The notes beneath the pieces are model-generated. The model had not been told where the DNA came from, did no database searches, and saw only the letters and a program-made list of their open reading frames with translations. Source: Membranipora membranacea (lineage: Eukaryota > Bryozoa > Gymnolaemata > Cheilostomatida > Membraniporidae). From it: a stretch of DNA of 64,000 nucleotides. Below are positions 1 through 64,000 of this stretch, one piece after another. The first letter of the stretch is position 1. Each line of letters opens with the position of its first letter. The translations under genes were made by a program, and so were the position numbers. The stretch covers positions 28,143,387 to 28,207,386 of the forward strand of contig OU612069.1 of NCBI GenBank assembly GCA_914767715.1. The letters run 5' to 3'.

Positions 1-436
1 AATTGCATAGTTATTTAATTAATATGTTCGTTCAGCTAGACCTAGGACTAACAGCAATCAATACTGTAATCTGGATTTTAATCCTCACTTCTTAAAATGT
101 GTCTTTTGCTCGATCGATATTGGAATTGACTTACTTTTTCGTAGCACGCAAAGTAGGCGTCACAGAAGACCTGTTGACAGTAACAGCCATTTCATTTGTC
201 TTATGAAGTATTGTCATCTGGTTTTGGTCAAACTTGTTGAGCTTGCTGGTCAGGGCCTGCATAGTGATTACCTGAAAGTCTGTATATGCAGATCCCTGCA
301 GCTCTAGAAGAAGCCCACTCAAGTCGTCAACGACTTCATAGCCGGGACACCGTGCTGGTCTGATTTCTAGAAATTGAAAATGAATATTACAATCCCAGCA
401 AGCACAGGATTGAATTCAAACCCCATGATGGCTAGT

Positions 437-472
437 CCAATGAACTCCCTCTTCCAAGAGGAAGTTCATTGG
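437..472. repeat. 17-bp inverted repeat (hairpin)
   Basis: Arms 437-453 and 456-472 are reverse complements with one mismatch and a 2-base loop. The hairpin lies in the intron between the last two exons of the minus-strand gene. No function is evident. Confidence 0.7.
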
Positions 473-614
473 CTAGTCACTGGTAGAAAGTGTTGTCACA
501 ATGAATCTAGCTTAGCTTCCTATTTTGGTATATGAAAAGGGTTACATTACTAGTGACATATTTATAAATCTTTTGCTCCTGCAATGGTAGCTACAAATTT
601 TGTCTGGCTTGACT

Positions 615-678
615 TTTCGACCTGGCTTGAATTGGCTTCAACCTGGCTTGAATTGGCTTCGACCTGGCTTGAGTTGGA
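615..678. repeat. Three copies of a 21-bp tandem repeat
   Basis: Unit CRACCTGGCTTGAATTGGCTT, repeated three times with one or two changes; the third copy is partial. It is intronic to the minus-strand gene. Confidence 0.75.
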
Positions 679-1261
679 TGAAGGCTAGATTAAGTTAGCT
701 TTGGTGGTCCCTAAAGTGGTAACCAAGCTTGGGGTGGTCACTAGCTCACTTCCCATCACAGTTAGTATAGAGAGACTGGGTGGATAATCTGTTTTCTCTC
801 TAACTGCAGGCTGTAATTATGAAAACGATAAGATGTTTAAATAACTCTATTTTCCCCGATATTCAATACATAAATCTGCAGATAATTTTCAAATGTTGGA
901 ATTGACAAATATCGAGGTACAGAATCACAAGACATTGCAATTCAGTTGTACAACTGTAATTCATGTTGTACGCTGTTGACTTTAAATATGAAATTGTAAC
1001 ACTCTATAAATATTATGACACTCACTTCACAGAAAGGGTATTCTAAGAGAGTATCATCATCAATGCCATCGGTAAAGGCTCTGTGCTCCATAATGAGCTC
1101 TTGATCCATAGCCCCGTCTTCTGCTTCACCTGCCTCTTCATCCTCATTGTTCTCAGGTACTGTGATAGATTGGTTGAGGAGATACTCATAGCCAATGAAT
1201 TCACCTGTTCAATAGAAGAAGCGTATGATGTATGAAAATAGCCTTGTCACCCGGCTAATTG

Positions 1262-1288
1262 TTTGGTTTGGGGACTCCCCAAACCAAA
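1262..1288. repeat. Perfect 27-bp palindrome
   Basis: Arms of 13 bases (TTTGGTTTGGGGA and its complement) flank a single C. It lies in the intron between exons 11 and 12 of the minus-strand gene. Confidence 0.8.
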
Positions 1289-4200
1289 AAAGTAGCCGCG
1301 TGCTAGTATGAAGGGGAACAGACAGTGTCAGAAGACAGCGTCAGCTTCAAATCAGGACACAACATAAATTATGAATTCACTCGTTCTTTTGATGAGCAAC
1401 AGTTATGTTGCTCAATCTCTACTGAGTTAAAAGTTTTGTTCAAAATGTATATCGAGAAGTCAAAAGTTGCAGTTAAACATGGATCATTTATTATACCTGT
1501 ACATTTGGCTAGGGTTGGTGCTTTCACACAAGGGTTGCCAACCACCTTGCTTGAAAGTTGACTGACATAGGTGAGAAGCCTCACATCATAGCATCTATCT
1601 ATTGTGCTTTCGGACCTGTCCAGACTCCATCAGCCAATACCTTCTAAAAGGTACATTTGCCAATGGGTAGCACTAGCTGATGTACCTGTAAGACAAATCC
1701 AAAGATCACAGATAGAAAAAAAGTATCGGTACAAGTATTATACAATCGTTCATCGTAAACAATTTGCATGTCAGCAATATTTTTTCTTACACAGACCATG
1801 AATTTAATTCTACAATGTTTACTCATAGCAGGATTCTATCTTGAGTTATTTCCGATCTAAGGGTAGACATATATAGCAATTTGTGCACAGCGTGGAAAGA
1901 TTGCATGTCAGTCTTTTAAGGTGATTTGCAGTGATGTCTCTCTTAACAGTGTGGTCGAGATAAACGTGGCTTACCTGGGATGAATCAATTGAGATGGAGA
2001 TGAAACGATTCTAGACTGATGGAGCCCCTGGCTGGTAGGATTGTATCCCCCTTCTTCAACGTACGGACTTGAGTATACAGGTTGACACCTGGAGGATCCT
2101 GGATGCAGTTGAGATGTTTTGTCTGCTCAAGCCAGACTTCATCAATGGAACTTTTAAAAAGTGGCGTTCCGATGGAATCACTTACTGATTTCAGAGTGTT
2201 GATGAGTGAGCCTGGCAAAAGATTAAATAGAGCAAATGAGGAACAGTTGATTGCTCTTCCAATAAAATTAGTTATATCAGTCCTCAGCTACAAGAATCAA
2301 AACTGGATTTAAGAGAAGTTATTTGAGAATTGAGTGGCAGCACAATGTCAATAGAAGTTAAATTTATTGTTGTAACAGAAATGTGTACATACCTATAGAG
2401 GTTTTGATGTTCTCTGGACTACTCGTACTTCTCTTACAATGAAGTTGTAGCTCTTTCTTAGTGATACGCTTGTCAACCTGAGTAAAAAGGAGACATAATG
2501 AATGTGATATTGAGAGCAAAATGAATAGGAATTATATCATTTTCACATTTAATTTATCAATGCTTTGATGACACACTTTTAGTTTAATGTATTTTGATTA
2601 ATTTGAGAAATTGAGATGAAAGTTTAGCTCAGTCAAGGAGTAACTGTAGTAACACCTTGGTTTAGTGGAGTTTAGGTAACACACACATAGGACAGACATG
2701 GAAAGCCCATCGTTACCTGTTTGGCAGTTGGCCTTGCTATACCCTGTGTCTTAAGCTCTCACTTCTTAGCTATGCGAAGCAGAGTCAGATCATCCTTATC
2801 CCATTCAAAGATACAGTTTGAGAGCCTGTTCATGTAGATAGGGAATCATGGGTGTTTTTCTGTTTCAACTGGTACAGCCAACCGTCTCATAAAATGGAAG
2901 ATGTTTAGTTTCAATTCAACATCCCACGGTGTAAAGAGCTTCTTGGTAGCAGTCTGGTCAGAGTGTTTCGTACAGCAGTTTCGGTCGACATAAATTGCCT
3001 TGGAGGGCAAAACACCAGCAGAAGTGTATATAAAATGCTAAGAAATTAGATGAATACTATTTAACCTAATACTGAACTAGACAAAGTTTGTGTTTGATAA
3101 TGATAAATTTAGACACAAGTATGTTATTTTTTGGAATATTCAACTAGGCTACTTCAGTGTAAGGTATCTGGGTCATTACCCCTTCAGGATAGTGTATGGG
3201 GAGAATCACCAGTTGCTGTATTCTCTAGTGACGTTCAGTTAGTAAAATGACTCAGCTTCATTGTGACATCAATTTTCCTTTAAAATTGGAGAAAATGGTA
3301 AACCCCTATCACTACGAACGCTAAATACTCATACCTCTTGACAATACCCTGAGCCATATTGTACAATCCAGCCCCCTCAGATTCGGTCAGTACTGACATG
3401 AGAATTTCTCCATATTCATTTGATACATTAGTGCATCAGGCTGCACTCTGGGCCGCATCCCCAGCCATGCAGCTTCTTTGTGATCTTATAAAATAAACAC
3501 AATATTCGATAACTTCATCGATTAAACTAGTCCTAGATCATCATCATCATCTGTACAATCGGAAGGAATTTGGCGTGCTGCCCCAAGGGCACATCTTAGG
3601 TACTCATATTATATTAACTCTAACAATTACAGATACATGTGCCAACAGTGACCATCATAACCGCATCTGAGAAAGTTTAACTCTGTGTTTAACAGTCTTA
3701 GTATAGTTGGACATCATAACTTTATTTGATACACCCTGAATCTGAAATTGTGAAATAGCAGTAGCCCACCTTTTTAGTTGAATCTAATTTCAGGACCTCT
3801 CCAAATGTTCTAGTGATGATGGACTTCATGTCATCAACTCTGGTGGCAGAGTCCAACATCAGTACCCTGGTGGCCCATTTGGTAGTATGTACTGGCTTCA
3901 TTGAGGGTATCTCATCAAATTTGATGCTGGCTCCAGATCATTTCAACCGTATCGATGACTGATAGATCTAGAGAACAGATATTATACAAAATGTTTATAA
4001 ACCTCATCCTACATAAAGCCCACCAAACCTGTCTGACCCCTGGGTAAATGTTGATAAATATCACAAATCACGTGTTACATGAACAGAAGTAAACTTTGAT
4101 TGTAAACTAGATAGGCTAGTATGCTTTGCTTCACAAAAACAATAAAATTACTATGAGCTGGTCTTTAAAAATTTGAATTAAAAAGCACTTTCCAACCATC

Positions 4201-5934
4201 TCAGATAGACCAAAAAGAAGACATACCGAGCAATGTGACAGATAGAAACTCGCTCTTTCCAGATGATACTCTGTGTGGATTTCATTGATGTTATTCATCA
4301 TCACTGTTGAGGAGTTGCCGAGTGAGCGATTCCTAAGAGAAATGCTGACCTTCCGGTCGAGGTCTGAGGTATGTGTGAGTACGGCCGGAAACTGGCGTCT
4401 TAGTCCCTCATCCAGCTGATTAAGAACATATGAGCTGTGGGCAGGATAGGTATGCTTGCACTTACGGCATTCTGAAACAGCAAAGCAGTGTGACATTGTA
4501 GACTTGATTCATGTATTACTGTAATTTATTTAGTTGTACATCAATATATCACCATTAAAAGGAAGCAAGATATTTCAATTAGAATTAATCTTATTTAGTA
4601 ATAGCTGGGTAACATAATATTATAGACTAAGGTATAAAACTGCTATAATTGAACATACCAAGATACTCTGAACCAATGACGTACACCCGTGTAAGACCCA
4701 GTACTCTCCAGAGGGTTCCGTACCATCCCTTACTAGAGAGATTGTCATGACAAGACGGACATTTAAAGTCTACATTCCACAACCTACGGGGTCTCCAGAG
4801 AAAGAAGTCTCTAATGAAGTAGTTCTCAACCTGCCATGAAAAACCAATGATTGTAGTTACCCATGAGTTAACAACTGAAATGATTGTTTTACATCTTACA
4901 ATAGAGAATAGAGCCAGAAAGTGGACATTTATTACCATTCAACGGTTTAAAGTTCACTTGAAAATCAGAACTAGCTAAGTGGTTGAAAATTCTCAAGGGA
5001 CTCCGGAGGACCTGGATATTGATTGCTTATGATACAGAATGTGAATGTACTTGCTGAACTCACATTGGGTCTTGTCGATGGAACACGGTTACAGGGAGGT
5101 GCATGATACCATAACCTCATGGGTTTCATTGTACCATCCGTCTGGTACACCTCTCTGCTTAGCCAATCAATTTCTGCTTGAGTAGCATGGCCACTCTTTG
5201 TCCATTTCTGAGGAAAAGTGGTGCGTGGTTGAAGAAAAATATGAATGATGATTGAGTTGGTTATGACGCATGTCATATACATACATACATTGGCTTGATT
5301 TTGCTTAGAATTACAGCAATCTGCACTGCATACATTGACATAGCAACTCCAAAATGGTTAGGTGCAAAGCATTTAGCGCTCTTTACTCACTGGAAAATGA
5401 AAGAGGCTCACTGGATACTAAGGAAATTTTTCAAGGAAATTCAAGCATAAGTGATGCAAAAGAAAATATACACAGAGCAGAATCAAAAACCACATCGCTG
5501 CAAACGTAGACACACAAAACAACAAATAGATTGGTTTCCATATAGGCACATACACTGTGCAAAGCGGGTGTGTTATACTTACATCAGCATGATATATGAT
5601 TTGACTAGCTTGAAAAGAAATATAAATGTATGAATTCTGAGATTAAACATGTAGGAAGTTCAGTAATTCCAACGTAAAACAACATTCTGTATAAGGGCAT
5701 GAAGCAGTATATTATAATCATTTGATAGAAGGAATGAAAAACTATTCTGGCCCAACCTTTCTTTTTCTCTCCTGGGCTTTTGCCAGAGCCTGCGGGCTAT
5801 CATTAGTCTACAATAGAAAGTAATGTTGTAAATATGCCAGCAGCTGATTTTTGGAATTGATGACAGTCAATAACCTAATTATGATGATACGACATTATCT
5901 TCTATAAACATAATACAAGTGAGTTATGTAAATG

Positions 5935-5936
<2 letters not shown>

Positions 5937-5972
<36 letters not shown>
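5937..5972. repeat. (TA)n microsatellite
   Basis: About 17 TA dinucleotides inside the first-to-second exon intron of the minus-strand gene. Confidence 0.9.
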
Positions 5973-5975
<3 letters not shown>

Positions 5976-6401
5976 AACTTTATTAACACTACACTGATCA
6001 GTACCCGAAGGCTAATAAGATCATTTTGTACATTCATGTTATTTTATGGAGTATAAAAGGTTAAAATGTGATAAAAATAACCAAAACCGGTCAGCGATAT
6101 TGAAACAAAAATACATTTGAAAAACATCTAATAGTCTTTTAAGAATAAACTTCGTATGATTCTCGTATAAACTCACCATTTTAATGTGGTATCCAGAATT
6201 GCATTTTACAGCAGCGCCAAATAACGTCCTCTGGCTGGCCTGTCCGCCTCTAAGGAGTGGACACATAAGAATCCGGGTGTATTTGGAGTATACCAACTTA
6301 TTGTCTTTTCTTGACGCCTGTCCTTGTCCCATACGCCCAGTTTTTGCAAAGCTTGCCAACCGGCTCTCCCAGCTCTCTGCAGAGGGAACTTGCTTAGGCA
6401 T

Positions 6402-7454
6402 GGTCTTGGGTTTATCTGTGAACAGAAAGAATTAACTGTGAAAAAAAGTTGAAGGTGACAGTATGTAGTCAGTCTTAAAGAAGCATGAGCTATATCTCTA
6501 GATAGTTCATTGAGGCAAAATTTTCAAGTTATACATTCTTTTACGATGCACATAATGGATGGCAAAGACATGCATATTTTGGTTTGTTGGCCAATGAAAC
6601 CCACTATATGATTACATGCTTGAAAATCAGCAAGGCCTAATGTACGTTCATTAACTGAACTTTCTTTAGATTGTGTTTAGCTCATTGGCAATTGACAAGC
6701 CTAATGTTACCCTCTGTAAAGTTAAGAAGGCTCTAGAAGGTTTTTTTAAATATCTCTCAACATTTCCACATCTCTTGCCTCTACCACCTACCAATCAAGC
6801 AATATACTAGGCCTTTATAGTGTGCTTACAAAATCTTATCTCCAAAATTCAATCAAATTACAAAATTGGGATTCCTATCTACTCTTACAATCATGTGCAA
6901 TGAGAGGCCAACCTACCTGGTGGTAGAAGGAGGCCACTATGCAGGCTTATATGCACAGAAAAAGACATAACCCAAAGCAGGCTGTCTAGGTTGGGACCCA
7001 GCCTGACACTGCTGACAGGGAGGCTTCTAAGTAATGCAGCTTGCTTTAAAGCCCGATAACCAGTGTCCAAATTGTCCAAGAGTTGTTATATTTTGTACAG
7101 CAAACTATACCATTGAATGGTGGGCTAGACTAATTTTCCATCATGTTAGCTCTAACAGTCAACTGTCTCTGGATGATATTCACTGTGAAGATAGGCAAAG
7201 TCCTACTACACTTACTAAACTACGAACAATTTGCTATAAAATATTTTTTGGCACCATAATAATCCCAAGTTAAAACTGATAAGTATATCAAATCTTCTCA
7301 CTTACCGTAGTCAGTGGCGGATCTGCCACTTCGCATCAAAATCGACTGAACAGTTCTTGTTCAGTAGAAATTTAAGTGTTTTGTTTACTAGTCACTATGA
7401 CACAAATAACCATAATTGACTCGTTGTGTTAGTCCCAAAGAGATGTACTGTAAT
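6402..7454. other. Non-coding stretch upstream of the DUF6729-like gene
   Basis: No supported exon or repeat is seen. Short ORFs in both strands (for example 6891-7079 and 7034-7273) overlap each other and have no recognisable motif. Any promoter or 5' exon of the minus-strand gene would lie here, but I cannot point to it. Confidence 0.4.
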
Positions 7455-7520
7455 ACATAGCTCAGTGTCAGGGACGTTGGACTCTCGATCATTAGTTCCT
7501 GAGTTCGAGCCCCACCGTGT
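7455..7520 (+). repeat. tRNA-derived (SINE-like) fragment
   Basis: An A-box-like stretch (TAGCTCAGTGTCAGG) is followed about 40 bases later by a B-box-like stretch (GAGTTCGAGCCCC). The T-arm does not pair well, so this is not an intact tRNA gene. LTR retroelement copy 1 begins six bases after it. Confidence 0.45.
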
Positions 7521-7521
7521 G

Positions 7522-7525
7522 TCAC
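7522..7525. repeat. Target site duplication TCAC, left side of retroelement copy 1
   Basis: TCAC immediately precedes the TG of the left LTR and is repeated at 18611-18614 after the CA of the right LTR. Confidence 0.85.
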
Positions 7526-8299
7526 TGCTATGTTCAAAAGTGGGGGTTATTGACCACGTTCAATTATACAATTGTATATTAATAACTAACCGGTTTATAT
7601 TTGTAGAAGTGTATGACGTCTGTATGTATCTATATAGCTATAGCTCTCCTCTATGATCCGTGTGATCAGTACGGTGTCATCAGCAGAAAAGAGAGTGATT
7701 ACTGCTTCATAGGTCCCAGGAAGAGTAAGTCACATGACTAGCAGTATATAGCCTTTGGTAACTGCTAGACTTCTTATTCTGTCAATACTCAATATCTGGG
7801 TTAGACACTATACGAAAAGGGGTGCTGCTAACACCGTAGGCGACAGGCTGGATTATAACCATCCAATGATGTAGCAGACACGTATCGAAAGACAGTTCAC
7901 GTTGATGATGGATCATACTAAGCTAGTGTTTATGGGGAAAGCATATTTGGTAATTAGGATGTATGCTTTCCAAATTGAGAGCCGGTTGTCTAGCTTGTTG
8001 TTGGGATGCCAGTTTTTCAGTGTCTATTAATGGTAATACAACATCCATCAACTATTCCTTAGATTAATAGTTAGCATTTAAAATAACAATAATGTAACTC
8101 AGCTGGTAGTATGTATTATCTAGGATTTGCTTGTAAGCTATAAAGCAAGTAGGATAATTTGCTAGTTGGTTAAGAAATGAAGCAACTTGTTACTGTATAA
8201 TAAGTAATAGTAAATAAAAGATGAGCCAGTATGTTAAATAATGGCTGTCATAGTTAGACTATCCCAAGTATCCATAACTTGTAATTCCCAACTATAACA
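7526..8299 (-). repeat. 3' LTR of retroelement copy 1
   Basis: 774 bp. Begins TGCTATGTTC and ends CTATAACA on the plus strand. It lacks 12 bp present in the other three LTRs (around 8101). Confidence 0.93.
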
Positions 8300-9197
8300 T
8301 CCACCCAGATTTAAAAATGACACCTCCGGTGGCCTATGTTATCTAAACAGTTTTGAACAATCTCTTACTATGGATGAAATCTGTATGAATTCTCCAGTAA
8401 CCATAGACAATACAGGAACCAGAGAATCTGTGTAATTATCTACATGTAGAAAATTCTGTCGAAATAAAGTTCTGGGGTATTATGACACTAACCATTTCCT
8501 GCTCACATGTAAATGAGGAAAAGAAAAAAAAAGAATGACTGATAAAGATGTAAGTTTCTCAATTCCACACTTTCTCATCTGATAGGGTGTTATTATTTTC
8601 TATCTATATTATGTATTTGTCAAGGATATATATTCTTTTCTCTGCAACTCTTTTGATGAGAGTGGTTGTATTCAGATTAATTCTGTTAAATTTAATTAAT
8701 GAAAAAAACTATTATGGTAGGGGTACTCAGTTAGTAGATAGTAATAGTGATAATCATACTGATTAAATAAGTGAAGAATAAGAAAAAAAAGATCTATTCT
8801 GGATATAATATTAACTTATTACTAAATACTTTTATGGCTCTTCATAAGCCACAGGAGGTCAATATTCTTGTGTCAGTTTATCAATATATAGATAATATGT
8901 ACCATAAATTAGAACTTTAACTGCAAAGTTGTCCAATTCATCCAAATTCTGCATAAATGTAGGTATAATTCATACCTTTTGATTAGATTTGTTTTGTATT
9001 TGTGTGTGTTTTTTTTTTTAAAGATTCAAATTCACATATCAAGTCCAAAGGGTTACCTGTAATGTAATGGGTGGTTAACATAGAATGATATGTGTGGTGG
9101 GTGAAATTTTCATTTTTACCCTGTAGTTGTGTTGGATATCTAAATGCTTACTAGAGAAAATGGCTATGATACTTATATAATTATTGTTTGTTTTCAG

Positions 9198-9587
9198 TGC
9201 CCAGAGAACTGTCTGTGCTTTCCACAGCAAAACATCTGTTCACTCATCAAAACTATAATATCTACAGCAGTAAAAACTGTCTCGACCACAGCAGCGACAA
9301 CTGCTGCCACCACCACCCCAACTACCAGTATGCAGTGGACTTCTACCTCCACTATTCCAATAACAGTTGGTGAGTTGAATAATGAGCTAAAGACTGAAAT
9401 TTTGTTTACACTCAGGGTAAGTAATTCCTATATTTTAATTTAATATGATGAGATAGTTATTGACCCAAATTTTAATGTTTTCTGTATTTCTGTTTGAGAC
9501 TGGGAGATCGCTGGGCCCATGATGGCCGGCGTAGGGATCCTTATTTTTATTCTTTCATGTATATTTTGTCGAAAAAAAGTGAAATAA
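9198..9587 (+). CDS. Antisense two-exon membrane-protein gene within the retroelement (copy 1)
   Basis: Exon 9198-9369 follows a TTTGTTTTCAG acceptor and ends at GTTG|GTGAGT (phase 1). Exon 9499-9587 completes the codon and ends in TAA, with AATAAA at 9583-9588. Exon 1 starts with a CPENCLC cysteine cluster (LRRNT-like spacing) and runs into a Thr-rich stalk. Exon 2 encodes one transmembrane segment (GVGILIFILSCIF) and a short Lys-rich tail, so the product looks like a type I membrane anchor. If the acceptor is not used, an ATG at 9144 opens the same frame. A separate 5' exon was sought in 8300-9197 but not proved. The gene runs opposite to Gag-Pol, between integrase and the 3' LTR. It could be a captured 3' end of a host receptor gene or an element accessory gene. 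Confidence 0.6.
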
Positions 9588-9716
9588 AGTTTAAATTAAC
9601 CCTAAAAAAAAACTCATATTATAAATAAACTATCACTCCCAAAATCAAAATTGTCTGTCCACAGACAGCTCAAAATTATAAAAACTTTTCTGTTGGAGCT
9701 TTCTATTTGGTAAGTC

Positions 9717-11105
9717 CTAACCGCTGCTGTATATGAACTGAGGATCACGCTTCTTGCGAGGGCGTCTCCTCAGTCCATCCTTCCTTGTTTCTCTGTTTGG
9801 CGTTCCGTAGCCAGCTTCACCAACGCTTGGAGCTTCAGTTGAAGCTCCTTTCTTGCTTGAGCTTACTTGTCCTACATCAGACTCGGTGCTCTCATCTTTA
9901 TCTTTCTTTTTCAGTCCACCAGAAGCAGATGAATGTCTGAAGTTACCTACCGTGTTGTCTGTGGCATTGTCGTACACGTCGAGATCATCTGACTCCTGTA
10001 GGCTGTCTTCTGAGTCGTCCTCCTGAGACTCTGCAACATCCTCCTCATCAGACACAGGTGAGTCGAAATCCATCTCTCCTTGGTCAGAGTCTGGCAGTCC
10101 TCTTACTAGGGGTCCCATGTATATCTTCAACTTGTTTAAATGGACAGTGAATGCAGGCCTATCCGGGTCATTGAACGCCGAAAGCCTTGCATTCGTGTCC
10201 GTAACATGTTTAACTATATATGGGCCCTGCCAGCGTCTCAGCAGTTTTGTTGTCCTTTTCCGATAGCCTCTAGGGTTGTAATAAAGGACCGCGTCACCAA
10301 CCTTTATATTGCTTGGGGACGACTTACGGTCATAGTAATATTTCTGTGTCCTTTTGCCCTTTTCTATTGCCTCTCTTGCTGCCTTCCAAACCACTGACAT
10401 CCGCTTGTGTAGACCTGCAGCAAATGTGCCAGGCTCAATCCATTCTGGTGCTGTGGGCAGCATCATTTCATGTGGTAACCTCAGTTCTCTGCATTGTAGC
10501 AAGAGACTAGGAGAGGCGTTGATGATGGTGTGTCGCGAGCTATTGTGGGCCAGCATCACAAATGGTAAGTATGCACACCAGTCAATGTGTGACTCATTGA
10601 CTACATGTGAGAGTGCATGGGCTATTGGTCTGTTGTAGACCTCAACTTGACCATTGCACTGAGGGTGGTATGGAGTGGTAACTCTGTGGTCCACCTTCAG
10701 TAGTTTATTGATCTCCCTGACAATCTCACTCAGAAAATTCTTAGCGCGGTCGCTGATTAGCACCCGACTGGCTCCATAGCGACAAAATATGCGCTCAACA
10801 TAGGATCTAGCTACTGTCTGAGCCGTCTGATCTGGTGTCGCCTCCATCTCCGTCCATTTAGTGTAGTGGTCAGTCCAAACCAGGATGTGTTTATTCCCTC
10901 TGTTTGAAGTCATGTAGGGGCCCTGAAAATCGACTGACAATATTTCAAATGGTGACGTGGCCATCTGATTTTTCAGGGGTACCCTCATTGGTTTCTTCGG
11001 ATCCTTTTTCCTCTGGCAGGAGTCGCACTGACTGATGTACTCAGTGACTTCTCTTGTCATGTGAGGCCACCAGTACTGACTCCCGATTTTAGTAGATATA
11101 CACAC
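9717..11105 (-). CDS. Integrase part of Pol, cut off by deletion (copy 1)
   Basis: This frame holds the end of the zinc-binding region (YWWPHM...CDSCQRKK), the D,D-35-E integrase core (LSVDFQGP, ISDRAKNF, then Glu in GQVEVYNR), a GPY module (RWQGPYIV) and an acidic Ser/Glu/Asp-rich tail ending at TAG. The integrase would insert the element's DNA into the chromosome. The first 16 or so residues are not integrase: they come from out-of-frame RNase H sequence joined by the 445-bp deletion. It is therefore not expressed as part of an intact polyprotein here. Confidence 0.9.
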   Translation of the reverse strand: MCISTKIGSQYWWPHMTREVTEYISQCDSCQRKKDPKKPMRVPLKNQMATSPFEILSVDFQGPYMTSNRGNKHILVWTDHYTKWTEMEATPDQTAQTVARSYVERIFCRYGASRVLISDRAKNFLSEIVREINKLLKVDHRVTTPYHPQCNGQVEVYNRPIAHALSHVVNESHIDWCAYLPFVMLAHNSSRHTIINASPSLLLQCRELRLPHEMMLPTAPEWIEPGTFAAGLHKRMSVVWKAAREAIEKGKRTQKYYYDRKSSPSNIKVGDAVLYYNPRGYRKRTTKLLRRWQGPYIVKHVTDTNARLSAFNDPDRPAFTVHLNKLKIYMGPLVRGLPDSDQGEMDFDSPVSDEEDVAESQEDDSEDSLQESDDLDVYDNATDNTVGNFRHSSASGGLKKKDKDESTESDVGQVSSSKKGASTEAPSVGEAGYGTPNRETRKDGLRRRPRKKRDPQFIYSSG

Positions 11106-13105
11106 GCCATGTTGTCAGTCTGGATGAAGAAATGGACATTCATCAGATATCCTCGATATCTCTTTACTGCGCTCAGTATTGCAAACAACTCCTGTTCGCA
11201 TGTTGCCCATTTTCTCTCACACTTGTTTAGTGTCTTGCTAAAGAAGGATATCGGGTGATGCTTGTTATCCTCTCTCAACTGAGAGAGGACAGCTCCGATA
11301 CACAATCCACTTGCGTCAGTAGTGAGGGTGAAGGGCTTGGAGAAGTCTGGGAATATCAACACTGGGGCCGACGTTATGACTGACTTAAGTAAGTTCACTG
11401 CTGCTATACACTCCTCTGTCCACACAAAGGGGTTATCTCCTGTGAGCTTAGTCAAGGGCAAAACCTCCTTGCTGTAACCTTTTACAAAGCTCCTGTAAAA
11501 ACCAAACAAGCCTAACAGTCTCCTCACTTCAGTGGCAGTCTTTGGATCTGGAAAATTCCTGATCTTCTCTACATTGTGCGGCGCCACTGTAATTCCATCC
11601 TCAGAGATAACGTGGCCTAGATAGGTTATTTCTTTCTGAAAGAAATGGCTTTTACTAAGCCTGTATCTCAATCCGGTGAATCTCAGTCGCTCGAATACAG
11701 TCCGTAGTAGTGTGATGTGGGAGTCGAAGTCAGCTGAAGTCAACAACCAGTCGTCGAGGTAGACGACTGAGGATCCCGAACTTATCAAATCTGCCATAAT
11801 GGCCATTGATAGTCTAGCAAAGGTGCTAGGGGATCCACTGGCTCCTTGGGGCATAACTTTCCATTTATAACAACCCCAAGGCGTTATAAATGATGACTTC
11901 TCTCGCGAATCTTCATGCAGTTTAACTTGAAAAAATCCTGAACAGAGATCAATTGCACTGAAAAACCTTTTCCCGTGCATGATCTCCATAACATTGTCGA
12001 TGTTTGATAAGCACATGGATTGTTTTTCCGTGACAGCATTTAATTTCCTGTAATCTACGCAAAATCGATGGGTGTTGTCCTTCTTCTTAACTATGACTAC
12101 AGGTGAGCTCCATATCCCACTTGACATCTCAATCATCTCTCTGTCCAACATGGTGTCGATCTGTTTCTTTATTTCGGCTCGCAAACCTACAGGTATGTTG
12201 TATGGCCTACTCCTGATGGGTGTCACTCCTGGTTGAGTTTGTATGAAATGTTGAACCACGTCAGTCCTTCCTAACTCGTCTAGTCCTTCTCCTATAATGT
12301 CTGAGAATTCGTTGATGAGGTCACGCAGAATGGGCATCTGGTCATCGTCTAGAGTTGTCTTGTTTTGATCTAATGACTCACCTGGTTTCTCTTTGTTCCG
12401 TCTAGGAGTAGGTCTATTGATATTACTCATGAGAATATCATCTTCGTCCACTTCAGAGGCCTCTCCTATTAAAGTATTCACCTGGACCTGTAAAGGCTCC
12501 TGGCTCACATTCATTATAGGGACTACAATCCTGTCTTTTCTCTGTTGACTCAACGAATTTCCCACCAATAGTGATCGAGGGGTGTTGTGATTACTCCCAC
12601 TAAAGCTAAACGTATTGGACCGTGGATTGATCGGTTTGACCTCGGCTAATACAGCTACCTCAGATAATGGAAGTATGTGCACAGAATTTACTGTGCGCAC
12701 CAAGTAATTCCTTTCCGGCTCCCCCATTGGAAATTGTTGATCTCCAACTTTGAAAATGCCTTTCTTAAAATTGTAGGTGAGATCACCCAACTTCTCCAGA
12801 AAATCTGCTCCAAGGATAAGGTCCTGTGAGGTATTTTCAGCAACATGCAAACACTGATTGTACTCACTCATGCCAAGTGAGATCTTAGCTGCCGTCCGAC
12901 CTATGTTGGCTAAAGGAGTGCCTGTCACTCCTCTCGCTTCCATCTTGTCAGGATATAATGGTAGTTTCAGATCTCTACAAAGTTGGGCGTGAATGATTGA
13001 ACAAGCAGCTCCTGCATCAGCTGGCGCCCTCACTGGTTTACCATTAACCTCAATGCCGATAAGCGCGCTGCGACATTTCTTGCCACTTCTTATTCCTGCT
13101 ATCAC
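11057..13105 (-). CDS. Protease, reverse transcriptase and partial RNase H (copy 1 Pol)
   Basis: The retropepsin region has DAGAACSII at the usual active-site place, with Ala where Ser or Thr is normal, and ILGADFL downstream. RT motifs include FSAIDLCSGFFQ (first catalytic Asp) and YLDDW (YxDD box). RNase H shows TTDASG, a CEQEL Glu and QTDN, after which the frame is lost at the deletion. The open frame continues upstream in the same phase to a TGA at 13142-13144, so Pol appears to be made as a readthrough product of the upstream Gag-Env-tail frame. The listed start is a GTG, not a real initiator. Confidence 0.92.
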   Translation of the reverse strand: MIAGIRSGKKCRSALIGIEVNGKPVRAPADAGAACSIIHAQLCRDLKLPLYPDKMEARGVTGTPLANIGRTAAKISLGMSEYNQCLHVAENTSQDLILGADFLEKLGDLTYNFKKGIFKVGDQQFPMGEPERNYLVRTVNSVHILPLSEVAVLAEVKPINPRSNTFSFSGSNHNTPRSLLVGNSLSQQRKDRIVVPIMNVSQEPLQVQVNTLIGEASEVDEDDILMSNINRPTPRRNKEKPGESLDQNKTTLDDDQMPILRDLINEFSDIIGEGLDELGRTDVVQHFIQTQPGVTPIRSRPYNIPVGLRAEIKKQIDTMLDREMIEMSSGIWSSPVVIVKKKDNTHRFCVDYRKLNAVTEKQSMCLSNIDNVMEIMHGKRFFSAIDLCSGFFQVKLHEDSREKSSFITPWGCYKWKVMPQGASGSPSTFARLSMAIMADLISSGSSVVYLDDWLLTSADFDSHITLLRTVFERLRFTGLRYRLSKSHFFQKEITYLGHVISEDGITVAPHNVEKIRNFPDPKTATEVRRLLGLFGFYRSFVKGYSKEVLPLTKLTGDNPFVWTEECIAAVNLLKSVITSAPVLIFPDFSKPFTLTTDASGLCIGAVLSQLREDNKHHPISFFSKTLNKCERKWATCEQELFAILSAVKRYRGYLMNVHFFIQTDNMACVYLLKSGVSTGGLT

Positions 13106-13141
13106 TTGTATCTTGGAGTTGGTGGGTGTGTCCGTCTGGCG

Positions 13142-13447
13142 TCATTGGAGTGAAGGGTAAAGGGGTGAATATGCAGGTGGGGCCGATGGTTTACTCCTGT
13201 CACCAAGTTCCTTGGCTACCATGTTAGGAAAATCAATGAAGCTTGTTTGCTCGGCATGATCAACGAACCTTGCCGCTCCAGCCCCACTCTCTGGGTCTCC
13301 ACTCTCTACTAGTCTCAGGTTCTCTCCTTCCTCATCTCCTTCACAATCGGAAAATTCTCCAATAGACTGGTCTGCGTCAGGTTCCGTACATTGGCTCTCA
13401 TAGTCCACTGCAGCGATAATTGGTCTGCTGATTCTGATAGTACAGCA
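13142..13447 (-). CDS. Envelope cytoplasmic-tail frame with PPAY and YPSL late-domain motifs
   Basis: The frame of the Gag-Env ORF stops at TGA 13448-13450, but the same phase stays open to TGA 13142-13144. It begins with Cys-Cys and a short basic stretch directly after the transmembrane segment. It continues as an acidic region and ends with PPAYSPLYPSLQ, which carries both a PPxY motif (NEDD4-type ligase binding) and a YPxL motif (ALIX binding) used for budding by retroviruses. There is no ATG at its start; it needs TGA readthrough or a separate transcript. Copy 2 has lost nearly all of it. Confidence 0.55.
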   Translation of the reverse strand, partial: CCTIRISRPIIAAVDYESQCTEPDADQSIGEFSDCEGDEEGENLRLVESGDPESGAGAARFVDHAEQTSFIDFPNMVAKELGDRSKPSAPPAYSPLYPSLQ

Positions 13448-16400
13448 TCACCTGTATAGGACAGCCCCTAATAGAATTACCGCAATCAGGCTGGTAATGC
13501 AATTGCAGGCCAGAGTCCACAGCTCAAAAACGGACGACACGTGACCACCTGTCAAGAATGCCATCCATGCGCCACCAATTAAGTTTTCTTTCGATTCTAC
13601 AACATTCTTCTCTAGAGTTTTATGCGGTCCTGACTGAATCCCCATGGCTTCCAACACCTGTTTCTGCCTACTGAGTGTGGCTAAGACATCATTAAGGTCA
13701 GAGTGTGTGGAAAAGGATTGCCAATTCAAATGATAGGCCAAGTTGTATGTAGTCTCATGAATGGTCAGTGGATGAGCGCCCAATGATATTCCTGGTATAT
13801 CTAAGCTCTCAGCCTCAGAAATCAACTCAAGTGAGCCATTCTGATGATACCACTGTAATTCGCCTTTGATTCGCAGCGGTATTACCGGTGTGTCCTTGCA
13901 AGGCACAAACATGCTCTGACGGTATACTACATTGTCTGATGGGTCGAGGAAACCGCTGTGACTGACCCCGCTGACTGTAAGATTGACTGGAATGAACGCT
14001 GTGCAGTTATCTTCTGACATAGGTAGGAGGGTAAAGTTTGTGATGGGTGTACAAGGGAATACCTGTAGAAAGCCAGGGCCTGCCTCAGCTCTGACATGGC
14101 TTGTACCCATCAAAAACCGTGCTGTCATTGTGAGATGCTGTTCCGCGAGGATACTGATCGTCTTGAGAACTTGTACCATGTTGTTACAAGTGTACTTGTA
14201 GGATGACCAGTATAGTTTTAACTGTACCTCAGCCAAATCCATTGCCAATGGTTGGATCATACCACTTATTTGACTGAGCAACTCGCGGTATGCACTGCCG
14301 GCCTTTATAGTACCCGCTACACTTGCATTTACACCCTCAACAATCAGCGAGCTATTCAAATTGGTAGTGTTGAACTTCACTACCAGACCTTGGTCTGACA
14401 GTGATACCTTGCTGTGGTTACATGTTGAGCGTGTGTTTAAACCATTTTCATTGAATGTCGGCGCTAAATCATCTTTTGAGCTCACAAAATGTCCATCCAG
14501 AAATTTCCCTTCTATCTTGTACCACTCCTGGTACTGGCAAAGAGATTCCCTCTCCACGTCCCACATTAACATCGAACCATCCGTCAAGGTACAGTGACCT
14601 ACACTATACTCACCACAATGTGAAACATCACCAGCACTACTCCTGAAACTATTCTCCCCAAACTTCTTATAAACTGACGCCTCTATATAACTACATTGGC
14701 TGACTGGAAATTCATGCCATTTACAGCAGTATTTGTAAGAGATATCAGCCTCATTAGAAGTTGTGTAAACCCCGTTTGAACCAGACAGTGACCCGTGGAT
14801 ACAAGACTTTGACCTCACCATGTCCACACACTCCCCATGAGAAACCGATTTCATAGAATTAGACACTTTCTTATCCCTAATATCACTGAAAAATGATATT
14901 TGTGTGGAGACCAGTACCTTTGTTTTAAGGCACTGATAGGCTTTTGTTTTCCATTCTATGAAATTCTCACGGAGGACTGTGGCTAGCACAGGTGTTGGTT
15001 GGAACCGTCCTGTACTCGTAGGAGCTGTCTGACAGGTATAACGATGGTTGAGGGGATGAATTGATGGTCTGGCTACCGCTGCGGAGCCACAATTCATCGG
15101 AAACTCAGCATATACTGGTTTTGCCTGAGTCTCATTGCTCGACAGGGCTGTTGCCTGTCCAAGAAAACCACAGAAAGCAAGAGTACCTATAACCATAAAC
15201 TGGGCATATGAGAGTTTTCCTCCCTTGCCCTTCTTCCTGTTTCCAGGTTTACTAAAACTAACCGAATTCACACCTGTACCAGAGTCTGAGCCTTTTTCAT
15301 CCTCAGTAGGTGGTTGTGAGAGAACGAATTCCGCGAACTCGTCCCCTTCCAGGTCGACCATATTGACGGCCTGATTTAGGGGACACTCATTTGCATAGTG
15401 TCCTATTTTCTGGCACTTAAAGCACTGAACTGAGTTGGAGTTGGCCTGATTAAGCTTATCAGGCGATCCAGATCCTTGACCTCCATAGCTCATCTGAGCC
15501 CTTGAAGGATCTTGGGGGGATTTCCCTTGGTATCCACCCCCTCGGTAGTTACCACCCTGGTATCCACTACCTTGTTGTCTACCCCCTTGGTAGTTATTTC
15601 GGTTCCCCGGGTAACCTCCCCTGTTTCCTCTTTCCCTACCCCTATAGCCTTTATTATTATTATATGGTTGTCTCGGCTGTTGTGCATTAGCCCTTGCCTG
15701 AGCTTGGCTAGCCACTAAGGATTTAAGAGCAGCTACCTCCTTTTTCAAGGAGTCCATCGAGCCACCCTGACCATGACCTACAGCCGCAACCAGCTTAGTG
15801 CTGGCCCGCCTATCGTTAGCCATTTTATGGTCAACGTCTTCGATTTTGGCTGCTTCCTTCCTAGCAGCTTCCAAGCTCTTTGGCCTCTTCTTTAACAACG
15901 CCCTTTTCAGCTCTGGTTTTAGCCCATTCACAAAGGCTTGCACCAGAATAGAGTCTTTGTGGGTGGCTGACAGGTCAGGCCACAAAGAATTGGCGGCTTC
16001 CATAAAACAACCATAATATTCCAGCACGGAGGTTCTGTTGTCCTGTTTAACATCCCAGATCAGGGTCCCACTGTCCATGAATTCTCCAGTCAGGGCAGCC
16101 TTCAACTTGATGAAGCTGTTTCCCAGAGCTGGGTTGTTGTTGACCACTGACCTGTAGACCTGGTAGGCCCCACCCTCCAAAGCATCTGGCAAGTGGTTGG
16201 CCAGCTGACTATCATTCAGTTGCATCTTATTGATGCTCTTCTCCCATTTCTCTAAGAAACTCACCCAGTTCTCACCAGGGTTTCCTTTAAATGAGATGGT
16301 GGGAGCTGTGTCTCTGATATAGACTGGACCTCCAGTCGTACAGCTAGCACTACCACTGCTAAATGGAGAGGACGGTGCCTGTTGTGTAGGTATCCTATTA

Positions 16401-17119
16401 GGGGGTAATTTGATAGTATGCGTGTTCTGAGGGGTCAGTGATGGTTGTAATTGTGTAGTGTGGACAGTTGGTCGTTGAATTTGGTTGGGTAAAGCCTGAT
16501 TCTGGGGGGCGATTGGTTGTTGGAATTGGTTAGGGATATCCTGTTGCTGGGGTATGGCTGGGAAATTCTGAATTTGAGGCGGTAATTGGGTTTGCATGTG
16601 AGCAGCTAATTGCCCTTGGAGATTAGCCGGTAAAGCTGCCCAAAACTGCGCAAAGTCGTACGGAATAGGTTGTGTAGGTGCTGGCTGCGGAGGGGCAGGT
16701 GCTCTGATAGCGCTATGGTTTTGAAGTCTAGGTCTTACTACGAATCCTGGTGGTAATTGTGGTTGGGGAATTGGTGGCAAATGTCGTTGTTGGGCTGGTG
16801 GATGTGCAGGTCGTGGCGGTTGCTGCTGTTGGGGGGGTGGTGCCTGGTGTGCAGGTCTAAGAAGCCACCCTCCCTCAACATCAGCATCGCCGTTTACTGC
16901 ATTTCTACCATCAGCCTCAGCAGCAGCAGGTCTATCTGCTGGTTCCTGTTGGAATTGGCCGTCTCCCATTTCCGGAGGTCTTAACACAACGCGATCACGG
17001 TTAATAGCAGTTTCTAAATTTTCAAGGTTTCTTTGCTCTTGTAAATCATTTACATCCTCATCAAGCCCTGTGGCTGCATCCACACGTTCAATACTAGTAT
17101 TGGATGAATGATCCGACAT
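13448..17119 (-). CDS. Gag fused in frame to an envelope-type glycoprotein (copy 1)
   Basis: 1223 codons from ATG 17117-17119. Residues ~1-270 are Gln/Pro-rich. About 270-420 resemble a retrotransposon Gag capsid (FKGNPGENWVSFLEKW). An RGG-rich stretch follows, then a CCHC knuckle (CFKCQKIGHYANEC, ~563-576). At ~640-662 a basic stretch precedes a hydrophobic signal-peptide-like segment (MVIGTLAFCGFLGQATA) with its own Met. About 540 residues with many Cys and nine N-glycosylation sequons come next, then a C-terminal transmembrane segment (SLIAVILLGAVLY). The Gag part builds the particle; the rest looks like a viral entry glycoprotein. Its Cys/Trp pattern resembles glycoproteins of some negative-strand RNA viruses (chuvirus-like), but this is only an impression. 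No furin site is obvious. Confidence 0.85.
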   Translation of the reverse strand: MSDHSSNTSIERVDAATGLDEDVNDLQEQRNLENLETAINRDRVVLRPPEMGDGQFQQEPADRPAAAEADGRNAVNGDADVEGGWLLRPAHQAPPPQQQQPPRPAHPPAQQRHLPPIPQPQLPPGFVVRPRLQNHSAIRAPAPPQPAPTQPIPYDFAQFWAALPANLQGQLAAHMQTQLPPQIQNFPAIPQQQDIPNQFQQPIAPQNQALPNQIQRPTVHTTQLQPSLTPQNTHTIKLPPNRIPTQQAPSSPFSSGSASCTTGGPVYIRDTAPTISFKGNPGENWVSFLEKWEKSINKMQLNDSQLANHLPDALEGGAYQVYRSVVNNNPALGNSFIKLKAALTGEFMDSGTLIWDVKQDNRTSVLEYYGCFMEAANSLWPDLSATHKDSILVQAFVNGLKPELKRALLKKRPKSLEAARKEAAKIEDVDHKMANDRRASTKLVAAVGHGQGGSMDSLKKEVAALKSLVASQAQARANAQQPRQPYNNNKGYRGRERGNRGGYPGNRNNYQGGRQQGSGYQGGNYRGGGYQGKSPQDPSRAQMSYGGQGSGSPDKLNQANSNSVQCFKCQKIGHYANECPLNQAVNMVDLEGDEFAEFVLSQPPTEDEKGSDSGTGVNSVSFSKPGNRKKGKGGKLSYAQFMVIGTLAFCGFLGQATALSSNETQAKPVYAEFPMNCGSAAVARPSIHPLNHRYTCQTAPTSTGRFQPTPVLATVLRENFIEWKTKAYQCLKTKVLVSTQISFFSDIRDKKVSNSMKSVSHGECVDMVRSKSCIHGSLSGSNGVYTTSNEADISYKYCCKWHEFPVSQCSYIEASVYKKFGENSFRSSAGDVSHCGEYSVGHCTLTDGSMLMWDVERESLCQYQEWYKIEGKFLDGHFVSSKDDLAPTFNENGLNTRSTCNHSKVSLSDQGLVVKFNTTNLNSSLIVEGVNASVAGTIKAGSAYRELLSQISGMIQPLAMDLAEVQLKLYWSSYKYTCNNMVQVLKTISILAEQHLTMTARFLMGTSHVRAEAGPGFLQVFPCTPITNFTLLPMSEDNCTAFIPVNLTVSGVSHSGFLDPSDNVVYRQSMFVPCKDTPVIPLRIKGELQWYHQNGSLELISEAESLDIPGISLGAHPLTIHETTYNLAYHLNWQSFSTHSDLNDVLATLSRQKQVLEAMGIQSGPHKTLEKNVVESKENLIGGAWMAFLTGGHVSSVFELWTLACNCITSLIAVILLGAVLYR

Positions 17120-17824
17120 GTTGATAAGGAATTATTTAATATCTCTCCTACTTGTTATCTGAGCCGATGATCAAATCAAGTGTCAATTAGTGAAACGCAA
17201 CAGGATTCAGTTTGTTTTGGTATTATCAGCAATACTAGTCTACTCTAATGATGTTAGAACGGTGACCTTGGTTAGGTAAAATGGATGTATATAAACCACA
17301 AGAATAAGTAGCAAATAACACGTGTTTACTAACAAGAGCCTTAAGTAGGTCAATCACAATTTTTAGTTTATGATGACAACGATTAATTGCCTCCCAGGAT
17401 TCAACTCAGAATTCTGGTATTTCTAAATGATAGCCAGTGTATTACTGTAGTATGTCTACTATGTCTTTCACTGTACTACTAATCTTGTCAAAACTGTGAC
17501 AGATTGATGTAAACCACCAGTCTATTGTGGTTATAATTACTAACTGATCTGTTTTTAATGCGTCGCTAATTGTCAGTGGTGGCCTAACCACTTTAATTCC
17601 ACCCAGGAACAAATTAATGAACTCCTGTGAATTGTGACAAGCATAAAAACAAGGCGTGATCAGTAAACTATAGTATATGTTACGTATAAATTTCCCTCAC
17701 AAGGGATATGGTACCAAACAGCAGACTAAACAGTCTGAAAAAATCACTCGCCGTGAGAAATTAAAACTAAACTCAAACTAGTCTTAAAAAAATGGCAGCG
17801 AAATCGATAGCAGCTCCACCAATT
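17120..17824 (-). other. Leader between 5' LTR and Gag (copy 1), with primer-binding site
   Basis: About 705 bp with no coding frame. Beside the LTR (17821 downward) the minus strand reads TGGTGGAGCTG, a plausible tRNA primer-binding site three bases from the LTR's CA end. The tRNA was not identified. The same leader occurs in copy 2 with a few changes. Confidence 0.6.
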
Positions 17825-18610
17825 CGCTATGTTCAAAAGTGGGGGTTATTGACCACGTTCAATTATACAATTGTATATTAATAACTAACCGGTTTATATT
17901 TGTAGAAGTGTATGACGTCTGTATGTATCTATATAGCTATAGCTCTCCTCTATGATCCGTGTGATAAGTACGGTGTCATCAGCAGAAAAGAGAGTGATTA
18001 CTGCTTCATAGGTCCCAGGAAGAGTAAGTCACATGACTAGCAGTATATAGCCTTTGGTAACTGCTAGACTTCTTATTCTGTCAATACTCAATATCTGGGT
18101 TAGACACTATACGAAAAGGGGTGCTGCTAACACCGTAGGCGACAGGCTGGATTATAACCATCCAATGATGTAGCTGACACGTATCGAAAGACAGTTCACG
18201 TTGATGATGGATCATACTAAGCTAGTGTTTATGGGGAAAGCATATTTGGTAATTAGGATGTATGCTTTCCAAATTGAGAGCCAGTTGTCTAGCTTGTTGT
18301 TGGGATGCCAGTTTTTCAGTGTCTATTAATGGTAATAAAACATCCATCAACTATTCCTTAGATTAATAGTTAGCATTTAAAATAACAATAATGTAACTCA
18401 AAGTACAGCACAGCTGGTAGTATGTATTATCTAGGCTTTGCTTGTAAGCTATAAAGCAAGTAGGATAATTTGCTAGTTGGTTAAGAAATGAAGCAACTTG
18501 TTACTGTATAATAAGTAATAGTAAATAAAAGATGAGCCAGTATGTTAAATAATGGCTGTCATAGTTAGACTATCCCAAGTATCCATAACTTGTAATTCCC
18601 AACTATAACA
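17825..18610 (-). repeat. 5' LTR of retroelement copy 1
   Basis: 786 bp, followed by TCAC at 18611-18614. Its first base on the plus strand is C instead of the T seen in the other three LTRs. Confidence 0.93.
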
Positions 18611-18614
18611 TCAC

Positions 18615-19022
18615 TGTTTGTCTCCGTAGTAAACTTCTTTCTTTACAAGTTGGGAACAAGAAGGTCAAGATAAACTCAGCAATGAAGCATAGGATAGTTG
18701 AAAACAAGGAGTAAAGTCTTTTACTCCTGGTTAAAAGTCTGCCTCCATGCTGAATTTGTTTGTTTACATTGGGTTGTTGACAGGAAGTAGAACATTGTAA
18801 GCTACTTTTTTCGCATACTTCTATGATTTGTGTACATGGATATTGCATGAAATATTAGTCTCTTACTAACAAAAAATAGAATAGACTAAAAGACAATTTT
18901 CTAATTATTAACAATAGTAAAAAACACCTCAGGGAAGAATCTGGATAAAAAAATCAAAACTCTATTGATCTTTTTCCCAATTGATTTCTCATAATAGCTC
19001 CGCATTATTTATTTCTCATTTC
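18615..19022. other. No gene recognised
   Basis: AT-rich sequence right of retroelement copy 1. The minus-strand ORF 18603-18848 crosses the LTR boundary and has no motif. Confidence 0.4.
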
Positions 19023-19102
19023 ATTCTCATTTGGGTAGCTTAATTGGTTACGAATAACGGTTGTTAATCGAAAGGATGGTGGTTCAAGCCCACCCGAGGA
19101 CG
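19023..19102 (+). repeat. Degenerate tRNA-Asn(GTT)-like sequence
   Basis: The order and spacing follow tRNA-Asn: a D-arm-like TAGCTTAATTGGTTA, an anticodon loop with TGTTAA, a perfect T-stem GGTGG/CCACC around TTCAAGC, and a 3' acceptor CGAGGACG. The D stem, anticodon stem and 5' acceptor do not pair, so it is a pseudogene or the head of a SINE. Confidence 0.6.
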
Positions 19103-20059
19103 TCTGTTTTGACCCGGCTATATGCAGTAACCTGACCCCCACACTGCTTGCAGATCGACTCTGTGATATGTGTCCCTATGCATATGGCCAGTGTGCCTGA
19201 GTTTTTAAAACTGAAAATAAACCCACCAGAACTGGAGAACTTGGAACTCAAGCACATGTTGATAAATCCAAAATCAACGGTGCAAAGGTAACCAACCTGA
19301 ATTGATTGGTGCACATGCGCAAAGTGCCTGACTCCTGTAATACTGGCACCATTGGCAAAATCTAGGCTCTGTCTTATCCTGTTATTTGGAGAATGAAGGT
19401 GCAAAGTCTTTGGTGGATTGTGACTAAGGAGATAATTAATAAGAATTTATTGTTGAAATATCCTAACACTGAAACTCTAAATGTAAGGCCAATATGTAAG
19501 GCCAATAGGGCCATGTAAGGCCAATAATCCTAACACTGTGTTGCATAGGGTGTAGACCTCTCCTGTTCGCAAAAGAAAAATCATTCAACCATGTTTGATC
19601 TAGTTTTTTCTACAGAATGTAATGACTATTTAATCATAGTCTTCATTCGGATTTAACATAAATGCAATTCCATCCAGAATGCTGCACACTAAATGTTTAA
19701 ATCTCATAGAAGACCAGCTTCATATGTTATGTAAGACGCTGCTTATTATGGATCAAGCTAATTCCTGCACTTTGTTTTCTATATGAAAAGGTGTATGACA
19801 AACCTTATGAAAATAATTCCCATTTATATAATTTTGCAGTGCACTCAGACATATAAAACTTGAACTTAATTATTTTAATAATATAGCTCAAAATTTTAAA
19901 TTACGAATCAGTCATTAGATATGAACAATTACATATATATGTTGGCAGTCTGGGCCATGATTAAAGAGTACTGTTCATTGCATCCTATTTGTTCCTACCG
20001 GAGATTAAAGTATCACGGCACTGTTTTTCTTTTCTATGCAATAGGTCTTATATGACCGC
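19103..20059. other. No gene recognised; short ATGTAAGGCCAAT repeats
   Basis: The minus ORF 19084-19404 has no recognised domain. Three copies of ATGTAAGGCCAAT lie around 19482-19528. Otherwise nothing supported. Confidence 0.4.
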
Positions 20060-20345
20060 CCTATTTAACGGGCCCCCTTAAGCTCGGGTGGCTTGTGTGG
20101 GGTAGTACCCTATACCCTTGCCCGCCGTTGCAGGCTACTCTTTTTTTGAAGAGGCAGAGGGGGATCTTTATACTGCATGCAAGCACACAGTAGACCTCCT
20201 ATATTTATGGTCCTGATCCGAACAGACCTGGCTAGGATGAATGGCTTGCCAGTGCCAAATCAGAAATTACAGCCAGCGCCGGGAATCGAACCTGGATCAT
20301 AAGATCACAAGTCCATACCCTTAACCGTCTGACCACTCCTGACTC
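20060..20345 (-). repeat. tRNA-derived SINE
   Basis: On the minus strand, TGGTCAGACGGTTAAGG (A box, 20335-20319) is followed by a GATCCAGGTTCGATTCCC B box (20298-20281). Then comes about 220 bases of non-tRNA body with a GC-rich middle (around 20090-20140). This layout is typical of tRNA-headed SINEs. Confidence 0.65.
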
Positions 20346-21461
20346 CTAAAGTTACTTTAGGAGATGGTGCCCCTTGTTGGTTCTCCAGTTAATGTTTTTC
20401 ATTTCTAGTATTAACGTGATATATCGCCTTTTCAGTTTCTCAGGAACTACTTGTCCCATCTCAAGAATTCTTTCACTGACACGTAGCTAGTAGTCTGCCC
20501 TATGATTAATATCCCAATTTTTTTAAACCCCATGTTTATACTTGATTAATTGTACATTAACTAAAATACATTGAAAACATATAGGCAGCAATGGGCAGAA
20601 TGATGCAGCAAATTACATTATGCAAAGCGTGATGAAAATCTGTGCAGTATTACATGCGAAGCACATTGTGTACAACAATGGATCACCTTTTTGGGTGATT
20701 GTTTAGCATCGAGAGAGAAATGTCTATGCTCATAACTTCTCTACTATTGAATTTATCATGAAACGCCACGATCAAAAAACTTGGAAATACTCTCTAGTGT
20801 AATGTAAGCCGGTGTGTATGACATGTTGTTTAACCTATTTTCAGTTTTTGGGCTGGAAAGGAGTGCATGTTTTGGACCAAATAAATCTAGTTTAGCCACA
20901 AAAATCCAAATATCTCAAGATGTAAAGCCATAATCAATAATCGCTTCGATCAAAATCTATACAATCTTTTGCTGTTCATCATGCTGACAACAAATTTGAC
21001 TGACATACTTATGAATTTCTGATTTTTGGCTGGAATTTTGTGTCCAAAATTAGTGAAAATTTGGGTTATTATTTGTTACAGTTGTGACAACCAGGATCTG
21101 TAGTCTGGTAAGATTATTGATGGAAGTGACAGTGCAAGACCAAAATGGTATAATGAATTGGAAATTTTAGTTTCGGCATTATGGGGTCACATGTAATGAG
21201 GGATCAGAAATGGCCCTATACTATTGCAAAAATCAAGTTTAAGTCTCAAAGACAGGAGGCCCAAAAATATGAAGTTTTCACTAAAAACTCCTCCAGTTAG
21301 TGCCATGCCTCCTCTATATGGTGAAAGCAAAAACTAATCAAATACCTCAATAGCATGGCATAGAGGGCTCAATTTAAAAAGGGCACTTTTTGCCCCAACT
21401 TGAACTTTCAGTGGTCACTGCGACTCAATGTCAAATATTTGGAGGTTGGTTTCAATGGAAG
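20346..21461. other. No gene recognised
   Basis: No open frame above 60 codons with a recognisable motif, and no tandem structure. Left flank of the foldback element. Confidence 0.4.
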
Positions 21462-22631
21462 CGCGACAACTTGGCCCGAGCCAAACTTGGCCAAACTCGG
21501 CCCCAAGTAGTAAAACTTGGCCCCATATACTGAAACTTGGCCCCAAGTAGTAAAAATTGGCCCTCAGTACTGAAACTTGGCCTCAATTAGTAAAACTTGG
21601 CCCCATGCAATGAAACTTGGCCCCAAATATAAAACTCGGCCCCAAGTACTGAGACTTGGCCCCAATTAGTAAAACTAGGCCCCAAATATGAAACTTGGCC
21701 CCATATACTGAAACTTGGCCCCAATTAGTAAAACTTGGCCCCTCATATAAAACTTGGCCCCATGGAATGAAACTTGGCCCCAATTAGTAAAGCTTGGCCC
21801 CGGTTAATAAAACTTGGCCCCAAATATGAAACTTGGCCCAATGCAATGAAACTTGGCCCGAGATATAAAACTCGGCCTCATGTACTGAAAAGTTGCCTCA
21901 ATTACTAAAACTTGGCTCCATGTACTGAAACTTGGCCCCAATTAGTAAAACTAGGCCCCAAATATAAAACTTGGCCCCATGTACTGAAAGTTGGCCCCAA
22001 TTAGTAAAACTATGTGGGGCCAAGTTTTTTATTTGGGGCCAAGTTATACTGATTGGGGTAAGGTTTCATTAGATTGGGCCAATTTTCAGTACATGGGGCC
22101 AAGTTTTATATTTTGGGCCAAGTTTCATTGCATTGGGCCAAGTTTCATATTTGGGGCCATTTTTTTACCAATTGGGGCAAAGTTTTATAATTGGAGACAA
22201 GTTTCATTATATGCAGCCTAGTTTTATATAGGGGCCAAGTTATAGTAATTGGGGCCAAGTTTCATTACATAAGACCAAGTATCAGTACATGGGGCCAAGT
22301 TTTATATTCTGGGCCAATTCTATTGCATTGAACCAACTTTCATATTTGGGGCCAACTTTTACTTATTGGGGACGAGTTTTACTAATTGAGGCCAGGTTTC
22401 AGTACATGGGGCCAAGTTTTACTAATTGGGGCCAAGCTTTACTTATTCGGGCCAAGTTTCATTGCATCGGGCCAAGTTTTATATTTGGGGCCAAGTTTGG
22501 CTCGGGCCAAGTTTGGCTCGGGCCAAGTTTGGCCCGGGCCAAGTTTGGCTCGGGCCAAGTTTGGCTCGGGCCACGTTTGGCTCGGGCCAAGTTTGGCTCG
22601 CGCCAAGTTTGGCTCGGGCCAAGTTGTCGCG
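21462..22631. mobile_element. Foldback element built of CTTGGCCCC repeats
   Basis: The left arm (21462-~22013) consists of AAACTTGGCCCC cores every 20-30 bases with AT-rich spacers. The right arm (~22015-22631) is the reverse complement, GGGGCCAAGTTT. The outer ends match exactly: CGCGACAACTTGGCCCGAG and its complement. The terminal right 140 bp is a purer 13-bp repeat (CAAGTTTGGCTCGGGC). All ORFs across it are translations of the repeat. No target duplication is obvious. Confidence 0.85.
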
Positions 22632-22994
22632 GATTCGTCTAGAGGGGGGAACAGGGAGTAATGATTGTTATAGGATGGGATCTTGGCTAGGCTGTGTTTT
22701 AACTGCCCTGCCAACTAACATCATTTGAGGGACAGTTCAAAAATGGGATTTCTTGGTGGTCTTTTTCAGATAATAATTTTACGTGCAAGCGTTCTCCCCA
22801 GGTCATATCTTATTGGGTCAATTCCACAAAGCTATCACTCAGTTGTCAATACTGCTATCAAACACAGCTACTGTTTATCTCAGCATTTATTTAGTCTATC
22901 TTTATCGCACTGTTTTGCGAGCCCGCTTGTTACTGCTTGGTTGTGCGTTGGTCTTTGTTGGTGTTCTTGTTTGAGTTGAGACTTCGTTTATTTG

Positions 22995-23018
22995 GACAGT
23001 AACACCCATCACAGCGTA
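22995..23018. repeat. Inverted repeat partner, left of the DDE pseudogene
   Basis: ACAGT-AAC--CATCACAGCGTAA is matched in inverted form at ~26067-26090, bracketing the transposase frame about 3.1 kb apart. It sits just before the ATG at 23021 and may be a terminal or subterminal repeat. Confidence 0.5.
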
Positions 23019-23020
23019 AT

Positions 23021-25721
23021 ATGTCTCGTATCACAGCTGAAGAATTAGTTGATTCTAATAGTAGTGTAGATCATAGTAGTGTAGATCATGTATGTAATGG
23101 ACATGCTGTTTACTTAGTTAAACACCAAAGTTATCAAGGTGCTCATGAGGCTCTTAGTAGTATAAATGTTACTTATAGTAAAAATATTAGTGATCTTAGA
23201 GTTTTGTTCAAAACTTATCAGCGCTTAAAAAAGAGTAGACAGAAAGCCAACGGTAAAATAGTTTTAATTGAGTTCCTTTCTCCCAGATATTGGAGTAGTT
23301 CCGCTAGTTCTAGTAGTAGCTGTTCTAGTGTAGTCGATTCGGTTTCATCTCGTGATCAAAGAAGGGAGCAAGTAAAATTATCTAGTCTAACAAAACAGGT
23401 CATAGATTATTGGAAACTGAAAATGCTAAATTGGTCAAGAATTTGGGAGAACTTGAATCTAAGCCAAACGTGACAATAACAAAATATAGATCCTGGCAAT
23501 GCAAATACTTCAATGTTAAAAAATCTAAGGACAGGCTAAAGAAACAGTTTGAGTCAGCTAAAGAGGAAATTAAAAAAATGAAAAATTGTGTGGTTAAAAA
23601 AACAGCTAGAGTTCATGAAAGTAAAGTAGTGCTAAAAAGAAAATCTGATCAGTCCCTCTCTCAGTCACAAGCTAAAGTTAAAAAGTTAAGTGCGAGTTTA
23701 AAGTCCTATGATCACGAGATCAGTAAGTTAGATGAGGATTTGGAGGATTTGAAGAAGGCAATCACGCGGGTCGAGACAACGCTCCCCGGAGGCAAGTACA
23801 ATGTAAGTCTTAGGAAAACGGTATACTATTGTAGCCGTAAACAGGTGCCTGTGTGTCATATTAGTAGTGTTGTTCAGTTTGTTTGTGAAAACTTGTGTGA
23901 GGTTGCTCCTACCTCTCTTCCTAGTGTGTCAACTGTTTGTAATATGAGTAATGAGATGAGGTGTATTGCAATGGAGCAGGCTGTTAGTGTTATTCTTGAG
24001 TCAGAGCATGTGAATTTAGGATGGGATGCAACTTCAATGAGAAACACATAAATGAGGTACATATAAATGCTAATGGAAAGTCCTTTTTGCTCGATGTCGG
24101 CCAGTTGGCTTCAGGTACAGCAGATGATTACATGAATCACATTAAATATGCTATTGAAGAATCTGCTAGTATCTATGGTAAGCTTCATAAAATAGATGTT
24201 AGTCAAGTTGTGTCTCAGATTAAAAGTAAAGTCACCTCAACAATCAGCGATAGAGCTATTGTAAATCATGCAGTAATAAGAAAGCTAGAGGATTATTTGG
24301 GTCATAGTATTTCAGAGCTTCATTGTAATGTTCATCCCATCGATAGTTTGGCAATTGGTTTCCAGAAGTTATGTAAGGATTTTGAGGAGGAGAAGTCTTA
24401 TAAAGGTACCCTATTCGGTAAAGAAGCATATGTTGTAAGGTTAGTTCAAACTATTTCAAAACTCAAGTTCAAACAAGGGAAGGGAGATCCATCGACTTTT
24501 AGTGCCTTTTTTGCGGAGCGGAAACTAGACAAGAATCTAATAGTAAGGTATGTAGGTAACAGATTTCACATATTCTTTTATTTGTGTGGTAGTATATTTC
24601 ATCTCAGATCCCAGGCCAGAGAGTTTTTGAAAGATTTTTGTGTCAAAAGTGTAGATTACCGTACTAGTATTATAAACGATATGGATTCTGATATTATTGT
24701 AAAGGAGCTTGAAGTTGGTGGCTTGCTTGGTAAAACTGTGACAGGGCCATGGATGAAGGCAATGTATAGGAAGAAAAAAATGGTGAATCTGGACTGCTGT
24801 GGACTCCTACAATGTGTTATCCGTAATCTAAGAGAGCTAATTGATGACCCCAGTAAATTATGGAATAGAAAGTTCAACTGATTTGATTTGGATAACCCCG
24901 ACGATGATCTTGTGCATGATTCTTTAGCATCTGGCACCCCTGATGAGATTAGCCTTGACCTAGCGAAAAGAGCAGCAGAGGTATTTCTAAAAGTTGTAGA
25001 GAGGCAAGCATCCAGGTATCTAGTCGGCGGGGAGCTAACATTATTGAGTGATGTAGATAGAGCGCAGGTTAGTAGTGCCCCCGCCGATAACATTGTTGCA
25101 GAGAGTATTCTAGGACTTACTGATTGGCTAATGCGCAAGTGCTCCAATGCTTCGAGTTCTTATGTCGCTTCTAAAACTATGTTTGCTATAAATAATACTG
25201 CTGATTACCTAGATAATTCAAATGTTGATATAATGCTGGCTGTTAAATTATCTAGAGAGTTAGAAGAGAGGTCAAAGGTTCAGGAGCATGATGTTTGTTT
25301 AGAGATTCAAAGGCGAATGCATGTAATGAGTCAGGAGCGCAGTAATGCAAATAGAAATAAATTTACTAGAGGAGTTAAAGACTGTATTCAGGATGCTGCC
25401 AAATTTAGTAGTAAGGTCAAGGAGCTTAGGCCAGATGTTTCTGATGAAAAGCTAAATAGAGCCCTTATGTATGTATCTGACCCCCATTGTTTAGCTGGTG
25501 AAGAGTTTGTTTGGATTTGGAATGAGGAAAATGGAGACGCTAAGAGATTGAATTATAAAGTAGAAAAGAAAATTGTGAAGAATAAAAAAATCCAGTTTGA
25601 GGCTGCGTATTGGGATAGTGATGGATCATTTGATCAGGCCGATGACATAACATTTGATTTGCTTGGATTTGATGTAGACGTAGTTGAAGGAGATGTAATA
25701 TTTTGTGAAATTGCCCCTTAG
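23021..25721 (+). pseudogene. Broken DDE-type transposase (family not named)
   Basis: Four open frames in tandem: 23021-23473, 23410-24051, 24021-24881 and 24882-25721. They join into one protein across a frameshift near 23400, a second near 24034, and an in-frame TGA at 24879-24881. The N-terminal third is Ser-rich then a Lys/Glu coiled coil. Next comes a core with LGWDATS (probable first catalytic Asp), HINEVHI, LASGTADDY and LHCNVHPIDSLA (probable second Asp), and a long helical C-terminus ending at TAG 25719-25721. I recall similar proteins as large families in cnidarian and sponge genomes, but I cannot name the superfamily. The lesions make it non-functional as it stands. Confidence 0.7.
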
Positions 25722-26332
25722 AGAAAAGTACCCCCTTCCCCTTAGAGGAGTTTACAGCAGTCAGGTCCTGGAATATGTTTAACTCTCAAACCACCATCAT
25801 CAGCCTTCTATTTTTATATTTATTTCTATCATTTACTGTAACTGCATGCATGTATAAACACTCCAGCCTTTCCATGCCATGCGGGGGATCCGGTGGTGTG
25901 CTAGTAAAAGGCTGTTGAGTTAGTATTAACATAACATTATAAATGTAACATAACATTATAAATGTAACATAACATTATAAATGTAACATAACATTATAAG
26001 TGTAACATAACATTGTAAATATTTTTATTTTTTATAACATTGTATATAGAGAAGACATTAAATACTTACGCTGTGATGAGTTACACTGTCAATCAGAGAA
26101 AGCGACTGTATTTAACACCAAACAGTCGGGACAGAGGCCGGGATATCAAGCTTAAAAAGCGAGGTGTCTTGGGGCTGGTTATTTTTTCATGACATTGAAG
26201 TCGAAAACTTATGTCATAAGCCTTAGACTTCAATGACATGCAATCAGTCGGGTACTTTTTTTTTAAATTCTTCCTATCACTTGACGAAAATACCTTGAAA
26301 TCTCAAACTATCAATTTTACATTTTAGATAAA
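25722..26332. other. Non-coding gap with 19-bp tandem repeat and hairpin
   Basis: Holds a five-copy tandem repeat of ATAACATTATAAATGTAAC (~25931-26030), the right inverted-repeat partner (~26067-26090), and a hairpin with 15-base arms 26188-26202 and 26226-26240 (one mismatch). The hairpin lies 90 bp upstream of the SGNH gene's ATG. Confidence 0.75.
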
Positions 26333-27305
26333 ATGAAGCACGCAATCATAATTGGACACTCGTTCATATCAAGACTAGAGCGGTATATCAGGGTAAGTTA
26401 GCTGTAGTTTAGTACCAGTAAGTCGTCCATTCATCTACCTAAGAGGATTAAATTTTTTTGCAGAAGTTACATAGCTAAATTTAATGGAAGCTGATATTGA
26501 CTCACCCTCTTTACTTTAATAATACGCTACCAAATTAGCTCACAAAGAATTAAGTGCTAGCTGACATTAAATCATCCACCAACTAGCTAAACTAAACTCA
26601 AGCTAATATTTACTCTCCGACACAATTGTGATAGTCTTGTGAGATTTTATGGTATATCTTCAAACTTGACGCTTTATTTCCAAATAATTTTCCTTTAAAG
26701 GACGGTAAAGCAACCTGGGAGTGGCCCACGCCTATACACACCAGCCAGATTGGGATCAGTGGGGCAAGAACTGGCCGGATACCAGTAAGTTACTGCTGGA
26801 ATGACTTCTAATAAATATGATGAAACTGAAAAATAACCGACTGCAACGTAAGTCTTACAACTATTTTCTTTAGAACTAAAAAGGATTTTTGATGTTATAG
26901 GTGCCAGCAATCAGACAGGATGTGATTGTAGTGCAATGTGGAGGGAATGATCTGGGTGGCAATGCCAATCCAGAGAGAGTAGCAGATACCCTTTTTGAAA
27001 GATTTCTCTACGCGGCACCTGTGGTCGTACTCTGTACTGAAATAGTTCGCGTGGAGGGGTCTTTCATTAAGCATCATCAAGTCCCGGCCAATTATTTTGA
27101 ACATCTACAGCGGTTCAATGCCAGGCTGGAGGAGAGATGTGCTGGAGCATCTCACGTTATTTTGTGGCGCCATACCCTCAAGTTAACAGACATTAGCAGG
27201 GATGGCGTCCACCTTAATGGCCGTGGGATGTTCCGGTTCTTCCTCTCTATAAGGCAAGCTGTATGCACTGCTGTAGATGTTCGAAGTCAATTGGCCAGGC
27301 ATTGA
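26333..27305 (+). CDS. SGNH/GDSL-type hydrolase-like protein, three exons
   Basis: Exons 26333-26392, 26701-26784 and 26901-27305 join in phase 0 with GTAAGT donors and good AG acceptors, giving 182 residues ending in TGA. Exon 1 has IIIGHSFISRL (block I, GHS in place of GDS, with the nucleophile Ser). Exon 2 has GISGARTG (block II Gly). Exon 3 has QCGGNDLGG (block III Asn) and DGVHLNGRG (block V Asp-x-x-His). All four catalytic landmarks are present. These enzymes hydrolyse esters; the substrate is unknown. SGNH domains of this short kind are also carried by Ngaro-type and some LINE elements, so a mobile origin is possible. No lesion is visible. Confidence 0.72.
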
Positions 27306-27847
27306 TTCACTAATATTTTTTTATTTCATTTTCTATTTTTGTATTCATATTCTATTTTTGTAACCAATACTCTATTTTTGTAACCCTTGGTCTAATTGTT
27401 TCATAATTAATTTAACTACTCTCTGTGGGTTGACACTGCCATCCAGATCCCCTCTGCATTGCACTCCAGTGTTATGACTCGGATATTCTTGCATACAGAG
27501 ACACAAACTCAGAGGATGTGACGATAATCTTACCTTCAGCACGCAGCTTCAAAATGACAATCAATTTACATTTCTAAATTTCATATTCATGCAACTATAA
27601 CTCGGAGATAAATTTATTCTCTGATCCTAATGGAGGAGCTCTTAATGTTGATTGTTCCAGTTCTCAATAACCCTCGGGTTCACAGAGGTTAATGTATCCT
27701 CTGATATAGAGAAATTTAGAGACAAACTTTAATCTAATGCGTCACAAGCTTTTAAGCCTAAAACAATATTCATTTTTCAAATATCGTCACAAAATATATA
27801 GAGGTGTTACTCTGATCCCAATCTGGATGGTGTGTATAGGTGGTGTG
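27306..27847. other. Non-coding gap left of retroelement copy 2
   Basis: No gene. Starts with CTATTTTTGTA-type short repeats (27331-27383). Positions 27812-27843 are an inverted near-copy of SGNH exon 2 (26729-26759, about 30 bases). Confidence 0.55.
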
Positions 27848-27851
27848 GTAT
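27848..27851. repeat. Target site duplication GTAT, left side of retroelement copy 2
   Basis: GTAT precedes the TG of the left LTR and recurs at 38177-38180. Confidence 0.85.
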
Positions 27852-28637
27852 TGCTATGTTCAAAAGTGGGGGTTATTGAACACGCTCAATTATACAATTG
27901 TATGTTAATAACTAACCGGTTTATATTTGTAGAAGTGTATGACGTCTGTATGTATCTATATAGCTATAGCTCTCCTCTATGATCCGTGTGATCAGTACGG
28001 TGTCATCAGCAGAAAAGAGAGTGATTACTGCTTCATAGGTCCCAGGAAGAGTAAGTCACATGACTAACAGTATATAGCCTCTGGTAACTGCTAGACTTCT
28101 TATTCTGTCAATACTCAATATTTGGGTTAGACACTATACGAAAAGGGGTGCTGCTAACACCGTAGGCGACAGGCTGGATTATAACCATCCAATGATGTAG
28201 CAGACACGTATCGAAAGACAGTTCACGTTGATGATGGATCATACTAAGCTAGTGTTTATGGGGAAAGCATATTTGGTAATTAGGATGTATGCTTTCCCAA
28301 TTGAGAGCCGGTTGTCTAGCTTGTTGTTGGGATGCGAGATTTTCAGTGTCCATTAATGGTAATAAAACATCCATCAACTTTTCCTTAGATTAATAGTTAG
28401 CATTTAAAATAACAATAATGTAACTCAAAGTACAGCACAGCTGGTAGTATGTATTATCTATGCTTTGCTTGTAAGCTATAAAGCAAGTAGGATAATTTGC
28501 TAGTTGGTTAAGAAATGAAGCAAATTGTTACTGTATAATAAGTAATAGTAAATAAAAGATGAGCCAGTATGTTAAATAATGGCTGTCATAGTTAGACTAT
28601 CCCAAGTATCCATAACTTGTAATTCCCAACTATAACA
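27852..28637 (-). repeat. 3' LTR of retroelement copy 2
   Basis: 786 bp, TG...CA, apparently identical to 37391-38176. Confidence 0.95.
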
Positions 28638-29534
28638 TCCACCCAGATTTAAAAATGACACCTCCGGTGGCCTATGTTATCTAAACAGTTTTGAACAATC
28701 TCTTACTATGGATGAAATCTGTATGAATTCTCCAGTAACCATAGACAATACAGGAACCAGAGAATCTGTGTAATTATATACATGTAGAAAATTCTGTCGA
28801 AATAAAGTTCTGGGGTATTATGACACTAACCACTTCCTGCTCACATGTAAATGAGGAAAAAGAAAAAAAAGAATGACTGATAAAGATGTAAGTTTCTCAA
28901 TTCCACACTTTCTCATCTGATAGGGTGTTATTATTTTCTATCTATATTATGTATTTGTCAAGGATATATATTCTTTTCTCTGCAACTCTTTTGATGAGAG
29001 TGGTTGTATTCAGATTAATTCTGTTAAATTTAATTAATGAAAAAAAACTATTATGGTAGGGGTACTCAGTTAGTAGATAGTAATAGTGATACTGATTAAA
29101 TAAGTGAAGAATAAGAAAAAAAGATCTATTCTGGATATAATATTAACTTATTCCTAAATACTTTTATGGCTCTTCATAAGCCACAGGAGGTCAATATTCT
29201 TGTGTCAGTTTATCAATATATAGATAATATGTAACATAAATTAGAACTTTAACTGCAAAGTTGTCCAATTCATCCAAATTCTGCATAAATGTAGGTATAA
29301 TTCATACCTTTTGATTAGATTTGTTTTGTATTTGTGTGTGTGTTTTTTTTTTTTTTAAAGATTCAAATTCACATATCAAGTCCAAAGGGTTACCTGTAAT
29401 GTAATGGGTGGTTAACATAGAATGATATGTGTGTTGGGTGAAATTTTCATTTTTACCCTGTAGTTGTGTTGGATATCTAAATGCTTACTAGAGAAAATGG
29501 CTATGATACTTATATAATTATTGTTTGTTTTCAG

Positions 29535-29926
29535 TGCCCAGAGAACTGTCTCTGTTTCCCACAGGAAAACATCTGCTCCGTCCTCAAAACACTAATATCT
29601 ACAGCAGTAAAAACTGTCTCAACCACAACAGCGACCACTGCTGCCACCACCACCCCAACTACCAGCATGCAGTTTACCTCTCCATCCACCATTCCAATAA
29701 CAGTTGGTGAGTTGAATAATGAGCTAAAGACTGAAATTTTGTTTACACTCAGGGTAAGTAATTCCTATATTTTAATTTAATATGATGAGATAGTTATTGA
29801 CCCAAATTTTAATGTTTTTTTTTTTGTATTTCTGTTTTAGACTGGGAGATCGCTGGGCCTATGATGGCCGGCGTTGGGATTCTTATTTTTATACTATCAT
29901 GTATATTTTGTCGAAAAAAAAAGTGA
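29535..29926 (+). CDS. Antisense two-exon membrane-protein gene within the retroelement (copy 2)
   Basis: Same structure as in copy 1: exon 29535-29706 after TTTTCAG, donor GTTG|GTGAGT, exon 29841-29926 ending at TGA. An A-run two bases longer replaces the final residues of copy 1. Exon 1 differs from copy 1 at 20 of 172 bases (ten codons synonymous, seven changed: Q/E, L/V, I/L twice, A/T, W/F and T/P). Exon 2 differs at five sites, all synonymous. The CPENCLC cluster, the Thr-rich stalk and the transmembrane segment are kept. The intron between is almost unchanged. Confidence 0.6.
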
Positions 29927-30058
29927 AATAAAGTTTGAATTAACCCTAAAAAAACTCATATTATAAATAAACTATCACTCCCAAAATCAAAATTGTCTGT
30001 CCACAGACAGCTCAAAATTATAAAAACTTTTCTGTGGGAGCTTTCTATTTGGTAAGTC

Positions 30059-33000
30059 CTAACCGCTGCTGTATATGAACTGAGGATCACGCTTCTTGCG
30101 AGGGCGTCTCCTCAGTCCATCCTTCCTTGTTTCTCTGTTTGGCGTTCCGTAGCCAGCTTCACCAACGCTTGGAGCTTCAGTTGAAGCTCCTTTCTTGCTT
30201 GAGCTTACTTGTCCTACATCAGACTCGGTGCTCTCATCTTTATCTTTCTTTTTCAGTCCACCAGAAGCAGATGAATGTCTGAAGTTACCTACCGTGTTGT
30301 CTGTGGCATTGTCGTACACGTCGAGATCATCTGACTCCTGTAGGCTGTCTTCTGAGTCGTCCTCCTGAGACTCTGCAACATCCTCCTCATCAGACACAGG
30401 TGAGTCGAAATCCATCTCTCCTTGGTCAGAGTCTGGCAGTCCTCTTACTAGGGGTCCCATGTATATCTTCAACTTGTTTAAATGGACAGTGAATGCAGGC
30501 CTATCCGGGTCATCGAACGCCGAAAGCCTTGCATTGGTGTCCGTAACATGTTTAACTATATATGGGCCCTGCCAGCGTCTCAGCAGTTTTGTTGTCCTTT
30601 TCCGATAGCCTCTAGGGTTGTAATAAAGGACCGCGTCACCAACCTTTATATTGCTTGGGGACGACTTACGGTCATAGTAATGTTTCTGTGTCCTTTTGCC
30701 CTTTTCTATTGCCTCTCTTGCTGCCTTCCAAACCACTGACATCCGCTTGTGTAGACCTGCAGCAAATGTGCCAGGCTCAATCCATTCTGGTGCTGTGGGC
30801 AGCATAATTTCATGTGGTAACCTCAGTTCTCTGCATTGTAGCAAGAGACTAGGAGAGGCGTTGATGATGGTGTGTCGCGAGCTATTGTGGGCCAGCATCA
30901 CAAATGGTAAGTACTCACACCAGTCAGTGTGTGACTCATTGACTACATGTGAGAGTGCCTGGGCTATTGGTCTGTTGTAGACCTCAACTTGACCATTGCA
31001 CTGTGGGTGGTATGGAGTGGTAACTCTGTGGTCCACCTTCAGTAGTTTATTGATCTCCCTGACAATCTCACTTAGAAAATTCTTAGCGCGGTCGCTGATT
31101 AGCACCCGACTGGCTCCATAGCGACAAAATATGCGTTCAACATAGGATCTAGCTACTGTCTGAGCCGTCTGATCTGGTGTCGCCTCCATCTCCGTCCATT
31201 TAGTGTAGTGGTCAGTCCAAACCAGGATGTGTTTATTCCCTCTGTTTGAAGTCATGTAGGGGCCCTGAAAATCGACTGACAATATTTCAAATGGGGACGT
31301 GGCCATCTGATTTTTCAGGGGTACCCTCATTGGTTTCTTCGGATCCTTTTTCCTCTGGCAGGAGTCGCACTGACTGATGTACTCAGTGACTTCTCTTGTC
31401 ATGTGAGGCCACCAGTACTGACTCCTGAGTTTCAGTAGTGTTTTCGTTATACCCTGATGGAGGGCGGTGAGTGAGTCATGTGAAGCCCATATGAGTGTCT
31501 TGCGTTGAGAAACTGGGATTGCCAGGCAGAGTTTGTCGTCTATCTTCTTGTATAGTACACCCCGCATGAGTTCAAAACCTTCGCTTTCCTTCCTTATCTG
31601 TCTGGTTGTCCTCTTTGATGCATCAGGCGGGAACTTTCCTCTTCTCATGAACATCAGAATGGGTCCAAGGAAATAATCCTTGGACTGGTATCCATTCATC
31701 TGCACCTCCTGCTCGCTGAGCTCTTCGTCGCTTCCGATTATCATGTTGACAAATTCTGCTCTTGATAGAGCGTCAGCGACTACGTTTTCCTTTCCTGGCG
31801 TGTGTGATATGGTGAAGTCATAATCGGCCAACTGAATAGCCCATCTGGCCAGTCTGCCTGTCAGTTCTGCCGATTTTAGTAGATATACACACGCCATGTT
31901 GTCAGTCTGGATGAAGAAATTGACATTCATGAGATATCCTCGATATCTCTTTACTGCGCTCAGTATTGCAAACAACTCCTGTTCGCATGTTGCCCATTTT
32001 CTCTCACACTTGTTTAGTGTCTTGCTAAAGAAGGATATCGGGTGATGCTTGTTATCCTCTCTCAACTGAGAGAGGACAGCTCCGATACACAATCCACTTG
32101 CGTCAGTAGTGAGGGTGAAGGGCTTGGAGAAGTCTGGGAATATCAATACTGGGGCCGACGTTATGACTGACTTAAGTAAGTTCACTGCTGCTATACACTC
32201 CTCTGTCCACACAAAGGGGTTATCTCCTGTGAGCTTAGTCAAGGGCAAAACCTCCTTGCTGTAACCTTTTACAAAGCTCCTGTAAAAACCAAACAAGCCT
32301 AACAGTCTCCTCACTTCAGTGGCAGTCTTTGGATCTGGAAAATTCCTGATCTTCTCTACATTGTGCGGCGCCACTGTAATTCCATCCTCAGAGATAACGT
32401 GGCCTAGATAGGTTATTTCTTTCTGAAAGAAATGGCTTTTACTAAGCCTGTATCTCAATCCGGTGAATCTCAGTCGCTCGAATACAGTCCGTAGTAGTGT
32501 GATGTGGGAGTCGAAGTCAGCTGAAGTCAACAACCAGTCGTCGAGGTAGACGACTGAGGATCCCGAACTAATCAAATCTGCCATAATGGCCATTGATAGT
32601 CTAGCAAAGGTGCTAGGGGATCCACTGGCTCCTTGGGGCATAACTTTCCATTTATAACAACCCCAAGGCGTTATAAATGATGACTTCTCTTGCGAATCTT
32701 CATGCAGTTTAACTTGAAAAAATCCTGAACAGAGATCAATTGCACTGAAAAACCTTTTCCCGTGCATGATCTCCATAACATTGTCGATGTTCGATAAGCA
32801 CATGGATTGTTTTTCCGTGACAGCATTTAATTTCCTGTAATCTACGCAAAATCGATGGGTGTTGTCCTTCTTCTTAACTATGACTACAGGTGAGCTCCAT
32901 ATCCCACTTGACATCTCAATCATCTCTCTGTCCAACATGGTGTCGATCTGTTTCTTTATTTCGGCTCGCAAACCTACAGGTATGTTGTATGGCCTACTCC

Positions 33001-33892
33001 TGATGGGTGTCACTCCTGGTTGAGTTTGTATGAAATGTTGAACCACGTCAGTCCTTCCTAACTCGTCTAGTCCTTCTCCTATAATGTCTGAGAATTCGTT
33101 GATGAGGTCACGCAGAATGGGCATCTGGTCATCGTCTAGAGTTGTCTTGTTTTGATCTAATGACTCACCTGGTTTCTCTTTGTTCCGTCTAGGAGTAGGT
33201 CTATTGATATTACTCATGAGAATATCATCTTCGTCCACTTCAGAGGCCTCTCCTATTAAAGTATTCACCTGGACCTGTAAAGGCTCCTGGCTCACATTCA
33301 TTATAGGGACTACAATCCTGTCTTTTCTCAGTTGACTCAACGAATTTCCCACCAATAGTGATCGAGGGGTGTTGCGATTACTCCCACTAAAGCTAAACGT
33401 ATTGGACCGTGGGTTGATCGGTTTGACCTCGGCTAATACAGCTACCTCAGATAATGGAGGTATGTGCACAGAATTTACTGTGCGCACCAAGTAATTCCTT
33501 TCCGGCTCCCCCATTGGAAATTGTTGATCTCCAACTTTGAAAATGCCCTTCTTAAAATTGTAGGTGACATCACCCAACTTCTCCAGAAAATCTGCTCCGA
33601 GGATAAGGTCCTGTGAGGTATTTTCAGCAACATGCAAACACTGGTTGTACTCACTCATGCCAAGTGAGATCTTAGCTGCCGTCCGACCTATGTTGGCTAA
33701 AGGAGTGCCTGTCACTCCTCTCGCTTCCATCTTGTCAGGATATAATGGTAGTTTCAGATCTCTACAAAGTTGGGCGTGAATGATTGAACAAGCAGCTCCT
33801 GCATCAGCTAGTGCCCTCACTGGTTTACCATTAACCTCAATGCCGATAAGCGCGCTGCGACATTTCTTGCCACTTCTTATTCCTGCTATCAC
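30059..33892 (-). CDS. Complete Pol: protease, RT, RNase H, integrase (copy 2)
   Basis: 1277 codons in one frame, ending at TAG. Order: retropepsin (DAGAACSII near the start, ILGADFL), RT (FSAIDLCSGFFQ; YLDDW), RNase H (TTDASG, CEQEL, QTDN), a spacer-tether region, an integrase zinc-binding domain (HDSLTALHQG then CDSCQRKK), the integrase core (VDFQGP, ISDRAKNF, GQVEVYNR), a GPY module and an acidic tail. Relative to copy 1 it keeps the 445 bp at 31426-31870. The frame is open upstream to a TGA conserved with copy 1 (minus-strand CAATGACGCC, around 33929-33931), so readthrough is the likely way to reach Pol. The GTG at its start is not taken as a true initiator. Confidence 0.95.
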   Translation of the reverse strand: MIAGIRSGKKCRSALIGIEVNGKPVRALADAGAACSIIHAQLCRDLKLPLYPDKMEARGVTGTPLANIGRTAAKISLGMSEYNQCLHVAENTSQDLILGADFLEKLGDVTYNFKKGIFKVGDQQFPMGEPERNYLVRTVNSVHIPPLSEVAVLAEVKPINPRSNTFSFSGSNRNTPRSLLVGNSLSQLRKDRIVVPIMNVSQEPLQVQVNTLIGEASEVDEDDILMSNINRPTPRRNKEKPGESLDQNKTTLDDDQMPILRDLINEFSDIIGEGLDELGRTDVVQHFIQTQPGVTPIRSRPYNIPVGLRAEIKKQIDTMLDREMIEMSSGIWSSPVVIVKKKDNTHRFCVDYRKLNAVTEKQSMCLSNIDNVMEIMHGKRFFSAIDLCSGFFQVKLHEDSQEKSSFITPWGCYKWKVMPQGASGSPSTFARLSMAIMADLISSGSSVVYLDDWLLTSADFDSHITLLRTVFERLRFTGLRYRLSKSHFFQKEITYLGHVISEDGITVAPHNVEKIRNFPDPKTATEVRRLLGLFGFYRSFVKGYSKEVLPLTKLTGDNPFVWTEECIAAVNLLKSVITSAPVLIFPDFSKPFTLTTDASGLCIGAVLSQLREDNKHHPISFFSKTLNKCERKWATCEQELFAILSAVKRYRGYLMNVNFFIQTDNMACVYLLKSAELTGRLARWAIQLADYDFTISHTPGKENVVADALSRAEFVNMIIGSDEELSEQEVQMNGYQSKDYFLGPILMFMRRGKFPPDASKRTTRQIRKESEGFELMRGVLYKKIDDKLCLAIPVSQRKTLIWASHDSLTALHQGITKTLLKLRSQYWWPHMTREVTEYISQCDSCQRKKDPKKPMRVPLKNQMATSPFEILSVDFQGPYMTSNRGNKHILVWTDHYTKWTEMEATPDQTAQTVARSYVERIFCRYGASRVLISDRAKNFLSEIVREINKLLKVDHRVTTPYHPQCNGQVEVYNRPIAQALSHVVNESHTDWCEYLPFVMLAHNSSRHTIINASPSLLLQCRELRLPHEIMLPTAPEWIEPGTFAAGLHKRMSVVWKAAREAIEKGKRTQKHYYDRKSSPSNIKVGDAVLYYNPRGYRKRTTKLLRRWQGPYIVKHVTDTNARLSAFDDPDRPAFTVHLNKLKIYMGPLVRGLPDSDQGEMDFDSPVSDEEDVAESQEDDSEDSLQESDDLDVYDNATDNTVGNFRHSSASGGLKKKDKDESTESDVGQVSSSKKGASTEAPSVGEAGYGTPNRETRKDGLRRRPRKKRDPQFIYSSG

Positions 33893-36672
33893 TTGTATCT
33901 TGGAGTTGGTGGGTGTGTACGTCTGGCGTCATTGGAGTGAAGGGTAAAGGGGTGAATATGCATGTTACATGTTGAGCGTGTGTTTAAACCATTTTCATTG
34001 AATGTCAGCGCTAAATCATCTTTTGAGCTCACAAAATGTCCATCCAGAAATTTCCCTTCTACCTTGTACCACTCCTGGTACTGGCAAAGAGATTCCCTCT
34101 CCACGTCCCACATTAACATCGAACCATCCGTCAAGGTACAGTGACCTACACTATACTCACCACAATGTGAAACATCACCAGCACTACTCCTGAAACTATC
34201 CTCCCCAAACTTCTTATAAACTGACGCCTCTATATAACTACATTGGCTGACTGGAAATTCATGCCATTTACAGCAGTATCTGTAAGAGATATCAGCCTTA
34301 TTAGAAGTTGTGTAAACCCCGTTTGAACCAGACAGTGACCCGTGAATACAAGACTTTGACCTCACCATGTCCACACACTCCCCATGAGAAACCGATTCCA
34401 TAGAATTAGACACTTTCTTATCCCTAATATCACTGAAAAATGATATTTGTGTGGAGACCAGTACCTTTGTTTTAAGGCACTGATAGGCTTTTGTTTTCCA
34501 TTCTATGAAATTCTCACGGAGGACTGTGGCTAGCACAGGTGTTGGTTGGAACCGTCCTGTACTCGTAGGAGCTGTCTGACAGGTATAACGATGGTTGAGG
34601 GGATGAATTGATGGTCTGGCTACCGCTGCGGAGCCACAAACCATCGGAAACTCAGCATATACTGGTTTTGCCTGAGTCTCATTGCTCGACAGGGCTGTTG
34701 CCTGTCCAAGAAAACCACAGAAAGCAAGAGTACCTATAACCATAAACTGGGCATATGAGAGTTTTCCTCCCTTGCCCTTCTTCCTGTTTCCAGGATTACT
34801 AAAACTAACCGAATTCACACCTGTACCAGAGTCTGAGCCTTTTTCATCCTCAGTAGGTGGTTGTGAGAGAACGAATTCCGCGAACTCGTCCCCTTCCAGG
34901 TCGACCATATTGACGGCCTGATTTAGGGGACACTCATTTGCATAGTGTCCTATTTTCTGGCACTTAAAGCACCGAACTGAGTTGGAGTTGGCCTGATTAA
35001 GCTTATCAGGTGATCCAGATCCTTGACCTCCATAGCTCATCTGAGCCCTTGAAGGATCTTGGGGGGATTTCCCTTGGTATCCACCCCCTCGGTAGTTACC
35101 ACCCTGGTATCCACTACCTTGTTGTCTACCCCCTTGGTAGCTATTTCGGTTCCCCTGGTAACCTCCCCTGTTTCCTCTTTCCCTACCCCTATAGCCTTTA
35201 TTATTATTATATGGTTGTCTCGGCTGTTGTGCATTAGCCCTTGCCTGGGCCTGAGCTTGGCTAGCCACTAAGGATTTAAGAGCAGCTACCTCCTTTTTCA
35301 AGGAGTCCATCGAGCCACCCTGACCATGACCTACAGCCGCAACCAGCTTAGTGCTGGCCCGCCTATCGTTAGCCATTTTATGGTCAACGTCTTCGATTTT
35401 GGCTGCTTCCTTCCTAGCAGCTTCCAAGCTCTTTGGCCTCTTCTTTAACAACGCCCTTTTCAGCTCTGGTTTCAGCCCATTCACAAAGGCTTGCACCAGA
35501 ATAGAGTCTTTGTGGGTGGCTGACAGGTCAGGCCACAAAGAATTGGCGGCTTCCATAAAACAACCATAATATTCCAGCACGGAGGTTCTGTTGTCCTGTT
35601 TAACATCCCAGATCAGGGTCCCACTGTCCATGAATTCTCCAGTCAGGGCAGCCTTCAACTTGATGAAGCTGTTTCCCAGAGCTGGGTTGTTGTTGACCAC
35701 TGACCTGTAGACCTGGTAGGCCCCACCCTCCAAAGCATCTGGCAAGTGGTTGGCCAGCTGACTATCATTCAGTTGCATCTTATTGATGCTCTTCTCCCAT
35801 TTCTCTAAGAAACTCACCCAGTTCTCACCAGGGTTTCCTTTAAATGAGATGGTGGGAGCTGTGTCTCTGATATAGACTGGACCTCCAGTCGTACAGCTAG
35901 CACTACCACTGCTAAATGGAGAGGACGGTGCCTGTTGTGAAGGTATCCAATTAGGGGGTAATTGGATAGTATTCGTGTTCTGAGGGGTCAGTGATGGTTG
36001 TAATTGTGTAGTGGGGACAGTTGGTCGTTGAATTTGGTTGGGTAAAGCCTGATTCTGGGGGGCGATTGGTTGTTGGAATTGGTTAGGGATATCCTGTTGC
36101 TGGGGTATGGCTGGGAAATTCTGAATTTGAGGCGGTAATTGGGTTTGCATGTGAGCAGCTAATTGCCCTTGGAGATTAGCCGGTAAAGCTGCCCAAAACT
36201 GCGCAAAGTCGTACGGAATAGGTTGTGTAGGTGCTGGCTGCGGAGGGGCAGGTGCTCTGATAGCGTTATGGTTTTGAAGTCTAGGTCTTACTACGAATCC
36301 TGGTGGTAATTGTGGTTGGGGAATTGGTGGCAAATGTCGTTGTTGGGCTGGTGGATGTGCAGGTCGTGGCGGTTGCTGCTGTGGAGGGGGTGGTGCCTGG
36401 TGTACAGGTCTAAGAAGCCACCCTCCCTCAACATCAGCATCGCCGTTTACTGCATTTCTACCATCAGCCTCCGCAGCAGCAGGTCTATATGCTGGTTCCT
36501 GTTGGAATTGGCCGTCTCCCATTTCCGGAGGTCTTAACACAACGCGATCACGGTTAATAGCAGTTTCTAAATTTTCAAGGTTTCTTTGCTCTTGTAAATC
36601 ATTTACATCCTCATCAAGCCCTGTGGCTGCATCCACACGTTCAATACTAGTATTGGATGAATGATCCGACAT
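33889..36672 (-). CDS. Gag with truncated envelope part (copy 2)
   Basis: From the ATG at 36670-36672: Pro/Gln-rich N-terminus, Gag capsid region, RGG-rich stretch, CCHC knuckle, signal-peptide-like segment and the first half of the Cys-rich ectodomain. At the deletion junction (33962-33964) the frame shifts and ends after about 24 unrelated residues at 33889. Gag itself is intact and about 99% like copy 1. No transmembrane segment remains, so the envelope part could not be anchored. Confidence 0.88.
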   Translation of the reverse strand: MSDHSSNTSIERVDAATGLDEDVNDLQEQRNLENLETAINRDRVVLRPPEMGDGQFQQEPAYRPAAAEADGRNAVNGDADVEGGWLLRPVHQAPPPPQQQPPRPAHPPAQQRHLPPIPQPQLPPGFVVRPRLQNHNAIRAPAPPQPAPTQPIPYDFAQFWAALPANLQGQLAAHMQTQLPPQIQNFPAIPQQQDIPNQFQQPIAPQNQALPNQIQRPTVPTTQLQPSLTPQNTNTIQLPPNWIPSQQAPSSPFSSGSASCTTGGPVYIRDTAPTISFKGNPGENWVSFLEKWEKSINKMQLNDSQLANHLPDALEGGAYQVYRSVVNNNPALGNSFIKLKAALTGEFMDSGTLIWDVKQDNRTSVLEYYGCFMEAANSLWPDLSATHKDSILVQAFVNGLKPELKRALLKKRPKSLEAARKEAAKIEDVDHKMANDRRASTKLVAAVGHGQGGSMDSLKKEVAALKSLVASQAQAQARANAQQPRQPYNNNKGYRGRERGNRGGYQGNRNSYQGGRQQGSGYQGGNYRGGGYQGKSPQDPSRAQMSYGGQGSGSPDKLNQANSNSVRCFKCQKIGHYANECPLNQAVNMVDLEGDEFAEFVLSQPPTEDEKGSDSGTGVNSVSFSNPGNRKKGKGGKLSYAQFMVIGTLAFCGFLGQATALSSNETQAKPVYAEFPMVCGSAAVARPSIHPLNHRYTCQTAPTSTGRFQPTPVLATVLRENFIEWKTKAYQCLKTKVLVSTQISFFSDIRDKKVSNSMESVSHGECVDMVRSKSCIHGSLSGSNGVYTTSNKADISYRYCCKWHEFPVSQCSYIEASVYKKFGEDSFRSSAGDVSHCGEYSVGHCTLTDGSMLMWDVERESLCQYQEWYKVEGKFLDGHFVSSKDDLALTFNENGLNTRSTCNMHIHPFTLHSNDARRTHPPTPRYK

Positions 36673-37390
36673 GTTGATAAGGAATTATTTAATATCTCTC
36701 CTACTTGTTATCTGAGCAGATGATCAAATCAAGTGTCAATTAGTGAAACGCAACAGGATTCAGTTTGTTTTGGTATTATCAGCAATACTAGTCTACTCTA
36801 ATGATGTTAGAACGGTGACCTTGGTTAGGTAAAATGGATGTATATAAACCACAAGAATAAGTAGCAAATAACACGTGTTTACTAACAAGAGCCTTAAGTA
36901 GGTCAATCACAATTTTTAGTTTATGATGACAACGATTAATTGCCTCCCAGGATTCAACTCAGAATTCTGGTATTTCTAAATGATAGCCAGTGTATTACTG
37001 TAGTATGTCTACTATGTCTTTCACTGTACTACTAATCTTGTCAAAACTGTGACAGATTCGATGTAAACCACCAGTCTATTGTGGTTACAATTACTAACTG
37101 ATCTGTTTTTAATGCGTCGCTAATTGTCAGTGGTGGCCTAACCACTTTAATTCCACCCAGGAACAAGTTAATGAACTCCTGTGAATTGTGACCTGATTAG
37201 ACGACAAGCATAAAAACAAGGCGCGATCAGTAAACTATAGTATATGTTACGTATAAATTTCCCTAACAAGGGATATGGTACCAAACAGCAGACTAAACAG
37301 TCTGAAAAAATCACTCGCCGTGAGAAATTAAAACTAAACTCAAACTAGTCTTAAAAAATGGCAGCGGAATCGATTGCAGCTCCACCAATT
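36673..37390 (-). other. Leader between 5' LTR and Gag (copy 2), with primer-binding site
   Basis: Non-coding. The minus strand from 37387 reads TGGTGGAGCTGCAATCG, the putative primer-binding site, three bases from the LTR end. Confidence 0.6.
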
Positions 37391-38176
37391 TGCTATGTTC
37401 AAAAGTGGGGGTTATTGAACACGCTCAATTATACAATTGTATGTTAATAACTAACCGGTTTATATTTGTAGAAGTGTATGACGTCTGTATGTATCTATAT
37501 AGCTATAGCTCTCCTCTATGATCCGTGTGATCAGTACGGTGTCATCAGCAGAAAAGAGAGTGATTACTGCTTCATAGGTCCCAGGAAGAGTAAGTCACAT
37601 GACTAACAGTATATAGCCTCTGGTAACTGCTAGACTTCTTATTCTGTCAATACTCAATATTTGGGTTAGACACTATACGAAAAGGGGTGCTGCTAACACC
37701 GTAGGCGACAGGCTGGATTATAACCATCCAATGATGTAGCAGACACGTATCGAAAGACAGTTCACGTTGATGATGGATCATACTAAGCTAGTGTTTATGG
37801 GGAAAGCATATTTGGTAATTAGGATGTATGCTTTCCCAATTGAGAGCCGGTTGTCTAGCTTGTTGTTGGGATGCGAGATTTTCAGTGTCCATTAATGGTA
37901 ATAAAACATCCATCAACTTTTCCTTAGATTAATAGTTAGCATTTAAAATAACAATAATGTAACTCAAAGTACAGCACAGCTGGTAGTATGTATTATCTAT
38001 GCTTTGCTTGTAAGCTATAAAGCAAGTAGGATAATTTGCTAGTTGGTTAAGAAATGAAGCAAATTGTTACTGTATAATAAGTAATAGTAAATAAAAGATG
38101 AGCCAGTATGTTAAATAATGGCTGTCATAGTTAGACTATCCCAAGTATCCATAACTTGTAATTCCCAACTATAACA
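37391..38176 (-). repeat. 5' LTR of retroelement copy 2
   Basis: 786 bp, begins TGCTATGTTC, ends CTATAACA, followed by the GTAT duplication. Confidence 0.95.
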
Positions 38177-38180
38177 GTAT

Positions 38181-38889
38181 AAATAAATCAATTATAATCA
38201 TAGAAACTATAATCACAATCATAATTGTATGTCCTTCAATGCTTTATAAAGCAGAATTGTTATAGTAGTAGGCTACTACAGCAGTGCCTGAGCATCAGAA
38301 TCACCTTACGCAATGACTGCACAACGTCACACTGCACTCTTTTTTGCTTCTGCCTGGAGCCTAATATTGTAATTTTCAGATGATAATTTTTACTGCCAAA
38401 ATGAAATTGGATTTTGGATTTGCTTGGCTCAAATTGCTCTCAGTGCAAAATAAAAATATATTTGGAAATTTCACACCTAGAGCTGTCCAATGGTGCCATT
38501 TTCGAGTTGATCCGATCATTTTTAAAAAATCCTTTGTAGTGCCTATCTACTGGCTAGCTAGTAGTCTAGTCTACCACTCTTCTCTAGCCACCTCATCTGG
38601 CAATGAAATCTCTATTTGATAGGACAAGTTTTATTCTAACTAGCTAGGATCAAACTGGACCTAACATGCAATCATTAATTAATTAGTCTAGGCCTAATGA
38701 TGTATCCACTGACTGATTAGCCTAACCCCTAATCCATTATTTATTCCTCATGGGGCAGTACTAATTTCCTACTAAATCTACTAAATGAATTGATTCTTAG
38801 CCTGGCTTGGAAAGCTTTGTTGAGAGGGATGGGTGAACAACCAAGGCTTGGTTAAGTGGGTAACCCGAGTTGTTCACCATGCAGTGAGT
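38181..38889. other. No gene recognised
   Basis: AT-rich. The plus ORF 38380-38619 has no motif and no splice context that convinces me. Confidence 0.4.
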
Positions 38890-39156
38890 GTGTACAGTAG
38901 CGTGTGTACAATAGCGTGTATACAGTAACGTGTGTACAGTAGCGTGTGCGTAGTAGCGTGTGCGTAGTAGCGTGTGCGTAGTAGCGTGTGCGTAGTAGCG
39001 TGTGCGTAGTAGCGTGTGCGTAGTAGCGTGTGCGTAGTAGCGTGTGCGTAGTAGCGTGTGCGTAGTAGCGTGTGCGTAGTAGCGTGTGCGTAGTAGCGTG
39101 TGCGTAGTAGCGTGTGCGTAGTAGCGTGTGCTTAGTAGCGTGTGCTTAGTAGCGTG
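38890..39156. repeat. Minisatellite, 14-bp unit
   Basis: Unit GTAGTAGCGTGTGC in about 15 near-perfect copies, preceded by diverged GTACAGTAGCGTGT versions. Confidence 0.92.
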
Positions 39157-39500
39157 TGTAGCAGGTGAGTCTCTGTAGCAGGTGAGTGTGTGTAGCAGGT
39201 GAGTGTGTGTAGCAGGTGAGTCTGTGTAGCAGGTGAGTCTGTGTAGCAGGAGAGTCTGTGTAGCAGGTGAGTGTGTGTAGCGGGTGAGTCTGTTTAGCAG
39301 GTGAGTCTGTGTAGCAGGTGAGTGTGTGGAGCAGGTGAGTGTGTGGAGTAGGTGAGTGTGTGTAGCAGGTGAGTCTGTGTAGCAGGTAAGTCTGTGTAGA
39401 AGGTGAGTCTGTGTATCAGGTGAGTCTGTGTATCAGGGGAGTGTGTGTAGCAGGTGAGTGTGTAGCAGGTGAGTCTGTGTAGCAGGTGATTGTGTGGTAG
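39157..39500. repeat. Minisatellite, 17-bp unit containing a splice-donor consensus
   Basis: Unit GTAGCAGGTGAGTSTGT in about 20 copies. It contains CAGGTGAGT, a strong 5' splice-donor consensus, at least a dozen times. Adjacent to the 14-bp array, and apparently related through the shared GTAGC start. Confidence 0.92.
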
Positions 39501-39720
39501 GTAACTATTAAAAGGTGAGTGTTAATGAGGCGAGTGTTAACTACTATTTATTTCAATTTGAAATTACTGGAGTGTGTTATAAAAAACTGAGAATCAGAGT
39601 GGAACGTAGCTGAGGTGAAAATTTGGTAGACCTAAGAGTATGAAGTGGTTGAGTAGAGAGAGAGAGAGAGTTGTGTGGATAAAAATCATAGGACAACTGC
39701 ATTTCCTGACAAAGCCCTCA

Positions 39721-42047
39721 GTCAGGCAAGGGTAGGTACGAAAAACCGAACCACGAACTCACGAACTACGAACCCTCTTAAAACCGAACTCAGGATTATC
39801 CTCTCCTGTTTAAATCAATTTGCTCAAAGTTCAAATTGTCAGTAGCCAATGAAATGTCATGTTTTTTATAAGTGACCAATAATATAACAGACATCAAACT
39901 TTGACTCTTAATAGAGCTCATTGCACCCTAACTAGGTGCACTGACTAGCTCAAGGTCACTTGATGAAAAATTATGGAGAGCAAGATGGCACAGTTTGGTA
40001 CACACCAAGTAGATGCCATTGTCAAATTAGTCATCATGAATCCAAATGAACTTTTGCATTGGAGAGAGGAATGGTTTGACTATATATATTCCTGCAAGTT
40101 TGAAAATGATGGAAGTATGTGGAGCTACTACAGAAGGCTGTAATGGAGGACACACCACACTTATTTATCAGAAATGGTCACAGTTTAGTAAATTGGAGCC
40201 CCTTTGACTCGTCACAGGAGGAGCAGAAGGCTGCCTCCTGAATCATCACCTCTCAACAGAGTTAACAAGTATGTACTATGGGTGTTGCCCTATCTTGAAA
40301 TATTGTTTTGAAAGTTCATGGCTGTTCTTTGGTTTCAAACAAAGCATGAGGGGGAAAGTAGGACCTCAAATATACATTAAAATTCTTCTATAAAAAATTG
40401 AGCTTATTTACTATATATATATATAACTATAACTGTTAACTGTTAGGTCTTACATACAGCATTTTGTGCTACTCTAAGAGATATCAGATCAGTGTTGCTT
40501 CTCTGAAATTTACATTAGCTTGATCAGGCTTCATCATCTATGAAATGATCCTACTAGTATGAAAGTGGTTAGGCAAATACTATATATTAACTGCATATTC
40601 TGTAATAACTAACATAAGAAATCTTGTGTTTGTAGATTTCCATGCGGGCCCTTACTCATTACAACCTCAGCTATTGATTTCTCTGACTCGTACCGCAGAA
40701 TACAAAATTATTTTGGTCCGATGGTCAGACTAACATGCTGTACTATAGCTGTGTAACGAAGTCAGGTTCAAGCTGTGGTGGCCCGGACTAAACTGATAAT
40801 GATAATATCCTAGTCTTCTGAAACGGCCTCGTGTAAAACAACTACATAGTAATTAACCTGCAAGTTGGGTCAGGTATGTACCAGAATTATTTGGTGTATT
40901 ATTCATTTTATCCCAGTCGAGCATGATTGATAATGTAATGTGGTGTGAGCTTCACCAGTCACCATCTAGCCATAAAAAACGCAAATAATATTAACCGGCA
41001 ATGAAGAAACGGGGAGCTTGCCTCATGCTGCCCTAAAGCTATGAGTAGAGCGCAGTGAGCAAAAAGTGAGTTTTAGATTTTAACTGATAATATCATGACA
41101 TATGATATCAAACACTTCTCTTTGAATTTGAATGTGATATTTTCTGTTTTTTTAGTTATGCAGTACCAGAAGTCACAGCACAATCCTAGTGATAGCTGTT
41201 ATGCAACAGTGATGGCTTGATAGTTAGCTTACTGTCATTAACAACGTACATTGCCACTACGATTGGATAGGAACTGCTTTATGTCCCCGATGGTCTACCA
41301 TCACACGTGTATTCACAGCCATGAATGCTCACACTTCAGTATTAATCCACCTGAGCCATTACTATTCTCTCAGGCCTTTTTTTCTGCCTCTCATTTTGCC
41401 GCTTTTTCAGGCACCATAATATACAAATAAGTTCATTGAATACACGTGTAAACACCATCAACAGTCTCTTCTCTGAACCATTACCTTTATTTGAATGCGC
41501 ATATAATATGTTATCTGATTGGATCACCTTATCACTCAAACAGTGCAATGATCACATAAACAGAGTATTTGCAAGCATCATTTAGTAAGTAAAAGCATCA
41601 CTGCGTGCATTTGTGCATAATCACTCAATTATCCAGGATCAGTCGCACCACCATGGTAACAATCACTAAGTTTGAACTTGGTGGCTCCCAGCTCTCTGGA
41701 ACCTCTGTCTCAATCTGGAAATCGTTCAGGCCATGATCTAGCCTGGTGTCTCTTCTAGAACAAAATCCCCTTCTTTGATCAGTCGGGGACAAACTCCCTG
41801 CTCCCCTCCTTGTTCCCTTCCCACTCTCCCTGCTCATATGTCCCAAACTCTCTGCTGGGATTTGAGTTGTCCTCTACCATTTGCCAAAGTGCAAGAGAGG
41901 ATAACTGTTCATCAAAGTTTTGACTTTTTGTTACAAAGAACATCATTGGCCGAAATTATGTTATCAGACACATTGAAGGTTCGGTTTTTTAAAGGTTCGT
42001 AGCTTGTGAGTTCGTGGTTCGGTTTTTCGTACCTACCGGTCAGGCAA
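39721..42047. mobile_element. 2.3-kb TIR DNA transposon with 9-bp target duplication (MULE-like, non-autonomous)
   Basis: Element 39730-42038. Its ends, GGGTAGGTACGAAAAACCG on the left and the complement of CGGTAGGTACGAAAAACCG on the right, continue as inverted repeats for about 58 bases with few mismatches. GTCAGGCAA is duplicated at 39721-39729 and 42039-42047. A 9-bp duplication fits Mutator-like elements. The interior has only short frames (for example one starting at an ATG near 40034 and stopping at the TAA at 40142), so no transposase is visible. Confidence 0.82.
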
Positions 42048-42092
42048 TGCAGTATTCCTATGATAAGAATTGATTGATGGATGGACTTGGAG

Positions 42093-42204
42093 CACAGGCC
42101 TTCTGTAGTTGGTGCAAGTCCACTGGTCTAGTGCCTCAGTGGAAAAGGCCTTGATCACTATGGCAATCGACCGCTGGACTTGCACCAACTACAGAAGGCC
42201 TGTG
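42093..42204. repeat. Hairpin with perfect 30-bp arms
   Basis: Arms 42093-42122 and 42175-42204 are exact reverse complements (CACAGGCCTTCTGTAGTTGG...). A weaker match extends inward to 42128/42169. A diverged relative of the inner part lies near 42495-42530. Confidence 0.9.
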
Positions 42205-43020
42205 ACTTGGCGGCATGGAATTAAAAGCATAAGGCTCAAGGATCTCGGGATTTATTCGTAACAGTTATTGATTTAACTTTTTGGATAGTAACTGCTACTA
42301 CTGAGTGATTGGTTTGACATCATATTCATATCGATTTGAATGGATAAAAAGTATCTACTTTGATTAATCCTGTTGTTTATTTTGCCTTGTTATCCTTTAC
42401 CCTCAGAAGCTGTAGGCCTACTAGTCATGAGTCTAAATGATTGATTTCTTGTCAGCTTGGATGAATGGCCCACTCTACGGGCCTCCTGATATTGATGCAA
42501 GTCCAGTGGTCGAGTGCCCCAGTTGATGAGGCCTTTTCTCTCTCAAATCTCAATGTGAGTGGAAGTTCTAACCAATTAGCTAGGGCCTTATACGCATTCA
42601 TAAGCCTAATGCTGTAACCACTTACTAACTGATACGATACAGTTGAAACTTTGGTCTAACGGGAATTACATAGTCGAAAGTTTTGACATCAGGAAGTGGT
42701 CGCCGATTAGTAGATCCTGCGCTTAGGTTAAAACTTAGAATAAGAGGATTATGACACATAGGGAATCTTACGACATTGTTAATTTGTATGTCACATCATC
42801 TCGAACTCTGATATGGACGCCTTAAATAGTCAATTGCTCCCTACTTCAAGTTCCCATCATGCGATACTGTTGAAACTCAGTGTATAGGGGTAATCAGAAT
42901 ATATAAAAAAAACTTGTGAAATCATATATTTTGATGTCACATGACTTTGAGATCAAACATGGCTGCTGTAAACGGGAAGTGACTGATCAACAGTTCCTAT
43001 CATGCGATTGATGACGATGA

Positions 43021-43068
43021 ATGAATAAACTGCATCATCATAATATTATGATGATGCAGTTTATTCAT
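43021..43068. repeat. Perfect 48-bp palindrome without loop
   Basis: Two 24-base arms (ATGAATAAACTGCATCATCA... ) meet with no spacer. It could form a cruciform. Confidence 0.92.
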
Positions 43069-43160
43069 CTTCTGTGAAGCTTGGTACAAAAGGTCTCCTG
43101 AATCATGCCATCTCTTTTTGGGACACAGATACTTTTGTAATCACGTTCTAGGCTCATGTC

Positions 43161-43600
43161 CTCCTGAATTTTGAGTTGTCCTCTCTCCAGTTTGGTACTT
43201 TTAACCAACGCCGCATAGAAAAAACGTGCTGAAAAGAGGGTTATCTTGAAAACCGCTTATAATAAGATAAAAATTATTATTGATTCAGAATCTTCAACAT
43301 TGAAAACTCATATGGACATAGTTTGGGAAATAATTATAGTATAGTATTTGGATAGTCAATTATGGCATGTTCCGCCTGTTTTGCGGACAATTTGGCAAAA
43401 TCTTTCATGAGTTTCGTCACTAAAATAAAGATTTATCAACATTTGTCTCACAGGGTTTTTAATGGTGCAGACTCTGAATCTAAAATCATTTTTATCCTAA
43501 CATTAGCGGTTTCCAATATAACCCTCTTTTAGCAGGATTTTCCTATGCGGCATGAGTTAAAAGTACCAAACTGGAGAGAGGACATCTCCGAATTGAGGCA
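43161..43600. mobile_element. Foldback/MITE element with long inverted arms
   Basis: The left arm includes TCCTCTCTCCAGTTTGGTAC, then GCCGCATAG and GAGGGTTAT. The right arm carries the complements in mirrored order (CTATGCGGC, GTACCAAACTGGAGAGAGGA). Arms are about 200 bp at roughly 80% identity. A half-copy of the right end occurs at ~61593-61660. Confidence 0.75.
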
Positions 43601-43859
43601 TAAATAAGAGCTCAGAAAACTGTCTATTCTTTAACCTGCCGTCGGAGATTGAGGCATTAGATATTCTTCGGTTGTTCTCTTCGTCAATTCTGTTGTTGAA
43701 CATTATTGTTGATGCGAGATACTTAAACTTTTGAACACTGAAAAGCTCTTAATTGTGTATTCAAACAGGTTGACGACTATCATATGAGCCAGGAAGCGGC
43801 TGGTAGAGAATCTATGGTTGCTTAATGTTGATTTACCGCCCGACTGCTGGCTGGATAGG

Positions 43860-44180
43860 GCAAACATGTTGGTTATTTCCTAGGTATCCTCAAAGTTGTG
43901 TACAACAAAGGCATTGTCATCCACAAACATGAGTTTCCCAACAAGGGCTTGTCGAATTCTTGTTGCAGATTTATATTGGCTGACATTGAAAAGATCTGTT
44001 CCAGGCCTGCTCTGTACCCACACACCCCTTCACTTAGTAATTCTGCAGGTTCTTTGATCTCTTCAATCTCAGGGCATTTCTCCATCCCATTTTGTACAGA
44101 AGACGGCCTCAGACCTGCAAAAGCTTTGTGGTTGACCACAGGGGCCTCATTCAAGAGCCTGCTGAAGTGCTCTATCTGAT
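43860..44180 (-). pseudogene. LINE reverse-transcriptase fragment
   Basis: On the minus strand, one frame reads RIRQALVGKLMFVDDNAFVVHNFEDT in pieces around 43960-43883. The FVDD box and its surroundings match RT motif V of CR1/RTE/Jockey-like LINEs. The frame ends at TAG 43880-43882, and upstream sequence shifts frame, so it is a decayed remnant. Confidence 0.55.
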
Positions 44181-47100
44181 GTAATAATTTAGATGAAGAT
44201 TGGCCATAAAAATATAAAATTTATAATTTTTATGGATACTGTATGAATGGGCATATTTTCAGTTCAGAGGAATTTTAAAATGTTTTCAGGATATATACAG
44301 CAAGAGCCGATAAAAAGCAAGTATGAAATAGGGGATGTGGACGAATTACTTGACCGACATTGGTTTTCTGTGATGAAAGGCTGGAGGAAAGTCTGTTTTA
44401 ATGAAATAGGAAAGAAATCAAACAAATAAAACAGCCTGGCCATGGCAGTGTACAAGACTCACCACAATAAAAAAAGACGAGGTGAGAAATGGATTTATTG
44501 GAATTATTGGAACTCACAACACTGTGAGGCAATTGAAAATTGATAATCGCTAATGACTTAAATCAGCCTCAATTTGGAGCCTAGCTCAACCCGCTCACTT
44601 ATGAACTTGTGGGTGGGGGCGAGCTCTTGTCTCGGTCGGTGCGCAAGGACTAGTATGTAATCATGATACCATTTGACGGGCTCTCTATCAGAATCCTAGT
44701 AAGGATTTGGTCAATTGAGTAATAGTTGGCGGTTCTACAGTTTGACTTGATTATCTGGCATCCGTAACTCACATAAACAATTATAAATACTATTAGTATT
44801 TATATGTTTATGGTAACTCCTAACAACTCATCATTATCCAGCTTCATTATCGGATGTGAAAAAAACAGCAACATCTCACCAGTGTACCTCATATAAACAT
44901 AAAATATATTTTTGGGCAAATAAAAGATGGTTTGGGGCCAAGGGATACCTGTGTTGTACAATATAATTAATACATTTTACAGGGTGCTATGTCAAAGCTA
45001 TGTAAGGCTTTATAAGCCATTAATCATGCCTTGATTCCTGGGGGCATGGCAGATGTTGTGATGGAACAGGTAGCACTGGAGACAGTGAGGATGATGGGTA
45101 TTATGATGAGGGAAAAGCATATCCTGATGAAGCAGAGGTAATGCTCCCCAGAATTATTTTATCTATCCAAAGTTAGTGTTTACCACCTTTGTTTACACAG
45201 ATGTAATAGTGTGTTGTCTATAATTGAGTTGGTAAATCCCCCCCCCCCTCCTTTTTGGGTCAATATTTGTGACCCCTACATGTTGTCAATATTATCCCGT
45301 TTGTAAGTGTAATCACCCTATCATTTCTGGTCACATTTAAATACTTTGTTTGAGGCTGCTCTTTTGTATCACATCTTATTCTCCATATTTTATTCTATCA
45401 TGCAAGTAATTTTCAGCGTTATAATCCAAATATTGAGGAAGTTATGGCCTCTAAAACTTCCAAGGTGACGGCAATTTATCGGCAGTAAGAATCAGCCGGC
45501 AATCCCTAGGGTACGTCACTAATAAATATGTTGATCAAAATGTTCAAATCTGTAACGGTCTCGAACCCAGGTCAAAGTTTAAAAAGCAGTCATTTCACTG
45601 ATAAAACATTGTTGCTGCAACTGGGCTGCTTGATCTGCAGCATGTTCTACACAATGTTCAATGGGATTGACCATCTATGGAGTACTTGGTTTCTCATGTA
45701 GTCCAGAAGACACCAAAACTTAATTTTTAACCCAAAATAATAAGAGGAGGTTATTCTCAATAATAATAATAATTCTTAATGGGTACTCATTTTCTGTGTG
45801 AAGTGTGACTATCCAATAGTCTGGGCATCTGGGGTTTAGGAGAGGACTAACTGGTAATTTAACAGATATGAATTTAAATAGGTATGATTGAGTGCTATTA
45901 TTGATCATTCTGTAGGTTTTTCATGGTGCGATGCTGTTTCTTGTAATTTAGATTCAAAAGCCAGTAATGTATTCTAATTTAGGTAATACCACTGATTACA
46001 TTTTTTTCCTCACTCAGCAGTAGAGGATGCAATCTATGCATATACATATCAAATAGACCTTCACGCTTAATTAGCTGATTTTTCTGGTCAAGATATTTGC
46101 AAAATTAGTTTGAGCGCATAAAATTTGAGACCGAGTGGACTTTCAGAGATAAACCTGCGCTTATTTTTCAAAGGCCGTCACACAAGGAGGGAAACAATTT
46201 TTATAGTATTAACAGAGGGAGACTGAATGTGATTAAAATACCTCAAAGTCGAAACCACATGCGAGTCGAGCCACATGCGAGTCGAGGATCCCATTCAAAT
46301 TCATGATATGTGCCATCCAGGTCTATCATACAGAATGGAATCCTTCTTCGCATCTTTTTTTTATTGGCGATAGTACAAAATTCCTAGGGAGACAAAGTAA
46401 CAGAATGTACTCCCATTCGACTCATTCTGGTTCCCCTCTACAGTTCGCGCAGCAGCCAATGTCATCAAATACATTATATCCACTGATTTGATAGAAGTTG
46501 AGCCACCAATTCTTCCCGGACCTTGTTCAACGCCATTGTCAGAGGCAATCAGTCGAATATAATTAAATTTGTATTGAGCAAGTCGGAAGGTTTTGGTTGG
46601 ATGCATGCTGTAGTGGTTTTTTGACCAAGCGGTCGATGTAGGTATATAGGTACACATTAGTTTATATTATGTATAATATCAGGGCACAAATGGTGAGGTT
46701 TTTTTAATCAGATCAGTACACTACAGGCTATACTTCGGCAAAAAAATTGGATTACATAGGCAATTATAAGAATTATCTCCTCCTTTTTTGTTGGCAAACT
46801 GATAGGTGTAGAACTATGACATAGTATTTAAGCAACCTATCTACACATATAAATGCTGTCAAACTGTTGTCCTCCTTCTGTTTAGGTAAACTGAATGATA
46901 ACTTTTGGTGTCTTCTTGACTATAACCCTGAATAACTTTTCTACTGGAAGACTGGGAGCTGAAGAAACCAGAGATTTGAAATCAGTACACAATTCTGGGC
47001 TAGATAAATGTAACTCAGTGTTGCCCACCTTTTTTGAGCTCTCATAGCTAGGTGACTGATGGGTAGTAATAGTAAGCCGATTTAATTTACCATTTTGGTT

Positions 47101-47626
47101 TGGGCCACGACGACCGATGCAATGAAATGGTCATAATCCCCAGACACAGCCTAGATTATATATTTGAGATCATTTAGGTTGATATAGCCATATGCAGATA
47201 TTAATGAAATTTTTTTGTGTATTTGCAGCAGAATGGTGTAGTGGATGACCTTCATGACAAACAACTCATGACACCAGGGTTATGTGACTGACTGGTGGCA
47301 AAAGTGAAAGCATTCAAACTATTTGATGCAAGAAAGTTAATGCAGCAGAGGAATGACGATATAACTAGGGTATTTATGAAACAGTTGGCTAGGTTGGGGT
47401 TTGCGAGTGGTTTGCAGGATGGCAGTCAAGATCGTTGGCATTCAAGCCTAACATAACTGAACAGTGTCAGCTTGTCATCTCTGCCAAAAAAGACGGCAAG
47501 AAGTTACATGTAATTGTATTGCTTAGCTATTGTAAATACTCACTGAATTGAACTATTCATATACAGAGTTCAATGTTACTACTATAATAGTTAAAGTTGG
47601 GTGACTTATACCTACATAATATCATG
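44181..47626. other. No gene recognised; small hairpin at 44204-44235
   Basis: Only short frames without motifs. An inverted repeat with 10-base arms lies at 44204-44213 / 44226-44235. An A+T palindromic stretch lies at about 44772-44812. A C-run is at 45238-45248. Confidence 0.4.
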
Positions 47627-48260
47627 TTAAGGTTATGATACCGACGTTGTTCGATTTTGACATTTCATATATTGTTGGAAAGCTAATCAAACACTGATTC
47701 TGAAAATATCGGTTTCAGCATGGCATCATGTCATGGCGTTGTGCTATTATGAGTCGTCTTTGAGGAGGATTTTTTAGGACACTATGGTGCAGATACTATG
47801 GTTCCAATCAGACTCAACTGCATAATGTTTACAAGAAGCCTCTGAAGGACTCATGAGGAGAAATTTCTGGATCCTGTGGCACTGAGCACCAGAGGAAAAA
47901 CCATCTTTTATGCATCAAATATTAGCTTATTCAGGTCGCTTTGGTTTAATGGATGAGGCTCCAATGTGATGCAAGCCACATGACAAAAATACATGTTATT
48001 TACTGTGGGAAGACCCTATGCTACATGTCATGACTAATAAATAACAAGGGTGCTTCTTAGGTGTCTTGTAAAAATTATTCAGTTGAAAGTCCGATATGAA
48101 CCACTGTGTCTGCACCACATCGTTCTAAAAATTCCTCCTCAAAGACCCTTATCCTGCCTTATATCATGCTGAAATCAAATTATTTGCAATCAGTGTTTGA
48201 TTAGCTTTCCAATGATATATAAAATGTCAAAATCGGTCAACGTTGGTATCATAACCTTAA
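47627..48260. mobile_element. TTAA-flanked MITE with long inverted repeats
   Basis: TTAA at 47627-47630 and 48257-48260 flanks GGTTATGATACC...GGTATCATAACC. The inverted match continues inward (for example GGAAAGCTAATCAAACACTGAT and GTCTTTGAGGAGGA) for about 200 bp per side. No coding frame. The TTAA flanks suggest a piggyBac- or Kolobok-type mobiliser, by inference only. Confidence 0.72.
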
Positions 48261-48643
48261 ACCTATATTTATACTCTTTTCTCATGCTCATACTCTTATT
48301 TTATGCTATGTGTTTGTCATCATAGCCTAGATTATTGATAAATTTTGTGTTTGAAAATTAATAATAATATTAAATATAGCTGTCAGCAAGTTCTAGGCAT
48401 TCTTCTTTCTGGTAACACTCTATCTACACTGAGCTTTTACAATGGAAACACAATCATACATTCTTGCAAGAAAATTTAGAAAACTCTGCACTGCAAGAAT
48501 TCCAGAAACTTGACCCAAAATTGACCTGTCACCATTGCCAAGTTATGATTGAGAGTTTGAGGATTAATAGACAAGGAATAGGTTGAGAGACTAATCGATG
48601 CCAGATTTGGAATCTCCATGCTCCAGTTTATGTATCTACGTAG

Positions 48644-49060
48644 CTTTCTCTAACGATTCTACGGATTTTCTACAAAATCTATATAACTTTGCATTGCAAT
48701 TCTACATTTCAACGTTTCTACTATCCTGACCCAAGTCGGGGCTGTCAACGATTTCATTCTACGTTCTACGATTGAGAGTTTATTGCTTTCTCTAACATTT
48801 CTACGTTTGTTCTACAAAGTTGATTTAACTTTGCATTGATATTCTACGTTTCAGCGTTTCTACGATCCTGACCCAAGTCGGGGCTGTCAACGTTTTCATT
48901 CTACGTTCTACCATTGAGAGTTTATTGCTTTCTCTAACGATTCTACGGTTTTTCTACAAAATCTATATAACTTTGCATTGATAGTCTACGTTTCAACGTT
49001 TCTACGATCCTGACCCAAGTCGGGACTGTCAACGTTTCATTACATGTTCTTCAATTCAGA
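48644..49060. repeat. Tandem repeat, ~142-bp unit, three copies
   Basis: CTTTCTCTAAC recurs at 48644, 48786 and 48928, with TCTACG-rich sequence and CCTGACCCAAGTCGGG in each unit. The third copy fades after about 49040. Confidence 0.85.
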
Positions 49061-50115
49061 GTTTTCTGCTCAATGTAATAATGCTCTGCTAACATTTCTA
49101 TGATACAATATGCTACAAATTTCTACAAAAATCATATATGTTATAATGAACGGAGAAATTAGATAGGAAATTAACATGGGGAGTTTCTCAAAATCTCCGA
49201 TGCTGCACCTGCCTCTGTTTACCCCACCCCTCAAACATGTGATAATTGACAGCTCTCTACTATGTAAAATTAGTCAGCATGATCTACGCCTCATGTCGCA
49301 CCCTAATGCACACTCAGAATTCTATACAAATTTTAAAAAACTGCTCAGTGACTGGATCAGACTGGATTTACAAAACATTTTAAATCAATACCAAAGAATA
49401 TAATAGCGTGCTATTGTGCAGGCTATCGTTAGTGTTTGATGTAATAAGAGCAATATAAGTCGCTTTCAATAGCAATCAATTATCAGGTCATGTTCTAGCA
49501 CTAAGCCTATTGACAGTAGGCTTACTTTGATGTAGGTCAGTGGTTTGAGGCAGTGTGAGATTATAACAAGGGCTGGAGCTGTAGAGGTTCAGAGCTGAGG
49601 TTTGACTCTTAAATGCTTGGGTGGATATATCAGAGGACTCTGAGCCTTCAAATTTCATGGATCTCACGTAGGTTGATTATTATGTAATGATAGGTTTGAG
49701 GGATTGTGAACCCCAACTAGTGACACTGTTGTATTGCGTTAGTATTGTTTAAACAACTACACAATACCATTCACAGTGCATTACTGTGATTACTTGCAGA
49801 CCACCTACCGTAATTAATTCTAAGCTTAGGTGAAGCCAACTTACCAATAAATTGGAATATTCAAACATCTTCAGCTTGTTAAGGGATAATCTTAGTCAAA
49901 GTTCAAAATAGAGCATACAGAGAAGGAAAAGCCTAACACTGTCCATGGTTTTGTCTTGTTATTTCCACTTTCTGTCTAAATCTCTTCTTTTACCTTGTCA
50001 AGAACACATCTCAGTTATATGTTAGTTGTATGTTATATCTGATATTTTAGACTCTGGAAGGACAGATAGATAGCAGATAGATCAGGTCTGATAAAGCCCA
50101 AGTTTTCATGTAACC
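49061..50115. other. No gene recognised; region upstream of the LRR gene
   Basis: The ORF at 49176-49403 has no recognised motif. The promoter of the downstream LRR gene should lie near the right end, but no core element stands out. Confidence 0.4.
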
Positions 50116-50221
50116 ATGGATACACCACAACACTTTCCAATAAAGAAACGTAGAATCGAGTCCGCAGAGAAAAAGCAGAGTCAGAACTCAGGTACAAGTC
50201 AACCAGCAGATAGCCAGCAAG
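50116..50221 (+). CDS. LRR gene exon 1 (start codon, basic N-terminus)
   Basis: AACCATGG gives a good start context. 35 codons plus one base, rich in Lys, Arg, Gln and Ser, ending at CAAG|GTGAGA. Its phase 1 fits exon 51206 by completing a GAT codon. Confidence 0.6.
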
Positions 50222-53200
50222 GTGAGATTGAGTTATAGAGAGTTATGGATTCGCTTTGACGGCTTTCTAGGCTGACATTGGGTATACACGGTTCCAACCA
50301 AGAGAAGAGATCATAACATAAGAAATATATCAGATTTGGTCAGAGACTCAAAATGAGATGATCTCACATCAAGTCGCTAAACTTATCACAAGAAACTCAC
50401 AAAAACAGCTGGCCTGACCTCGCTTGTTATCGTGATGTTTTTACTTCTGAATTGGTCATTGGCAGTAAATTATTAGGGTCAAAAGGCAACTACCCATAGG
50501 TCACTAACTATAAGTCCACAGTAAATAAGGCCATTGCCTAAAAGGTACTGGTTGAAGCGCTAGATTCAAAGATTAAATGAATATATTACGATTTACGATA
50601 TTACGATTAAGACTCCATATTTGTTTTCCCATGACAATTTTTTACCAGTACAAAGGGTTTTCATGCATGCAATATTAAAATTTGTGGTGCAAGCATGCCT
50701 TAACTAACTTGACCCTATCTTACTCCCGGGTGGTGAGAAGGCGAGGTGGAACAATGGAGTAATCGGTTCGGGTCCCACAAGGCTCCCTCAGACCTGTTAC
50801 TCTCCTGATTTTCGTAATTATATTGTTGTCCTTGTTCATTCTTGGTATGTAAAAGTTTGGTTTGAGTGTAGCGCATGTGCTAGTAGGGTGATTATAGTTA
50901 ATGTCTAAGTATTTTTTTACCTCACCTTAAATTTGCATATTCGACAAGCCTGTGAAATTCTAGTCCTCTCAAGTATAAATTTTTTTCTGTTTCTCTGCAT
51001 GCTGGAAATTGTGAAATATCTATACAACAGTCAGAATTTAAATTTTATAGTTTTACTAGGAAGTGGCTTTATAGGTAGTGTCCCTTTGTGTAGTGGGTGG
51101 TTAGGTAAAGGTTGTCTTTGGGGAAGAGGACTTAGGGGTATTCAATGAACCACCCTGATGTCTCCAATCTCCATTGCTAAAGGTGGTGTATGGTTATATT
51201 AACAGATAAGTATGATATCTGGTACAGAGATGACAGTGAGCCAGATATCGATGATATACCTGAAGATGTGAACTACAGGAACCTAACACTACATGAGTTT
51301 ATATCAGCTACAGAAGGTCACACTGTGACACACATGGTTATAAGTGGAGATATACCACCTCTAAATCAGATAGCACCTCATCTCAAAGTGTTGAGACTGG
51401 AGAACTTGACAACTGCAGATCAATCAACAAGGTAAGCTGTGTAAACTCTGATGATAATAACTAAGTTCTCCCTTGCTAATCTTGCTTTTTTTTTAATCGC
51501 AGGATGTTACATATCAAACTAGCTGGAAACAAAATATAAGTATTACCTTAATATCAGGGTCAAGCTAATGTAGAGAGCTGATGCAGATCCAGCAGTCCTG
51601 GACGCAGTCTATCCTCCTCTAGGAGTAGGAGGTGGTCAGTTGGTTAGAGCGCCGGTCCTTCAGCATGAAAGTGATTATAAGGACGGGGATTCATATCCCA
51701 CTGCATTCTATTGACTACTGGGGTTTGGTTGGCCCCCTGGTGTGCTCCGACATGTCTGCAACCATAGAACAACCTAGTGCAGACATTGCAGCCTAGCCCA
51801 TAACGCAATTAATATTAAGCTGCCTTTGCTCCGGAATGTGGCGTGTGATGTTATTAATTCTTAGTAGCTGTACATTACTACCTACTGTGAGGATATACAG
51901 CAAACAATGGAAAAAATTTATTTTCTAGTTCTTTCATTATGTGTGATGGAAAATTTTTGACAATCTACCTACACCATTGTTGAAGTTTTAGATAATTGGT
52001 TGACAACACCTGCAGTGTACTATTGGCTGCCATTGTATAAACCAGCTTGTAGTAACTTCTTAACTCTGATAATTTACCTGAAGACATAGATCGGTAGGTT
52101 ACCATGTAGAATGTGACACAAAGTATCTTTTACTGAAGTGCTATCCAAACTCGCAAACTGGTAAAGTAAGTTGGGTTAGCGTTCTGGTAACATCAGTTTG
52201 ATGTTCATCAAGATTTTATGTTTTATAGGTTTATATGTTTATGGTATTATCTTTCCATTCTTTACCGTTTACAATATAAATCTCGGAACTAGTTTGTGAT
52301 TGATCACCGAAAAGTATCAACCGCTCCTGTTTGTTAATAAATGCTCATCTTTCTTTTCAAGGAAGGTGCTGACTAGCTAGGTCGTTTATCCGAGCTAAAT
52401 CAAGGACCCTCTCTCATTCATCTGTCCTAGAGTCTGTCCTCCAATGCTATCTTTCATACCTTGTTCTATCCATGCCGACACATCCATTTAATTCTTCTTC
52501 AACAACAGCCTCCTCCACACTCCTGGTAGCCTGTCAATCGCATTATCCAATTGGTTACAAAACTGCTCTTTCTCCCACTCTTCACATCCTTGCTGGGGCG
52601 CGAAAGCGCTTACAATGTTCCTCCCTGGTGTTACTAATTTCATTCTCATAATTCTCTCTGATATTCTCTGTACATCTATCACCTTATCCTGCCAGTACCA
52701 TCTGAGACAAATGTCAACTCCATTCCTTGTTCATTTCCCTCCGCAGTAATACAGCTTGCATCCCTCAACATTATTTTGAGCCTTTCCCTTCAATTATAGT
52801 CCTGTCCATCTTGTTTCCCCAGGCAAAGAATATCAACTCTCCGGGCAAGGATCAATGCCGCTACCTCTCTGCTCTTACTAGCTATTGTCCCTACTTTTGA
52901 CAGAGCTATCCGCACCTGTCAGCTTTGCCCGTCTCTCTCAGTTGTCACAGCGTCGGGGCAAACTTTGTTCCTGTTGTGGGGGTATTTTCACGGCCGGATG
53001 CCCTTCCTGTCGTCAACCCTCTGTGTTTATCCGGGTTTGGGACCGGCTGCCGTTGTGCTGGTTTGCAAACCAAGATTTCACATAACCGTAATACCTCTCA
53101 TGCTGCTGCATAACATTCTTGTAAGCGGAAGTCAGTTGATACGTCATTTGGGGTCTTGCTGCCTTTCGTTCCTGCTATGCAGCCAAAACCCGGATTATTT

Positions 53201-56200
53201 CCGTAGCAGAAATCCTAACCCTAACACTGATTTTGAGTCGCCAGCATTGTCCTAGTTATAGATTTTTCACTGGCCCGGTGGAAAACCGAACCCGTTACTC
53301 CTTGCTAAAAATAAACTAAACTTAGCTGATACAGCTATTATCCTCCGTATAACTTTTCCGCACATTGGACTATTTTAAACCATGATTTATCATTTAAAAG
53401 GTTAAACCATTTTAACAGCGCATCAACCAATAAAAGCAGACCACTGTTGTCGTGGTCGATAACATGACTTAATTCAGTGATAGAGTTGTCTACACAATAT
53501 TACAGGGGCACACAACTTTGAGCCATAAGGTATTATTATAGCATAGGTGAACCATGATAATCATGTTTCACTCTACTGCATAGCATTCCTGTACTCCCAA
53601 GTCTGTTGCTTTGTCATCTGTGGTCTGGCTGCCCTTCGTTCCGGCTATGTAGCCAAAAGACTGGTGATTTCCATAGCGCGACTTCTAACCCTTTACCTTC
53701 ACATAACTTTCCTTGTTACAGTATGAGATATCTGACTGGTCTGGAGGAACTGATTGTACGATCGAATACAAGTCTGAGTACATTACCTGATTGGATCGGA
53801 GAACTAAAGAGCCTAAAGAAGCTTGATGTGACAAACTGCAAGCTCACAGAACTACCTGACAGGTGAATAAGCATCACTTATTACCACTGTTACCTCACCT
53901 CTCAATATAATACAATATTATACTGACTGATGTGGATGGTGATTAACTCGACAATTTATAAGTTAACCGTCATGGAGGGAACTCAGAAATAGTGATTTAC
54001 TTAGCAAAGTCTCAATAATCTCCTTGATAGGTTCACTGATTTTGAGTCACCAGCATTGTCATAGTTATAGATGATCCACTGGCCCGGTGGAAAAGCTGAT
54101 AGTTTCTCCAAAATTGTGTCAAGACCTCCGTAACTTGTAAATCATCAAAGTATCATCCAGTAAATATTCTAACTTTGTAACTTAAACCAAACCTGTTACT
54201 CCTTGCTAAAAATAAACTAAACTTAGCTGATACAGATCTTATCATCCGTCTCACTTTTCCGCACATTGGGAAGATATAATACTTACATAGGACTATTTTG
54301 CACCATGATTTATCATTTAAAGGGTTGAACCATTTTAACAACATATTAACCAATAAATGCAAACCACTTGTGTAGTGGTCGATAACCTGACTTGATTCAG
54401 TGATAGAATGACTGCACAATATTACAGGGGCACACAACTTTGAGCCATAAGGTATTATTATAGCATAGGTGAACCATGATAATCATGTTTCACTCTACTG
54501 CATAGCATTCCTAAACTCCCAAGTCTGTTGACTTGTCATCTGTGGTCTGGCTGCCTCTCGGTCCGGCTATTTAGCCAAAAGACTGGTGATTTCCATAGCA
54601 CGACTTCTAACCCTTTACCTTCACATAACTTTCCTTGTTACAGTATGAGATATCTGACTGGTCTTGAGGAACTGAATGTAGGATTGAATCACAGTCTGAG
54701 AACATTACCTGATTGGATCGGAGAACTAAAGAGCCTGAAGAAGCTTGATGTGACCAACTGCAAGCTCACTGAACTACCTGACAGGTGAATAACCGTCACA
54801 TATTACCACTGTTACCTCAACTCTCAGTATAATACAATATTATACTGACTGATGTGGATGGTGATTAACTTGACAATCTATAAGTTAACCGTCATGGAGG
54901 GAACTCAGAAATAGTGATTTACTTAGCAAAGTCTCAATAATCTCCTTGATAGGTTCACTGATTTTGAGTCGGCAGCATTGTCATAGTTATAGATGTTCCA
55001 CTGGCCTGGTGGAAGAGCTGAAAGTATCTCCAAAATTGTGTCAAGACCTCCGTAACTTGTAAATCATCAAAGTATAATACAGTAAATATTCTAACTTTTT
55101 AACTTAAAACCGAACCCGTAACTCCTTGCTAAAAATAAACTAAACTTAGCTGATACAGATATTATCCTCCGTATAACTTTTCCGCACATTGGGAAGATAT
55201 AATACTTACATAGGACTATTTTAAACCATGATTTATCATTTAAAAGGTTAAACCATTTTAACAGCGCATCAACCAATAAAAGCAGACCACTGTTGTCGTG
55301 GTCGATAACATGACTTGATTCAGTGATAGAGTTGTCTACACAATATTACAGGGGCACACAACTTTGAGCCATAAGGTATTATTATAGCATAGGTGAACCA
55401 TGATAATCATGTTTCACTCTACTGCATAGCATTCCTGTACTCCCAAGTCTGTTGCTTTGTCATCTGTGGTCTGGCTGCCCTTCGTTCCGGCTATGTAGCC
55501 AAAAGACTGGTGATTTCCATAGCGCGACTTCTAACCCTTTACCTTCACATAACTTTCCTTGTTACAGTATGAGATATCTGACTGGTCTGGAGGAACTGAT
55601 TGTACGATCGAATACAAGTCTGAGTACATTACCTGATTGGATCGGAGAACTGAAGAGCCTGAAGAAGCTTGATGTGTCTCACTGCTGTCTCACAGAACTA
55701 CCTGACAGGTGAATAAGCATCACTTATTACCACTGTTACCTCAACTCTCAATATAATACAATATTATACTAACTGATGTGGATGGTGATTATATCGACAA
55801 TTTATAAGTTAACCGTCGTGGAGGGAACTCAGAAATAGTGATTTACTTAGCAAAGTCTCAATAATCTCCTTGATAGGTTCACTGATTTTGAGTCGGCAGC
55901 ATTGTCATAGTTATAGATGATCCACTGGCCCGGTGGAAAAGCTGAAAGTATCTCCAAAATTGTGTCAAGACCTCTGTAACTTGTAAACCATCAAAGTATC
56001 ATCCAGTAAATATTCTAACTTTGTAACTTAAACCAAACCTGTTACTCCTTGCTAAAAATAAACTAAACTTAGCTGATACAGATCTTATCATCCGTCTAAC
56101 TTTTCCGCACATTGGGAAGATATAATACTTACATAGGACTATTTTGCACCATGATTCATCATTTAAAGGGTTGAACCATTTTAACAGCATATCAACCAAT

Positions 56201-59200
56201 AAATGCAAACCACTTGTGTAGTGGTCGATAACCTGACTTGATTCAGTGATAGAATGACTGCACAATATTACAGGGGCACACAACTTTGAGCCATAAGGTA
56301 TTATTATAGCATAGGTGAACCATGATAATCATGTTTCACTCTACTGCATAGCATTCCTGTACTCCCAAGTCTGTTGACTTGTCATTTGTGGTCTGGCTGC
56401 CTCTCGGTCCGGCTATTTAGCCAAAAGACTGGTGATTTCCATAGCACGACTTCTAACCCTTTACCTTCACATAATTTTCCTTGTTACAGTATGAGATATC
56501 TGACTGGTCTTGAGGAACTGAATGTAGGATTGAAACACAGTCTGAGAACATTACCTGATTGGATCGGAGAACTAAAGAGCCTGAAGAAGCTTGATGTGAC
56601 CAACTGCAAGCTCACTGAACTACCTGACAGGTGAATAACCGTCACATATTACGACTGTTACCTCAACTCTCAGTATAATACAATATTATACTGACTGATG
56701 TGGATGGTGATTAACTTGACAATCTATAAGTTAACCGTCATGGAGGGAACTCAGAAATAGTGATTTACTTAGCAAAGTCTCAATAATCTCCTTGATAGGT
56801 TCACTGATTTTGAGTCGGCAGCATTGTCATAGTTATAGATGTTCCACTGGCCTGGTGGAAGAGCTGAAAGTATCTCCAAAATTGTGTCAAGACCTCCGTA
56901 ACTTGTCAATCATCAAAGTATAATACAGTAAATATTCTAACTTTTTAACTTAAAACCGAACCCGTTACTCCTTGCTAAAAATAAACTAAACTTAGCTGAT
57001 ACAGATATTATCCTCCGTATAACTTTTCCGCACATTGGGAAGATATAATACTTACATAGGACTATTTCAAACCATGATTTATCATTTAAAAGGTTAAACC
57101 ATTTTAACAGCGCATCAACCAATAAAAGCAGACCACTGTTGTCGTGGTCGATAACATGACTTAATTCAGTGATAGAGTTGTCTACACAATATTACAGGGG
57201 CACACAACTTTGAGCCATAAGGTATTATTATAGCATAGGTGAACCATGATAATCATGTTTCACTCTACTGCATAGCATTCCTGTACTCCCAAGTCTGTTG
57301 CTTTGTCATCTGTGGTCTGGCTGCCCTTCGTTCCGGCTATGTGGCCAAAAGACTGGTGATTTCCATAGCGCGACTTCTAACCCTTTACCTTCACATAACT
57401 TTCCTTGTTACAGTATGAGATATCTGACTGGTCTGCAGGAACTGATTGTACGATCGGATACAAGTCTGAGTACATTACCTGACTGGATCGGAGAACTAAA
57501 GAGCCTAAAGAAGCTTGATGTGTCTCACTGCTGTCTCACAGAACTACCTGACAGGTGAATAAGCATCACTTATTACCACTGTTACCTCAACTCTCAATAT
57601 AATACAATATTATACTGACTGATGTGGATGGTGATTATATCGACAATTTATAAGTTAACCGTCGTGGAGGGAACTCAGAAATAGTGATTTACTTAGCAAA
57701 GTCTCAATAATCTCCTTGATAGGTTCACTGATTTTGAGTCGGCAGCATTGTCATAGTTATAGATGATCCACTGGCCCGGTGGAAAAGCTGAAAGTATCTC
57801 CAAAATTGTGTCAAGACCTCTGTAACTTGTAAACCATCAAAGTATCATCCAGTAAATATTCTAACTTTGTAACTTAAACCAAACCTGTTACTCCTTGCTC
57901 AAAATAAACTAAACTTAGCTGATACAGATCTTATCATCCGTCTAACTTTTCCGCACATTGGGAAGATATAATACTTACATAGGACTATTTTGCACCATGA
58001 TTCATCATTTAAAGGGTTGAACCATTTTAACAGCATATCAACCAATAAATGCAAACCACTTGTGTAGTGGTCGATAACCTGACTTGATTCAGTGATAGAA
58101 TGACTGCACAATATTACAGGGGCACACAACTTTGAGCCATAAGGTATTATTATAGCATAGGTGAACCATGATAATCATGTTTCACTCTACTGCATAGCAT
58201 TCCTGTACTCCCAAGTCTGTTGCTTTGTCATCTGTGGTCTGGCTGCCCTTCATTCCGGCTATGTAGCCAAAACATTGGTGATTTCCATAGCGCGACTTCT
58301 AACCCTTTACCTTCACATAACTTTCCTTGTTACAGTATGAGATATCTGACTGGTCTGGAGGAACTGATTGTACGATGGAATACAAGTCTGAGTACATTAC
58401 CTGACTGGATCGGAGAACTAAAGAGCCTAAAGAAGCTTGATGTGTCTCACTGCTGTCTCACAGAACTACCTGACAGGTGAATAAGCATCACTTATTACCA
58501 CTGTTACCTCAACTCTCAATATAATACAATATTATACTAACTGATGTGGATGGTGATTATATCGACAATTTATAAGTTAACCGTCGTGGAGGGAACTCAG
58601 AAATAGTGATTTACTTAGCAAAGTCTCAATAATCTCCTTGATAGGTTCACTGATTTTGAGTCGGCAGCATTGTCATAGTTATAGATGATCCACTGGCCCG
58701 GTGGAAAAGCTGAAAGTATCTCCAAAATTGTGTCAAGACCTCTGTAACTTGTAAACCATCAAAGTATCATCCAGTAAATATTCTAACTTTGTAACTTAAA
58801 CCAAACCTGTTACTCCTTGCTAAAAATAAACTAAACTTAGCTGATACAGATCTTATCATCCGTCTAACTTTTCCGCACATTGGGAAGATATAATACTTAC
58901 ATAGGACTATTTTGCACCATGATTCATCATTTAAAGGGTTGAACCATTTTAACAGCATATCAACCAATAAATGCAAACCACTTGTGTAGTGGTCGATAAC
59001 CTGACTTGATTCAGTGATAAAATGACTGCACAATATTACAGGGGCACACAACTTTGAGCCATAAGGTATTATTATAGCATAGGTGAACCATGATAATCAT
59101 GTTTCACTCTACTGCATAGCATTCCTGTACTCCCAAGTCTGTTGACTTGTCATTTGTGGTCTGGCTGCCTCTCGGTCCGGCTATTTAGCCAAAAGACTGG

Positions 59201-61244
59201 TGATTTCCATAGCACGACTTCTAACCCTTTACCTTCACATAACTTTCCTTGTTACAGTATGAGATATCTGACTGGTCTTGAGGAACTGAATGTAGGATTG
59301 AAACACAGTCTGAGAACATTACCTGATTGGATCGGAGAACTAAAGAGCCTGAAGAAGCTTGATGTGACCAACTGCAAGCTCACTGAACTACCTGACAGGT
59401 GAATAACCGTCACATATTACGACTGTTACCTCAACTCTCAGTATAATACAATATTATACTGACTGATGTGGATGGTGATTAACTTGACAATCTATAAGTT
59501 AACCGTCATGGAGGGAACTCAGAAATAGTGATTTACTTAGCAAAGTCTCAATAATCTCCTTGATAGGTTCACTGATTTTGAGTCGGCAGCATTGTCATAG
59601 TTATAGATGTTCCACTGGCCTGGTGGAAGAGCTGAAAGTATCTCCAAAATTGTGTCAAGACCTCCGTAACTTGTAAATCATCAAAGTATAATACAGTAAA
59701 TATTCTAACTTTTTAACTTAAAACCGAACCCGTTACTCCTTGCTAAAAATAAACTAAACTTAGCTGATACAGATATTATCCTCCGTATAACTTTTCCGCA
59801 CATTGGGAAGATATAATACTTACATAGGACTATTTCAAACCATGATTTATCATTTAAAAGGTTAAACCATTTTAACAGCGCATCAACCAAAAAAAGCAGA
59901 CCACTGTTGTCGTGGTCGATAACATGACTTAATTCAGTGATAGAGTTGTCTACACAATATTACAGGGGCACACAACTTTGAGCCATAAGGTATTATTATA
60001 GCATAGGTGAACCATGATAATCATGTTTCACTCTACTGCATAGCATTCCTGTACTCCCAAGTCTGTTGCTTTGTCATCTGTGGTCTGGCTGCCCTTCGTT
60101 CCGGCTATGTAGCCAAAAGACTGGTGATTTCCATAGCGCGACTTCTAACCCTTTACCTTCACATAACTTTCCTTGTTACAGTATGAGATATCTGACTGGT
60201 CTGGAGGAACTGATTGTACGATGGAATACAAGTCTGAGTACATTACCTGACTGGATCGGAGAACTAAAGAGCCTAAAGAAGCTTGATGTGTCTCACTGCT
60301 GTCTCACAGAACTACCTGACAGGTGAATAAGCATCACTTATTACCACTGTTACCTCAACTCTCAATATAATACAATATTATACTGACTGATGTGGATGGT
60401 GATTATATCGACAATTTATAAGTTAACCGTCGTGGAGGGAACTCAGAAATAGTGATTTACTTAGCAAAGTCTCAATAATCTCCTTGATAGGTTCACTGAT
60501 TTTGAGTCGCCAGCATTGTCATAGTTATAGATGTTCCACTGGCCCGGTGGAAAAGCTGAAAGTATCTCCAAAATTGTGTCAAGACCTCCGTAACTTGTAA
60601 ATCATCAAAGTATAATACAGTAAATATTCTAACTTTGTAACTTAAACCAAACCTGTTACTCCTTGCTAAAAATAAACTAAACTTAGCTGATACAGATCTT
60701 ATCATCCGTCTCACTTTTCCGCACATTGGGAAGATATAATACTTACATAGGACTATTTTACAACATGATTTATCATTTAAAGGGTTAAACAATTTTAACA
60801 GCACATCAACCAATAAAAGCAGACCACTGGTGTCGTGGTCGATAACATGACTTGATTCAGTTATAGAGTGTCTGCACAATATTACAGGGGCACACAACTT
60901 TGAGCCATAAGGTATTATTATAGCATAGGTGAACCATGATAATCATGTTTCACTCTACTGCATAGCATTCCTGTACTCCCAAGTCTGTTGACTTGTCATC
61001 TGTGGTCTGGCTGCCTCTCGGTCCGGCTATGTAGCCAAAAGACTGGTGATTTCCACAGCACGACTTCTAACCCTTTACCTTCACATAACTTTCCTTGTTA
61101 CAGTATGGGATATCTGACTGGTCTGGAGGAACTGATTGTACAATGGAATACAAGTCCGAGTACATTACCTGATTGGATCGGAGAACTAAAGAGCCTAAAG
61201 AAGCTTGATGTGACAAACTGCAAGCTCACTGAACTACCTGACAG
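50116..61244 (+). CDS. Leucine-rich-repeat gene with nine tandem LRR exons
   Basis: Exon model: 50116-50221, 51206-51431, then 53722-53862, 54644-54784, 55568-55708, 56490-56630, 57414-57554, 58336-58476, 59258-59398, 60182-60322 and 61104-61244. Every junction is AG/GT and the phases fit (1, then 2 throughout). Exon 1 encodes a short N-terminus with a basic KKRR (possible nuclear signal). Exon 2 encodes an acidic linker leading into LRR-like sequence. Each later exon adds 47 residues, two 23-24-residue LRRs of the LPxxIGxLxxLxxL type. No signal peptide or membrane segment is seen, so the protein is probably intracellular. LRRs bind proteins; the ligand is unknown. The 3' end was not found and may lie beyond the window. 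The number of exons actually spliced together is unknown. Confidence 0.75.
51206..51431 (+). CDS. LRR gene exon 2 (linker into first LRR)
   Basis: Acceptor TATATTAACAG, donor AAG|GTAAGC. Asp/Glu-rich first half, then HLKVLRLENL, an LRR strand. Ends in phase 2, the phase at which all nine LRR exons begin. A possible short alternative exon at 51503 (GATGTTACATATC...) would add MLHIKLAGNKI and stop. Confidence 0.65.
51629..51706 (+). repeat. tRNA-derived SINE head in the LRR gene intron
   Basis: A box TGGTCAGTTGGTTAGAGCG and B box GGGGATTCATATCCC about 50 bases apart, followed by a non-tRNA body to about 51870. Confidence 0.6.
52480..52930 (-). pseudogene. LINE endonuclease fragment in the LRR gene intron
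   Basis: Minus-strand frames contain VGTIASKSREVAALILARR then VDILCLGKQDG (start of an APE-type endonuclease). Further on come RISERIMRMKLVTPGRNIV and SAFAPQQGCEEWEKEQF (its middle). The order matches LINE ORFs. Frames are interrupted, so it is a remnant inserted opposite to the LRR gene. Confidence 0.65.
53095..53590 (+). repeat. Degenerate LRR module without its exon
   Basis: The sequence matches the intron parts of the downstream 922-bp modules (GTCTGGCTGCC-like start, then CACTGATTTTGAGTCGCCAG and the ACTCCTTGCTAAAAATAAAC stretch). The 141-bp exon and neighbouring intron are deleted. Confidence 0.75.
53722..53862 (+). CDS. LRR exon 1 of 9 (IVRSNTSLS / VTNCKL type)
   Basis: 141 bp, acceptor TTGTTACAG, donor CAG|GTGAAT, phase 2 at both ends. 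Confidence 0.8.
54644..54784 (+). CDS. LRR exon 2 of 9 (NVGLNHSLR / VTNCKL type)
   Basis: 141 bp with the same splice sites and phase. The first LRR strand differs from exon 1. Confidence 0.8.
55568..55708 (+). CDS. LRR exon 3 of 9 (IVRSNTSLS / VSHCCL type)
   Basis: 141 bp. First LRR as in exon 1; second LRR carries VSHCCL instead of VTNCKL. Confidence 0.8.
56490..56630 (+). CDS. LRR exon 4 of 9 (NVGLKHSLR / VTNCKL type)
   Basis: 141 bp, Lys in place of Asn compared with exon 2. Same protein sequence as exon 7. Confidence 0.8.
57414..57554 (+). CDS. LRR exon 5 of 9 (IVRSDTSLS / VSHCCL type)
   Basis: 141 bp, with LQEL in place of LEEL and Asp for Asn. Confidence 0.8.
58336..58476 (+). CDS. 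LRR exon 6 of 9 (IVRWNTSLS / VSHCCL type)
   Basis: 141 bp. Trp replaces Ser in the variable strand. Same protein sequence as exon 8. Confidence 0.8.
59258..59398 (+). CDS. LRR exon 7 of 9 (NVGLKHSLR / VTNCKL type)
   Basis: 141 bp, same protein sequence as exon 4. Confidence 0.8.
60182..60322 (+). CDS. LRR exon 8 of 9 (IVRWNTSLS / VSHCCL type)
   Basis: 141 bp, same protein sequence as exon 6. Confidence 0.8.
61104..61244 (+). CDS. LRR exon 9 of 9 (IVQWNTSPS / VTNCKL type)
   Basis: 141 bp and the most diverged: Gly for Arg at the second codon, Gln and Pro in the variable strand. No exon continuing the frame was found downstream. Confidence 0.78.
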
Positions 61245-61570
61245 GTGAATAAGCATCACTTATTACCACTGTTACCTGACCTCTCAATATAATACAATAT
61301 TATACTAACTGATGTGGATGGTGATTATATCGACAATTTGACAATTCGACAACAAGCTGATACAGATCTTATCATCCGTCTAACTTTTCCGCACATTGGG
61401 AAGATATAATACTTACATAGGACTATTTTGCACCATGATTTATCATTTAAAGGGTTGAACCATTTTAACAACATATCAACCAATAAATGCAAACCACTTG
61501 TGTAGTGGTCGATAACATGACATGATTCAGTGATAGAGTTGTCTACACAATATTACAGGGGCACACAACT

Positions 61571-64000
61571 TTGAGCCATCAGGTATTATTATTATTAAAA
61601 GTACCAAACTGGAGAGAGGACAACTCCGAGATGAGGCATAAATCGGAGCTCAGAAACCTGTCTATAAACAGAAATTGCCTTCCGTATTCCCCAAAAGACC
61701 TGGCCATAGCCCTCGAGAGAATGACAAACAAGCTAACTCTGAAAATTACGAACACCTAGCACTCTGAAATTCTACCAGCGATTAGAGTTCCATGTGAAGT
61801 GATTGATGCACTGTTGCAAATTTAAACCCAAAGCATGCTATAATTTTTACAAATCCATGCAAGGAAGTTATATTGAAAGTGGTTGTGCATTACAAATTTG
61901 ATAACGAATTTTTGTTTTATACAGCTAAATTATCTGGAATTAGCATGTCGTTAAGGTTTACTGCAGCAAAAACTTCAAACATTAAAACCCAGACACGGCG
62001 AAGATCAGACTCAATTGCTTGTGCTATGAACATAGTTAATTAATAATAAACTTTTAGATCAAGCGTTTGGAAATTAGCAAAGTTAGAACTCAATTTATTC
62101 ACTTTAGACTTGCAAAAACTACAGTTGACTCTCATTTTTAAAATAATGAAAAATGAAAAATATAAGTCAAAAATAACATACCTGTGCTGGTTTGTTGCTC
62201 AGGGTGAACTGGTTTAACATGTTTTACCACTCCAGCTTTTATACCAGAAAAATGTTGAGAATAGCTATTAGTTACTTCAAGAAACATGGTTATAAAATAT
62301 TCTCGAATAATCAAAAAAACCGCTTTAAAACACGTGTTGTGCGGAGAAAAATTGCGAGCGGATTTTATTCGGGCTGAGAAAATGCAAGGTACCACTAGGT
62401 GCAGATGGTCAAGTAAATCCATAAAGTTATTGATTAGTATTGTGAAACATGATGATTCGGACATAAAGGTAAACCATACAGGCGACCGCCCTGTTGACCA
62501 GAAAGGCGTATTAATTATAATTATGCAGCAGATTTATTTTTGCACCGGACAGAGAAAGGTAATTTTCTCGGAAAACCCACAAGAAAGGGCATTTATGGGG
62601 TTTGGAAATGGATTTTTTTTGGACAAATGGGCATGACAATTGATAAAAACAAGATCAAAAACAAGAGCTAGCGAGGAGCAAAGGGTGAAACTTAGGTCAC
62701 AGAAAAACTTGGAAAAATTAGCTTGGGGTGAAAACTGTTTCAAATGAATTTTGCTGTCCATGATGTTTACAGTTATGTTTACATGTGCACCATGGTAAAT
62801 GAAAGCGGCTTCGTATGTGAGAAGTACAAAATATATTTTTTTGGCCAAAATTATGGTCATTTGGTCAGCACACTTGACGTTATTCAAAAGTGGCGAAAAT
62901 ATTAGCTCGATTCGAAAATCTACTGTCATTGCAATGTGCAAGGTAATTTGTTGAAAGTCAATGTGTCTGACATTTAAAGCGTACTCTAAGAGAAAATCAT
63001 AATTAATTTTGTTTCCAGCCTAAGCTCTGTTCTGAATTAATGAATGAAATTTCACATATTTTCACGGCTTCACAAAAAAAAATGCATTGTACGGCGTGAC
63101 GTAAAGAGTCAATTTAGTCAAGTCATATTTCAAAGAAAATCAAATTTTACTATGAACGCAATAGCTAAGTATGCATTCCACCTGGTTTGAAATTTCTTGC
63201 ATTTAATTTGACCCCTCCACCTGCAATGACAAAATCAGCTTTTCCTACTCATTTCCTCCCCAAAATGACACAACGTCATCGAATCAAGTTTTTGTTCAGG
63301 TATTCATTTTCAGTAGCTCGGCAACTTTCCAACAGTATATGATATGTTGATATTCAGATCGGTCTTTTAAATCAGCAAATCTTGGAAAATATGAATATCA
63401 TCCCCAGGGCTCTCAATCACTCGGATTTCGCACGAGCTACTCAGGGTTTTGGGTTCAACTCAGGTAACTCAGAAGATTTCAGAATAAGAGTAATAAACTC
63501 AGATTTTGCCTTACACTCATCTAAGATTTTTGTTGGGGAATGCCTTACAGTGAGGCCTAGTTCTACAAATTGTAAACAAACATCTATTGCTGTGAAATAT
63601 GATAAACACCTAACTAATCTAAGTATCTAAAGCTATGACACGCTTGTGTTCTATAATATTCACCTGTTCTTCACTCAACTTCTCATTGCATTTTATGAAG
63701 ATCTCATAATTTAACAAAGCCAAAAATATGGTGACAGCAGAATATTGTCATCAATCAGATTATGTACATGCAATCAAGGAGTAACCCTGTTACTCCTTGA
63801 TGAAACATACATTATTTTATTCTCCCTAATTATATAACAACAATACGAACAGTGTGAGATTGAATTGGCTGCAGCCCACGACACACTTTTTCTAGGGTCG
63901 CCGCCCCTTACCAGCGTTGCCAGGTCCCTGACCTTAACTACCCTAGAGTGTACCAGAGCTCATCAGAGCTTAAGGTCAATTGACGTACACAGCCGCAGGG
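61571..64000. other. No gene recognised downstream of the LRR array
   Basis: Starts with a half-copy of the 43-kb foldback element (~61593-61660). ORFs at 62138-62464, 62286-62636, 62534-62941 and 63382-63630 overlap in opposite strands or lack motifs, so none is called. A hairpin with perfect 13-base arms lies at 63773-63785 / 63789-63801. The last 130 bp are more GC-rich. Confidence 0.4.

Follow-up and report, generated by a model that had tools for sequence, protein, structure and literature searches.

Within one gene, silent positions in the exons and positions in the intron should evolve at roughly the same pace. The small gene described here raises the question of why, between copies of one retroelement, two exons have diverged strongly and mostly silently while the intron between them has hardly changed. 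The gene lies in a window of 64,000 bases of the bryozoan Membranipora membranacea (C5:28143387-28207386), and the genome searched comprised 339 Mb in 18 contigs. Self-BLAST of the window revealed two copies of one LTR retroelement, with these parts:

7526..8301, minus strand: LTR of copy 1, the 3' LTR in the gag-pol sense (self-BLAST; partner 17826-18612)
17826..18612, minus strand: LTR of copy 1, the 5' LTR in the gag-pol sense (self-BLAST)
27851..28637, minus strand: LTR of copy 2, 787 bases, 100% identical to its partner 37390-38176 (self-BLAST)
13448..17119, minus strand: Gag ORF (zinc knuckle, Ty3-like capsid) running on into a Monjiviricetes-type fusion glycoprotein (ORF list, Pfam)
11057..13105, minus strand: ORF for protease, reverse transcriptase (RT) and RNase H (ORF list, Pfam)
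9717..11105, minus strand: integrase ORF (ORF list, Pfam)

With its LTRs, target duplication and RT-RNase H-integrase order, the carrier is a Ty3-type LTR retroelement. Its gag, protease-RT-RNase H and integrase ORFs, all on the minus strand, matched Ty3-type Pfam families, the matches to capsid and glycoprotein falling below the Pfam cut-off (that to the glycoprotein only just). Short target duplications were read as TCACT at both ends of copy 1 and GTAT for copy 2. The RT ORF has relatives in the databases (best 55% identity), and none was confirmed among viral contigs. Gag and the chuvirus-type glycoprotein domain share one 1223-codon frame (13448-17119, minus strand) ahead of pol, an unusual site for an envelope-like domain. 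A Monjiviricetes-type domain in a retroelement recalls the capture of chuvirus (Jingchuvirales) glycoproteins by retroelements, as described in the available parts of PMC7642597 and PMC10084718; here the domain follows Gag in one frame, in contrast to the captured glycoproteins in those parts of the two reports. The window also holds a tandem array that repeats about every 900-925 bases (53282-61592) and, between the two element copies, dense direct and inverted repeats (21462-22631), both seen by self-BLAST.

A small spliced gene was predicted between integrase and the 3' LTR, on the plus strand and opposite to gag-pol. Its parts are as follows (L001-L007 are genomic copies introduced below):

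9050..9197, plus strand: 5' flank of exon 1 with TTGTTTGTTTTCAG at its end; 0-2 differences in 147-148 among L001-L007
9198..9369, plus strand: exon 1 of copy 1 (Cys cluster, Thr-rich stalk), ending in phase 1
9370..9498, plus strand: intron of copy 1 (GT...AG)
9408..9422, plus strand: ACACTCAGGGTAAGT, an intron motif that resembles an acceptor followed by a donor and can be recognised even in remote copies
9499..9587, plus strand: exon 2 of copy 1 (single transmembrane (TM) stretch, basic tail), including the stop codon
29535..29706, plus strand: exon 1 of copy 2
29707..29840, plus strand: intron of copy 2 (134 bp)
29841..29926, plus strand: exon 2 of copy 2
8535..8549, plus strand: weak candidate for a first coding exon (MTDKD, donor GTAAGT), the best phase-0 donor, with a chance probability of 0.10-0.24
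9583..9612, plus strand: AATAAA (9583) then nine A (9604-9612), a possible poly(A) signal and relic

The splice sites, phase and frame named in the preliminary description of this DNA were present in both window copies. The spliced translation of copy 1 reads CPENCLCFPQQNICSLIKTI...(Thr-rich)...DWEIAGPMMAGVGILIFILSCIFCRKKVK, and the predicted order of Cys cluster, Thr-rich stalk, one TM stretch and basic tail, encoded opposite to gag-pol, agrees at the sequence level with what had been described. Hydropathy reached its maximum of 2.28 in one stretch and the tail is CRKKVK, predicting a single TM and a basic patch. A search of 5.8 billion proteins that depends on shared five-residue words gave no relative at an E of 1 or below, and Pfam and PDB sequence searches with the predicted protein gave nothing meaningful. 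The product would probably serve the element as an accessory protein at the membrane, translated from an antisense transcript, and might act like sORF2 of insect elements or like an antisense regulator. At the 3' end, the AATAAA at 9583 overlaps the stop codon and the run of nine A lies 21 nt further on. Read on the opposite strand, this run (9604-9612) is a pyrimidine tract preceding an AG.

A gene query of 390 bp gave 14 matches in the genome. Nine were full-length or nearly so (L001, which is copy 1; L005, which is copy 2; L002, L003, L004, L006, L007, L008 and L009), and five were partial (two on C6; L012, C7b and C7c on C7). An upstream query gave 12 matches, representing ten of the gene-query loci and one further piece on C6. 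Open frames and splice sites were intact in L001-L006; L007 had two extra bases in exon 1, L008 was without the acceptor AG, L009 without the donor GT, L012 was shifted in frame and C7b carried a stop in the frame of the gene. L001-L007 have LTR, upstream region and pol pieces in common and are called family 1. The gene was present in 7/7 family-1 copies and its frame open in 6/7; these copies all came from the gene query or the upstream query, to which elements without both regions would be invisible.

In the flanks retrieved for L008 and L009, RT and integrase could not be recognised, save 31 integrase residues at L009, and both copies were left out of the pol and LTR comparisons, the DNA there being unrelated. 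The idea that they belonged to other element families, with a pol unrelated to this one, was dropped, as no recognisable pol was found in their flanks. The last 31 integrase codons (9717-9809) adjoin L009 without the remaining pol and may have come along with the antisense gene. Integrase alignment was poor in the 5' part of L007 and in one stretch of L002. At L010 (C6:26454620-26456006), three tandem gene pieces (a, b and c) lay within ~1.4 kb, with the intron recognisable in each. On C7, two inverted 1.59-kb near-copies (15186673-15188257 and 15238334-15239902, 93.5%) contained a remote intron and exon 2, and L003 and L012 were located between them. C7b/C7c as an exon of a host gene was considered and dropped, a stop being present in the gene's own frame.

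Between L001 and L005, exon 1 differed at 20/172 bases and exon 2 at 5/86, all five silent, against 2/129 plus a change in T-run length in the intron. Outside the gene, differences were 7/889 upstream, 2/111 in the 3' region and 12/1300 on the integrase side. In 150-bp bins of the compared element pieces, 0-7 differences were counted outside the gene, and 19, 3 and 7 in the three gene bins, the 19 belonging to the first bin of exon 1 (copy 1 13179-14416 and copy 2 31423-31866, having no counterpart, lay outside the comparison). In all, 25 of 48 differences fell within 258 of 2687 sites (hypergeometric P 5e-14, with sites taken as independent). Alignment error was rejected, in-frame exons, splice sites and flanks being aligned in the intact copies. 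The exon-restricted divergence of the two window copies reported in the preliminary description is real. Its limits need correction: the differences lay within the exons, at 9215-9353 and 9518-9554, but did not reach the exon ends. Over the nine copies, 42/49 interior codons of exon 1 varied while the first five and last three were invariant, and in exon 2 only one of the first five whole codons varied. Uniform divergence of exon and intron over many copies, named beforehand as the contrary outcome, was not the pattern of the copies found.

Third codon positions held most of the exon differences. When the six intact copies were compared across exon groups, pS was 0.07-0.43 and pN 0.03-0.13 in exon 1, and pS was 0.12-0.52 and pN 0.00-0.02 in exon 2; divergence was 0-1.6% for the intron with the 148-bp 5' flank and about 1-7% for integrase silent sites. 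In exon 2, 4-9 silent and 0 replacing changes separated L001, L004/L005 and L006, two silent changes separated L003 from L006, and L002 had one replacing change of its own. The encoded protein is conserved, since pN/pS is low and six copies keep an open frame and splice sites.

For the pairs L001-L005, L004-L006 and L001-L006, respectively, pooled silent exon divergence was 17/63 (0.27), 28.5/63 (0.45) and 15/62 (0.24), that of intron plus 5' flank was 0.011, 0.011 and 0.007 (2-3 differences in about 274), and that of integrase silent sites was 0.027, 0.039 and 0.034. The silent exon excess was about 25-40-fold over intron plus 5' flank (Fisher P 4e-11, 2e-20 and 2e-10) and about 7-12-fold over integrase silent sites (P 5e-9, 7e-16 and 5e-7), in tests that treat sites as independent and on pairs that are not mutually independent. 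Sister pairs showed little excess: pooled silent divergence was 0.02 for L001-L002 (P 0.46), and for L004-L005 (P 0.03) pS was 0.04 in exon 1 and 0.00 in exon 2. The make-up of substitutions was ordinary (kappa 2.27 in exons, 2.35 upstream).

The exon excess is not clocklike. L001-L002 and L001-L004 each differed at 10/888 upstream sites, but at 3 versus 22 exon bases, with exon silent divergence of 0.02 versus 0.24 (Fisher P 0.006). At 20 exon sites, L004/L005 had a common state that was absent from the other four intact copies, and 16/20 of these states did not occur in L007, L008 or L009 either, in two cases because of gaps. Outside the exons, the LTR had 9 sites private to L004/L005, the 5' flank and the intron one each (that of the intron next to its T-run), and 8302-9049 none. 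The exons of L003 alternated between L001-like and L006-like; a one-breakpoint fit accounted for 19/24 sites (P 0.016), with further switches present.

The exons of L007 were nearest to those of L008 (pS 0.14, versus 0.44 to L001, 0.39 to L006 and 0.39-0.63 to the others overall), while its 5' flank was of family-1 type (1/147, versus 13/147 to L008). Upstream data rejected a grouping of L007 with L008 (AU P 0.003). Exon data rejected neither this grouping nor an L001-L007 clade (AU P 0.09 each), and with intron data the likelihoods did not separate the two. The exon and upstream trees were compatible in topology and differed in branch lengths. From these comparisons, the discord in branch lengths is better read as exchange, which is not thereby proven; because the topologies are compatible and AU P is 0.09 for both groupings, an exon exchange between L007 and L008 is suggested, not proven.

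The explanation that we prefer, tentatively, is that recombination joined old exon versions, shaped by purifying selection, to a young backbone whose intron is under constraint. Several old exon versions would have drifted apart at silent sites while the protein stayed constrained, and recombination between co-existing copies would have placed different versions on one young, nearly identical backbone, possibly by template switching between co-packaged RNAs or by conversion within the genome. Recombination is invoked because divergence is not clocklike and exons are patchworks. The exchanged stretch would take in the intron; were it contiguous, constraint would have to hold the rate of the intron several to forty times below that of silent sites. 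Functional constraint would slow both intron and 5' flank to this extent, and with so little change in either, differences would seem confined to the exons. Conversion by a related sequence had been proposed in the preliminary description; from related copies it is borne out in outline by the non-clocklike divergence, the L003 patchwork and the nearness of L007 to L008, but not by any donor. No donor with L004/L005-type exons was present among the loci from the gene and upstream queries (one set of loci), which counts against a contiguous exchange; donors would be absent from the assembly or left only as fragments. More than one switch in L003 and the 9 private LTR changes on the L004/L005 branch also tell against it.

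How slowly, then, does the intron change? Among L001-L007 it differed by 0-5% and the upstream region by 1-5%. Over its first 92 bases, differences were 2/91 for L008 with an exon pS of 0.43, and 9/89 for L009 with 0.60. In the oldest fragments, intron versus exon 2 differences were 12/120 versus 13/59 (C6b), 23/126 versus 13/56 (C6c), 22/122 versus 13/49 (L012) and 28/109 versus 11/54 (C7b). The contrast thus shrinks or vanishes there, as expected if these fragments are dead, and it is no independent proof of constraint; for a contiguous exchange this is a weakness. Such an exchange also needs strong constraint on ~275 bp of AT-rich, near-invariant noncoding DNA, for which no structure or Rfam family was found: folding energies gave no RNA structure signal on either strand of the intron, 5' flank or 3' flank (z -0.56 to 1.14), and 7400-18800 had no Rfam match at gathering score.

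A possible but less probable alternative to this contiguous exchange is that cDNA of spliced antisense RNA from diverged relatives served to rewrite the exons, the looped-out intron being kept. It explains the backbone-like intron divergence in L001-L007 without constraint, and it accounts for exon 1 and exon 2 versions staying linked across a nearly constant intron. Variation ending three to five codons inside the junctions might suit the edge of a loop, although splicing itself may limit variation near junctions, and the A-run 21 nt past AATAAA is also in its favour. However, template switching onto spliced RNA would usually delete the intron, and 0/9 full-length matches were intronless. The state of one intron T indel also tracked that of the 12-bp exon-1 insertion in 9/9 copies, which counts against such rewriting. 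If information did pass from spliced antisense RNA back into intron-bearing copies, which we consider rather improbable, the element could reassort coding versions of its accessory membrane gene independently of intron and backbone.

It is unlikely that the donors were a host gene family, the source of the element's gene, with the C6, C7 and C10 pieces as its paralogues. L008 (C6, with three tandem pieces) and L009 (C10) do carry the gene without recognisable RT or integrase, and C7b and C7c have 1.59 kb in common. Against this, the pieces look broken (L008 in its acceptor, L009 in its donor, L012 in frame, C7b by a stop), and what C6, C10 and L012 have in common is only a stretch also found in the element. 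The C6 similarity extends to the LTR edge, and no protein relative was found.

Slightly more doubtful are two explanations that act on the exons in place. In the first, sense genomic RNA and spliced antisense mRNA would form a duplex over the exons only, giving exon small RNAs from which variants escape silently. Such selection predicts exon-only, protein-conserving divergence, as observed, and the longest identical run in exon 1 was 17-20 nt between several groups (for example L001-L006, L004-L006 and L005-L007). Yet exon 1 runs of 23-37 nt persisted between L001/L002 and L004/L005, exon 2 runs reached 43 nt between other pairs, and sister pairs showed little excess. By a rough estimate the run lengths fit random placement, with no clear sign of escape from 21-nt small RNAs. 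In the second, held to be equally doubtful, a mutational process would strike the exons of active elements steadily more often. An excess was seen on several branches (L004/L005 0.093 versus 0.0035 upstream; L006 0.047 versus 0.0035). For the targeted diversification proposed earlier, which is doubtful, the ordinary kappa gave no sign of a special mutator and the sister-pair excess was small; the changes were of many types, and no known process would produce them. A steady exon mutator is disfavoured because L001-L002 and L001-L004 match upstream but not in the exons, exon and backbone divergence not being proportional.

Strong positive selection on a fast-evolving surface protein, the remaining earlier suggestion, would suit a Thr-rich, stalked TM protein whose divergence is confined to its exons, but it is rejected as highly improbable because silent change predominates and the protein is conserved, pN lying well below pS between exon groups (in exon 2 of intact copies, 0.00-0.02 against a pS of up to 0.52). 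In venom PLA2 genes, whose introns are conserved, and in HLA genes, whose introns are homogenised, exons diverge more than introns. An excess of replacing over silent change in exons, as in genes of the venom PLA2/MHC type, was not found here. In such genes replacing change is favoured, according to the available part of PMC7150969, unlike the mostly silent change and conserved protein of this gene.

In position, between pol and the 3' LTR in opposite orientation, the gene resembles aORF-3R genes, the antisense additional ORFs known from plant LTR elements, of which maize Grande gene23, rice RIRE2 and Silene Retand TRP28 are examples in the available parts of PMC7264820 and PMC11963269. According to the same parts, aORF-3R genes are kept in most copies and their proteins are mostly without known relatives. 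This gene was in 7/7 family-1 copies reached by queries with the gene or its upstream region. Unlike the aORF-3R products, described there as nuclear or DNA-binding-like, the gene here has an intron and a predicted single-TM protein, and the word 'intron' is absent from the main texts of PMC7264820 and PMC11963269, whose available parts describe no divergence limited to exons. The accessible portion of the aORF-3R review mentions non-plant cases and urges that antisense and spliced transcripts be looked for. Very short single-TM proteins with a basic patch after the TM are also known as sORF2 of insect MDG1-group elements and as reovirus FAST proteins (PMC11952523, in the part available), sORF2 being likewise carried by an LTR element. 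In that account sORF2 lies upstream of gag, in sense, on unspliced RNA, a position that differs from the one found here. The present element, unlike sORF2 elements, also has an envelope-like domain, and the likeness to sORF2 and FAST proteins lies in the predicted TM and basic patch.

A partial literature search, with terms that were not specific, found no report of exon-only silent divergence in an antisense gene of an LTR element. HBZ of HTLV-1 has a spliced structure. HBZ and its relatives are also antisense genes near the 3' LTR (PMC11963269, in the part available). HBZ is a nuclear regulator, whereas a TM protein is predicted here, and the likeness lies in orientation and position. Judged from its sequence, the gene would add an intron-bearing example with a predicted membrane protein to the antisense genes of LTR elements. 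Its pattern of divergence means either that function is packed unexpectedly densely into intron and flank, or that the exons move and leave the intron behind.
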